From Rhytidiadelphus loreus (Eukaryota; Streptophyta; Bryopsida; Hypnales; Hylocomiaceae): DNA of 64,000 nucleotides. The position numbers and the translations under genes are program-made. The DNA is taken from the NCBI GenBank assembly GCA_947034895.1, contig OX344763.1, forward strand, positions 30,875,025 to 30,939,024. The letters are read 5' to 3'. This document shows positions 1 through 64,000 of the stretch, piece by piece; within the stretch, counting starts at the first letter, position 1, and every line of letters starts with the position of its first letter. The notes beneath the pieces were generated by a model. That model was not told where the DNA came from. It saw only the letters and a program-made list of their open reading frames with translations, and did not search any database.

Positions 1-1600
1 TGAAGGTTGATATATTGATAGAAAGACTGTTCACTAGAAGGGAGTCTTCTGATCTCCATTTCAAGTTCACTAATCTTTTCCTGCTAATTAATGTTCTCAA
101 TCTACAAAAACGACATAATGAGGGTTGGTGAGAGAAAGTAAGATGGCTTGCATCAGTATATCCTATGCTCTTTCGCAATCTTCAAACTTTAAAAGATTAG
201 TGTAGCTTCATCTTCTTTATCAAGCACTATTCCATGCTCTTTTGCAACCCTTTAGACTTGAAAAGAATCATATTTTAATAGACTACATTGCAAAAGAAAC
301 TACCAAAATCAATCCTCAATCATAAGAGGGAACTATAGGTATACAAAGGGTTCTTGGTCCCTTTCTTCAATTTCTTGAAATCTCTCAACAACAAAAAAAG
401 TTATTCTTCAATTGTTGCAAATTTCCAATTGTTCAAATCAAATTGTTTAAAAAGTGTAAATATTTTTATTTGAAAAGTTAATTTTTGAAGTCAAACATAC
501 TTATATCCCTTGAAGTATAGAATATTAGCAACAAAAAATTAAAATATTCTTCTCCATAGGAATGAAGAGAACTAAGACAAGAATTTAAAATTATTTGGAT
601 GGATGAAAAAAAAAGATTATATAGGCTTAGGACATATTTGCATTCATCTATTGTTTGAAATTTGAACAACTGGTCTTTAAAGGACTATAGTAATGGTTTA
701 ATCTTGGAAGGACGTTGAGACCAAAAATTGGCTAATGGATGACTGTAGAGATATAGAATAACAAAATGCTCCTATTGGTCTAAAATTCTGAAATATTTTG
801 GCCTTTTGGACAAAACCTATTGTCCTTTAGGAATACAGTAGAAATGGTGTACCTATCAAATTATCCAGTTGTTTGTGGCCTTTATTTAATTAGAAAAATT
901 GAGATGGGAGTAATTATGGAGTGTTCTTCCTATTGTATAGTATACTATTAAAATACCATGAAAAAAAGAGAAAGAGACAATGATTGTTGATTATCGAAAT
1001 CAAAGTGTGCAAGGCTTTATACAAGGTACTTGGTATAGTATATTTGTTAGAAACTAAGAATTATTGGTAGTAATTAATAGCACAAGTAACAATTGCTTTT
1101 CCATTTCAAATCCCAATAATAGTACCAATTTCTTCATGACTTGAAAATGCTTTGACCGAGTTTCAAGACTTATAGTATTTAAAGTCATACTAGAAGATGG
1201 CAACATGCCCAAAGCTGAATTCCTTTTTTATGGAATGTAGAAGATTTATTGGCTAAGTTACTATGCACTATGAAAATGAGACCGTCTTTATTCATGAGTT
1301 TAGGTTTAGTAGGAAATTAAAGAATCTTTGGTCCAAGTTTGGATAGAAGATTTTTATAATTCATTGTTTATTTAAGTCCAATTAGATAAGAAGTAGAACT
1401 TATACAAATGCGGATGTCCTAACAACAAATTGGTTAAAGAGTCGATTGATAAAAATATGCAACTCTAAATACCTACCTTTGCAAAATTTGAATGTAGAGA
1501 GGAGTGTTTTTATTTTTATATAGTTACCACTCTTGACTACCTCAACGAAGGTGCTTGAAAAATCATGAGTTGCAACAATTTTATTTGTGCATTCCAACCC
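1..1600. other. AT-rich intergenic DNA, no gene seen
   Basis: This stretch is AT-rich with many short poly-A and poly-T runs and stop codons in all frames. The only open frames are 60-70 codons long and resemble no family I know. I see no RNA gene or clear transposon terminus here. Confidence 0.6.
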
Positions 1601-1614
1601 AAGGACCTCTTAGT

Positions 1615-2000
1615 GGGCTTCTTGGTGTCAAGAGGGGTCCCTAGAAGACTCAAGATTTGGAAATTTTAAAAAAAAAATGTTGCCTTTCTAGTCACCCTTT
1701 AAACATTTTAGTCAAGGCGCCAACAAATTATGAGTTATGTCTTCTTATCCTCTAAGTCACTCTCAATGGGTCTTTCAATGGGCTTCTTGATGCTGAAAAA
1801 GGTCCTAGGGTGCCATAGTTCCAAATTAATTAATTTAAAGAAATTCCTTGCCTTTGACTCCCTTAGTCATTCTAGTCACATTTCTCAGTCATGGAGGTGC
1901 GCAACATCGAAGGGGCGATGTGTGATGTTTGATACTCTCTATCCCGAATTAAATTACTCTCAATCGGCCACTTAATGTTGAGAGGAGTCTTAGGGGGTAG
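1615..2000. repeat. Diverged tandem repeat, about 165-185 bp unit
   Basis: Related blocks begin near 1615, 1780 and 1966. Each starts with a GGGCTTCTTG-like word, followed by an AGG(G)GTCC/GGTCCTAGGG-like word, and ends with CTCTCAAT-like sequence. The first two blocks are full and the third is partial. Divergence is high, so this is an old array. No coding role is visible. Confidence 0.5.
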
Positions 2001-2175
2001 GATTTTCTATCATGGTGTGACATTGGCTTTTCTTGTCGAGATGTCCATCAACATTGGTCGAGATGTATTTTGATGCATCATGATCTTGTCTCAAAAAAAA
2101 TAATGTTTTTTCTTGGACAGTCTAGCGGACTCTAGCCGTCCAAAAACTTTATTTATTTAATTTTTCATGACCTTA

Positions 2176-2347
2176 ACGGATGTTGAGGTTGAATCCTTAC
2201 ATTTCGACAGACATCTTGACAGACGTTGAGGTTGAATCCTAACATTTCGACATACATTTTGATGGATGTTGCGGTTGAATCTTAAAATTTCGGCAGACAT
2301 CTTGACGGACGTTGAGGTTGAATCCTAACATTCCGGTAGACATCTTG
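2176..2347. repeat. 43-bp tandem repeat, four copies
   Basis: Four consecutive 43-bp units fill 2176-2347 exactly. Each contains GACGTTGAGGTTGAATCC (or a one- to three-base variant) and ends in CAGACATCTTG or a variant. The array lies just outside the left inverted repeat of the 17.8-kb unit. Confidence 0.8.
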
Positions 2348-2410
2348 ATGTACCAATGTGACACTAAAAAATTTGTTGGGCGGGTCTGCCGTTTTTACTC
2401 TCAGTTCTAC

Positions 2411-2442
2411 TACAAAGGCCATATTCATTAAATTGAGACAAT
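2411..2442 (+). repeat. Left terminal inverted repeat with flanking TACA
   Basis: 2415-2442 matches the reverse complement of 20155-20182 without mismatch. After one mismatch (G/A) the match continues for TGG. TACA at 2411-2414 is the proposed target duplication. The word ATTAAATTGAGACAAT recurs inside at about 2492-2508, possibly as a subterminal repeat. Confidence 0.65.
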
Positions 2443-3213
2443 GTGGATTCTCATTTTAATCATCTTCCTAAATTTAGTATGTAGAAGAGTCCATTAAATT
2501 GAGACAATTCAAAAAATTGAGACCATAAACTGCTTGAAGAATAAAGAATTTGTACAAGTATAAGAAATTGGAGGACAAAAATAGTAGTGAAGGACGTTGA
2601 AAGGAGGGATTTTGGATGGGAAACTAGAACCATTTATAATAAGTGCTTAACTAAAATATCTAAGTAAATAGTTTGACATATAGTGAGGTAGAGATTTTTG
2701 AAATCATCCATGATAGAATACATTTGTACACCTAGCCTGATCAAAAACTACAATGTCAAAGTAAAGAATTTGACATATGCTTAGATAGAGAAGTTCATAA
2801 TTACTTTGTATAGAAAACATTAGTACTCATCGTGTTCCATAACAAATGTCATAGACAATAGAATTCCAATGAAGAACTTACAAAATACACAATACCATAC
2901 AAGAAATAAAAATAAAAATATATTATATTATACAACATCTATAACATCAAATTCTAAAATAATATAAAAAAAGATCAAAACAATGAACTAAAAGAATAAA
3001 AAAACTAAATCTATTTCATCTTCTCCACATGTTTTTTTCTAACAACTTTTTATTATATTTTTTTTTGCCCTAATCAAAGAAACTATCAACTTCTACAACT
3101 CTTTATAATTTATTTTTTTCCATATTTTTTTGTCATCCTCCCTAAAGTTAAGAAAATAACGTACAAACTCGCAAAACTCCTCATGATTTCCTATGCCTAC
3201 AAACTATTCATCT

Positions 3214-6062
3214 TCACTCCGAAGATACATTATTGCTTTCACCAGATACATATGCATCCACCGATGTCTGGATGATAGCAATTTGTATTTTGGGAATTCT
3301 AACTTTTGGATCAGAAGTGCCTTCTTTGAAACGTGGCTTCCAAGCAGTCATAATGCAGTCTGTATGCGTCCAACTCGGAGAGATAGCCTTATCCTCGCAC
3401 CAAGAATTCCCTTGTTTTGTGTCCCACCCAGCATATGTTTCTTCATTGGTGTGATGAAAAGACGTAGGTGTCCAATATTGAAGTTGAATCGAATTGACAT
3501 GACCTGGATCTGGATTAGGATTTGTTAAAGCCCGAGCAAGCCAAAATGGACGGAGGTCACCGTCAGCGGGGCGCACAACAACTAAGTAACCTGCATATAC
3601 ATCACGGCCAATACGAAATGAAGGAGGTGGACGATCACGCCTACGACCAACAAAAGGTGCATCTTCTGCAAACTCCTCACGCATCGTACCATCATCTAGG
3701 TATTGGTCTTCCACCTCATCAGCAACACAAGAATTTGGCCAAAATCCATGCTGCAATGTCTCATGTACCACAAGCGGAGCATTGAGAGCACTTCTCACAC
3801 CTTCCCAATATTTCCGCACCGGCTCATTCTTCCTCCTAAACTCGCCAGATAAGTCTTGATTTCCCATTGCCCCCCACAATGCAATGTACCCATCTAAACC
3901 CTTGCAAATCTCATCAAAGCAACGCATTTGTTGCGGTGGCAAAGGTAGAGGACTACCCCTCGGTACTTTAGGGTGCCCATCTATTGTCTCCTTCCACAAG
4001 CGAATCCCCCCACCCTCTTTCGGCAACCAATCAACATCGGTACAAAGGATCTTGTACTGCATCAATGGCCACCCATTGGAATCCTTATAAAATTTAAACT
4101 GTTGCGCTTGAAAATGACCCTGTAGAGAATCATCGCCTGTATGCAAATACCCGTCCACAAATCGCTTAAAATCAGGAACCTCCTCAATGAGATGAGGAAT
4201 TACGGGTTGTGTTTCACAATCCATGAAAGACTTCATCAACCTTGGAAGTGTGGGGTAGTCATTCGTCTTCAATTTAGTGCTCCAACGACCAAATAGAGCA
4301 TCAATGTCCTCATGAGTGTGTCCAACAATGAGGAAATTAATGTATATCTCTCGAAAAATAGCTCTATAGACAAGAAGAGAACAGAATGCAAAAACCCACC
4401 GATTCTTGTTGTCGCCAGAAGCATTGTCAAGCTGAAGAGTCAATGTTGGAGGAAGAGGTTGAGCTTCCTCCAATACTTCAGGGGGGGACCCGAGAGAGTC
4501 CGTACAAATCTCTGAACCTCTGTCAAAGCCTCTGTCAGTTCAGAACGCTCTCCTCCTACAAACAATTGACGAGATGAATGCTTCGGTTGGGACTCTAGAT
4601 CTCGCAATAATTTTGCAATGGACCCAATAGTATGGTTGGAGTCTGTTGGGAATATGTCCAAGCCATAGTGTGCATATCGCACATCTCCATGACCATGAGC
4701 AATCATGCCTGTAACAGCGACAGGCATCTTCATGAAAGAATCATTTCCCTTACTCTTGTGCGAGTAATGAGGGGAAGCAGTCTTTGAGTGATCCATCTTG
4801 TCATGGATTATAGTCAAAACCTTGTCAGGATACATCTCAGACATTGAACGGTTTCCATAGTACAAGTCCCTATGCGCCTTTTGCCCCGATAGGTGCACTC
4901 TCAATTTGTTAGACCACACGTCTTGCGCTCGTGAATGTGGAGTGCAAGCACTCTTAAGTTGCCTATATCTATCGCAGGTTCCACAACGAGAAAAACTATC
5001 TCCTCTAGCCTTTGGAGCATACTCTGGAAAAGATTGACGACGTATGTTGCTCAATCCACTAGCCGAAATATTTTGCAATTGAAGTGAGGAATTGACATTG
5101 TTAATCTGTGGCAACTTGTCCTTCCAACGAAATGCAGACGGTAGGACCATGGAGGGGACTTTCTCTCCAGACTCAAGGGTCCTCGATTTGTGAGGCATCG
5201 TGTCCGCTTCATTCTCCACTAACAATCGAAGAGTTGCTGTTGCTTGCAAAGTGTGTGTCCGAGGTTTTTTCATTCCAAGGTTGCCATGATGCTCCGGTTT
5301 CTGGTCATCTTTTGCCATCTTCTTGTATCTATAAAAGGTAGCCTTCGATACTCCATGGATGGCGCACCAAGCAACCGAACAAATTTCATGGTTTGCCAAG
5401 GTAATCATGTCCCTTCCATTGGAATCAGTGTGGGTTTGCTTGTGCACATCAAGCAGACGTGACTTGCGCCAGAACACTCCACCATCAATATGAAGTAGAG
5501 ACCGAACAGCTTGAATCTGACCACGTGGAAATGGTTGCAAGCAATTCTTCTGGCAACATTTCATACTAGAAACATCAGCAATTGCTTGCTCTGTGAGGAG
5601 GGCTTCTTTCTTCGGGAGATTGGTAGGCTCAGTCCTCTCACGTGAGCTTTCATAGGAACGAACTCTAGTCCGAACACGCCGCCTCGAACCATTTGAAGAG
5701 ACTGCAGTATTGAAGAGATGCGTTTGTTCGTGGTCATATAAGCTGGCACCATTAAGGTAGACCCTGGAAATGTGCCAGGAGTGCATGGACCACATCCACT
5801 CCGACGGAACATCTGCCTCACACAAAGACTCTGCAATTTGAATTGCAACCCGGTCATCACCGAGTGGCTGCCCGTCCATGTCAATGATGAGATCTGCATC
5901 AACATTATGACAAATCCCTTTTGCCACCTCTACCCCCTCCTCATTTCTGAGTGTGACGCATTTTGTATACCAAGAAGCTCGAGGAAATCCCTCGCAGGCT
6001 GCGACACCCGGCGGCAAAGTTGGCATTGGAATTGTAAACTCGTTGGCATCTGGAGTATCCAT
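3214..6062 (-). CDS. DUF7869-family protein, DDE-transposase-like, one frameshift
   Basis: Two overlapping minus-strand frames (6062-4440 and about 4478-3214) read as one protein of about 949 residues if one C is added to the run of seven C at 4481-4487; the total then divides exactly by three. From the N terminus I see a KCCQKNC cysteine cluster (about residue 167), a helix-turn-helix-like GVSKATFYRYKK, a second cysteine pair CGTCDRYRQLKSAC (about 357), IIHDKMDHSK (about 419), TLQLDNASGDNKNR (about 545) and VGHTHEDID (about 584). The last two are hallmarks of the DUF7869 family of eukaryotic repeat proteins. The spaced acids in IIHDKMD, QLDN and THEDID resemble the D, D and E of an RNase H-fold transposase; that role is inferred. 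The ATG at 6062 lies just downstream of the palindrome array, in divergent orientation to the ParB-like gene. The frameshift may be a real mutation or a homopolymer assembly error. An intron is less likely because the two frames join without loss. Confidence 0.75.
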
Positions 6063-6104
6063 TCTGCGCGTGAAAGAAAAAAAATTAATTCATACTATTA
6101 TGAA

Positions 6105-6726
6105 TATCCTCGAGTCGAGGATAATAAATAAGTAGAACACACTGACAAAACAGGGAGCAAAGCAACCTCAGTTGGAGGGTAAAATTGTATACCATTTTGG
6201 AGTAGGTAGTAGGAGTAAGAAAACAAAATGTATCTTCGATTCGAAGATACCTGGCGGACAAGATTGAGAGATAATATGTATTCCCACAGTCGACATTGGA
6301 GTGTCACACTTATTATGTACATGAACTCTATATATCAATTCAAATGTCAATGGATGACTATGTTTGTCTATGGTTATCATTCATATTCTATGTATGTATG
6401 TGATTATCCTCGGGTCGAAGATAATCTCGGTGCGTGTTGGAAATTATCCTCGGGTCGAGGATAATCTCGGTGCGTGTTGGAAATTATCCTCGGGTTGAGG
6501 ATAATCTCGGTGCGTGTTGGAAATTATTCTTGGATGAAAGATAATCTTCATGCATGTTTCAGATTATCCTCGACCCGAGGATAATTTCCAACACGCACCG
6601 AGATTATCTTCGACCCGAGGATAATCTCCAACACGCACCGAGATTATCCTCGAAACGAGGATAACCTGCATGCATGTTTTTGAATATCTATTCATGTTTG
6701 TGGTTATCCTCAACCCGAGGATAACC
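6105..6726. repeat. Palindrome array 1, 40-bp period with strand switch
   Basis: Two single palindromes (6105-6123, 6231-6251) are followed by palindromes starting at 6403, 6443, 6483, 6523 (decayed), 6563, 6603 and 6643, exactly 40 bp apart, and one more near 6702. The arms are TTATCCTCG-type and CGAGGATAA-type. In the first half the spacer reads CTCGGTGCGTGTTGGAA; from 6586 on it is the reverse complement TTCCAACACGCACCGAG, so the array folds back on itself around 6554. It lies 40-660 bp upstream of the DUF7869 start codon, where promoter or leader sequence is expected. Confidence 0.9.
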
Positions 6727-7641
6727 TCCATGCATATATGTGATAGACAAATTTATAGTTCCGACATTTACGGCGCAAGAATCGGTTGTTCATTCTTGAA
6801 CATAACATAGACAGGACAACATTTGAGATTTGACACCTGAATTCCCTAAACTCCAAGAATCAGAGGACTACGTAATACTACATGTAACTTTGCTTAACAC
6901 TGACGACCAAGAGCAGAAATCTAGCATTCAGTGAGAAGGGGAGAAGGGAAATAGAGAAACTTACGATAACCCGTGCAAAACTAAGCAAATTAGTCACATA
7001 AACTTGTAAATGCACTGCAAAAACATATGTTCAAAGGCCGTGCGGTAGCAATGTCTGCAAGAGGCCGCGGAGGAGGGAATACTGGAAAACACGAGAGAGG
7101 AAATGAGGTGCTCGAGGAAGAGAGTCGATGCACACACTAGCGGAAGAATGTGAGTGGGAGAATGTGAGCGGGAAATTTAATAGTATTTGAAATCTTCATA
7201 ATTTTGAGGGCGTAGGGGAGAAGTACCTCCTCGAATTATGGGGCCGTTGACATTATCATCCCCCAAATAATGACAATGATGTGGAATGTGATGGAAATTT
7301 TTATGAATAGAAATGGGATCTGACGTAGCCGATCTTTTTTAGATTTTAATAGGGGGATTTGTACTTTGTGGAATTTTTGGCAGTGACCTTTTTTCCAAAA
7401 ATGTGGAAATATTCTTTGTAGTCACAGCGGAATTTCGGATTTGGCAAATTTGGCAATTCATACACCACCCACCAACCAACCTTTTTTTTAAATACTTTAT
7501 TCTTATGTCTGATTTAGATGAATGTTTACGGTAGGTAACCACAGTAATTTGGCACATGTTGGGTCCAATGTGTATTGGCTATAAACAGAATTGTACGTAA
7601 TGAAAGCTTTCAATAGGGAATGAAGTTTGGACTTTCGGATT

Positions 7642-7738
7642 TTGGGGTTTAGGGTTTAGGGTTTAGGATTTAGGGTTTAGGGTTTAGGGTTTATGATGTA
7701 GGGTTTTGGGTGTAGGGTTCAGGGTTTAAGGTTTAGGA
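7642..7738. repeat. Interstitial telomere-type TTTAGGG tract
   Basis: About a dozen units of TTTAGGG run in tandem, first nearly perfect and then with single-base variants (TTTATGATG, TTTTGGGTG, TTCAGGG). TTTAGGG is the usual plant telomere repeat. A second very short copy lies at 20745-20759. Such tracts also arise in promoters as telo-box-like sequence, so neither a former telomere nor a repair scar is proven. Confidence 0.85.
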
Positions 7739-9879
7739 GCAATAGCAAAGTCTTCAACAAATGTAAATTACATGCTCATGAATTCAATGTTCATTGAATT
7801 CATTCACGAATATGTTCATGAATTCATCTTGATTTTGCAAATGATATTCAAAATTCACATTTATTTCTGAAATTCCAATATCCTGAAATTGAAAGATGCT
7901 TCTTATATAAATTTTATTAGGATTCTTGAAATTTTGAAATAATAGCAGGCAATAAAACATAATGCCTTTTTATTTTGAATATTACTAGTTTCAATTAATA
8001 AAGGATCTCCAATGTTGTGGACATCTAAATGACCGTACATGTTCAAAATTACCCAAAATCTTACATGGTACTTTTGAATCTGTAATTTAATTTTATAAAA
8101 AAAATATAGAACTTTGAGCTTCTGTTTTGAAAACAAAGAACAATGTACAATTCTGAATTTTTTAACATTTAATTCTATAAAATGCGGTACTTGTTATGTT
8201 TTATTTTCCATAAATGTTGAAACTCATTCTAAGAAATTTGCATTTACGTATGAGCACATCAAATTCTTGCTATTTGTCTTGTACAATACATTAGCAACTA
8301 ATGAAAAATGAAGGTAATTATGTTGTTTTTATTATGTAACTAAAATCATAAGAGCTATGAAATTTTAAAGAGGATAAGTATTGGAGATCAACAACATATT
8401 GTACTAGTTAAATTTTTGTATAAATTTGAAAGAATTATGATTCTTCAGTGTAATATATAATTTTGTTCAATTGTTTTTTAAATTAGAATGATTTGGATGA
8501 AAAAACATAAAGTTTGCAGAACACTATGAAGAACTACAATGAAAAAAAACTAAACTTTTATGAAGATAAAAGAAATAAAAAGCACATGCTTAGAATATTT
8601 CAAAAAGAAAGTATGAGAACTAGAACTATACAAAGTAGGATCCATACTCATTTTTAAAAGCTTAATAATTATGTGAAGTGTACAAAATGTAGAGACCCAT
8701 GTTCTAAGAAGTCGTCATGTCCACCTACATGGCATCCCAAACCATGATTTGGAGCATAATTGGCTTCAAATTAGACTACTTTGTTAGTACATTGAAATGA
8801 ATGATGGACTTTCCATTCATTTGCTACCAATCATTATTTTTAACTCCATCATGGTTTAGAACCTTGAACGACTTCAATGTCACATAAATAATCTTCATGA
8901 GAGGTTCACCTCCTAGAAATGAATGTATTATAATGTATCCCATACAATGACTCGCTAAATTGTATAAAAAATTAGTACTCTACAAGTTTTAGAAATTCTT
9001 TTATTACATCTTCTGTACTTCAAACACATAATTATTCAAAAAGTGCAAGTTATGTATGAAATAATAGTTCTTTAAACTACAAAACATGAATACTTAATTT
9101 TAATGTTTTGTTGATTTACCAAACAAATGGCACCAAATTTATTCACTTAAGAATCCTAAATTCTAGTTCAAAATATTTTGAACTTCTACATTTTCTTTCT
9201 TGTGCCATTTAATAGTTATTCCATACCTTTTTAAATGTTTAATCTTAAAAAAAATGGTGTTTAGACCTTTATAGATTACGATCATCTAAAAAGTAAAAGT
9301 TCTTTATAATTTAAAAAAAATAGCATAGAAAAAACTAAATTATTTATTATTTAATTATTTTTTTATTCATGACAATACTTTAGAAGTTTGGTTACATTTA
9401 CTAAACTTTGTATTTAGGGTAAAATTTTAGTATATGGAATGCTCAAAATCTTACGTAAGCCTTGAATAGGGTTTGAAATTTGGAAATTGTGTTTTGGTGT
9501 ATAAGTTCTAAAGATGCTTAGATTCATTTGAAACTTACAATGAATTCCAAGAAGCTAAAAAAAAAACCTTGGTTATTTAGAGTGTTAGGTACATTACAAA
9601 TTAGAAATACTATTGATTAAATTTTATTCAAATTTGTTTAAATTAGAAAATATAACCCCCCCCAATGGATATGGAATTTTTTCCGAAATTCTTGAAATAA
9701 GGAAATGTCTACATTACGTGAAAAAGTCTAAAAGAGATAAATTATGGGATGATAAGAAATGAAACACACTTTGCACAATTGCTTCATACATGTCTTCAAC
9801 ATCTCTTAGTCCCATTACGTGGACTCTTTACTTTCTTTAATCCCTAAACAACTGCTAAGCCATTTCTTGATAAATGAAT

Positions 9880-10462
9880 GAGAAACAATCTTGCCGTACT
9901 GGACACAAATGTAACTATTCATCTTCCAAAATTTATGGTGAAAAATAAAGATCAACTACAATAGTTTGTCTTCCAATTAGAGTTTCAACTATAATCTGTT
10001 GATGTTTCATTTTTTTAAGCCAACAATTTGTACGGTGACAAAACAAATGATTTCCATGATGACCGTCCAGACATTCAAAGGTTAATTTTTTTTTTTTAAA
10101 TTGGAACATTTAGAGAGCCCAAATGTCATGGGGTTGAATTTGTGGTTGAATTTTCAATTCTTCAAAATCAAATGCTACTTTGGAAAATAGGGACCTACAA
10201 AAATTGAATTGGATGAAGTTCTCTTACATTTTGTAGACCATGCATAATGCCAGACCATTTTTTGGTTGATGAATGACAGAAATCTCTTTGTGTCGGACAA
10301 AAATGCAACTATTCATCCTCCAAAATTTGAGTGCAAAGGAAAGATCATCTACAGTACTTTCTCTTCATATGAGAACTTTATCATTTTTTTAAACAAACAA
10401 TTCGCATGGTGAAAAAATAGATGATTTTCATTATGACCCACATGCTGTTCAAGGGTTCAAGA
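9880..10462. repeat. Diverged direct repeat of about 190 bp
   Basis: Sequence 9880-10090 recurs at 10268-10462. Both begin TGAATGA, pass through GGACA-AAATG-AACTATTCATC and CAAAATTT, and end in ATGATTT(C/T)CAT-ATGACC. Neither copy is open. The right copy stops just before the GC-rich region. Confidence 0.6.
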
Positions 10463-10739
10463 CACCTACGTGTATAGGACTTGAAGCTTAGAAGAAATAG
10501 GTTCTGGGGAGGCAAGTTTGGCGACATACATTCCGCAAGTTTGGCGACATACACTCCTGTAGGGTAAAAGGAGTAGGATTGGGAAGGACCGAAGCTGGGG
10601 AAGGAGGTTCGGGGAAGGAGGGTTGGAACCAGGGTTGGTCCGTCGTCCCTTTCCTCCGAAAGTTTTCCAATTTTTTTTTACGAACATTTTTCCAACTTCC
10701 GGCGTGGGTGATTCTCCGTCTTCAATCGCGTTTTGTTTT

Positions 10740-11165
10740 TGTAGCTTTGGTTTGGGGCGCGCGGGGTTTCAGGCGCGGTTTAGTTCAGTCTTCTTGAGGC
10801 GCGGTGTCTTCCAGCTTCAATCCAACTTCAGGCGCGGTTTACTTCCAGTTTGAGGCGCGGTGTTTTCAGCTTTAGGCGCGGTGTCTTTCGAGTTGAGGGT
10901 GCGGTTTCTTTGCAGTTTGAGGCGCGGTGTTTTCAGCTTCAGGCGCGGAGTTTTCGACATTCATGCGCGCAAGTTTTCAACTTGAGGCGTGGAGTTTTCA
11001 ACTTCAGACGCGGGGTTTTCGATCTTCAAGCGTGGGGGTTTCTCGATTCGTGCACGGGAGTTGCACGCAGCAGTGTAAGTTTCCAGCTCCAGCTGCAGCA
11101 CGAGTTTCCAGCTCCAGTTTCAGCGTGACTTTCCAGCTCCAGTTTCAACGTGAGTTTCCATCTTC
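10740..11165. repeat. GC-rich minisatellite island upstream of the ParB-like gene
   Basis: The composition changes sharply from AT-rich to GC- and CpG-rich. About a dozen imperfect units of 20-30 bp share GAGGCGCGGTGTTTTCAGC-like words between 10740 and 11050. Next come 3.3 copies of a 25-bp unit (AGTTTCCAGCTCCAG plus a variable end) at about 11076-11160. The frames here are open only because of the repeat. The position about 1.3 kb upstream of the ParB-like start suggests a promoter or leader region, which is inferred. Confidence 0.65.
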
Positions 11166-11660
11166 CCAATATTTTGCACCAAGTTTTCTGATTTATTCTT
11201 TGTGTATGTAGTTATTTTTTTTGTTCTTTGGGCATGTAGTTTGCAATTATTCATATTCTTGTTTCAAATCATTGTTGTGTTTTCAAATTGTTTATCTTGT
11301 TCCAATTTCCATGCCAGTGTTAGTTGCTTAGGTTTTAGAATTCGGGTTTGTGATTTTTGTTCATTTGTCATTGCATTAGGGTTTAGGCAGAGTCGACTAC
11401 ATCTGGAAGTGTTGAAATTTTTTTGAAGCATTCGATAATTTGCTGCAGGAAGTGTGCAGGAGGTGAGGAACTTTTCAATTTCTGTGTCTACCACTGCTCT
11501 TGGTTTGAATGCGTGATATCATTTTTGTTTCTATGCACGTTATAATTCAATCAAGATTGTAATCTATGTTTGCATTCTACATGAGCACAGATGATTAGTA
11601 TTAGAAATAGGGTTTCTGACTTCATTTTCTTCAGTTATTCTTCTTTGAACAATAGAAATC

Positions 11661-12411
11661 ATCTTCGGGTCGAAGATAATCATCTTCGACCCGAAGATAA
11701 CCTACATGAACACAACTAATGAAATACAAAAACCACAAAACTAATAAAATACAGAAATTGACGGTCGGCCCCTGGGTAAATAACCACAAAACTAACACAA
11801 ATAAAGAACACATGAGCTAAATAAGAACCAATTATCCTCGGACCGAGGATAAATAGTACCAAAAAAGTACAAACAGAATACACCAACACTAATTACGAAC
11901 CATTTATCCTCGGTCCGAGGATAAATGACAACGAAAACAAGTAAAATAAAATACACTAGAACTCAAGAAGAACCATTTATCCTCGGACCGAGGATAAACG
12001 GCAACGAAGACAACCCAAATAGAATACACCAACACTAATTAAGAACCATTTATCCTCGGTCCGAGGATAAATGACAACAAAAACAAGTCAAATAAAATAC
12101 ACTAAAACTCAAGAAGAACCATTTATCCTCGGACCGAGGATAAACGGCAACGAAGACAACACAATAAAAATAAACCAAACCAAATTAAAAATCAATTATC
12201 CTCGGTCCGAGGATAAATATAAATCCAAGATCATAGTTACCAATCTTAGTTAATGTGATACTATATATCCAGGATCGTACTTATCAATTATGAATATAGT
12301 CTGCTCATTCTGCACTGCTCTGGATATCATGTGCAGCCTGCTTTGATAATGGTCCACTCGAAATGCATTAATCCGGAATTCTCTAATCTATTATCTTCGC
12401 CTCGAAGATAA
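11661..12411. repeat. Palindrome array 2, 73-bp period, alternating centre
   Basis: Two adjacent TCTTCG-type palindromes (11661-11677, 11682-11699) precede six 21-bp palindromes starting at 11832, 11904, 11977, 12050, 12123 and 12196, 72-73 bp apart. A final one lies at 12391-12411. In the six-copy array the central base alternates strictly A, T, A, T, A, T between perfect 10-bp arms (TTATCCTCGG / CCGAGGATAA). The spacers also alternate between two sequence types, so the true repeat is a dimer of about 146 bp. The array ends 56 bp before the ParB-like start codon. Confidence 0.92.
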
Positions 12412-12466
12412 ATATCAAATTATAATTCTAATCATAGTGGTTTACTATGCTCAGATACATATCAAC

Positions 12467-15400
12467 ATGGTGGCTGAGTCTGAATACGACTACTCGGCTA
12501 CTCTCCCATTCATTGAGCCTTTCACAAAATGGGTGGAAGAGGAGCCCTTCATATCGGAGATGCCAGAGCTATACGGCAAGCTCTGGCAATTCAAAGCCGT
12601 CGTCGAGTCCTGGACATTCGGTGTGAACCAGTCCAAGGATTACGTGTACCTTCGTCACCGAGAGAAGGATACAGGGATGTACGTGAATTGGAACTTAAGT
12701 GAGAAGGTCGCCCTCATTGAGAACCATCAGGACAAGTACCTTGTCATCACTCTGCAAGGAATCGACAACGCAGGAATCGAAACGAAACATACTCATTCAA
12801 TCGTCTGCCATGAAGACGACCCTATGGGTGTTTTTGACTTCGACAACCTCATCGTCGACTTGCACTCGGGAAACCTTGATGCCTTGGCAACAGACTTTCA
12901 TACAAGATACCACCCATGGCATAAAAAGAACGCCAAGGTGACGTCGAGAAAAGTCGGATACATGTTTCATAAGCTGACAGAGGAAGCTAATAAACATGTA
13001 CAGAAAGGGCCTGCTCGAGCGAGTCAAGGTCGTGGTCAACAAAGGCCGGATAATGCCGATGAGACGAGATCAGCGTCTGGTATGCGCGGCCGCACAGGGA
13101 GTAGAGGAAGTGGGAGAGGAACGGCCCGCGCGCAGGCCCAGAAGAGAAAGAACCCGGACATGAGTACATGTGAGCCTGGTGAGAAACGCAAGAAACCCGT
13201 GACGGACAGTCGTCCTACTACCGCCGGCAGTTCAGGTTCGATACTCACGAACGTGAATACCCAGAAGCCAGCCGGTACGCAGCCAATCGAGAAACACGAA
13301 GTTGCAGCTGCATATCAGTCGGAATTTTGGAAGAAAAATGGCAAGTGCTTCATTTTTCATCCACATGTATTCTCTGTTAATATCAAGCAATGCTTCCTCG
13401 CCCCAGAAAGATACATAATCCGGAAGCTTGAAATGAAATTGGTGGATGAGCAAAAGGAGACTCTCATTCATCTTGGTTCAGAGCAGCAAAGGCAGAAAAT
13501 TTGCTTGACCCCTATGGACGCCAATAAGAAGCTTTTGAAGGAGTGTCCTAAGGATTGGGATTCCATCAAAAATGGTGGCTTCTACATAATTGACGGCCAA
13601 CATAGTGTCACCGCAGCCAAAATGCTTCAACAAGGCGGATGCTGCGAGACACGCAAGGTCGAGTTGCAGACATGGGAGGCTGTGATCGTCTGGACCAGAG
13701 ACCCGACACAACTCACAGATATTTCGAAGTGGTACAATGCCTCCAACCACCTCGTTCATAGTCAGCCAACATGGGGGAATCAAATATCCGCATGTAGGCA
13801 GGTTTGGAAAGCACTTAAGCGGCCTACCAACACAGAAAGCGAGGGGCTGGTGAGAGGAAATAAAGCAGTTTACAACGTCGCAGCGTATAAGGTACTCCTC
13901 TTTTATCTTTGAGGCGAAGATAAAATTTACGTGCATGCTCTAGTTGTCCTCACGTATTCTTATAGAGTGCTGCAATTTCTGACTATTGATTATGTGGTCT
14001 CGAAAGTAGTTATCCTCGGGCCGAGGATAATTGTTTGAAAATCTGTATATCTTCTAAGTGAACTAGTATGCATGTTGATTCCGTGAATATCTGTTTGAGC
14101 AGGAATTTGTGGACGGTGTCATGATTCGATACGGAAGCATCAACCCGGACAAGGAGGGTGCTCAAGTCAAGTTGGCGTCCGATGTCAAAAATGAAATTCG
14201 AATAATAACCTTGGCCGATGAGACCTATCAGATGTGGGAGGAGTTCCTCACAAAGCACACTGATGGATCGCTGATTGATCCCGTGTCACGGAAATCCTAC
14301 AACAGCGCGAAGACCTTCAACGCAAAGAACTTCTCGCTCAAAAGGGAGTTCTTCAAGCACATGGGACACTTCACGGACAAAGATCTCAAGGATTATGTCC
14401 TCCATCTGCTTGGGAGAACAGAGGGACGCACACGAGACTATCCAATGGTCTTTGTGGGGGCGGCAAAGATCCTGTGCGAGGACAACTATAAAGCCGAGCA
14501 CTGGGTAGAGCGTAGGAAGCGTAAGAAAGTCATCGTGGAGGAGTTCATGGCCCTCGATAAGTCCTTGAAATTCAAGGACAGAAATGGGGATGTCATCGAT
14601 GTGAAGTGGAGGCAATGGAAGCTGGACAACTTCTTTTCGTCGGCATCGTGGGATTTCCTCCTCACCGCAATACCCAACCAATTCTTCGTAAAACGCCTTA
14701 CCAACGAGGCGAAGAAGAAGACGGCCATAGACTACAAGGACAATCAAAAATTGTCAATGGTCTATCCCATGTTCAAGACCTTCTTGAAGATGAAGAAGCG
14801 AGTGGAGCCATCGGGAGGAGATGTGTTTATCCGAGGCCACCAATGCTACCCCAAGGTCTGGTGACGACCCACATATGGCCCTACGTCAACAGAGAACTTG
14901 GCCTCGCTGTGATTGATTTCCGAATCCTCCCGAGGCCAAATCCGGGATCCGGTGACAGTCCACCTTGCTTGCCATTACTAAATTTTTTGGATGATCACCT
15001 GAGGCCGGTGTTGTCTACTCCAGACGTATGGTTATGGATTGTGGGGAGTTCATATGACATGGACGCGGCCAAGAAATTTGCCGCATCGAAGATGTTAGGG
15101 TACGAAGTCAGGGTGTCCACCTACCTGCCAAGTAAGGCTGAGAGGTTGGACAACTTGACCAACCGAGCAGTGCCACCCCCCGTGAAGCTCCTTTTCGTCA
15201 TGAAGAAACGCAATGACGGGGAGCCAAAATACAAGGAGGCAGTGAAGAAGGTATATTGCACCGATGACATACCTTACTACACTGATTTCCATAAGAACAC
15301 GGAGGCAAAATATAGGGTCCATCCGAGTGAGCTAAGGATGGAGTTCTATATCGACATTCTTCAGAGTTTCGCCGTGACAGGAGAGAACGTCATCGGCGTT

Positions 15401-17158
15401 TACACAGGCTCCAAGTTCGTGATCGCTGCAAAGGTGCGGCTCTATGATTTATCTTCGACTCGAAGATAATTGCTTAGGATCTCTTTCTGGTGTATTATTA
15501 TGTTTGATTGTTCTGTTGCATGCATCTTTATCTGTTGTTGTGTTATCTTCGGGTCGAAGATAGTTTCCTAGGATGGATCATTATAGTGTGAAAAAAAGTA
15601 TTGACAACTGCTTGTTGTATTGTAGATGTATGGCCTCTATTACTATAGCCTTACTGAGAGGCATGCTTCACAAAAGCTTCGAGATATGGCGACTTATGGC
15701 AGTAAATTAGACATGAACGATTTTTGCCATGAGAACTCGCCATATCTTCCTGGTTACGTGCGTCCGCGTAACCTTGAAACTCCAGATCTGGACTCGGATT
15801 CCACACCCTCCGTCGATCGCAACGTGGAAGCCCCACGACAATTTCCTACTGATGAGGGGGCTGCCAACCTTGGGATCGATGAATTTGGGACAAACACGAA
15901 CGTTGTCCAAGGAGGAAATGTGGAAATCAACGCAGAGGACTTCCACGTAGGGAGACGCGGGCTAGAATCAGTGTCGAAGGACAAGGAAGAGTTAGATGCA
16001 GTCGCACGCAAGAAGAAGAAGAAGACGGCAAGGAAGCCCGTGGAGGGCTTTATACCGGACATCATCATCAGCGACGTGGAGGACACGTATTCGGATTTGG
16101 AAGACTTCAACTACGATGGTCCGACTGATGATGGTGCGGGAACCTCTAAGGGAAGCCAAGGAGAACCCTCACTTGTAGAGCCTCAACCTCCTCGTTATTC
16201 CATGTCCGGGGATGCTACAGATCCAATTCAAGTTCCTCTTCGTCCTGTGAAGCAGGAACTTAAGGATTTTTGGAGGCAAAGAGAGGAGAGGAAGGCCTTC
16301 AAGAGGGCTGAGGAGGCAAGAAGAAGGGCTGACGAGCTGGCGGAGAAGGAAGCGTTGAAGAAGGAACTTGAGAAATTGCGTGAAGAGAATGTTTCTCTCA
16401 GAACGCGATCACAAGATCCCTCTACTTCTCAACCTAGCCAACTTGATGCGCATGACGTTGGTGGTGCTTCAGAAGCCACTGCTCACCAGTCCACTGATCT
16501 GAGCTCTGAGGGTTATCTTCGAGGCGAAGATGATCCTCTACCTGCCGCCCAAGAGGATATTGCTCCCCCTTCTCCTCCTCCAATGGAACAAGAGCAGGGA
16601 TCCTCTCTTCCAGTTGATAGAGCAAATCAACAGATTCAAGAAGAGATTGCTCCCCTTGGAACTGGGACAGATGGAGCTAATACTGCAGTGGATTATCCTC
16701 GAGGCGAGGATAATCTAAGCCAGCCCCCAGCATTGGAGGTGCAAGCGGAGTCGGTCCTTGGAACCGGGATAGAGGGAGCTCATAGTGCAGTGGATTATCC
16801 TCGAAGCAAGGATAATCCAAGCCAGCTCCCTACATTGGAGACTCCAACGGAGTCGGTTCTTGGAGCAGGGAATGAGGGAGCTGATAGGGCAGTGGATTAT
16901 CCTCGAGGCGAGGATAATTTGAGGCAGTCCCCTACTGTGGAGGCGCAAGCGGAGTCGGTCCCGGAGACCCAAGAGGAGGGTGATGTTGTACCGGATCTTG
17001 TCCCCCCTCCGACTGAGCCGCGTGCACCGGAGACGGAGATAGAATTCGAAAATCCCCCAAACGACGACGAAGAGATTGTCGACTACGGGGATTATTTGGA
17101 TGATGAGTTCGGCCAGGTACACTCTCGTCCATCCTCAGACCCCTACGATATTTCATGA
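12467..17158 (+). CDS. ParB/sulfiredoxin-fold plus methyltransferase-like fusion protein
   Basis: Three exons are predicted: 12467-13891, 14103-15433 and 15626-17158, with GT-AG introns that keep phase 0. Adding one base in exon 2 (TGG-TG at about 14861) makes it exactly 444 codons, giving about 1,429 residues. Residues 1-170 are an unrecognised domain. Residues 185-245 are RG-rich with a basic KRKKP nuclear signal. Residues about 320-450 hold a ParB/Srx-like domain with FYIIDGQHS (D376). Exon 2 ends with a fold resembling beta-class N6/N4 methyltransferases: LAVIDFRIL takes the place of the D/NPPY strand, and HPSELRMEF...VIGVYTGSKFVIAAK aligns with the HPxQKP...DPFxGSGTT..AA region. Key residues of both motifs are missing, so activity is doubtful. 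ParB-methylase fusions are known from bacteria and phages. Exon 3 is acidic, with a coiled coil and in-frame palindromes. The ATG at 12467 follows a good 3' splice site, so an upstream leader exon is possible. Confidence 0.75.
13892..14102 (+). other. Intron 1 of the ParB-like gene, two palindromes
   Basis: The intron runs from GTACTCCTC to TGTTTGAGCAG, 211 bp, and joins ...AAYK to EFVDG without changing frame. It holds a palindrome at 13903-13923, starting 11 nt after the donor, and another at 14010-14030. Confidence 0.8.
15434..15625 (+). other. Intron 2 of the ParB-like gene, two palindromes
   Basis: The intron runs from GTGCGGCTC to TGTATTGTAG, 192 bp, and joins ...FVIAAK to MYGLYYY in frame, inside the methyltransferase-like region. 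Palindromes lie at 15449-15469, 15 nt after the donor, and at 15543-15562. Confidence 0.8.
16513..16533 (+). repeat. In-frame palindrome in exon 3, YLRGEDD
   Basis: Arms TTATCTTCG and CGAAGAT(G/A)A flank AGG. The element is read as Tyr-Leu-Arg-Gly-Glu-Asp-Asp in the ParB-like protein. It is a single copy, about 180 bp before the 102-bp repeats. Confidence 0.85.
16657..16965 (+). repeat. 102-bp coding tandem repeat, one palindrome per unit
   Basis: Three 34-codon units each read GxGxxGAxxAVDYPRGEDN followed by a Pro/Glu-rich stretch ending in ESV. Their palindromes start at 16693, 16795 and 16897, exactly 102 bp apart. The first and third palindromes are perfect apart from the centre. The second has changed to DYPRSKDN and lost symmetry at two positions. 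The frame used (TAT CCT CGA) avoids the TAA stop present in one of the other two frames. Confidence 0.9.
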
Positions 17159-17696
17159 GTCTGTCTAATGTGATATGATGGATGTTTGTTTTGTCTTCCA
17201 TCATGTTCATGTTTCTAGTGAGAGACTCTCATGTCCATTCCTTCTGTCTGACAGGAGGGAGTGTACAGTCTCTGATTGTGAAGCGTGGAAGAACTGCCAC
17301 TCTGTGACTGCGTTGTAGCATAGTGTAGATACCGCAACGGGCTGTAGTTGGTATTTGTATACAATCGGCTAGAGATCAACAAAACCGTTAGACCGGGTGT
17401 ATCAATAATTATTTTGAAATAAATATATCTCAAACTTCTCTTCAATGCGTGTAGTGTCTAATGAATTGATATTGCCCATGTTTGTGCCCAGCGCGGACAA
17501 CTTAGAAGTGTGCACCGCCCGTTGGCACTCAAACAATCACTTAACGGAGGGGTTCTGTAGTCGCTTAGTGGGGTTCCATGTTTTTCTTCGTTTTATGGGT
17601 CGCCTGATTCTGCCTTTCAACAGGTAACTACATCTCTTTCGTGTTGTGTTTGATCAGGTAGTAACGGCAGGTCGAAAAAACAGAGTGCCGCGGAGT
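17159..17696. other. Spacer between the ParB-like and FCP1-like genes
   Basis: This 538-bp stretch holds the probable 3' untranslated region of the ParB-like gene and the leader of the next gene. An open frame of 60 codons (17445-17627) resembles nothing I know. A possible 3' splice site TTTGATCAG at 17649-17657 is in phase with the FCP1-like frame, so a leader exon may exist upstream. Confidence 0.5.
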
Positions 17697-18479
17697 ATGT
17701 TCTCGTTAGTGGTCCAACCGCGACAGAAGTGGTTGAATATCGTGTTCGATTTGAACGGACTGCTGTGTGAGAGCCAGGGTCAGGGGCCCCATAAGAAGAA
17801 AAAACATTACACAGTCCGAGATAATGTATTCTCCCATCGAACCCCAACCCTCATTGGGACGAAGGCCGTCTTCGTTCGTCCCAATGTGCGCGAGTTCTTA
17901 GACGAGGTTTCAAAGATTTCGAACCGCGTCGTAGTTTGGAGCTCCATGTTCAAGAAGACGGTGGAGCCCGTTGCCAGTTTCCTCTTCCAGAACTGCAAGG
18001 CTCCCTACCACATCCTAGGTCAGGACAACTGCAAGAGGGTAGAAACCTTGGAAGGGAAATTTCTTCATCAGGCTGGGAGTCCGTGGAAGACTCTGCTCTT
18101 CAAAGTGCTTGATGAAGAATTATTCCTGGACCCTCAGGATCCCAACTCCTTCAACAAGGACAATACCATTCTCATCGATGATTCTCTGCAAAAGGGCATC
18201 CTCAATGAGAACGGGAATTGCATATACCTTGAGAGTTGGAACCCGTACATGCGTGGAGACAATGTGCTCGTCGGCACTCTCATTCCGTGGCTGAAGAAAC
18301 TACACGAAGAGTGTCCACTCGGACGCCTACGTGAGTTCGTAGATCGGAACCGCATAGGTGTGGCGCCCTTGGTCGCATCAGACGATCAAGCCAATTATAT
18401 ATTAGATGGGATGAGGATGTCCGTCAAGGCATTCGAGTCGCGATTCGTGTTGCGGGGGATGAATTTAGTGATTGAATAA
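17697..18479 (+). CDS. FCP1-like HAD-family phosphatase domain protein
   Basis: The 260-residue protein has the FCP1/NLI-interacting-factor fold. The motif I region is LNIVFDLNGLLCE (D18), motif II is VVVWSSMF (about residues 75-82), there is a basic and aromatic middle part, and the motif IV region is TILIDDS (about 157-163). FCP1-type enzymes dephosphorylate Ser/Thr in proteins such as the RNA polymerase II tail, using D-x-D. Here the second Asp is Asn (DLNG). To my knowledge plants have an FCP1-like branch with DLNG/DVNG at this site, so the protein may have been captured from a host gene; that origin is inferred. Activity may be reduced. The first in-frame ATG is 17697; reading upstream stays open to about 17628. 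The gene has the same orientation as the ParB-like gene and lies 538 bp downstream of it. Confidence 0.8.
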   Translation: MFSLVVQPRQKWLNIVFDLNGLLCESQGQGPHKKKKHYTVRDNVFSHRTPTLIGTKAVFVRPNVREFLDEVSKISNRVVVWSSMFKKTVEPVASFLFQNCKAPYHILGQDNCKRVETLEGKFLHQAGSPWKTLLFKVLDEELFLDPQDPNSFNKDNTILIDDSLQKGILNENGNCIYLESWNPYMRGDNVLVGTLIPWLKKLHEECPLGRLREFVDRNRIGVAPLVASDDQANYILDGMRMSVKAFESRFVLRGMNLVIE

Positions 18480-18673
18480 GAGAGATGAAGGGAGAAATAG
18501 ACTTCTCAGTGTCTCAGTCAATCATAGAACTCGTTGTACATTATTCTTGTGAATACGGATTTTTTTGTACATTTCATTTTTGTGAATTAGTAAAATTTTG
18601 AAATTTAATCAAGATTTCTGGCCTCTTTGGGTTGTATTGTTTTGTTCAACATGTGTTTGTCTTCCATGTTGAG

Positions 18674-18732
18674 TTATCTTTGGGTCGAGGATAATTGTGG
18701 AGGGATGTGTGTTATCTTTGGGTCGAGGATAA
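18674..18732 (+). repeat. Pair of palindromes 38 bp apart
   Basis: Two copies (18674-18694 and 18712-18732) have arms TTATCTTTG and CGAGGATAA around GGT, followed by TTGTGG. They are locally duplicated with their flanks (GGGATGTGTG). Both arms differ from perfect symmetry at the same two places, so the pair arose by tandem duplication. They lie just before a good 3' splice site at 18767. Confidence 0.85.
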
Positions 18733-18767
18733 TTGTGGGGGATGTGTGCTCACTTCTATTGCTATAG

Positions 18768-19691
18768 GTCGGAGGATCCGTTCTACACTTTCTCCAACAG
18801 AGGGAACCACTGACGAGGAGCTTACTGTCTGGATCGGACGTGTCACTTTCAATGAGGTCCGGCTCGATTGGAGGGAGCTTCGTGCCGTCCTCCTATTCTA
18901 AGCCTTACCTCCTAGGCTCGGCCACCGATGCAGCTTCGGCGGCCATCGACTTCTCAAAGGGGAATGTGGAGGAAGGCGTGGTAGATAGCCCACCTAGTCG
19001 GGGTCTCGTGAGGACACCGATTTGCTCACCGTCGCCAATGAAGAGGGCCAGCTCCACCCCTAGTCGATTGCGTTCACAGTCGCCGACTTTGCGAACCCCA
19101 AACACACCGCACAGGAAATTGTATGCGGATGACGAAGAGCGGGGTATGGATCCTCGTCTCGAGGATGGAGTATTGTTGCCGGTGACAATCTGTCATCAGG
19201 CTGTCCAGAGCGTGGAGTTGAATGTGGATCCCAAGGTTGGGGATCGGATCAATGAGGTACCGTTGGGTGCATGCAGAGCACAACAGGTTCCACGCCTCGT
19301 AGAGATTCCTATCTCGTTCCCCTCAAAATCCGTGGGCGGAGTATCTTTGCCTTTGGCTGTACCTATTTCCCGCTGAACGACTCTTCGAGACATACGGCGG
19401 ACAAATTACACTCGATCGACAACAACTGCCGATCCGTACATAAGCACTGTGAATAGATCGATACCACTCCCGCCTCCTCGAGGTTCTAGGTCTCTTTCCA
19501 ATACCGAGATTCCGCGACGTGAACGAAAGCGGAAGAGAGAGGCCAAGGATTTAATGATGATGGGGATGTTCAATACTTTCAGTAAAGACAGTGGATCACC
19601 CAAGCCTTCTCGACGCGAGGATATCTTCAGAGGATTGGCCAAGTTGAAAGCCAAGGAGGCAGCCAAGGAGGCAACAAATAGCAGTTCTTAA
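18768..19691 (+). CDS. Unrecognised basic low-complexity protein, one in-frame TGA
   Basis: After a strong 3' splice site (TTCTATTGCTATAG, ending 18767) one frame stays open to the TAA at 19689-19691 except for a single TGA at 19374-19376. The product is Ser/Pro/Arg-rich in the first half and ends in a charged segment with KRKREAK and KLKAKEAAKEA, suggesting a nuclear, DNA- or RNA-associated protein. DPRLEDG (palindrome at 19150-19166) and SRREDI (near 19611) resemble the YPRGEDN peptide encoded by palindromes in the ParB-like gene. The upstream exon was not identified; it could belong to a separate gene or to an alternative 3' end of the FCP1-like gene. The first in-frame ATG is 18852. I recognise no family. 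Confidence 0.5.
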
Positions 19692-20154
19692 TCCAAGAAC
19701 GATGGTTTGCCGAGTGATCCTAGTTCAGAGTGGTCTAATTTTTGTTGAAGGATCATTACTATTAATAGAATATTCATTCATATACAAAAAACAATTTTTA
19801 GTAAGGGTGAGTGCTCTCTGCGCACATAGCCTTTATATTTTGACACAAGACATTCAATCATTAGATTTAGCAAGATTAGATATATCGGGATTTCATTTCC
19901 TAGGAAGTGAAGTATATAGAGAAGTGAGAGAAGTTGATTCAAGTAAATTCATGTTCTTCAATGTAAAGGGACACACTTTTATAAATATTACATCTTATTA
20001 CACAACTCATGTGGAATTGCATTTTGCACGTTCACATTTCTTAATTGTTTTGGTGTGGGATTGCTCTAAGCCTTCTAACGACATGCCTATTTTTATCTTC
20101 GCCTTCAACAATTTATCTTTGAATGGAGGAGCCTTAAGTTCTCAAAATGACCAT

Positions 20155-20186
20155 ATTGTCTCAATTTAATGAATATGGCCTTTACA
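20155..20186 (-). repeat. Right terminal inverted repeat with flanking TACA
   Basis: Exact inverse of the left repeat over 28-29 bp, ending in ATGGCCTT followed by TACA at 20183-20186. It lies about 460 bp beyond the last gene of the unit. Confidence 0.65.
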
Positions 20187-23100
20187 TGCTTGTTGTTGAA
20201 AAAGAACACTTACAAATCAAAACTAATAGAATGGAAATTGAAGATTTGAGCTTTCATGTAGTTATTGGAAGTTTGGTTGTAGCACTCATTTGCTACTTCA
20301 AGTTGAAGACTTGGTGGACCATTCAAGAATATGTACAATTTCATGCAATTACAAGCAATTTTTCGTGTACCGGCTTCACAATCAGAGTCAACTAACAAAA
20401 AAAACCCATGTCCAATCAATCTATCCAGGTCAATACAACTTTATTAGTTCATGCCTAAATCAAGTCATTCGAAGTAACAAAACATGTTGATTCAGGCACT
20501 ATTTTTCTCTAGTGTTTTTCAATCATAGAAGATCAAAAGTAGGTGAGAGACTCTTGACTCTTGCTACCAAGAATTAGGTTGAATGTAATTGGGGGATTTT
20601 TCAATTTGAGACATTGAGTGTGGGTTTGGAGTTCACTTCTAAAGTTAGTTAGTTAGTTAGTTTTTTTGGCTCAAGTAGGAAACCTGCCTTGGTGAAATTT
20701 GGTTCGGGTGGGAATTGGTATGATTGGATTTTCTTTTAGGATTTTAGGGTTTAGGGTTTGAAATAAGATTGACCTTGTTTTGTCAGTTTGTTTTTGAATT
20801 TGCTTTGGGGTTGTTTTATTGCATGAATGATATATTCAAATGGCGTATTTATATTGATGCTTAAACCTTTGTTATGGGACTAAACTTTGAGGCTGTATTT
20901 TATTTTGGGTTTAATGGTAAATTGGTACTATTGCAAATAGCCACTATTACAAATCTTGTAGCATGCACTAAGTGTCCTATTCAAGTTTTCATTGATTGTT
21001 TTCCCAACCCCTGACATCTCAATGGGCTTCAAGGTTCCAAGCATGGTCAATGGGTTTTACTTGTTCTCAACCAATTATATATAAAGAATGGCTAGAGAAT
21101 TTAGACTATGTCTATAGAAAGTATTGGTAATTATGGAAAGCATTATTTCAATTATATTTGAGATTTTGAGGTTCAAGCTATTTGGTATAGATTTTAGTTT
21201 TGAATTTTTTTGTGTCATTCTAACATTAGTCATTTGTAAAGTCAATGCAATTTTAGGTATCACCCCATTAGAGCACATAGACATAGTTGTGGATAGGCCT
21301 TTGGTGAAGTTGGATGCTCTACTAGATAAAATTAACAAGGAATGAGACTTTCCTCTCCAAAGTCATGTTGTACTTTAGTTGGATTTGATAAATTGGTTTA
21401 TATTCTTTCTAATTCTCCAATGATTTTTGGATTAGATCCCAATAATGAAGATGAAGTGGAGGTGACATTCCATTATGTATTAGATGATTAAATCCTATGC
21501 CTTCATTGTAGAATGTAGAAGTGTATATTAGAGACTTGTGGGTGTAGACTCTATTAATGTATATGGTTATGATACTGTGGTTCCAAAACTTTGCATTTGG
21601 TCTTACCAAATTTGATTTTAATATATAGCAATCATGACTATTAATCTTGAAATTTATCCCATTATTGATATTGGATGATTGAAAAATATGAAGATGTACT
21701 TATTTTTCTAATATTATTGCGTTTGTCCGTTCAGATTTTAATTAATGTGACCAAAGTAGACTCTTCTAGAAAGTCTATGGAATCTCATCAACCAAATGAC
21801 CATGTGACTAGACATCTATTAGCTTTGAGGATGAGACGAAAGATACTATGGATGATGTATGTCTTGATGGTGACATAGAGTTATTTGAAGATGATATTTG
21901 AAGAATAAAAAATTGGATTATGTGGCAACTACTACAAGCTTACAATTTACTATAGATGATATCTTTTGGATGCATATCCCACTATGACGGGTGGTGCAAA
22001 TGCCTGTGATTAGACCCACACTCTCCTATGATTTTAGCAAGTTGGAGCAAGAATTTGTTCATGGCTATGAAAAAGATGCTCGTGTATTTTAGACAAACAA
22101 GATCAATCTAAGATATTCACTAAGTCCAAGAAGGCAATAAGGGGACCGTTGTGAAACTCTATGAATGACAATTTCAATACCCAATTCAACTCAACTCTTA
22201 ATCAAAGCTAAGACAATTGATTGATCACAAGTTCTTTGTCTGTGGTGGTAGTCACTCACATTGCATGGATGAGCCATGATATCGCTCAACTTCACAATAT
22301 GGACAAGGCACAATATATATTTGTGGATTCCATCATTTTAGATACTAGAGGCCATATTGGCATGGCTATAGAAGTAATGCACGACATCAAAATTATAGTA
22401 AAAGAAAATCATTTAAGCTTGTCGATGTTAATGCCTACAATAAGTGTAATGCCTTCAATAAGTCTGATTAATCCATATTTATTAGGCTACACATTGCCAT
22501 ATTCTAGCTTTGGAAGAAGATAAGTTAGTATTTGACTTTTTCTTGCTTCCTTCATCTATATATTAGTAGTTGTTGAGAAGCAAATTGCAAAGCTCTATAA
22601 TTGTTTTTGTTGATCTAGACAATGAGGACATAGAGGTTCTACACATCGTGAAGAAATCCAGATTTAGTAAATAAGTTTCCCTTTAATCTTGTGAATTGCA
22701 ACTCTAAGTTTTATCACACTATATAGTTGGTTTTAATGTGTGTGTTTTTTGGGGTTTTTTTTTTGTAGGTAAGCTATAAAAATGAACAAACCAAAACATC
22801 AACCGCTCTTTGCAGATGAGGGATTTTCCTTATTTCCTCTAAAGCTTTTCAACTCTCGGTCTTTATGGAGGAAATTTCTAGACAATTTGCAACCCAAAAT
22901 CCTAAACCAACTTTAAGAGCCCATTCAATAGATTCTCGTGTTTTGAAGTTTGTAGATGACTCTACTAAGGAGTTTAATAGTGAACCATTAAACATTGATA
23001 ATAGCTCAATATATGCATCTTCTAGCAATGTTCTTTTTGAAGATGCACCTTAAATCCTAGTTGTAATATTATATTGATGTATTTTGAGTACATTATGTAT

Positions 23101-24719
23101 TGTATTTTTTGATCCCATATGATATAGCTTGTCAAATTTTGTAATCACAAAGTCTCAATTGACATATATTTTTATGTTAATGAACTGTAAATACTAAAAA
23201 TCTCTAAACTACGATTATAGGCCTAAACCCAATCAACACAAAAAATACTTAAAAAATTGAAGGCTCACAAGCTATTGGATTCATGCTCAAAGGCTCACAA
23301 AATAATACCCTTGTTGAGAATTGTTGTCAGGTCAAGAGAAAACAACACCCCTATTTCTTTGCAAAAGACTCATGAATCCTAATGTTGACTTAAAATTGAA
23401 AAGGGATAAAAATCCATCTTCTGGAGTTCATTTTTTCTAAGAAAATTAGAAAAGTAACTAGCCTAGGCTCTTTAATAGGTATGATGGAGCAAGAAAAGAC
23501 TTTGCTTGGACCTCATTCTAATTTCGTATGCCCCCCAAACACCAAATAACTCTATGAATTTTCTTCAATTTTGCCGATTTTGAAGAATATTTTTACTTCT
23601 AGATGTCTAAATGTCATGAAACTTGTTATAGGGTGTTATTAACATAAAAGAATATATTTTGATTTTTAGTGAGATTATATTGCACCCCGGCCCCCGGGTA
23701 ATTTCTATGAATTTTCCATCGTGAATTTGGGCGGTTGACCATCCGGAAGAGGATCTTTTGAGTATCAAAAAATTTCAAATTTTTTTGTGGAACCTCACAT
23801 GGAATTTCAAAAAGGATTTTCAAGCTCATATTTTTACTTTGAACATGTGAAGAAGGGGAATCAAATCCCGATATCTCCTTTAATTATTGGTGAATAGAAA
23901 ATCTTTCATACGGAAGGAAATCTTGGCAAACTAATCTCACCGTTGAACTTCTAGCATGATGTCTACCTTAGAACATCATACCCCGGCCATAGATGCCCTC
24001 CAATAGTCCATCTTGAGTTCTTTTTACCTATAGGCTAATAATTGGGGTTTCTATTATTTCCTGCAATCAAATAGGAAATTGAAACCTCGATCTCTTTGGG
24101 AATAAATCTGGGGTTCTTATATAGGTTTCCTTGGACCAATTTACCCATGATTTGTCACATGCAAGTTAGGTTTAGGCAATTTGTACAAAATATCCATAAT
24201 TTTTACAATGTACATGCAAGATTTCTACCCTATTTACATGCGGGATTTGGGCACCAATTGGAGAAAACATTCTATTTAGGACCAAATTCTATATTGACAT
24301 GTGACATACCTATTTTGGTTTTACACTCTCTTTTGGACTTTTTGTATATAAAATTACACACAAACTCACAAAAAAGAAAAAGAAAATCATGAGTCTCAAG
24401 TAACAAATTAGGAGCTCACACATATTTTACTTGCCATAGTACAAGAAACTAGAGTAATAATGCTTATTATTTTGAATGAAGTTGGAAAATAAATCAAAAA
24501 CAGTCTTGCAAAATGATTCATGACATGATAGCAATAGCAAAATATTAAAAGAAAGAAACATCAAATTAATAATAAAATAGAATAAACTTACCAAATTTTC
24601 ATCGAACAAAGCAACATCTTAATCACAAAACATCAAGTGTGATAGCAAATACAAGTGTAAAACAAGAGTGCAACACACAACTTTGAACAAAAGAGCAAGA
24701 ACGTAGGACACAATTTCAA
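20187..24719. other. AT-rich DNA beyond the 17.8-kb unit, no intact gene
   Basis: Apart from a decayed coding region (21960-22520) and a (GTTA)n-like run near 20645, I see no gene, RNA or clear terminus. Open frames do not exceed 100 codons in 20300-24700. Confidence 0.55.
21960..22520 (+). pseudogene. Decayed plant repeat ORF
   Basis: Residual coding sequence is visible on the plus strand but interrupted by stops and frame changes. One piece near 22003-22090 reads MPVIRPTLSYDFSKLEQEFV. Another at 22221-22523 reads HIAWMSHDIAQLHNMDKAQY and then VDSIILDTRGHIGMAIEVMH. The wording looks like a real protein because amino-acid choice is non-random and charged and hydrophobic residues alternate. 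I think related repeat proteins occur in non-seed plants, but I cannot name the family. Confidence 0.35.
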
Positions 24720-27432
24720 GTAACAAGCCTGGGGAGATCACTTAGTGTATCTAAAAGTAACCATGTGTATTAAAGTGATTTTTTGACTCCCTATATACTT
24801 TTTAATAAACTATAATTTCAACCTACAATTTTGTGCTTTGTTTAATAATGATTATAGGTTTCTATTGCCAAAAATTCCCAATTCAAATAACATGTGAAAT
24901 GATTTATAAAATAGGTTGAAAAATGAACTAAAATAGCATATTTATTAACTCAAATATTTATAGAGAACACATTTGGATGACCATTTCATCAATATTCAAG
25001 AAAAATTAACTTTCAATAGAAAGTTATTTTCAAGAATTTTTTGTTCATTTTTTAGACAATTTTTTCTTATATAAAATAGGGGTGTGAAAGTTATTTTCAG
25101 CTCTACAGTCAGTACACTGTATTTTTTTACTTCAAAAACTTGTAACTAATTATAATTAAAGAATAAAATTATCAATAATTCAAAACATAAACTTTCAAAG
25201 TAGGAAAATATATTGATATTTTATTTTTCTCCTTTTATTTAAATTTTAGAATATAAGATAAGGGGTCTAAAATCTTAATGCACATAGTTTCTAAATGGAC
25301 ACTCTAAGTGATCCAGGGTTGTAATATCGGACGGTCGTCCGGTTTGCCCGTCCGTCCGGTTCGCCCGTCCGATAGAGGTCTCGCCCGTCCGATGTGGTCA
25401 ACACTAAAGTTGACTTTTTTTAACGCTTAAAGGACCGTCACTATGTTTTCACCAAAAACTCTCTAAAACTGTCATTTCTAGTACAACTACCAAAATTTTG
25501 ATCAAAAACTTTTTTTGACATATCTAACCGTAGGATGTTGTATTATATAGTATCAAAAACTTGTGGTAAAAATTTCAGACATTTCCACCAGGTGGATTGC
25601 AAGATATAAGCATTCAAAATTTGAAATTAACTAAAATCATTTTTTTGACCCTGCGAAAAGCAGGGCAGCTGCACTTCACAAGCTCACATTTCTATGAAAA
25701 AATGATCTAAATGGTGGTGCTTCTTTGGATTTGTTTTCCTAGACAAGTTGGCCACATGCTTGAAAAATTTCAGATCATTTAGAATAGTACAACATATAGG
25801 AAAAAAATAGTAAGTAGGTAGTACTAGAGAATGATTAAAAATACTAAATTATTTACAATTTAAATATGGAATTGAAAATTTACAATTCCAATGGTCAAAA
25901 TGTTGTAATAATGTATGTACATCCTATAATTTTATTTTTGTCCAAAAATATTGAAAATTGGATAAGATAAAGGATGTCAAAGTTTATTTTAGAGCATGAA
26001 ATCCAAAACTGCCCGCAAACAGAAAATCCTCATAATTTTTGACTCATTGATCAAAACGGAATGATTCTAAGCTTTTTGTGTATATCAAACTCTAGAAAAT
26101 CAATTCAAACATAATTAGTTGTTTGCTACTTTGTTTACTACACATTCATAAATTCACAGAAGTCATACAATATTACAATTGTCATGATGGAAGAAAGACC
26201 AAATTGCATATTACAAGATTTTCACCATATGTCCGTATCTTTATGTATGAAATTTGTACCAACCGTGAAATACACATGCTTGATGCTCTTCTAAACAAAA
26301 ATGTGTCATCATGTCATCATGTATCTGAGCAATAATGTATCATCATGTTTTGCATTTGAGAGTAGAAATGGGAGTTCATTATATATTTATATGCATATGA
26401 AGTGGTACTGTGGTAGAATCACTAGGATGTACAACAACGCACATGAGAATGATGAGGTATATAAATTAAAATTAGTACTCAAGAGTTCCATTCCCGGGGG
26501 GAACACTTACGGTTTTTAGAAAACTACGTGAGTTAAAAGATAGGGTTCATTTAATTCAAAGGGGGCAAATTTTATATAATTTGTAGAGCTACTATAAGGT
26601 TCATGAAATGCTACACACTCTAATATATATAAATTAGGGTATGTAAAAACATCATATAATAGGAATTTTTATTAATAAGTTAGCCTTGACAAATAGAAGT
26701 CATGCAAATTTTTCATGATATGATGAGTATAGATGTAGACAAATAATTTCATATAGGTGATAAAATGGACATATTCAAGAAAATCTATGATGAAAGGCGG
26801 TCCACTAAAATTGTGCCATGGTACTTGTAGTGTATATATAAAAACAAACTAAATGTAAATGTAAGACATCAACTAAAAGTGGAAAAATTGTCACATTGTA
26901 TGAATAGGAAGATTTACCTTAGTGGGTTCAACAAACTAAAAATTGTACAATATGAAGATAGAATTAATAGTTCATTTAACTCTAAGCTTTGAAGCCATAA
27001 GGTAGCAACGCCCATAACCATTAGTGTACCCATACTTCGATAGTAGAGTTCCCTTAAAGTGTCTCCAAATGTACTTTGAAACCGTGCCAATTCTTAATTG
27101 TGGTTGGTAGGCTCTAATTTTTTTAGATTTTAGAACTACAATCAAGGCAACTTTAGTAGAGTGTGGTTTAGGGTGCCTTAGTGAGTTCTACTTTGAAAAT
27201 TCACAGAAATTAGATGCCTTATCCAAAAATTCTAATTTTTTTTTAAATTCATGATTTTCAGTTGCTAGTACTAAAAAAATATTTTTTCTAGAAAAAAGTG
27301 CCTCCAACTATGTTGAATTGCTTAATTTGATAGTTATGAGTGTTACTACCTTATGTGTTAATCACACTCATATTGAATGAGATTTTCATGGAATAGTTTC
27401 ATTAGGAATTCTAAAGTGTTCAATGTTATTAA

Positions 27433-28290
27433 CCCCTAAAGACTAGAGGGTGTTTTGGAAGAGGAAGAATCCAAAATTGCTAATTTTGATGCATTGTCTA
27501 AAATAAAAAATTATTTGAAAAAAATCCAATTGTATAAAAGTGTATTATGTAGTTATAACAACGTGTAGAAACAATTTCAGCCCATTTGACCATGTGGATT
27601 GAAAGATTATAATGTTTGAAGTGAGAAAAAAAATCTTTATTTTCATTCTTGCAAACTAGGATCAACAAACTTCAAGCCCTCTTAGAGTAAAATATTTGGT
27701 CTACACAAAAATGAGGATTTTGACTATTCATAAATATATGATGTTGGATTCACTCATAAAAAATCTGAATCAACTTGCAATGCAAAGAGGTTAAATGCAT
27801 TGGCAATACACTAGTCTTTTTTTGATGATTTCTTGTGCAATGAGATATTTTTTAATTTGGAATCCAAATGGTTAAAAATTAGAGACAAATATTTAGAATA
27901 TTTGGGAAAATTTTCAAAAACTTTGACTTCACATATTGCAAGATAATAGGGCTTGAGGTTAGAAGAAAAGGTTATTTTTCTTGAAGCCACCCTAACATAG
28001 CTAATAAAGTTTGACTCCTTTGAGAATGTGATTTGAGAACTAAATTACTTTTGATAATTGTATGCCAAATTTCAATAGTTGATGAGATTTTTTGCAAAAG
28101 ACGCCCCAAAGATGCTCAAATTGCAAGGGCTACCAAAAAAATTTAGAGCAGAAAGAAATTATATTTCCACTAAGAAGATACATGTTCACATCTTGTGTCA
28201 AAATTTTATGAACATTTGACCAAAATTGACTTCATAGGGACCTACCCAAAGTTTCAATTGTTCATTCAATGGACAATTGGCCTTTATGGG
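27433..28290. mobile_element. Decayed piggyBac-like MITE, TTAA-flanked
   Basis: CCCCTAAAG follows TTAA at 27429-27432, and CAATTGGCCTTTATGGG precedes TTAA at 28291-28294. The inner right end resembles the better preserved copies at 46.6 and 47.9 kb. The right terminus has several substitutions, so this is an old copy inside the hAT-like element. Confidence 0.6.
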
Positions 28291-29289
28291 TTAAAAATTG
28301 CCACTTAAATTCAATTGATTATTGTTAATTTCACAATGTCTACCCCATACATAGTTGCAGTAGATGGAAGAGAAAATTTGTGAAGAAGGGTGGGGGTGGG
28401 AGGAAATTGGACATTTAAATTTTATATGTAAGATAGATCCATTTCAAAACTTACATGAATGAATTTATAAAAACTATAGGGTATTGGAAATATGCCCTTT
28501 TTAGCTTTTTATGTAAAAATACGGTCATCTTAAATGCAATAATTAAGGTAGGATAGCCCCACATAAAATACCCTCTTAACTCAGGTGTATACCTTAAATT
28601 ACAAGGAGTGATCCCCCCGAGTTTCAAAACTTTGTTTCCTTTCCAAATCCTTGTAGCCTCTATTTTCAAAAATAACCCTTAAACTACATTTGAATACATT
28701 ATAATACATTAATGATGTGAATTCAAAACCCTTGTAGATCAAATTATCAAAAATAATTGAGAAGTATTAGAACTCTACAAAATATAACTTGTGTTTCATT
28801 TTTTTAGGGAACTCCAAACCCTTTTAGTTTCTATTTGGAGAACTCTAAAATTCATCCTTTAAGTCTTCAACTTGAATTTAAAAAAATGTGTACCTTGTTT
28901 TCCGTTACGAATCCAAAAACTTCTAGCATTTAATTATATTTGTTTTCTTGAAAGTGTGCAAGTTAGTTTTAATTTTCTAGAAATCTCATTTTTTGGGTGT
29001 GGGGACTATTTCTCAAGTCCTTGGAGAAGCGAAGAAGGACAAGGGCGACACATGAAAGGAGACACATCCTTCCATGAATTGTCTTTCAACTCAAAAAGTA
29101 GTTGGACCTCTTAATACAACCATTGACTTCAAGATATTCCCCGGGCTCAAATTAATGGCTAACTACATTAATTGGTTTTCCACTTTCCCTCTCTCCATGA
29201 GAAGGAAGAATCCCATACCAATTTCAAATTTGAAGGTCAATTTCACTCCCCCCCATTGTTGGTGGATGGAATTCTTCCATATTTTTTCC

Positions 29290-29530
29290 TCCGAGGGTCA
29301 AGGCGTGGACGTGTGGATAGGGGCGTGGACGTGTGGACAGGGGCGTGAACGTGTGGACAAGGGCGTGGACGTCTGGACAGGGTGTGGACGTCTCGTCAGG
29401 GCGTGGACGTCCACTCAAAATTCCAATTTTAAAGCAAGTCTTCAACTCCCTCCTTCAACTCCCTCCAAGCCAATTTTGAACTCTCTCCAAGCCAATTTTG
29501 AACTCCCTCCAAGCCAATTTTGAACTCCCT
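29290..29530. repeat. Two adjoining minisatellites
   Basis: At 29295-29410 a unit of about 18 bp (GGGCGTGGACGTGTGGACA and variants) repeats about six times. At 29440-29530 a 24-bp unit built on CTCCCTCCAAGCCAATTTTG repeats about four times. The open frames here follow from the repeats. Confidence 0.8.
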
Positions 29531-29575
29531 CCAAGGGTTCGAAGATTCCATGACCAAAATAATTAAATAAACTGT

Positions 29576-30290
29576 TGACCATGAATTAAAAAATCACTTA
29601 ACTAGTATTTCATTTCAATACCCACCCCTCCTAAGTCCTAAACTTTAGAGTTTAGAATTCTAGGATCCCATTACACAAATTAAAGGGTGGAGTCCAATGA
29701 TTGAATATTTGAAATCGTAAACAATTTGGGTAATGCTTCATTTCATTCCCAAAGACCCAAACCACTTTGCTATCCCATACGCAAAATAAACCATTGCCCT
29801 TGAATTAAAAAACCACTTAACTAGTATTTAATTTCAATACCCACCCCTCCTAAGTCCTAGACTTTAGAGTTTAGAGTTTTAGGATCCCATTACACAAATT
29901 AAAGGGTGATGTCTAATGATTGAATATTTGAAATCATAAACAATTTGGGTAATGCTTCATTTCATTCCCAAAGACCCAAATTGCTTTGCTATCCCCATAT
30001 GCAAAATAAACCATTGCCTTTGAATTAAAAAATTACTTAACTAGTATTTCATTTCAATACCCACCCCTCCTAAGTCCTAGACTTTAGAGTTTAGAGTTTT
30101 AGGATCCCATTACACAAATTAAAGGGTGATGTCTAATGATTGAATATTTGAAATCATAAACAATTTGGGTAATGCTTCATTTCATTCCCAAAGACCCAAA
30201 TTGCTTTGCTATCCCCATATGCAAAATAAACCATTGCCCTTGAATTAAAAAATTACTTAACTAGTATTTCATTTCAATACCCACCCCTTT
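29576..30290. repeat. 220-bp tandem array, 3.3 copies
   Basis: The word CCCACCCCTCCTAAGTCCTA starts at 29621, 29840 and 30060, and a truncated fourth copy starts at 30280 (spacing 219-220 bp). Copies two and three are almost identical over 200 bp, so part of the expansion is recent compared with the surrounding sequence. Confidence 0.9.
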
Positions 30291-31839
30291 TATTTTTCCC
30301 ATTACAAGAATTTGTTGTTAAAGTCTTCAAGACCTAAATCCTTGTAGCCTTTTTTTCCGGAAAAAAAACCTTCAAGCATATTTTAAAGCATTATAATTTG
30401 TATTTGATTTAAATCTGAAACCTTGTAGCTTCGTATTGAAAAAACAAAGACTTAAACCAAAACCTTGAGAAGTATACATTGGTAATGGTTTGATTTGTAA
30501 ACTTCAAATCCAAAATCACAAATACCTTTTCTTTAGAAGAATAAAATATAAACCCTTGAACTCGAATTAAAAAAAATATGTACCTTGACTTTCATTAGGA
30601 CTCCAAACCCTTTGGGATTTTTTTCATACAAATTTTGTCCTTCTTGTTTGGAAGTTCAATTTCATTTTCTAATTTTTTTTTGGTTTCCAACTTTACATGG
30701 GTCCTACTTCTCAAGTGCTTGATGAAGGCAAGAAATTGAAGTCCGGCCTCAAGAAGGGAGTGACGTGCTTCAATATGTTGTCTTTGAACTCAAAAAGTGG
30801 TTGGACCTCTTAATGTAGCCATTGACTTGAAGATATTCCCCGTGCTCAAATTAAGGGTTGACTACATTAATTGGTTCTCCTTCCTTTATGGGAAGGAAGA
30901 ATCTTATGACTAAATTCATACCAAAGTTTAGTGTGGGACCTCCGCGGCATTATAAACTTGTTTTTGAAGGGATTTCCAAACCCTTATAACCCATACTTAC
31001 AACTTGAAGCCCTTGAACTACAAGTACATAACATTTAACTTGTATTTGATTTGAATTTTAAATACTTGCAGCAACAATTTACCAACACCATAAAGCCTTC
31101 AAGTCTTCAACTATAACTAAACAAAACATAACTTCTATTTGATTTGAAATCCAAACCCTTGTAGCATCTAGTAACAAGACTAAAGCTTTGAACTTACTTC
31201 CAAACTACTTGCATTTTGTTTCCTTTCCAAATCCTTGTAGCTTCTATTTTCAAAAATAAACCCTTCAACTACATTTGAATACATTGTAATACATTAATGA
31301 TGTGAATTCCAAACCCTTGTAGCCCCTATTACCAAAAATAAACCCATCGAATTAGAAGTCTACAAAATATAACTTGTGTTTGATTTGTTTTTTGAGCTCT
31401 AAACCCTTTTAGTTTCTATTTGGAGAATTAAAAAATGCATCTTTCAACTTGAATTTTTTTAAATGTGTACCTTGTCATCCATTAGAAATCCAAAAACTTC
31501 TAGCATCCAATTCATTTTTTTTTGGGCAAGTGTACAAGTTAATTTTCACTTTCTGAAATCTACTTTTTTATAGGTGGGAACTAGTTCTCAAGTCCTTGGG
31601 GAAGCCAAGAAGGCCAAGTGAGGCACAAGAAAGGAGCCACATCCTTCCATGAATTGTCTTTGAACTAAAAAAGTAGTTGGACCTCTTCATGCAGCCATTG
31701 ACTTGTTAATATTCCCCAAGCTCAAGTTAAAGGCTGACTACATTAATGGTTTCCCCCTCTCCATAGGAAGGAGGAATCCCATGCCAATTTCAAATGTGAA
31801 GCCGAAGTTCAACCCCCCTTTGTTGTCCTCCTTCATGTC

Positions 31840-31995
31840 CGCGCCCTGACAAGAAGTCCCCGCCCCTACGTCCGCGCCCTGACAAGAAGTCCCCGCCCCT
31901 ACGTCCCCACCCTGACTAGAAGTCCTCGCCCTGACCAGAAGTCCCCGCCTTGACCAGAAGTCCCCGCCCTGACCAGAAGTCCACGCCCTGATTCC
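31840..31995. repeat. GC-rich minisatellite near the right end of the hAT-like element
   Basis: Units of about 19-33 bp built on CGCCCTGACCAGAAGTCCC repeat about seven times, the first ones with an extra CCCTACGTC segment. The sequence partly mirrors the GGGCGTGGACG repeats at 29.3 kb on the other strand. Confidence 0.8.
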
Positions 31996-32169
31996 AACGT
32001 GGACAGCCACGCTGGAAGCGACTTTTCACTTGGAAAATTTCCATAGCTTCAAAAATGAATGGTGTCCGGAGTGCCCGAACTGTCCGTTTGTCCGGTCCGG
32101 TTCGCCCGTCCGATCACTCTGACCCGTCCGGTATGACAACCCTGTAAGTGATCTCCCCGGGGTAACAAG

Positions 32170-33047
32170 ATGAGAACAAAATGACTTGGATCATATAACA
32201 TTAGTTATACTATGCCTTTTGCAAGAAGATCCAAGAGAAGATCACTTATTCTTTAACTATTAAAAAAAAAAAACTTCAAATTTAATTATGTTGCCATCGA
32301 AGCCTAAATGTCACATCTCAAAGTTGCATGCCATTGACCACATTAGCCATTGGATGTCTTGTATGGCATGGTAAACTACAACTAAGGTAGCATCACCCAT
32401 AAGCATGATTGTCTCCATGGACGTGACCTATTTATGTACCCATATCTGTGGTTAAAGGTTCCATGATTGGCAACAATGGAAAAGTGCTTGTGATGGGTGC
32501 ATTGTGCAACGGGTTATGGTGTCAATGGATTTGGAGATAAGTTCATTGAATGACGGATCTTAGTACTACAATGCATTAATGAAAAAAATGGGAAGCTGAA
32601 TGGGGAGGTGGTTTAATTTAATTTGTATGGTGGCCATGGGTCTCTTAATAACATTTAAACGATCAATCTGTACTGATCAAGGGCGGAATGGAAGCAAATA
32701 TGGGATGCACCCTGTCAGTTTTACATGCCATTCCTGCCATTATTTGCATCTGAAAGTGGCGACTAGGTATTACTAGGCATCGACTGAAGCATCCAAAAGT
32801 GGCGACTGGGAAATAAAAGCATGTAGTTTTAGGTTACATCTAGAGCAATTTGGTGATTAAAGACTTTGGTTTAAGGTTAATTGTGTATGTGGCTCATTAA
32901 TTACAAGCATTCACTGAAGCTTCAACGGCGAAGCGGCTCCTTGGTAATGGTATCATGAAATCAACATCCTCTCAAATTTTGTATGCATGGGAGAACGACT
33001 TACTTCGTGAGAGAGAAGTTATGGCATGCTTGGGAGTGTAGTTCACT
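32170..33047. other. Spacer with no gene seen
   Basis: Mixed-composition sequence right of the hAT-like MITE. A short repeated phrase (AGTGGCGACT, near 32754 and 32797) is the only structure I noticed. It may include the 5' flank of the pogo-type pseudogene. Confidence 0.45.
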
Positions 33048-33116
33048 GTGATTGGAAGAAGTTGGCGCCTGCTATACGACTTACACATTTGTGCAATTTT
33101 AACCAAACAAGTAGTG

Positions 33117-35327
33117 ATGTTTACAACCAATCGAGAAGCACCACGTTACTTTGAGAATGTGACAGACGACATTGTACATGAGATGTGGACCATAGAACTA
33201 CAGTATGGTAGAAGCGTGGCATGGTCTCCCTATCAACAGTGCCACAACACTCAAGAAATGAACGTGCATCATAGAATTCGTAGACCTATGGCGACTCTAC
33301 CCGAATCTGCAAGCTTCCACAATTGGCGGGGAACTGGGCAAAATGGACTGTGGAGTCCAGATGTTACACGCGACACTGTTCAACTAGTGGAGGTGGGGAG
33401 CTGCGGAGCTGTCCCTAACTCAGGCGATGCTGCAGGCGTACACACCAACGGGGGAGGGCTTCGGAGCGGCACTATGCAATTGGTGCAGGTGGGGAGCGCC
33501 AGAACAGTCATCGACTTAGGCGATGCTGTAGGCGTACACGCAATCACAAGAGCACTTCGGAAGGCTTCAGTTCCACCGTCGACTTCCGTGGTTGCAACTG
33601 TTGTAGGTGCGCCTCCAATTCGCAGCTTGAAGAGGTGCCTCACGGGGCAGTGGTCTGACTCCCAGCTTGTTGCTGTGGTGGCTGCATTCGACACTAGCTG
33701 CACAATTGCTAGTACAACAAGGAATTTCGAGATTCCACAATCTTCCCTCAGGGACCACATTTATGGGAGGGTAACGAAACGGAAGAAGGGGCGTCAAGGC
33801 GTCCTCTCTTTGGAAGAAGAATCAACACTTGTGAAATGGATGTTGGAGATGTAAGACCATGTGCACCCAATTTGTATTCTAGAACTAAAGAGAAAGGTGA
33901 CTGAGATTACACAAGAATGTTGGACGTCCTTTAAGGACGGAATCTCTGGACACGAATGGTTAAGATGGTTTAGAAACTGACACCTAGAACTCACCTTGAG
34001 ATCTCTACAAGGGTTGGAGGAAGGCCGTGCAAGGGGTTTAAATCCCAGTAGTTTTGCATCCTTCTATGATAACCTACAAAGATCATATGACCGCAATGGC
34101 TACTTGCCCTCTCACATCTGGAATGCTGATGAAACAGGAGCTCAAGCAAGGAGGAATGGAGGAGGGACTCTCATTTTTGCAAGACGTGGGAGTAGATCTG
34201 TGCATACAACAATTCCAAATATCAAAGAGCACCTCACCGTCCTCTCATGCGTGAATGCAATAGGATAGTACATCTCAAACTTCTATATTTTTAAAGGTAA
34301 ACGAAAGGTGAGGAATTACATTGTGAACTGTGAACCCAAGGCTTGCATGGCAATGCAACCAAATGGGTGGATGACAACTTTTCTATTTTCTACATGGATC
34401 ACTCATTTCATTACTATAGTGCAAGAGAGGTATGGTATCTCAGAGGAAAATAGACACCTGCTAGTTCTAGATGGTTACGGCTCCCATGTGACACTTGAAG
34501 TGGTGTAGAAGGCCAAATCAGCAGGCCTTAACATCATCATGCTTCCTAGCCACACAAGCCATAGGTTACAGCCGCTCGACGTCAGTATTTTCAAGCCATT
34601 CAAAGTAGCATTCAGAGGTTTCAGAGATAGGTGGAGCATTCAAAACAAGGGAAGAAGGGTGAGAAAAGACGAACTAGCAGAATGGATGTCCATGGCATTG
34701 AGTAGGGCACTTATAGCATCAAAGATCATGAAAGGATTTTTGGCCACTGGGATCTAGCCCCTCCGACCATTAACGATGGATCTTCACATGTCTCCAAGTC
34801 AAAGTTATGTTGATGCTTGTGTAGAGGACGAGGCAGACAAAGAGAAGTAGGAGGATGCATCACCAAGGGTTTCACAACCATAGGAAATGTGTGTTCTTGA
34901 AACGCAGGGAGGAAGGCCACAATATTTCGTGGCGTCAGAATTAGCATCGGAGGTCATAGGCGATGACAGCAGCATCGAAACTAACGGAGAGGGAGAAGGC
35001 AACACTTCTCAACAAAATCTCTTCCCCTTGCCTCTCATGCAAATGACTAGGCGCGAAAAAACACAAGATGGGGAGCCTCTCATCGATTATTCAAAATCGA
35101 TCCTCATGACGTCAGACGACTACATTCAGGCCATGATGGCAAAAGCTGCAAGAAAAGAAGCAGTGGCCAAGGAGCGAGAAGAGCGCAAGATGCAAGTTGA
35201 ATAGAGGAAGGTCGAACGAGAACAACAAAAGTCATAGAAGGAAGCTGAGAAGATCATGCGATGCATTCAAGCCGAGTAGAAGAAAGCGGATCAAGAACGA
35301 GAGTGAGCTAGAAAAGCAACGGATTGA
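33117..35327 (+). pseudogene. pogo-type (Tc1/mariner) transposase pseudogene
   Basis: One reading frame runs from about 33117 to 35327 with 12 stop codons (starting at 33852, 33978, 34266, 34506, 34755, 34848, 34881, 35202, 35235, 35277, 35304 and 35325) and no net frameshift. It encodes a 33-residue tandem repeat (about 33370-33560), a CENP-B/psq-like helix-turn-helix (LTGQWSDSQLVAVVAAF and onward, about 33640-33850), and the DDE_1 catalytic core. The core motifs are HIWNADETG (first D, near 34120), HLLVLDGYGSH (second D, near 34470) and SHTSHRLQPLDVSIFKPF (third D, near 34570). A Lys/Glu/Arg-rich tail follows. I did not find its terminal repeats with confidence. Confidence 0.85.
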
Positions 35328-36039
35328 GCGTGAAAGAATTCAGAGCCGCCCGGCAGACAATGTCAAAATAGTAGTGGGGGGAGCGCAAGTCAAGTTGCCA
35401 ATGCGATGCCTGGAAGTGCAGCCTCCACCCGAGCTCCAACGGCGCATCCAACGTTGGGCGCAACGGCTCTCCCTTGAATTGCGGAGGCACCATGGTAGTT
35501 GCTGGCACCCCCAACGTGACGGAGGGATGTTGGGGTTGTAGTTCCTGCGCGATGTTGGGATCGCACTTGAACTGCGGGGTCACCACTCACTACAACAACG
35601 GCAATGTTTTATGACTGCAAAAATATGACTGAGGATGACTAGCAACTACTCACAGTCATATTCTTGGAGGTCAATACCTTGGGGAGAAATATGACTGCAA
35701 AATATGACTGCTAGTCGTTTTTGGGCCTTGTACTTCATGGGTGTATATTATACGTCCGTTGGGAACACCAAAGTATTTCATAAGGAACGGTAGGAAACTC
35801 GTTTGAGAACATTGAGTTATATTAATAGTCATATTTTCATGGTAGTAACGTTTTTTTGTTTTTGGACAACCTAAGAAAAACATGGGCAATCAAAAAAAAT
35901 ATAGATAAGCCATTATTTAAAATTTTGAAACCTAATCACTACTTTTTAAGGGTTTTGAAACCCTAGCCACTACTTCTTTTGACTCTTCTTCCTTACCTTT
36001 TGTTGTCTCTTAGTTCTTACCTATTGTTGCTTCTTCTTT

Positions 36040-36300
36040 GTTACTTCTAAGTGGTTTTTTGTTACATCTTTATTCTTGCTTCTTAGTTGTTATTTTTGTT
36101 GCATCTTCACTCTTGCTTCTTAGTTGTGTTTTGTTGCATTTTGAGTTCACTCTTGTTTCTTAGTTGTTGTGTTTTGTTGCATCTTGAATTCACTCTTGCT
36201 TCTTAGTTGTTGTCTTTTGTTGCATCTTGAGTTACTCTTACTTCTTAGACTTGTTGTCTTTTGTTGCATCTTCATTCTTGCTTCTTGTTTTTTTCTTCTT
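36040..36300. repeat. T-rich minisatellite inside the CACTA element
   Basis: About six units of 40-50 bp share CTTGCTTCTTAGTTGTTGT and TTTTGTTGCATCTT. The T-rich composition continues to about 36540 with looser order. The open frames here (Leu/Phe/Ser-rich) follow from composition and are not genes. Confidence 0.8.
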
Positions 36301-37199
36301 GCATCTTAATTCTTTCTTCTTCTTATTTCTTCTTTCTTACTTTTTGTTCTCTCTTTTTGTTTCTTGTTTCTTTTTGTTGCATCTTAACTCTTTTTTGTTG
36401 TTTCTTGTTACCTCTTAGTAGTTGCTCCTTATTGTTTCTTGTGCATTTTAACTTGTATTTGTTGTTATCTTTTAGCACTTGTTGCCTTTTTTCTTCTTGT
36501 TCCTTGCATAACCATTGTTTTTCATCTTACCCTAAATTTGTATTACATATTTTCTATTGTTGTAAACTTTTGAAGATTGAGCTTTGTTGTATGTTCATTA
36601 AAAATTAACCTCCTATTTTTTTAATTGTATATGCAGGCAACAAAATTGGAACAAAGTCGTTGGAGGCTACTTGCAATTCACTTCATATTATTGTAAGAAA
36701 TATAGTCTCTATTGACTTGTGTAAATAATTCATTGTGATATACATATTTTGTATTTGTGACTAATAAATTATAAATGTCATTGAAGGGAGTCACATTCCT
36801 TCTTATATATTCCCTCTCCAATATAATTGTTTCTTGTATATCTTTAAAATCATATGTATTTGTTTTTAACTACATGAAATCTTTTATTCAATTGTTAAAT
36901 CATTTTAATGTATGATTGCAATGTGTCAAATCCATTTAAAATGTATGGAAAACATGATTGTAGTTTGTAATTGAAGCTATTTTGAACCTCAATCACCTCA
37001 ATCACAAATAGCACACACAAATCTAAGAAATATGATTGTTAATCATCTGGAATATCACTTGCTTGAGTTATATTTCATAATATATATTAGCCAAATATGA
37101 CTACCTATAGTTATATAATGCTCATCGTTATGTACACCAAAATATGACTATGCTTCCCAAAACATGATTGCAATCAATCATAAAATTACCAATGACATC

Positions 37200-37562
37200 C
37201 ACGTGAACTACCATGCCAACCGACAATATGGCTCATGAGAGTCATATTCCACATCGTTCAAAAATATAACTCAAGAGAGTCATATTCCAACATTAGCTAA
37301 AAATATGACTCACTACAATCATATTCTACATCAACAAAAAATATGACTCACTGCAGTCATATTCTACATCAACAAAAAATATAAATCACCGCAATCATAT
37401 TCCATAATAATAAAAAATATGACTCATTGCAATCATATTCTATGTCATCAAAAAATATGACTCAACGCAGCCATATTCCACAGTAATAAAAAAATATGAT
37501 TCACCTCAGTCATATTTCATGTCATCAAAAAATATGACTCAACGTAGTCATATTCCACGTAG
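37200..37562. repeat. CACTA subterminal repeats with dyad symmetry
   Basis: About eight units of 37-40 bp carry AATATGACTCA and, 8-10 bp later, AGTCATATTC or a variant, separated by TACATCAACAAAA-like spacers. Each unit is thus itself a short inverted repeat of ATATGACT. CACTA transposon DNA-binding proteins are known to bind subterminal repeats of this kind; that these serve that role is inferred. Confidence 0.8.
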
Positions 37563-37827
37563 GATTTTTTCATTTATCCGGGCAGCTCAAGAAAAAGTCA
37601 AAGATAGTCAAAATATACGCCTTGTTGGCATATTATGGCTAATTATACCCCTCAACTTATATGATTGCCAATATGACTGATGTCTGAAGTGACTGCTTCT
37701 AAACGACTGCAGTCAGTCATATTCCAAATCATCTACAGTGATTTTTGCGTGAGTCATATTTTTTGATTTTACAACTCACTGCATTCATATTTTGCAGTCA
37801 TAAAACACTGCTTTTGTTGTAGTGACT

Positions 37828-40284
37828 GCAGTTTCTGGTAGGCCTGACGTAAAGAGGGTGAGTCCATAGCCTTCGATGGTAGGGTCATGGATCCTAATGT
37901 TGGAGTCGCAGCCTGGCATCTCTAGGGTATGAAGCCATCGGATGCAAAGAACTAAACTATCGAAGGTGGGGTTTGTGAATGTTGTAGGCAGATCCAGACA
38001 TCTTGGCAAAAGGGCCACTCCCAACGCACATGCAATGTATTGGAGTAGGCTTTGTACTAGTATTGACAACAATCCAATACCCTGAGCGTAAAACTTTGTC
38101 AGGTTTTTCGACGGCCATAACTACCACATGTTACTATTTTTGTAGCTATTCCAGATAGTATTTGGAGCACATGAGCGTAGCGAAGACTTTAGGAATAGTC
38201 TATTATAGTGTCCCCTACACACTACTTTACATTTTCAGTGATTTTGGACTTTGAAAAATCCGCATGAACACACGCTTACGATTGGAACTCTAGAATTCAT
38301 GCCGATAATTTTCCTTTCCTCTTCTTTACTTGACTATATTTTTTTCGAGCTCAGTCCATTGCTTTTCATGCTCCCAATTGCTTAAAAACATGCTTATGGG
38401 TGTTGCTACCTTAAGAACTTGTTTATAAAATGACAAATTCAACTTGAACTATAATATATATTATTTAGAGTAGGACCAATCCAATTTTTTATTTATTTAA
38501 ATACGAGCTAGTAAGAAAAAATTATGTACAATATTTATATGTATTTGGAAAAAAATTATGCTTGCTACAATAGATTTTGCCTTATAATTGTAAATACCTA
38601 GTTTATATTTTGAAAAGAATATATTAACCAACTACCATTCTTTTGTGCAAATTGTTCACAAAGTCCAAAATTAGAATCAATTGTTAAGCACTTCTTAAAG
38701 CTAAGCTTATCACCTTCGTATTATAAACATTCTAATTGCAAGTTACCACCAAGACATTAGAAGAGATTTTAGCCCTACAGAAGACTGTGAGTTATCACAA
38801 CGTTCCCAGGCATTCCCATGCTGCCAAATCAGCATGCTGATGTGATTGGGCGACGGCCACATCGGCAACATATTATTTAATTATTTTAATAATAATAATA
38901 ATATTTTTTTTAATATTTTTTTTTAATTTTTTAATTTTTTAACTTTTAATTTATTTTTTAATCATTCAATATTCTGGACAGCAGAACAATGTTCAAAGGG
39001 ATGAAATGGCCTTCTAGAGGCTTGAAAACACATGTAATGAATAAGTTTATGAGGCAACCGCAAAGAGAGGCAAAACAAAAAGTGCTTCTTAAATAATTGA
39101 AGATTCTCAATATTCAGTCTTTTCCAAGCCCCTCTCACAGTATTTTCAGAAAACCTAAAAGTTGTTGTCTTTTGGTGACATGTATAGGTAGCTTTAAAAG
39201 TCAACATCAATCTTTCAACAAGAGGTTGACATAAACATCAATCCCAATCTTTTTGGTCGGAATAGTAAGACCAAACATTTTTGTTCTCATATCCTTCATG
39301 AATGTTTGGAGAGACATGGTTGCAAAGGCATAGCTTCTTCTAAAATGTAGTATTTTTCTACTCACAAAAAACTAAAAGCATCATGAATTTAGCAAACCTA
39401 AGGCAATTCTAACTCTAAAAAATTTAGAGATTTATTTCCTATTCCCACAAAACATGGAAGTTTGCTCTCATATTGCCACAAAATTAACTTAACCTTGTTT
39501 TTTTGGCAACATAGCAATTTGGGGCATCTCACTACAAATGGAATTTTTTTTTTCTTTGAAAATTTCACACAACATATGCCTAAGGAGTAGATTTTAAGGT
39601 GCAACAATTTTCATAAGTTTTGACTACATAGTTCAAAAGTTAATGCATGATATGTAATTTTCATTGCTTAGCGAGCAGCTCGGGTAGCTCCATACTTACC
39701 TGCAAACTAAAACTCTTTATAACTTTCACATCATTAATCAAAATGGAATGATTCAAAGCTTCCCTAGTATATATAAGTCTCAAAAAACAATTTCAAATTT
39801 TTATTTCTTAAAAAAGTGATTCTTAAAGAAGTTTTTGGGGTTGTCTGAGTTGCTTGTTGAACACTAGAAATTGCATATCTACAATAATTTTTAAACATGT
39901 AGTCAAAAGTTATGAAAATTGTTGTGCCTTAAAGCCCGCCTTAAAGCTACTCGTGGGTGCCTTGTCGTGGAGTTTAACCTCTTTTGTAGTGAAAAAAATG
40001 GAGCATTGACATACAAGTAATTTTTGAAAATTTGATTTGCTCAAACATATTATGAAAGAATGAAAATTTTGTTTACCCTTTGCATTTTAAGATAATTTTT
40101 TTTGATAATGAACTTCATCATGTCCAATTTTTTATGATGAACTTCATCATCACAACATATAGGATAAAATCAAATAGATTTTATGAATACTTCATTTAGC
40201 AGCAATAAAATTCTAAAATTTCAATAATCATAAAATTCATCCAATTCATCCATTTTCACTAATAAAAATAAATAAAAGAAAGCA
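37828..40284. other. Non-coding DNA between CACTA and piggyBac-like elements
   Basis: Up to about 38300 the sequence is of mixed composition and may be the 3' flank of the pogo-type element. From 38300 to 40284 it is AT-rich, with a TAA/TAATTT-rich run at 38870-38960 next to the palindrome TCAGCATGCTGA (38831-38842). No gene seen. Confidence 0.5.
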
Positions 40285-40288
40285 TTAA

Positions 40289-40936
40289 CCCCTAAATTCC
40301 CAAGGCACCATATTTTGGTGCCAACAAATTTTTAAGTTAAATAAAATTTTATCAAGTTATTGTTTTTAGTAGTTTTTTTAAACGAATTCATTTTGAAGTC
40401 TAGTTTCAACATCAAAAATCCAATTTTGAAAATGAATGTTTTTGATTTTTCTATTCAAGATTTCGTGCAAGGGTTTCCATTGCAAATCTTGATTTTCTAG
40501 TGATGAAGGGCTCTTGGAAATGAGTTTCAAATTAGATACACTAGATCTTGAAGAAAAAATCACATTAGAAATTCATTTAAAAAAGTTGTAGAATAAATTT
40601 TAAGAATTCGTAAATTGATTGTAGTTACATATATAATGTCCTTTAATCTCATATTTTTTTGGTGACCTCAATTTAGATTTGACATGTGAAAAGAGGATTG
40701 AAAGATTTCAAATCACTTTCACAATTTTAACACCTTCAAGATCAAACATTATAATCTTTCAATCCATAAGTGATATTGTTGTGTTTTCTTTTTCCCATGC
40801 GATCTCTAACATATCTAGTTTGATTTTGTATAATCACAATTTTTTTTAAATTGATGAAACTTCAGATATCAAAATGATGTCTTTTTGTCCAATTTAGAGT
40901 AAATTCCAAGAATTGAACAAATAGGGCATTTAGGGG
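40289..40936. mobile_element. piggyBac-like MITE in the RPS9 promoter region
   Basis: Flanked by TTAA (40285-40288 and 40937-40940). The left end is CCCCTAAATTCCCAAGGC; the right end on the other strand is CCCCTAAATGCCC. The element is 648 bp with no coding capacity. Its right end is 227 bp upstream of the probable RPS9 start codon, so it forms part of that gene's upstream region. Confidence 0.8.
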
Positions 40937-41162
40937 TTAAGGGGCTAAACCCTGACAAAATCCAGAACAGAGGCAGTATGGATGGACAGAACGAGAGGAT
41001 GAGAAACAGTGGATGAAACACCGGACGAGAGCCTCTCTTCTTCCTTATCCGAACACTCCTGATAACCTCTTCTTCACCCCTGTTTCTCAGTTCGGGTTCC
41101 AGAACTTCATTGCAGCAAGAATTCGAGCAATTGAGATTCCTCGCATTGCTGCCAATTTCGCA

Positions 41163-43461
41163 ATGGCAGCCATGGCCGCCACCACCCACACCCTCTCCAC
41201 CTCCTTCGCCTCCCTCTCCCTCCAAGACTCTCCCAAATTCGCCTCACTTTCATCCTCACACTCCATCGCAATCCGTTGCAATGCCTTGAAGAATGGCGTC
41301 TCCGTCGGAAAGCGCACCGCGGTCTCTCCCATTGTTAGAGCTCCCGTTGTTAGAGCTTCAGCCTCCCTGGCTTCCGACGCGGTGGAAAGTCCCGAGATGG
41401 AAGAGCGCCGGAGTTTGGAAGCTTGGGTGAAGCAGCAACTCCCCGGGGGGTTTGCAGCCGCGAGACTGATTGGTACCGGGAGAAGGAAGACAGCTGTGGC
41501 GAGAGTGGTGCTCGTGGAAGGAACGGGGAAGATTATAATCAATAACCGAACTGCGCAGGTATGCTAGGGTTTTGGATGCATTGGGGTGAAAATTTTGCAC
41601 TAGGGTATTTGGACGAATCAAAGAAATCTCGCTTTGCATGGTATTGTTTTCATAAGAGAGTATTCTCGCTTTGTATGCCTGGGAGGTACAAAGTGCAATT
41701 GGAGGTCGGGAGTCTAGGCCGTGGCGGGCCAGCTGTTTGGAGTGGTTTCTCGGATTAATGGAGCTATTGTCCCCATTTGTGTTGCGACGCATTGGGGTTA
41801 AGAATTGGGGATGGGAGAGGTTCTAGGGTAAAGGAGAGGCCTCATTAACCATGGAGTGCATTCGATGCTCCATTGATTATACACGTGAACTTTGATTTGT
41901 GTTGAGTGTATGAACGCTTAATTTATTGGGATTTCGTGTTTTGCAATTGATTTTTAGCTTAACACGAGTTGCAGCACATTGTGGACAAGAATTTGGGGAT
42001 GGGAGAGGTTTCTAGGGTAAAGGAGAGGCTTCATTAGCCGTACATTATATTCGATGTCCATTGACCAGAAAGCTGAACTTTGAGTTGTGTTAAGTGTGTG
42101 ATCACTTAATTGATTGTCATTTCGTTTTTTGCAATGGATTTCTAGCTTAACACAGAATAAGTAAGCAAAATTGTAGATTGCGCAAATTTGTAGATTGTTT
42201 TAGGGATAGGCTCAAAGTTCACCTGTTTGGTGAATGGATTACTGTATTGTGAATGGAGACTTCACATTATTCGTACGTAACAAACCTATTCTCTCTTTGC
42301 ACGGTATGCTTTTCATATGAAAGTATTCTCTCTTTGTATGCCCGGCATATACAAGTGCATTTGTAGGTCAGGAATCCATTTCCGTAGCTGTTTTGAGTCG
42401 TTCTCTGATCATAGCAGGTGTTGTCCCCATTTTTAGAGGATTCCAATGCACTAATATATATGTTATTTGGATGTCTTATGAATGTGTTAAGAATTTGGAA
42501 GTTTTGCTCATTGTGTGAGTAATTGAAGACTTTGAAGGCAGGGAATTCATTCCTATGGCTTTTAGCTGGTTTGAGTGTTTCTCTTCCTCGAAGGGAATTT
42601 AGCTTTTAGTGTGCGTCTTGTCTCTATTTTTGAGAGAGTTTCAATGGACTGAAATGCAAATTATTTGGATATTGTAGGAGCGAGTTATGAATTTTTGAAA
42701 GTTTTGCTCATAGGATGAGTAAAAGAGTGGGTAGATTTTGTCTCTGCAGCTGTTTTACGTTTCTCTTATGTACTAGATTCTGAATTTTTACTTGTTTTCG
42801 GTAACATTGATGACCTAAAGGTATCACGCAAGAACGGGTTTGCTACCTTAATCTGCTGTTTTTTCTTTTGCTAGAGTTAGTTTGAGTTCAAATTAGGGTA
42901 CACATGGAATTTTATTATATTTTTCTGACATTGCAAGTATTGCGCTGGTGCTGTATCTGCATTGCTTTCCGTGCGTGAATTCTTTTGAATTGGATGTTGG
43001 TTACCTGAGGAATTTCTAATTTTTTATGACTTGGAATTCTAGCACTGGTGGTATGATGCACAACAAGGGCTGCACTACCTTAACCTCTTATGCTTTCTCT
43101 TTGAACTGGTTACATATGGAGTTCCTAATGTTTTGTTGCTGACTGACATTGCAATGGTGTTGTATTGATGCAGGACTATTTGCAGGGGAACCCGTTGTGG
43201 CTGCAATCGGTGAAGTACCCATTGGCAAGTCTAGGCTATGAGACCAAGTACGACATTATAGTGAGGGCAGAGGGCGGAGGTTTATCTGCTCAGGCTCAAG
43301 CGATCTTATTGGGCGTGGCGAGGGCGTTGATTGTGGCCAACCAAGCGAACAGGGATCCGTTGAAGAAGCAGGGCTTGTTGACACGAGATTCCAGGATTGT
43401 GGAGCGGAAGAAGTATGGTCTCAAGAAGGCCCGGAAGGCGCCCCAATACTCCAAGCGTTAA
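41163..43461 (+). CDS. RPS9: Plastid 30S ribosomal protein S9, nuclear-encoded
   Basis: Two exons, 41163-41558 and 43174-43461, with a phase-0 GTATGC...GATGCAG intron, give 227 residues. The first 65-75 residues are rich in Ala, Ser and Thr ([20 protein letters not shown]), as expected for a chloroplast transit peptide. The mature part has the S9 family features: [15 protein letters not shown], then [12 protein letters not shown], the S9 signature [19 protein letters not shown] (about residues 166-184), and the basic C-terminal [20 protein letters not shown] ending SKR. The C-terminal tail of S9 reaches the decoding site of the small subunit. An upstream in-frame ATG at 41013 would add 50 residues, but the MAAMAATT start is more typical of a transit peptide. 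This is the only clear host gene in the window. Confidence 0.95.
41559..43173 (+). other. RPS9 intron with internal duplications
   Basis: The 1,615-bp intron contains a block near 41797-41975 (AAGAATTGGGGATGGGAGAG and onward) repeated at about 41987-42150. A block at 41625-41775 recurs at about 42290-42440. The copies are diverged by substitutions and small indels. No coding sequence is seen in the intron. Confidence 0.85.
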
Positions 43462-43830
43462 AAATCTTGGTTGGTTGGTTGTCATTTTAGGATGAGGATT
43501 TGGGGGAGTGTTATTATTTCACCCCCTGTTTGTAGTAGTTTTAGGCTCTCATTTGGAGATGAAATCAATGCTTAAATATTTTTCTTTTCTGTTTTTTTCT
43601 CTCAGTTTGATGTCATTCCAGGAGCTTCTTGTGCAAAGGAATGGATATGAATCTTGTTTGCTTTCGTGCTGGTTTCTTTATCAATTGCTAACCCCTCCAA
43701 ATTCAATGAGGATCGGTGTATCACTCGAAACGTTGGGTTGGTTATTTTTAGAAAGAGGACTTTGGGTTTGTGTTATAATTTTACACCTTTATTGTGGTAG
43801 TTTTAGGCTCTCAATCATGAGATAAAACAG
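43462..43830 (+). other. RPS9 3' region with a diverged duplication
   Basis: After the stop, 43470-43575 (GGTTGGTTGTCATTTTAGGA and onward, ending in GTAGTTTTAGGCTCTCA) recurs at 43734-43825. The likely 3' untranslated region therefore carries a diverged tandem duplication, with alternative ends possible. Confidence 0.6.
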
Positions 43831-46603
43831 TGTAACTAGAAGCCCTAATGACTCTCAAAGACAGCCTTTGATCATCAAGTGTTGAATTATGTTGACCTTG
43901 CTACCATTGTTGCATACTGTTAACCCGGAAGTCCGAAGTCCATATCTTGGATGACGAAGAGAGTATTTAACCGTGAGTGCTCAACTAAGGTAGAGAGACC
44001 CATTGTGACCAAAGTACAATTAACCCTTAAATGTTGAGAGTCTTCTCTAGAATTGACGATTTGGAAAAAATCATTATAAAATACTATTTGGAAGAATATT
44101 TTGGATGAATAAACGTTGTAGGTTTTGGATTTTAAATTCCATTTGTACGGGTAGATTCTTCAATGTTATCACCAATATTTTTTTATAAATTTTGAAAGGG
44201 AAATTTTAAAATCCCTTCCAAATTTGATTACAAAAAAAATATTATCATTTTTTGAGTAAAAGTTGTTGGCATGGATTTAAAATGAAGTTCTCTCCACATG
44301 GTGATTTTTTAAAATTTTTGTGTTCTTTAAATCAATGACTTCATTTTTGGAAATCTAATTTTGATTTGAATCAATGCAATTTGGGCTTGGTCAACCACTT
44401 GACATACTTTTACATTTGTAATTTTAGAAAAATATGTACTCTAGTAACACCAAATCCAACCATTAGATAGGACAACAACTTGATAAAGCATCTCTACAAA
44501 TTAAAATGATTTTCATCCAAGTAGTAATGAGGATGAAACTTGAGTTTCAATTTGTTAGTTGTTCAAAAATTGGATGTTGGAGTGCTTTAGGGTTAAGATC
44601 CCTAGTCCAAGACCCAATTTTGCTTTTAGTATCCTAATGTAGTAGGAAATATATAGAATAGGAAATGCATATAGAATGCACAATTGGGGTTCAAAGGGTT
44701 GGAACTAGGTTGAAAAGTCACCATTTCATAAATTCATTGACTACACTATGATTTTTCTAGACATGGCAAAAGATTCCTATATTATTTCACAATGTGGAGG
44801 GACACTTTTGGATTGTCATTGGAACCAAGTAGGAAATTAAAGATTGCCACATTAGCATCCCAAAAGGCCAAAATATAATTCCTCCTAGGATCTACAATGG
44901 GAAGCTATGTGATTTTGCCTTGACTACCTATAATCTATATTTCTTTTTAGAAAAATGAATACACCAAAATATTGGTAAAATATTTCCTAATTTCTCGTTT
45001 TTCTAAAATAAAATTTTGAGAATCCAATGAGTTTAAGTGCAATGGCTAAATGATTTACAATGGACTTCCTACCTTATCCACATAGTGAATGAAGAATATT
45101 ATAAAAATTACACTTCATCCAATTAAAATACTCATTGAAGAAGCTTTAAGAAAAATCACGTAATATTTCAATGGAAAAAAAAATGTTCTATATGAATTCA
45201 TGATATAGGTATGTTGGAGGACTCTAATTATTTATTATAAATTTTCAAAAGTAATCTTATTGTCTTTAGGACAAGCACTTAGGGGGGGTAAAGGAGATGT
45301 TTGTCCAAATAATATCTCATTCATCCCAAACAATATTTGAACCTCAAACTAAACCTTCTTCTTAGACCACATTGATAAAATTGAGGTAAAGAATATATTT
45401 GTACTACAATATAAGCAAAATTATTCAAAAATTTGATTTATAAGGTGGATACACCCAAAATCAAACCCTCCCTAAAACTACCATCATTAGGCTTGGTATA
45501 TACTTGGGGTTTCATGGAAGGTTGGCCCAAACCATTAGATGGTTTCCCGGGCCTTTAGGAGACCAGGGGTTCTACTACTATAAGAATGCAAGGAATGTGA
45601 CTATTGGCCTGACACCTCAACGGTCCTATGTGGCCGAGAGGTTACCAAGCAAATTTCTTGGAAATTTCTTTTCAACTTCTTTTTACATTTGAAGAATTTT
45701 TAATTTTTAATTTAATTTAATTTTTTTTTTTGGGACAGCTGGCCATCCTTCATTGTAGGGGGAATAGTGAAGGGGAACATCCTTCAAACGGTCTCTTGGA
45801 GGCCTGAAATAACATGTAATGTCTCCAAGTTTGAACCAATAGGATAACTCAATTCCTCTAAATTTTGCCCAAGAACTTTATACAAAGGTTCGACTAGAAC
45901 TAGAACTCATCCTATATGTTGCCATAGGTTGCATAGTTTTGGTGCCAAACCTTCAAGCCCCAAAGAAGAAATTGGGATGACATTTAGTTCCATCTAGGGC
46001 CCAATTAGGCTCCTCCGTTGGATCATACAAATCTCTACTATCAATGAAGCAGAATAAGAAGCGGCATACCTTATCTAGTCTGTCAAAGTTGCTTCTTATA
46101 TTTGGTGAGTTGTGCTTCTTCTATACATACTATTTTTTTTAGTGTGTAGTGGTGCTTCCTCTTTGTATGACTTTTTCTTTTCTTTTAGCCACTTTTTCTT
46201 AATTTTTAGCCACTTATTGTAGCACGTTGAAAGAAGATGGAGAATTTGCATGATGTAGGTTCTTTTGAAAACCCCAACTTCAAGGTTGTTGAAAGAAATA
46301 TAGTTGATGATGAGTGTGGAATACTTGCAGTGGAACCAAGGAAAAAGCCTAAAAACAATCAAAATCCAAACAAATAAAGCTTGACTAAAGAGGATGCACG
46401 TGGTTGGAAAACGAGGTGGAAGCATTGATTCCATTGAAAGAAGCAATGTAGCTGGAATTCACAAAGAATGCCCCAAAACAAAGAACTACCTTGGACTCTA
46501 GGGTTTTAATTTTTTTTTCTTTGGGAAGAGAAAGGAAATATTCATTTTTTTTAATCCCTCTTTTTTCCCGAAATACATCAAATAGTAATAGAAAGGTAAA
46601 GGT
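43831..46603. other. AT-rich intergenic DNA, no gene seen
   Basis: No open frame beyond about 116 codons and no known family is visible. TTATAAGGTGGATACACCCA at about 45438 resembles the terminus of the MITE family found at 58-61 kb, so a decayed copy may start here. Confidence 0.5.
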
Positions 46604-46607
46604 TTAA

Positions 46608-47529
46608 CCCCTAAAGTCCCAAGGCCATTTTTCTGTCAAAAACCACTCAAAACTGTCATTTCTACTCTGTTAGTCAAAAAAAAAAAAAAAAAACTTTTTT
46701 AAAAATTGAACCTTAGGATCTTAAACTTTACTTGTTTTAGATCATGTGGTAAAAATTTCATGAAGTTTGACCGTACAGATTGAGAGATATGAGCATTCAA
46801 AGTTGAAAAAACAAGTTTTTTGGAACACTGGACTGCAATTTCAGATGACTTTGATCTCTATTTGTGGAAAAAAATTACACTGTGGAGTTTGAATTTAAAC
46901 TTTATTGTATTGAAGAATTGAGTTGGGAGTGTAGGAAAAAAATTTCAAAAAATAACAACTTGATTTTCATACTTCAAAAAATTGTCAAGTAGAAGTAGGT
47001 CCAAGATTGAAAGAAAAACTAAATTGATAATAGCTCTTAGATGGGATTGAAATACAATAATCCCAACGGTGAGATTGTTCTAACAAGCAAATTTAACCTT
47101 TTCAAAAAAAAAAATTGAAAAAAATTGAAAATTGCATTCTGAGATGAATTCTATAAGTTTTTTTTCCAAAAAGATGCTTAGATTGCCCGAAAAATAAGAT
47201 TGTTCATAACTTTCACATCACTAATCAACGTGGAATGAATCAAAGCTTCAGATGTAGACAAAAACATTATCTTTGAGAAAAAAAAAAGTTTTAAATTTAT
47301 TTTGAATTTTTGCAATATTTTTTGTGCTGCCCGCCGAGTTCAGTTTCAAACTTTTTGTGGTATAACTTTTGCTTCCGCGCACCGATTGAAATAAAAATTA
47401 TATTCCCACAAAGTTTATCAGATTTTCTATCTTCAAAAAAAGTTAAAAAAAATTAGGGTAAAATTTCAGCCCATAGGAACCTGCCCGAATTCCAAATTGT
47501 CCCCCGAGGGGACAATGGGACTTTAGGGG
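46608..47529. mobile_element. piggyBac-like MITE, copy A
   Basis: Flanked by TTAA (46604-46607 and 47530-47533). The ends are CCCCTAAAGTCCCAAGG and, on the other strand, CCCCTAAAGTCCCATTG, so the first 14 bp are perfect inverted repeats. Near the right end is a perfect inner palindrome, ATTGTCCCC / GGGGACAAT around CGA. The element is 922 bp and non-coding. Confidence 0.9.
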
Positions 47530-47912
47530 TTAAAAGAAGTAAAAAATCTCACATTTTCTTTTCAAATAGAAAGGATAAGTAGAGAAAGGAAAAGGTTTAA
47601 AAAATAATAAAAAAAACTTTCTCTTCTATTTTTGAATTTGAAAAAATAGGAAGAGAAAGGAAAAGGTTAAAAATAAATAAATAAATAATCTCTTCTATTT
47701 CAAAAATAGAATAAATAGGGAAAAAAAAAAACTATTTTTTTATTTTTTTATTTTTTTATTTTTTTATTTTTTATTTTTTATTTTTTATTTTTAAACAGGA
47801 AAAGAAAAGAAAAATACATGTTTTAAATTTTTTTAATTGAGCATTAAAAAAATCCAAGAGCACTTGAATTAGAAATTAGACCCTAGAGTTGAGCCTCAAC
47901 ACTTTACATTAA

Positions 47913-48760
47913 CCCCTAAAGTCCCAAGGTCATTTTTCTGTCAAAAACCACTCAAAACTGTCATTTCTACTGCATTTTTCCATAAAAATAAAAATAAAAA
48001 CTTTTTTTTTTAACTGAACCGTAGGATCTTAAACTTTACTTGTTTGAGATTATGTGGTAAGAATTTCATGAAGTTTGACCGTACATATTGAGAGATATGA
48101 GCATTCAAAGTTGAAAAAACACTAGACTGCAATTTTTGATGACTTTGATTGCTATTTGTGGAAAAAATGTGCACTATTGAATTTGAATTAAAAATTTATT
48201 GTGTTGAAGAATTGAGTTGGGAGTCTAGGAAAAAAAATTCAAAAAATAACAAAATTGTTAATAGCTCTTAGATGGGATTGAAATACAATAATCCCAACGG
48301 TGAGATTGTTCTAGCAAGCAAACTTAACTTTTTCAAAAAAAAATTTGAAAAAATTTGAAAATTGCATTCTGAAATGAATCCTATAAGTTATTTTTTTTTA
48401 AAAGATGCTTAGATTGCCCGAAAAATAAGATTGTTCATAACTTTCACATCACTAATCAAAATGGAATGAATCAAAGCTTCAAATGTAGACAAAAACATAA
48501 TATTTGAGAAAAAAATTATTATTATTTTATTTTGAATTTTTGCAATATTTTTTGTGATGCCCGCCAAGTTCAATTCTAGGCTTTTTGTAGTATAACTTTT
48601 GCTTCCGGGCACCGACTTAAATAAAAATTATATTCCCACAAAGCTTATCAGATTTTCTATTTTCAAAAAAAGTTTCAAAAAATTAGGGAAAAAATTTCAG
48701 CCCATAGGAACCTGCCCAAATTCCAAATTGTCCCCCGAGGGGACAATGGGACTTTAGAGG
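47913..48760. mobile_element. piggyBac-like MITE, copy B
   Basis: Flanked by TTAA (47909-47912 and 48761-48764) and clearly related to copy A over its whole length, with small deletions (848 bp versus 922 bp). The right end has one change, TTTAGAGG for TTTAGGGG. The inner palindrome ATTGTCCCC / GGGGACAAT is intact. Confidence 0.9.
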
Positions 48761-48834
48761 TTAACATGGGCCAAAGTGTTGAATTGGAACTAGATTGAGG
48801 GCCCAAACACTGTTAATTCCACCCAGAGCTAGTA

Positions 48835-49050
48835 TAATTTGGCCTTACTCTCTATGCATCTCCCCAAATCAATATGTTTATGTATTGAAGAAACAATTTT
48901 GGAACCTCCGCCAAAAAAAACTTTAAACGTTCATAACTTTTGCATACTATATCCAAATGTCATATTCTTTGGTGTGTTGGAACCTCCTTTTACTTGCCAA
49001 CAAGAAAATATGAAAATTTGACCAATCTAATAATAGAAACTATACACATA
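48835..49050 (-). mobile_element. Inverted fragment of the 58-61 kb MITE family
   Basis: Read on the minus strand, this stretch matches the middle of the family: CTTGTTGGCAAGTAAAAGGA, then GGTTCCAA-CACCAAAGAAT and TTTGGATATAGTATGCAA. The termini are not preserved. Confidence 0.65.
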
Positions 49051-49139
49051 CTGTATATATTTAATAAAGATATATTTATATATTTATGTAAAAATATGCC
49101 AAAATTCAAGAAAGGACTCGGTCGTTAAGGGGTTTACGA

Positions 49140-51900
49140 TAATTTTGTACTCCTTCAGGAGTACCAATTGCAAGACACAAGAGCGAGAACCGAGGCGAGC
49201 GATTAGGGTTCGTCTTTTGAGTTTTGTGGTATTGAATCTTGCGACGATCATGAATCGATTCTTATGATTCTTGTGATTCTTATGAGTTCTTGAGAATTGT
49301 TTTTTTGCAATTTGAGTAGGAAATGGGTGAGTTCTGGTGATTTGAACGTTTGTGGATTTACAGAGATGCTTCTTCTTGGTGGTTGTACAAAAGATTTTGC
49401 ACGAAGGTGAAGGAGTTCTCGCTACGATCTGGAGGCATCTTGCGAAGTAAGATTTTCTCTCTGAATCTCAAATTTACTTCAAATTTAGCTCAAATTTATG
49501 TAACAATTGCTTCTCTTGTCTTGCTCCTGTGATTAGGTCTTGGTGTTCTAGTCCTCTAGGTCTAGAATTTCTACACACAGAAACGAAATCGTATCTAATC
49601 TCCAATTTGGATTAAAGGATGATCGCTTGCTAAAACCTCAACACTCTCTTTCAATTTAGCGACAGATTTCAAAGATACGACGACGTTGAGGTTCCACGTA
49701 TTTTTGAAGAATTTGGACTCAAATTAGGGGTTTTGTTTAGCTGAAAGTCCCCCCGTCCTACGGCTTTACCCAGTTTCTATGTATGTCTGTACAACATAAT
49801 AGATGCATAAATTATTGAGGTAATGTTATTTGAGATGTCGTTCTTTGGGATGTATGGTATAGGATACTATTTCCAGCATTTTATCCAAATTCTCGAATTT
49901 TTCTCACTCAATGATGATTCTCACTCATAGGCAATCATTCAAAGTGGGAGGTTGTAGATAACCCCATTTGTCGTTCACAGTCATCGACCAATTTAGCCAA
50001 GTCATGATTTGTTCACCCAACTGGCTTTAGGTATGGAAGGCTATACAATTGTTAATTGAAAGAGATGAGTTGCTGTTGGTAACAGGGTACAGTCAATAGA
50101 AATATGGTCTGGTCCCTAACGGTTTCATTATCCTCATAACTTAAAAATCTGAAGCAGTCAATTTGTTGAGGACATCGTTCTTATTTATCTGAAAAATCTG
50201 TTTCTATGTATGCAAAATAGACATATAAACATTTGATGTATCGGTCTTTTGGGTTTCTTATTGATACTAACGGTGAGTGTGTCAAGATGTGCAGGCCGGG
50301 AGGCAAGTGCATTACACTAGGTGGAACATATTCATCAAGAGACGACGAGGATGTCGATGCTGGGTTTCCGAAGCAACAATGGGAGTCACAACAACAAGGC
50401 GAACAAACATGTTCCTCAACCACCTGATCCAGACGTGTTGATGCGCCAAATGGACCGGTCCATTGCGACCGTGGAGTGCGGAAGAGCCACCAGCCAGCTC
50501 TCCAAGTACCTCCCCGTTTCAAAAAGCTCTGACAATGGCAAAGCTATGAGAGCCAAAGATGAGAGTGTCATGCTTGCCAAGAACGGTTGAAGGATTTTCA
50601 CTCCGGTTGGTGTCATTTCGGTTTTCTGTGTTTCACAGTTGCCTACGGCAGTGAACACTCTTTCAACCTCTTCATGCATTTTAACCTTTTTATCACCTGA
50701 ATTTTTTGGGGTATTTGTGCACATTTTTGCTTATATCTTTGTATAAATATATTCTTTTGTCAATTTCATCAAACTAGTCATGAAGAGAGGTCATCTTCAA
50801 AAGATTAAGAATTGCTTTACATGAATGAGAAGGTATTTTGGACGAAACATTTACTTGAAGCACTATGTTCTTCATGTGCAGACTATGCAGACTATGGATG
50901 TTGGAGTGCGCTTTCGTTGGGAGATCACTCAATAGAGCTCACTCGAAAGGAGAGGAGAGACCACTTTGGGTACAACAGCCAAACGCTCGAGATCGAATTG
51001 TTCTCACTCAATGCACCACTCAATGTACCAATATTGGATGATTTCTTATGCAATCATTTGAATTGGGAGGTTGTAGACCATTATTGAATGGGCGGTAACG
51101 TAGACAACCTATTTTCCATTTGAAGGTCAACTGTTAGCCAAGTCATGTTTACACAAGTCCAACTGAATAGATGAGTTGTTGGTAATAGTGATCAGTGTAG
51201 GAGACTGGACCAGGTCCCAAACGGTTTATTTATCTTCTTCCTTGAGATATGTTCTAGTTAAGAATTATGTTACTGTTCATTGGGGTGCCTGTGTCGGTGC
51301 CGTCTCTTGGGATAGAAATAGTCACCCAGGGCATTGGCACAGGCACAATGCCCTGTAACCTAATTGAGCCTCTTATCTGTTGAATGTTTACGTTTTCAAA
51401 ACGTCATCTTATTTGCCATTGCTATTGTCACTTCCCAAATGGGTGTATTGATTGGCGTGCTGTGCAGTACAATAATTAAGAAGTTATTCTATCTGTTGGT
51501 CAGTAGACGGCAACATTTTATGCTCACGTATCCAAACTGCGTGGAGAATCTGTATCATTGGTAGCAATGACCATCCAAAAACTAGTCGCCAACAGCAATT
51601 TGGAAGATTTTCTCCAGCATTCTGGCGTGTTCAAATTTACCTCCAAGTTATCTTGTAGAAGTGCATTCAATTGGTGCATCTTGTCGGTTGCCTATCTTTC
51701 ATTAGTTTCTTGAGTCGCATCCTCATACTCTTGGGAAAAGATTTTGTTTTGTTTTTGCACAATCTTGAGCTCATGATAGGTGGGGAGGTAGCAATTGCTT
51801 ATTGGAGAAGACAGGCACTAGCCAAAGTTTTGAGCATCATGGAAACTAACTACAATGAATGTTGGACTTTTGTGTCTTAATTTGAGTTCTCACAAGTGCT
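49140..51900. other. Region with a 1.1-kb duplication and possible gene remnants
   Basis: Codon-like composition rises here, but no protein family is recognisable. A block at about 49900-50150 (TTCTCACTCAATG ... GGGAGGTTGTAGA ... AGCCAAGTCATG) recurs at about 51000-51240. Short frames at 50321-50590 (89 codons, after a possible 3' splice site at about 50294) and 50812-51087 (91 codons) could be exons or remnants. I cannot assign a function. Confidence 0.4.
50321..50590 (+). pseudogene. Possible exon or gene remnant, function unknown
   Basis: The frame encodes a hydrophilic peptide with PQPPDPDVLMRQMDRSI and TSQLSKYLPVSKSSD, ending at TGA 50588. Amino-acid use looks protein-like, but no family is recognised, no start is convincing and no partner exon was found. 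Confidence 0.2.
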
Positions 51901-52985
51901 AAAAGGATGAGATGATCAAGTATGCTAAAACAAGCTATACTATATCTTGTGTAACCCTAGAAGACACGGCCCCATGACCAAGGTATCATCAAAATACTCC
52001 AATTATTAAACCAATGGATGCATTCTTTGTTTCTAAAATTAACAGTGAAGTCATCCATCGGATCTTTTAGGTTTGCAAAGTCCTTATGGGGTTAAACCTC
52101 AAACACCGCCAAAATCAAAGACTAGTGCTAGGATGACTTTGCAGTAGTATTGCATGACAAAGAAAGAATATTTCTTCATCCAAACTCTTTTGGGAAGTTG
52201 GTTAAACAAATTTCAGAGCTCATGATGCTAGAAAATCCCTTGTTTTAGTATTGTTGACCTTTCTAGAGAAGAAGCTACATAAATAGATCACCAAAAAATT
52301 GTCTTCTTAGTGTATTTGGGGGACTTGTCCCTCTTTGCTTTTGATATGAATTTGAACCCAAAATTTATTTATTTTTGAATTTGAGCCCAACCAATGTAAT
52401 GAAGCTTATAGAGTTTAGTTTTTATTCCAATTTGAAATTTTGAAAAATTTCTAAAATTCAATATTCTATTGCAACTTGAACTTTGGACCTATTATCCATT
52501 CTACTAATTTTCTAATTGCAGAATGAAACAAAAATTTAGTTGCACAGCATCATCTCAGGGTGAAGTTCAAGATGCCTGGCTAGTGTTTCCTTACAAATTT
52601 CTTTCTTCATACGGTCAATTTGATTTGAAGTTTCTCACAGCAGTCAAATATATTATAATTTTTTCAAGTAAGTTATCGCCTCACAACAATGCTTAGAACT
52701 ATAGTAAGTTAATGAATCATTAAATAAACTTTGCAAACTTTGCAATATTATAATTGTGGTGGTGACATGCTGTGAATAAACTACTTAAATTTTTCAAACA
52801 GTGTTTTTATTGTGTGGATCTGAAATGCACGTCAACAAGGAGATGCATCTAAAATGAAATACGTTAATGGGACTTTTGCAACTGAACTGAATGATGTTCC
52901 AGAAAGTGGAGACACTTTGTACTCAACCAAGTTGAAATATTTCTCAACTTCGCCATTAATTTAATTTAAAGAATAGATGTGTGTC
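51901..52985. other. AT-rich DNA, includes a copy of the 57.7-kb repeat
   Basis: 51961-52095 is related to 57715-57960 (AAAATACTCCAATTATT, CATTCTTTGTTTCTA, GTGAA-TCATCC) but lacks the SINE found there. Otherwise I see nothing. Confidence 0.55.
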
Positions 52986-52989
52986 TGAA

Positions 52990-53290
52990 ATTGAAACATA
53001 TGCGACTCAAATTGCCCAATCATATGCATATCTAATTGAACCGTACACGACACAAATTGACCAATCCGATATGCATATCTAATTCAACCGTACACAACTC
53101 AAATGGACCAATCTGATATGCATATCTATTTGAACCGTACACAACTTACTCAAATTGACCAATCATATGTATGCATTTCTAATTGAATCGTACACAACTT
53201 ACACAAATTGACCAATCATGTGTGCATTTCTAATTGAATCGTACACAACTTACTCAAATTGACCACTCATATGTATGCATTTCTAATTGA
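52990..53290. repeat. Satellite array A, about 50-57 bp unit
   Basis: Six imperfect units carry ATATGCAT-TCTAATTGAACC, GTACACAACT and CAAATTGACCAATC. Units differ by small indels such as an added TACT. Non-coding. Confidence 0.85.
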
Positions 53291-53469
53291 ACCATAGATG
53301 CACTAGGAAAAAAAGACATGTATGGTCCATGTAGACTAAGCTTGACGACCCGCACTTGGTCTAGTTCGTTATGACTTGTTCACAGACTAAAGTGCCTCAT
53401 AACTTTCATCTCATTTATCAAAATAAAATGATTCAGTAAAGCTTTTTAAGTATAGAGAAAAACATAGAA

Positions 53470-53900
53470 AACCAAATTCAAACATATCACATGTCGAATA
53501 TGTATCTCAAATGTAGCCATATCACACATTGAATACGTATTCCAAATTGAACCAAATGATTGTGTCTCAAATTGAAACATATTAGACGTCGAATATATAT
53601 CTCAATTAAAGTGAACCATATCATACATCATATATGTAGCTCAAATTGACTCAAATGCATCTCAAATTGAACCAAAAGTGTCTCAAATTGTACCTTATCA
53701 CACATCGAACACGTATCTCAAATTGATCCAAAAGCGTCTCAAAATGAACCATATCCCACATCGAACTCATATCTCAAATTGACCCCAATGCATCTCAAAT
53801 TCAAACATATCACTCATCGAATATGTATCTCAAATTGAACCATATCACACATCCAATACGTATCTCAAATCGGTAGCCATATTATTGTACATCTCAAATT
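53470..53900. repeat. Satellite array B, related to array A
   Basis: Units of about 45-55 bp combine CATATCACACATCGAATA, CGTATCTCAAATTGA and AATGCATCTCAAATTG in a loose order, about nine times. The shared word CAAATTGACC suggests common origin with array A. Confidence 0.8.
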
Positions 53901-54049
53901 GACCCCCAAAGTGTTTGAAAACACACAAGATTTTCTGCTATGATATTGGGACCCCAAATCAGTACCCCAGCTGCAACCAAAAACCATCAAACGAACCATT
54001 CAATCAAGCGTGCAACTTGTGTGTGAAGTACGTACCATGATCTCCCGGC

Positions 54050-54640
54050 CACGATGAACGGACGGACGGACGGACGGACCAAAGAGTTCATGTCTGCTTT
54101 TCGGACGACACTGTACGGATCCGCGTGGGATGTATTCCCAAGACGACAACTCAATCTCAGTACGCAAGTTTTTTGCCCTCACCGAGAAGAAGAAGAAGAA
54201 AGAAACTCTCCGTCCATAATAATCATTGCCATTTTGGCCATTCGGTACGTGGTGGACGATGACGAAAGAACGTCACTCTCATTGAATGTCTGCTTAAAAA
54301 GTTTTTGCTTGTTACCTTACACACCGCTGATCGATCAATCGATCGATCAATCCCGCTTTTTAATTATTCACTCGATCAGAAAAATTGCAATTTTGCATCC
54401 ATCCCTCCGTCCTTTCTCGATCCATCGATCGATCAATCAATCCCACTTTCTAATTATTCACTCGATGATCAGCAAATTGCAATTGTGTATGCATCCCTCC
54501 GTCCGTTCTGTGTGAAAAATATGCCCCAGCGATTTTTAAATCAATGGCTGCTCACTCTTGCTTGAAAACCACGTCGTACAATATTTGACCACAATGACCA
54601 CCACCACCACCACACGGATGGGCAGACGGACGGACGGACC
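54050..54640. repeat. Simple repeats and a tandem duplication of about 90 bp
   Basis: (GGAC)n at 54059-54078, GATCGATCAATC tracts at 54331-54352 and 54424-54442, and (CCA)n at 54600-54612. The block GATCAATCCCGCTTTTTAAT through CATCCCTCCGTCC is duplicated at about 54342-54412 and 54434-54504. The 150-codon frame over this region is a by-product of the repeats. Confidence 0.75.
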
Positions 54641-54852
54641 TGGGCTTGTACTTCAATGTGAGTGAGGCGCTCAAAGTGAACGTACTGTGGCACCAGCAAC
54701 AAAGGTGAAGCGGCCTCATGCACTTGTCGCGTGCAATAGCTAGGCCACGGGCCACATCTTGATTTTTATTTTTTTATTTTTTTATTTTTAAACTTTTGTG
54801 ACACTCAATAACCTTTCCCATCATCATTCAAGTGCAGAAACTTATGTACGTA

Positions 54853-55755
54853 CTCCCTCTGTCCTGGAAAAATTAAAGTGCCTGCATTGGAAGCTCCTGG
54901 TGGGGGTTTTTCAGTATGTTGTATGTGGAGGCTTTTGAGGGGCCTGATTTTGATTTAGGTTGCCATGGACACATACAATGGAGAAGATAATGCTCGAGAG
55001 TGGGGAGGCTCGAGAGCATTATGGGATGTAATGCCAAGTCTAATAGTTCATCAGAGATGCATGTATATATACTTTTCATCACAAATGTTTGTAATCTGTA
55101 GTTTTTTTAAATCTAAGGGTGTAGAAAGAGGGGCTGCATTATGAGTTATAACGCTTTTTCTGACAAATCTGCCTTGAAAATCAGACTTGGCATTGAGGTA
55201 GTATACTCTAAAAGCGACCATTTAAGGGTCTGGTTTGCCTTTTTTAGAGGCATACGTGGACAGAAGTATTTTTAGATCATTTTTCAGAGAAAGAAAAATG
55301 GATGTGGAACGTAATTTAAGTGGTTTTCTATTTTTTTCAGGAATTTTTGAATTACTTATAAATTTTCAAAGATTAAGGGCATAGGCACCTATTTGTGACC
55401 ATAGGTCTGCCAAAATCTGTCCACTTGCAACCTGTAAAGAGACATGCAGAAATAAAAGGTAATGATTGGCTCTTGCAATAGGAAAATAATTTTCCCTTGA
55501 TGCATTCAATTGCTAAAGTGGTTCATTTAAAAATCACCCCATCTCCATTCTTCACCTCCAAATAGGGGCAGTTTGAAGAATATGGACACTTTTAGAGCAT
55601 ACTACTTTATGTTCTTCATTGCTTGTGGTGATATGAAAGTTTGGATGCTTCTAAGATATGCATTTTATTACAATATGATCAATGGATTTGGTATTAAAAA
55701 AGAAAAGCAAAAACACGAGGTTCTAATGTAGTCACTTATTTTGGGATGGAGGGAG
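54853..55755. mobile_element. Tc1/mariner-like element with Stowaway-type ends
   Basis: The left end CTCCCTCTGTCC follows TA (54851-54852); the right end on the other strand is CTCCCTCCATCC, followed by TA (55756-55757). These ends resemble plant Stowaway MITEs of the Tc1/mariner superfamily. At 903 bp it is long for a MITE, but I see no transposase frame. Confidence 0.75.
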
Positions 55756-56600
55756 TAAGTTATTTCACAAAGATTGCCACTTTTTTTCTTTGAAATGAAT
55801 GTGTTGAATAGGTGGCTGGGCATGGCAAGGTCCCTTTAGTTTGCTAGCTTTTATTGTAGTCCTTCACCGAAAATTTGGAATGAACGCATCTCGTAGTACA
55901 TTGAAGACTTTCGATTGAATTGAAAAATCATTTGATTCATGAATCTTCTAATGGAATAATTTGATCTATCCACCGTACCTGACCCCAACTCATTACCTTA
56001 CTTCAAGAAATCGCGTGATTGGAACTTATAAATAACAAGAAGTTCAAGTTCAAGTTCCAAGACACAAACATGTGGCACTTTTTATTTCTCATGGGTCGGT
56101 CGACAAAGTTAATAAACAATTTCCAATTCAAAAGAAAAACAACTTGATTATTATTTATATGGGTATATAATCCAACCTATTTCCGTCAGTGTAGGGACAC
56201 CATTCTCGTAAATTTATAACTTAAAGTTCCAATCATACAATTGAAAATGTTTGTGTTATCAAATTTTGTGACAACTTCTAATCCTCCCCATAAATTTTGG
56301 CAATCTACATTAATAGCAAGGTGCTTGAATTTGTGTTGTTAAACCAAGATGGAATGGCTCAATCATGCCGGCTACGTGATGCTTTTTTTAGTTTTTTTTA
56401 AAATCTCCAGTTAATTGGCACTGGGATCACCATCATTGTGCTCGCAATTACTTGTGTTGCGCGTTTCATTTGTAGCAAAAATAAATAAAAGCGTTGCATT
56501 ATTATTGAAAGCTATGGATGCCCGAGAACAAGGAGCTTTGGCAAATTGAGAGGCTTGCCAATGATCGAGGGAGTGTCACTCTCGGTGGGGTTGACAACTA

Positions 56601-56893
56601 AGGTAGGGGGTTGTAAAAGTGACCTGTCTCTAAAACCGATCTGGTACATTTTGCCTCTAACATGTATCAGAAGTGTACATTTTAGGAGGGGGTCGCTTTT
56701 AGAAACCACTGTGTTTTCAACTTCAAAAATTCGTAATTAATTCCGTGAAGGTCCAAAAAATATGAAACGACTTGGGTTAGATGACAATTCCATTTTTCTT
56801 ACCACGAAAATTTACTGAAAATTATTTTAAGTAGTTTAGCTTCCCAAAAATGCAAATCAGCTCTTAAAGGGTCGCTTTTACAGCCCCCTACCT
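56601..56893. mobile_element. 293-bp MITE with TA duplication
   Basis: Terminal inverted repeats AGGTAGGGGGTTGTAAAAGT and AGGTAGGGGGCTGTAAAAGC (the latter on the other strand) are flanked by TA (56599-56600 and 56894-56895). Non-coding, probably Tc1/mariner-related. Confidence 0.85.
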
Positions 56894-57826
56894 TATCTGC
56901 TGGTGCTTCCGTGCATGAGTTGAAAGCGAAAAGCCCTTATGAAAACTTCTTAACTGTCAAGTTCACCTGATTGAAGCGTTATTGTGTAGATAACGTGTAT
57001 GTATTTTCAAAGGTAAGGTCGTTCAAAATGAAACAAAATTTTATGACATTCATATTTGTGCATTGGGTAGGTACTTAGGTGTGATTTTTAGTCATGTATC
57101 AGTAAGAGGTACTCCATCCCTGAGTCCCAAAATGATCTTCAGGTTACGAAATGTTTGGGATTGAAGGCTCAAAATAACGTTATTTTAGCCTATTTTGAAC
57201 TGTCAGTAGAGTTTGGTGCATTCCTATTGCTGGTCTTGGAATTTTGAGTTTTTGAGCCCTTTTCAAAGTGTAGTTTTGAGTGCTGAAAAGTGAAAAAAAA
57301 ATTGGGGGAATTTCAAAGAGTACCAATGGACACTTAATTGTTGAATGCGAGGTCATCATTTTGTGGGCAGTTAGATTGGGCCTAAGACCATATGTGGAAT
57401 TGGGTCCGTGTTGTCTGTCAACTTGTGTTCTGCCTCCCCCAAAGTCTAGAGCTTCATCTCCTTCAATCGGGGCACATTCAACGAGATGAAAAAACAAAAA
57501 TGACTCCACTCATTAGTTGATGTTTACATTACACACACAATGGGGAACCTCAATTGTTTACACACATAGTTATTTTTACTCTTGGAACTCCCACCAACCC
57601 CCTTCCCTCCTACATCAAAACATGCAAAGACTACAAAAAAAAAAAGATCATTTTATATATAGTGCATTGGAACACAAGGAGTACTATATATTTTAACCCT
57701 TGAAGAAAGTGCCTCCCCCCGACCATGGTAGTCACCAAAATACTCCAATTATTGAACCAATAGGTACATTCTTTGTTTCTACAATTCCTAGTGAAATCAT
57801 CCATATATCAAAACCTTTCTAGGTTG

Positions 57827-57931
57827 CGTGGTTGCAGGTTTGATACCTGATGGCAGTAGGTTCTTTACCTAGCGTGAAATCAGCCTGCAATGTGTTTCCT
57901 TAACACACTTGTGTAAAAAAAGAAAAAAAAG
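57827..57931 (+). mobile_element. SINE with 15-16 bp target duplications
   Basis: About 105 bp between AAACCTTTCTAGGTTG (57811-57826) and AAACTTTCTAGGTTG (57932-57946). It contains GGTTTGATACC, similar to a pol III B box, and ends in an A-rich tail (AAAAAAAGAAAAAAAAG). The related sequence at 51961-52095 has no insertion at this point. Length, box, tail and duplications together indicate a SINE. Confidence 0.8.
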
Positions 57932-58450
57932 AAACTTTCTAGGTTGGTAATATCCTCATAGAGTTAAAGTACATGTGAAGTCCAGAACCACATTTGGAAA
58001 TTGTATGCGAAAGTTATAAGCTGGGTCAAAATTGAGTTGGTCAATATTCTAAAATCCACATCCTAATTTCAATGTCGTTCTGGTAAAATGTTCTACGACA
58101 AGCATCTATTTATTATCCAAATTTGATAGGGCACATTTTTGCACACACATTTGATTTCCATCCTACCTCCCAATCTTTCTTCCAAGTACTGTCTTCAGTT
58201 TTCTTCAGGTAATAAGTTATATATGTACGTTGCACTCACGCCTTTACCATAGCTACAGTCTGTAACATACTTATTTAGATAAGCTTGAGAAGATATTAGC
58301 AACAATGTCAATGAATCTTAAGAAGAGGCTTGCTGGCAGTCATCACGACCAATGGGAAATCAATGGCCAGGATTGATGGGATTGATCCAAACCATTCTTG
58401 AGTCCATCTTTATTGAATTGACAAAGTTTTACATTGAAATTCTAGTACGT

Positions 58451-58735
58451 GGGTACCCCAAAACCGACACTTTTTGCACTACAATGCCTAGTTACTATTA
58501 TTAGTGTGGTGAAATTTTCATTGATTTTCTTGTTGGCAAGTGAAAGGAGGTTCCAATGCACCAAAGAATGGGGTATTTGGATATTGTATGCAATAATGAT
58601 GAAGGGTCCAACTTTCTTTTGGGTAGAAGTTCTAAAATCATTTTTTCAAACATAGGTTCTTATTGATTTTGGAGATGTTCATAGAGTGATGATGGTGATT
58701 TTAGGGAGGGTGTCATTTTGGGTATACCCAACTTA
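58451..58735 (+). mobile_element. MITE family member, copy 1
   Basis: Starts GGGTACCCCAAAACC and ends near GGGTATACCC. It shares CTTGTTGGCAAGTGAAAGGA, GGTTCCAATGCACCAAAGAAT and TAGAGTGATGATGG with copies 2 and 3. The outermost terminus is partly lost. Confidence 0.7.
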
Positions 58736-60043
58736 TGCTTCATTTTAAACTCTAATTGAAATGCAAGAAGTGGATAGTGGAGGACTTTGAATGGCAAAAA
58801 TTCAATGCAAATAGGATTTATTTCATCCAATTTTTTGTGTGAAAGTTGGATTGCCATTAGGGATTTTCTTTTTCATTTATTTTGGGGAGCACAAAAAGCA
58901 ATCTTTGTTGGAGTGATGAAGTTGTTTACATCTATATAAATGGATGAAACACGCAAAATGAGGGTGAAATATAAATTATTCAACTATGGGAATGTACATT
59001 CATCAAAAAGATCATTATTGTCTAAGGAAAATGTAGAAATTCAACAATTATTTCTAGTGAAAATGGAAGAACATATCGACAAATATTCCCTCAAAAAAAT
59101 TGTACTCCGTATTGCTATTAAGTGAAATATCGCTAAAAAAACATTTGTTGTCACTAAATTAATAAGTAGTAGAAATTCTGCCATTGAGGTGTGTTGATGA
59201 TTCTTTATAAGATGCTTTATCCACAAATTGAAATAAATGTTTTTCTAGTGTATTTTGGAGCCCCTTGATCTTAATCTCAATAATAGAAATCAAAATTATT
59301 TTATTTGAATTTGAGTCCAACTAATATAGTGAAGTGTATCAAGTGAAGTCTCTGTTCCAATTTGAGATTTGAAAATTTCCTAAAATTTAATAATTTTATT
59401 ATAGTTTGAACTTTAAACCTATAAATATAATCTACAAATATTCTAATTTTGCATTAACATAGAATTATCCCATTATATAGAAATTACACCCCTGCAAACT
59501 TACATCATCAATCAAATCAATCATTGAGGGTGACTGAGAAGAGATATCAAGGTAAAAATCAACTTACAGCTTTGTTAAATCTTTTTCTTTTCTTTCACCT
59601 TTAAGAAAAAATGAGAACCTTTCATAATTCTATGGAATAAATCCTACCTCCCTAAAGCAAATGCTCATGTACAACCTTAAATCTTCAATCAAATTTTGCA
59701 TTGGAGTTACAAAACAAAAGATATCAAGATTGAAACATAAAAATATACAAACTCAAATTTGAAATCTTATACATTTTAATATCTAAAACTTCAACCATGA
59801 CTGGTTTGAAGATTATTATACTTAATTTGATAGAAGATTTTATTTGTAGGGGTTCAATTACTCAAGTAGGATATAAATATTCATTATTTTTCAAATACAC
59901 ACTTTGAAGACATTCAATGATAAGATGAAAAAACAAGAGATGATTTATATGCAACATTTTTTTTTGTGATACATGGATAGCCGTTGCCACAATTTCAAAG
60001 TCCCTCTAAAATCTAGTGTAAAACATTGGCCATGGATATAGCC

Positions 60044-60339
60044 TTATAAGGTAGGGACACCCAAAAAGCGCCATCTTTTTTTACCATGCTCAATTACTAT
60101 TATTAAATTGGTCAATTTTTTATATTTCTTGTTGGCAATGAAATGAGGTTTCAATGCACAAAAGAATGCAACATTTGAGTACCATATGCAAAAGTTATGA
60201 AGGGTCAAAGTTTTTTTTGATAGATGTTCTAAAATTGTTTCTTCAACATAGTTACATATAGAATTTTGGAGATGTACATAGAGTGATGATGGCAGATTTA
60301 GACATGGTGCTAATTTGCAATGGGTGTATCCACCTTATT
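60044..60339 (+). mobile_element. MITE family member, copy 2
   Basis: Starts TTATAAGGTAGGGACACCCA and ends in GGTGTATCCACCTTATT, which are imperfect inverted repeats. The interior is as in copy 1. Confidence 0.75.
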
Positions 60340-60465
60340 CCAATTAACTCAAAATCATCCAACCATAGAAATCACTTCATGTAAGGTTTGAAGTTTATTT
60401 TCTCTTAAAAAGAAGACAAATACGTCTCGGTGAAGTCAAATTGAAGCCTAATCTTTTTATCTAAG

Positions 60466-60970
60466 TTATAAGGTAGGCACCCCTCAAAACGCCACCTTTG
60501 CTATCAATTGTGCCTAGTTGTTATTATTAGACTAGTCAATTTTTCATATCTTCTTGTTGGCAAGTAAAAGGAGGTTCCAATGCACCAAAGAATACAACAT
60601 TTGGATATTGTACATAACATTGTATAATCAGACAATGGTCTTCTCTACATTGGAAAGATATTTTACCTCCCTAGATATATGAGAGGGACTTATCAATTAA
60701 TACAAGGATTGGAATTGGTTGAAAAGCCATATAAGACAATCATCTTCAATGTAGGGATCCCCTTTTCAAAGATTCAGAAGGTATACTTGGTGGATTGTTA
60801 AACAATGTTACGGAATGCAAAAGTTACGAAGGGTCAAAGTTCTTTTGGGTAAAGATTCTAAAATCGTTTCTCCCACATACGTACGTATTGAAGTACCCAT
60901 GTAGAAGATGTACCTAGAGTGATGATGACAATTTTGGGTTAGTGACGCATTTTGGGGGCCCACCTTATAA
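60466..60970 (+). mobile_element. MITE family member, copy 3, interrupted
   Basis: Starts TTATAAGGTAGGCACCCC and ends GGGGGCCCACCTTATAA, a clear inverted repeat of about 20 bp. The body matches copies 1 and 2 but is split by an insertion at about 60615-60810. Confidence 0.82.
60615..60810. mobile_element. Small element inserted in MITE copy 3
   Basis: Sequence absent from copies 1 and 2 of the family begins TAACATTGT and ends ACAATGTTA, 196 bp. The inverted ends are short and no clear duplication can be fixed. Confidence 0.55.
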
Positions 60971-63106
60971 ATGTACCATGCGTGTAAAGCAAAGTGCCAT
61001 AGAGTGCCATAATGAAATAAAAACTCTCAATTCTAATATCAAAACAAACAAACAAACAAAAAAGGGACACATACAGTAGGCATAGCTGTTGACCAGGAGT
61101 ATCATACATTTTCGCCTTTCTCCCCCCGCCCCCTAAAATCTCACAAAAGGGTACGTACCAAATATTTCCAAACAAGTACAGTACGGTGACTCATTATTAC
61201 AGTTTTCGTCATGTTTGTTTGTCATGTGTTGAAGGAATTTATATTTTTATTAGTTAAGCTTCGGATGCGCAAATGAAAAATTTTCAATTTTTCTTCGCAA
61301 AAAAACGATAACTTACAAACAAACAACAACCAGCAGCAGCGCACGAGCAACTTTAACAGTCAATAGTCGGGGGTTTCACACTCCATCATTGATTTGGGGT
61401 AAGAATTTTAATATCGGTTCATTCTATGGCCTTGTTGGAGTTGCGTGGACCAATTATTTTATACCCTTTGTTTGCGAAAGAGAGTTGATCCATACGTTGG
61501 GTGTGAAATTCCAAAGGATGAAAACGAATAAACTTTGGTTGAAGAATGTATGAAAGTTTCATGATTATATTCTTTCGTGTGTAGACAAAAGAATATAGAC
61601 GAAAATTTTGATAAATTGAAGCATATAGAGTGAAACAAAAGACACTTTCAAATGGTCAACAATTCAAAAAGCCAATGGCCTCATGCATCAAAGATTCTAT
61701 ATCAACAATTCACCAACTTCTATCTATTGTATGGAGAGACCGCATATTCAAGCAAACATCAAATTATCTTTGAATTAAAGTAAATCGTACCCCCATTCCA
61801 AACCAAATGGGAGCAAGTCCATTAACTGTGGGCACAATTATATTAGTGGTGTACATTTCAAAACCCAAATCCCTCCTTCAACCATACATTATAGAACATA
61901 GAAAATCATAGGTGTAGTTATAGGCTACAATCACATGTTATTTCAATTATTCCAAGGTATATTGATATTGTATTTTCTTACTATAATACATTATATTTAA
62001 TTTTTTTCAACAACTATCAATAGAAATATGGAGTATCTTCTTTGTCCTTAAGTCACCAAAAGAATAGTAAATTGCCTTTTAGTAATAAAAGTAATATAAA
62101 ATAATCAATGCAACATCTATACAGATAAATGAACCATAGGGTCATCATACTTTTGTGTTATATGAGGAAAAAAAATTCATAAGACACTAGACAAATATTT
62201 AGAAATTTGTCATATATTGAGTAGGAAATCATCATAAAATAATAAATAATCATGTTTTGGGGGTTCACTAGCAATGGACTAGGAAAGCAAGTAGAGTGCA
62301 AACATAGGGTGACATTCTATTGTATTTTAATTTAAACATTTAAAAATAAAAACAAGAACTTCAAGAATCTTATATGAGAATGTTCTTCAAACATTTTAAA
62401 TACATCATAGAATATTTCTATCGCAAGCATTTTATCCAAAGTTCTTGAAATCTATAACCAAACCCCTCCCCATACCTCCAAAAAAGGATGCCACACCGAT
62501 ACCTTCTTTGAACAATCTAGAGACTAATGTCAATTCTATTTAAGGTTGTTTCTCAACAATGTTACTCTTACAAACATGGGGCCACACTAAGCAAAGTTTT
62601 TTTTTATCACGAACTCTTGTATACCATACTTCCTAGGTTCTATAAATATATATTTGCTTCATATTCTCTTCATTGCAAACCCACATAACATTGACGATGC
62701 TAGTGTGTGAGTATGAAAATGCAAGCATGTGAGCCTTGAGCATATGTATAAGTAGATACCTTACAACCATTGAAGGTGCTTATAATATAAACACTTACAA
62801 TATAAGCATTTATAACATAATTACACTATAATCATAGAAGGTTTCTATAATATAGACACCTATAGCTAGGTGTATAGTCTTCTAGGCTCATGGACTGGCA
62901 TGCTCCTACGCTCACATAATAGCAACCTTCCCAAATAACACTGCACAAACATCATAAATAGCAAAGACTACACTACACATGTACTAATTGCAATACTACT
63001 CAATGTAAAAAAGTAAGAACCTCAATCACTAATTACCATAGATTCCTTAAATAATGGGAGCAAATACTCAAATTTTTTTAATCTCAAATATTGTAATGAT
63101 AATATC
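60971..63106. other. AT-rich intergenic DNA, no gene seen
   Basis: No coding or RNA gene is visible. 61779-61865 (CCCCCATTCCA, AATGGGAGCAAGTCCATT, GGTGTACATTTC) is a half copy of the fold-back MITE at 63.1 kb. Confidence 0.55.
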
Positions 63107-63270
63107 TAAGGCACCCCCCCCCCCCATTACAGACAGAATGGGAGCAAGTCCATTGTAGGTTGAATTATGACAATGGTGTACATTTCAGAACTTGAATATA
63201 CACCACCATTACAATTTTGCCTATAATGGGGCTTGCTCCCATTCTATCCATAATGGGGTAGTTTACCTTA
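63107..63270. mobile_element. 164-bp fold-back MITE
   Basis: The left half (TAAGGCACCCCC, then GACAGAATGGGAGCAAGTCC) is the inverse of the right half (TGGGGCTTGCTCCCATTCTA, then GGGGTAGTTTACCTTA), so nearly the whole element is a hairpin. A tract of about 12 C lies near the left end. Confidence 0.8.
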
Positions 63271-63399
63271 TTTAGTGTACACCGCACTAAATAGGATGAC
63301 AAGTGTGTAGTAGTTATACAATGAGGGATGCTTGATATGGGTACAACCACTTGTATATTTTGTCGTGGGATCCTCAACAAATTAAACGAGCTCGTTCAA

Positions 63400-63840
63400 T
63401 TCACGCCGCCCGCCCACCCAGTCCTGTAAAAGGGACTGGTTCTTGAAAAAACCAAATTCAAGTGCGTGGGTTGGGGGGTCAGATTGCGTCCACCGAGAGA
63501 TGACAATGTCCGTCACTTAATAAGTTGGTGACGACCACGCTGGGACCAGCGAGTGAGCCAGCCAGCAATTGACGAGAGCCGTGCCCAATTTGTGGACAAT
63601 GGAAATGGACGATCTCCAAAGGAGAGAGAGAAAGAGGAGGAGGAGCCCACTGATCGAACTTTGGGAGAGGGAGGGGCCAGAATTATTGAAACTCGGTAGG
63701 CCCCAAGTACTTCAAAAAGTCGCTCCGCATTCATTTGATGCCACACAAGTTTATCATCAACAGGAGCGAGCGAGACGGGTTCTGTGGACTAAGGTAGAAC
63801 AGCCCATTGTGGTCCATTGCGGTCAGAATTAGGGGAGGTC
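63400..63840. other. Locally GC-rich region with a short open frame
   Basis: Composition rises in G+C compared with the neighbourhood. A plus-strand frame at 63569-63832 (87 codons) encodes a charged peptide with RRERKRRRSP. No family is recognised and no start context is convincing. It could be the edge of a gene or another repeat outside the window. Confidence 0.25.
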
Positions 63841-64000
63841 GGCAAGAACAATTGAAATTATATTTTTTCGACAAAGTTTGAGTTTGTTATGAATTTTTGA
63901 AGTGAACTGCCCTAAACAGTCTCTAGACTACCCAAAACCATTAGATGGGATCCGGGGGGATTGAAGGGCCATTTCAGGGCTGTTCCAAGCTCCATTCCCC

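Follow-up and report, generated by a model that had tools for sequence, protein, structure and literature searches.

A stretch of 64,000 nt from the moss Rhytidiadelphus loreus (assembly GCA_947034895.1, contig OX344763.1, positions 30,875,025–30,939,024, forward strand) was analysed and is referred to here as the window. It contains a DUF7869 transposase gene, a spliced ParB/methyltransferase (MTase)-like gene, an FCP1/NIF-like frame, a gene for a basic protein and three arrays of a recurrent palindrome, all lying between inverted repeats (Table 1).

Table 1. Features of the element, with positions in the window
Feature	Position	Strand	Basis or remark
Left target-site duplication, TACA	2411–2414		Compared ends of copies
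Left terminal inverted repeat	2415–2446	+	First 28 bp exact 273 times in genome
DUF7869 transposase gene	3214–6062	−	Profile match; one frame break in this copy, between 4440 and 4539
Palindrome array 1, 40-bp repeats in core, upstream of transposase start codon	6105–6723		
Palindrome array 2, 73-bp repeats in core, upstream of ParB/MTase-like gene	11660–12410		
Exon 1, ParB/MTase-like gene, 475 aa	12467–13891	+	Aligned copies; ParB-like motif weakly supported
Intron 1, two palindromes	13892–14102	+	GT-AG in 10/10 aligned copies
Exon 2, predicted beta-class DNA-MTase-like fold in C-terminal half	14103–15433	+	Aligned copies, model
Intron 2, two palindromes	15434–15625	+	Aligned copies
Exon 3, disordered and coiled region, 102-bp repeats encoding palindrome in frame	15626–17158	+	
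FCP1/NIF-like domain frame, 273 aa from possible acceptor	17658–18479	+	Profile; start codon uncertain
Palindrome array 3, upstream of basic protein	18675–18731		Two sites in this copy, 8 in c4_63
Basic protein, 279 aa from ATG in copies without stop	18852–19691	+	In-frame stop 19374–19376 here
Right terminal inverted repeat	20151–20182	−	Arm comparison
Right target-site duplication, TACA	20183–20186		Compared ends of copies

Ends and copies of the element

The arms of the inverted repeat (2414–2446 and 20151–20183) are 33 nt long and 97% complementary, with TACA on both sides, as the original prediction had proposed. Because the outermost A/T pair of the arms is part of the duplicated TACA, the element proper spans 2415–20182 (17,768 bp).

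The exact 28-bp terminus was found 133 times in forward and 140 times in reverse orientation in the genome, and its reversed control was found in neither (0 + 0). Among the 100 of the 273 terminus places that were listed, there were 43 inward-facing pairs within 100 kb and 14 unpaired places. The pairs spanned 17–19 kb in 22 cases, 19–30 kb in 10 and more than 30 kb in 11. As the shortest pair measured 17.6 kb, no short repeat with exact ends is present among the places listed. The original prediction had named termini belonging to a small, widespread repeat without the genes as a finding that would speak against it; with no pair below 17 kb among the 43, this is ruled out for these places.

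A perfect 4-bp target duplication flanked all six copies for which the two exact ends could be seen (TACA, TAAA, TAAA, TATA, ATGA and CGTA). The right end of four further fetched copies lay outside the 20 kb fetched, so the duplication count covers six. The copy c3_709 matches the element over the left 1.37 kb only, and its right-end candidate is degenerate (4 mismatches) and without a matching duplication. Copies c5_4670 and c5_4673 have their left flank in common and probably go back to a single insertion that was duplicated. One copy splits a transposase-like frame, and its flanks joined with a single ATGA give one 408-aa frame, across which four paralogues align unbroken at 90–91% identity.

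Inverted ends and duplications of constant length at independent sites are thus both present, as in TIR transposons, and the region 2415–20182 is one mobile unit. The single unit that had earlier been inferred from this locus is borne out by other copies that have these ends and this gene order and are likewise flanked by 4-bp duplications. We conclude that the element is a large DNA transposon, recently active and present at high copy number in the R. loreus genome.

The transposase and the accessory genes

The assignment of a DUF7869 protein was upheld by two matches, each in its own frame, to PF25273 on the minus strand within 3214–6089 (E 2.2e-39 and 6.1e-5). In other copies the DUF7869 match lies in open frames that reach 958 and 1003 aa, and the residues D356, D359, D481 and D523 are invariant among 41 aligned transposase proteins. 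A PDB sequence search with the transposase returned one chance-level match and no relative of known structure, and no mention of DUF7869 was found in CC-licensed PMC full text.

The 4-bp duplications and invariant aspartates fit the Sola superfamily, and the protein is a putative transposase of the DDD/E kind that is Sola-like by published description rather than by comparison with Sola sequences. Sola elements are described as having DDD transposases, 4-bp duplications and a length that may be above 15 kb, and as being found in a moss (PMC10741241). Compared by description only, the element has in common with them the 4-bp target duplications, TIRs, invariant aspartates, large size and occurrence in mosses. 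Meanwhile, the accessory genes and palindrome arrays belong to the moss element and are absent from the part of the Sola description used here (PMC10741241). Because of this resemblance, the earlier statement that no described plant transposon corresponds to the unit holds for the gene set and the palindrome arrays, but not for the class of transposase.

The proposed ParB/methyltransferase-like fusion was sustained in its second half. In exon 1, the only two profile matches pointing to ParB were DUF6551 and phrog_1033 (E 0.064 each), and the structure model of this exon was too poor for use (mean pLDDT 36). The C-terminal half of exon 2, in turn, is predicted to have a beta-class MTase fold. 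Its modelled structure (whole-model pLDDT 62.8) gave 10 PDB fold matches at E ≤ 0.001, of which those listed were to M1.HpyAVI and MboIIA; M1.HpyAVI matched at E 3.3e-5, and the TM-score was 0.38–0.48, depending on the target. The fold is shared with the beta-class N6/N4 MTases and with MTA1/METTL3 relatives, and the start of exon 3 probably continues it. It should be noted that 1 nt near 14849 in exon 2 is missing here and present in 7 of 9 other aligned copies, and that exon 3 ends with a stop at 17156–17158 or, alternatively, is joined from a candidate splice site at 17116 to the FCP1-like frame.

The canonical motifs of beta-class MTases are FxGxG and DPPY. Neither was found at the places of motifs I and IV, inferred from topology, in the exon 2 family alignment; instead, all 12 rows that cover the first place carry G-x-K, and all 14 that cover the second carry D-x-R. 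No bacterial relatives of exon 2 were found in GTDB contigs with two peptide patterns. The PDB contained no sequence relatives of exon 2 and one chance-level match to exon 1.

The FCP1-like phosphatase of the original prediction was confirmed as a domain. The NIF/FCP1-like profile matched at E 4.6e-15 and, in a second scan, at E 4.1e-15, and no PDB relatives of the domain were found by sequence. The catalytic motif of FCP1/NIF phosphatases is DxDx(T/V); it was not found in the 11 covering rows of the alignment (of 13 aligned), all of which have DxNG in its place.

Every carried frame tested is under purifying selection. Between subfamilies A and B, dN/dS was 0.10–0.13 for exon 1 and 0.10–0.11 for exon 2 (dS about 0.7–1.0), 0.27–0.34 for exon 3, and 0.09–0.20 and 0.16–0.25 for the FCP-like and basic proteins (dS about 0.1). 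Relatives occur in mosses, and exon 2 and the FCP-like protein have relatives in other sequence sets at 40–71% identity. The accessory genes have probably belonged to the element for a long time and are not passing cargo.

The palindrome family

The palindrome is a 21-bp dyad, TTATCYTCG-N3-CGARGATAA. The element contains 28 sites with at most one mismatch and 30 with at most two, and the remaining 46 kb of the window contain none, in agreement with the predicted confinement of the family to this interval. The genome holds 2,893 exact palindromes, as against 0 for the control. When the 88 first-listed distinct sites of these 2,893 were placed, 82 fell inside a pair of exact termini, 3 next to a terminus that had no partner and 3 elsewhere. 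The sites are located upstream of three genes, in the introns and in the coding repeats of exon 3. Their number in the 73-bp part of array 2 varies from 4 to 16 among 7 subfamily-A copies.

The palindromes of intron 1 keep 43/46, 41/46 and 44/46 positions, compared with 76/153, 84/153 and 111/153 in the rest of the intron. The two arms also co-vary: offset 5 is complementary in 129 of 167 distinct sites (91 expected) and offset 11 in 102 (67.5 expected), counts that overstate the independent events since the sites arose by copying from one another.

Three other related transposase families, identified from their N-terminal region alone (one with 37% identity over 98 aa to the transposase of the element), were sampled. 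Each has its own recurrent palindrome near the transposase start: CGGGA-N4-TCCCG (4 and 6 exact in the two loci of its family), a dyad of the CATCTGGA-N4-TCCAGATG type (4 exact) and TCGGC-N5-GCCGA (5). These dyads are absent from the R. loreus element, and its dyad is absent from the loci of those families. As a control, the sequence outside the element was divided into 44 overlapping 2-kb tiles; 5 of them had a dyad recurring at least three times, in every case with arms consisting of A and T only or of ATATG.

Proposed role of the palindromes

By analogy with VANDAL/VANC anti-silencing (PMC5735166), the palindromes may be regarded as sites that a protein encoded by the element would bind in a family-specific manner. 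We suggest that a 17.8-kb transposon family of autonomous type moves by cut-and-paste through the DUF7869 transposase, leaving 4-bp duplications, and that the palindrome would serve as a DNA address bound by an element-encoded protein as a dimer. The binder would most likely be the ParB/MTase-like protein. Binding at the promoters of the genes of the element and inside its introns would lead to the recognition of its own family, and the effect might be protection from silencing, as by VANC for VANDAL, or control of its own transcription. To this model as a whole, that is, a Sola-like cut-and-paste unit with long-kept accessory genes and a palindrome address read by its own protein, we assign a probability of roughly 0.6.

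The closest analogue is VANDAL21 of Arabidopsis, for which motifs within introns as well as upstream of the transposase gene, tandem repeats varying between copies and TE-specific binding of VANC are described in the parts of the source used (PMC5735166). The moss element shares with it short family-specific motifs in the same two kinds of location and their copy-variable tandem repetition, and tandem peptide repeats are present in the second VANDAL gene as well (PMC5735166). The differences are also clear. VANDALs are described, in the part of the source consulted, as non-TIR MULEs (PMC13317346), whereas the moss element has TIRs and 4-bp duplications. Its motif is a 21-bp dyad that is also present in coding repeats, and DUF1985, the VANC domain, gave no Pfam match up to E 5 in exon 1 or the exon 2 relatives P0002, P0003, P0010 and P0011, or up to E 1 in exon 3.

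A more tentative idea, which we consider somewhat less than an even bet, is that the DUF7869 transposons of mosses have independently evolved anti-silencing self-recognition, in which a catalytically altered MTase-like protein encoded by each family reads the palindrome of that family, so that protein and palindrome would co-evolve and cross-activation would not occur. In the portions of the openly licensed literature surveyed, sequence-specific anti-silencing by transposons is described only for Arabidopsis VANDAL (PMC5735166). If the idea is true, the moss elements would be a second such system, from a plant lineage other than that of Arabidopsis and with another transposase class, another protein fold and a dyadic motif; this would show that selfish elements repeatedly evolve self-recognition against silencing, and new sequence-specific DNA-binding proteins would be at hand with targets already known from sequence.

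Subterminal motifs serve as transposase sites in some plant transposons, and the palindromes could likewise be bound by the transposase itself for end pairing or transposition. Family-specific dyads beside the transposase gene do fit a transposase co-evolving with its sites, and co-change of the two is unreadable from subfamilies A and B because the transposase side is 94–98% alike in DNA. However, in this copy the outermost sites (at most one mismatch) are separated from the left and right ends by 3.7 kb and 1.5 kb, respectively, and many sites occupy inner positions, introns or coding repeats, which makes this explanation unlikely.

It is improbable that the palindromes act as RNA hairpins in transcripts or introns and not as DNA sites. 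When folded, each forms a 10-bp stem closed by a 3-nt loop, and mismatched pairs lean to G-U on the transcribed strand (CA/TG left 11/5, right 18/26; Fisher p 0.08), but this lean is not significant, the sites are not independent and a DNA dyad explains the symmetry equally. Moreover, palindromes are also present in arrays upstream of start codons and in tandem arrays between genes.

We consider it similarly improbable that an ordinary Sola-type transposon has captured functionless host pieces, with palindromes spread by tandem duplication only. The transposase type, duplications, possible size and moss occurrence described for Sola (PMC10741241) would suit this explanation, but not the selection on the carried frames, the relatives of exon 2 and the FCP-like protein in other sequence sets, or palindromes that are kept above the rest of intron 1 and differ in other families. 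An origin from an endogenous giant virus or a virus of similar kind, which the size, the several genes and the methyltransferase- and phosphatase-like proteins might recall, is very improbable: the TIR and target duplications are precise, the genes are spliced, and IMG/VR scans with two to six short peptide patterns gave no relative of either the transposase or exon 2.

As regards the proposed binding sites, CG transitions between copies affected 3/70 palindromic versus 9/287 other CGs in non-coding and 2/70 versus 103/2,296 in coding sequence. Palindromic CGs thus do not decay clearly less than others, and local hypomethylation of the palindromes is without support here. Transitions in the copies amounted to 101 per 601 CHG, 98 per 778 CG and 90 per 2,367 CHH sites, and this excess at CHG and CG is as expected if the copies are methylated.

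The Element, Its Ends and Its Copies

The termini and gene positions of the original prediction, a gene-carrying unit bounded by inverted repeats, were borne out on re-examination. Alignment with other copies fixed the limits of the DNA transposon in the window, which is flanked by TACA on each side and ends in an inverted repeat of 33 nt (97% identity). Searches of the host genome (407 Mb, 489 contigs) gave, as lower bounds on copy number, at least 40 matches to the left 90 bp scored among 406 candidates (99–100% identity), at least 85 to exon 1 of the ParB/methyltransferase-like gene from the 83 scored of 1,067 candidates (78–100% except for pieces) and at least 95 to the DUF7869 C-terminal frame (1,646 candidates, 94–100%). 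Genome-wide, the 28-bp terminus has 133 exact forward and 140 exact reverse occurrences, against none for its reversed control. Among the first 100 places listed there were 43 inward-facing pairs no more than 100 kb apart and 14 unpaired termini. The pairs were spaced by 17–19 kb (22), 19–30 kb (10) or more than 30 kb (11), none by less than 17 kb; the widest class may represent chance neighbours or copies carrying inserts.

The comparison of copies drew on 20-kb stretches from 10 further copies, plus 8 kb from an eleventh, L037. Both exact ends lay within the stretch in 5 of the 10, and in 4 the right end lay beyond it. The resulting six copies, including that of the window, are flanked on both sides by TACA, TAAA, TAAA, TATA, ATGA and CGTA, with A at position 4 in all six and T at position 1 in four. 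Copy c3_709 is similar over its left 1.37 kb only and has no matching duplication. Two copies 36 kb apart on C5 (L019–L022) share their left flank and are probably a duplicated segment carrying the element.

Copy c5_203 sits inside a transposase-like frame; when the flanks of this copy are joined through a single ATGA, they give 408 aa. Four paralogues span the junction (residues 1–359, 90–91% identity), each with 1 to 4 stop codons elsewhere; these uninterrupted paralogues serve in place of an orthologous empty site.

A Palindrome Confined, in the Window, to the Element

The palindrome TTATCYTCG-N3-CGARGATAA, with at most one mismatch, was found 28 times within the element and nowhere else in the window. 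Its arrays lie upstream of the transposase, the ParB/methyltransferase-like gene and the basic protein, it is present in both introns, and the exon 3 repeats encode it in frame. Each of the seven subfamily-A copies has 4 to 16 palindromes in its 73-bp array; where a copy is complete in the region of the last array, that array has 1 to 8. Between subfamilies, the palindromes of intron 1 are 89–96% identical, versus 50–73% for the remainder. Genome-wide, the exact palindrome occurs at 2,893 sites versus 0 for the control. Among the first 88 distinct sites listed, paired exact termini enclose 82 (one of the pairs is 46 kb wide), 3 adjoin an unpaired terminus and 3 lie at C1 2.20–2.23 Mb, away from the termini listed.

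An address model, in which the palindrome marks one family, predicts different palindromes in other families. The frame that c5_203 interrupts is from a different family, with 37% identity to the element's transposase over 98 residues; searching with this frame brought up more families, at about 55% and 38%. The 2 kb beside the transposase start were surveyed for dyads at four loci of three families. Family 2 (two loci) has CGGGA-N4-TCCCG, with 4 and 6 exact sites and 8 and 9 with up to two mismatches, lying in one locus (L039) roughly 275–500 bp upstream of the start codon by manual count. The family 3 dyad, CTGGA-N4-TCCAG inside CATCTGGA...TCCAGATG, has 4 exact sites and 9 with up to two mismatches, about 240–670 bp upstream of the start. 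Family 4 has five TCGGC-N5-GCCGA sites, two within the frame leading to the transposase match and three ahead of it, as reckoned by hand. None of these dyads occurs in the element, and the element's dyad is absent from the four loci. First-order resampled sequences yielded no such dyad (30 trials each), nor did the right flanks of five copies contain a recurrent one. Of 44 overlapping 2-kb control tiles taken from the rest of the window, 5 contained a recurrent dyad, with arms AAAAT, AAAAA, TTTTT or ATATG. TTTAGGG-like runs, seen inside the element, likewise occur in L038 and L039.

According to a study of VANDAL21 and VANC21 (PMC5735166), motifs lie in introns and upstream of the transposase gene, their tandem repeats vary from copy to copy, and the binding protein has peptide repeats. 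The layout of the element agrees with this description. The element itself falls outside VANDAL on the criteria tested, so the likeness concerns mode of working and not identity. By this analogy, a protein encoded by the element likely binds the palindrome, and anti-silencing is the most interesting candidate for the purpose of such binding. Transitions in the copies are in excess at CHG and CG sites, a pattern that fits methylated, silenced copies.

Carried Genes and Subfamilies

Across all three subfamilies, the aligned copies retain the GT and AG of introns 1 and 2. Between the seven copies of subfamily A and the two of subfamily B, c4_63 and c1_767, dN/dS (NG86 method) was 0.10–0.13 for exon 1, 0.10–0.11 for exon 2 (B being c1_767 only), 0.27–0.34 for exon 3, 0.09–0.20 for the FCP-like frame and 0.16–0.25 for the basic protein (c4_63 only). 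Excluded were the frame-broken rows for exon 2 (window, c4_63, L037) and the FCP-like frame (L037), and c1_767 (gene absent) and L037 for the basic protein. Within A the ratios were higher (exon 3, 0.55–0.72; basic protein, 0.18–0.39), as decay of many copies would lead one to expect. The subfamilies are mosaic; similarity shifts near palindromes (L009–L028 against the window) may reflect recombination at these repeats.

A search with the transposase P0001 gave 134 relatives (E ≤ 0.001); among the 120 listed, eight are named to species, all mosses (Ceratodon purpureus 3, Physcomitrium patens 5). Exon 2 has 14 relatives (40–58% identity, one representing 700 sequences) and the FCP-like domain 13 (40–71%). 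A bryophyte host is probable from these relatives. The predicted structure of exon 2 (17 aligned sequences, pLDDT 62.8, C-terminal half better) matches M1.HpyAVI and MboIIA (E 3.3e-5 to 9.8e-4, TM-score 0.38–0.48 by target length). Where topology places motif IV, all 14 covering rows have D-x-R, and at the corresponding place for motif I all 12 have G-x-K; given these changed residues, catalysis by the modelled methyltransferase-like domain is doubtful.

Coordinates of the element, of compared regions and of other features
Feature	Position	Strand	Remark
DNA transposon	window 2415-20182		
Compared region	window 2411-6199		c1_767 98%, c4_63 94% to window
Compared region	window 12391-15472		c1_767 82%, c4_63 81%
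Compared region	window, from 16874 on		c1_767 93%, c4_63 93%
First similarity shift	window, about 6.1-6.2 kb		98 or 94% to about 75-80%
Second similarity shift	window, about 16.87-16.90 kb		80% to 93%
TTTAGGG-like repeats	window 7627-7738		between transposase promoter and AT-rich spacer
Halves of frame interrupted by c5_203	C5:20341075-20341659; C5:20322354-20322860		
Uninterrupted paralogues	C3:70359644; C3:49219954; C3:3026038; C2:621423		
Two copies sharing left flank	C5:46680933-46737324		
Palindrome ATTGTCCCCCGAGGGGACAAT, outside element	window 47496-47516; 48727-48747		1,231 bp apart
Open frame	window 33042-33854	+	no match in Pfam search; a stretch presumably resembles a pogo/psq-type helix-turn-helix; perhaps another transposon remnant
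Open frame	window 40956-41567	+	which we take to resemble a plastid ribosomal protein S9 precursor
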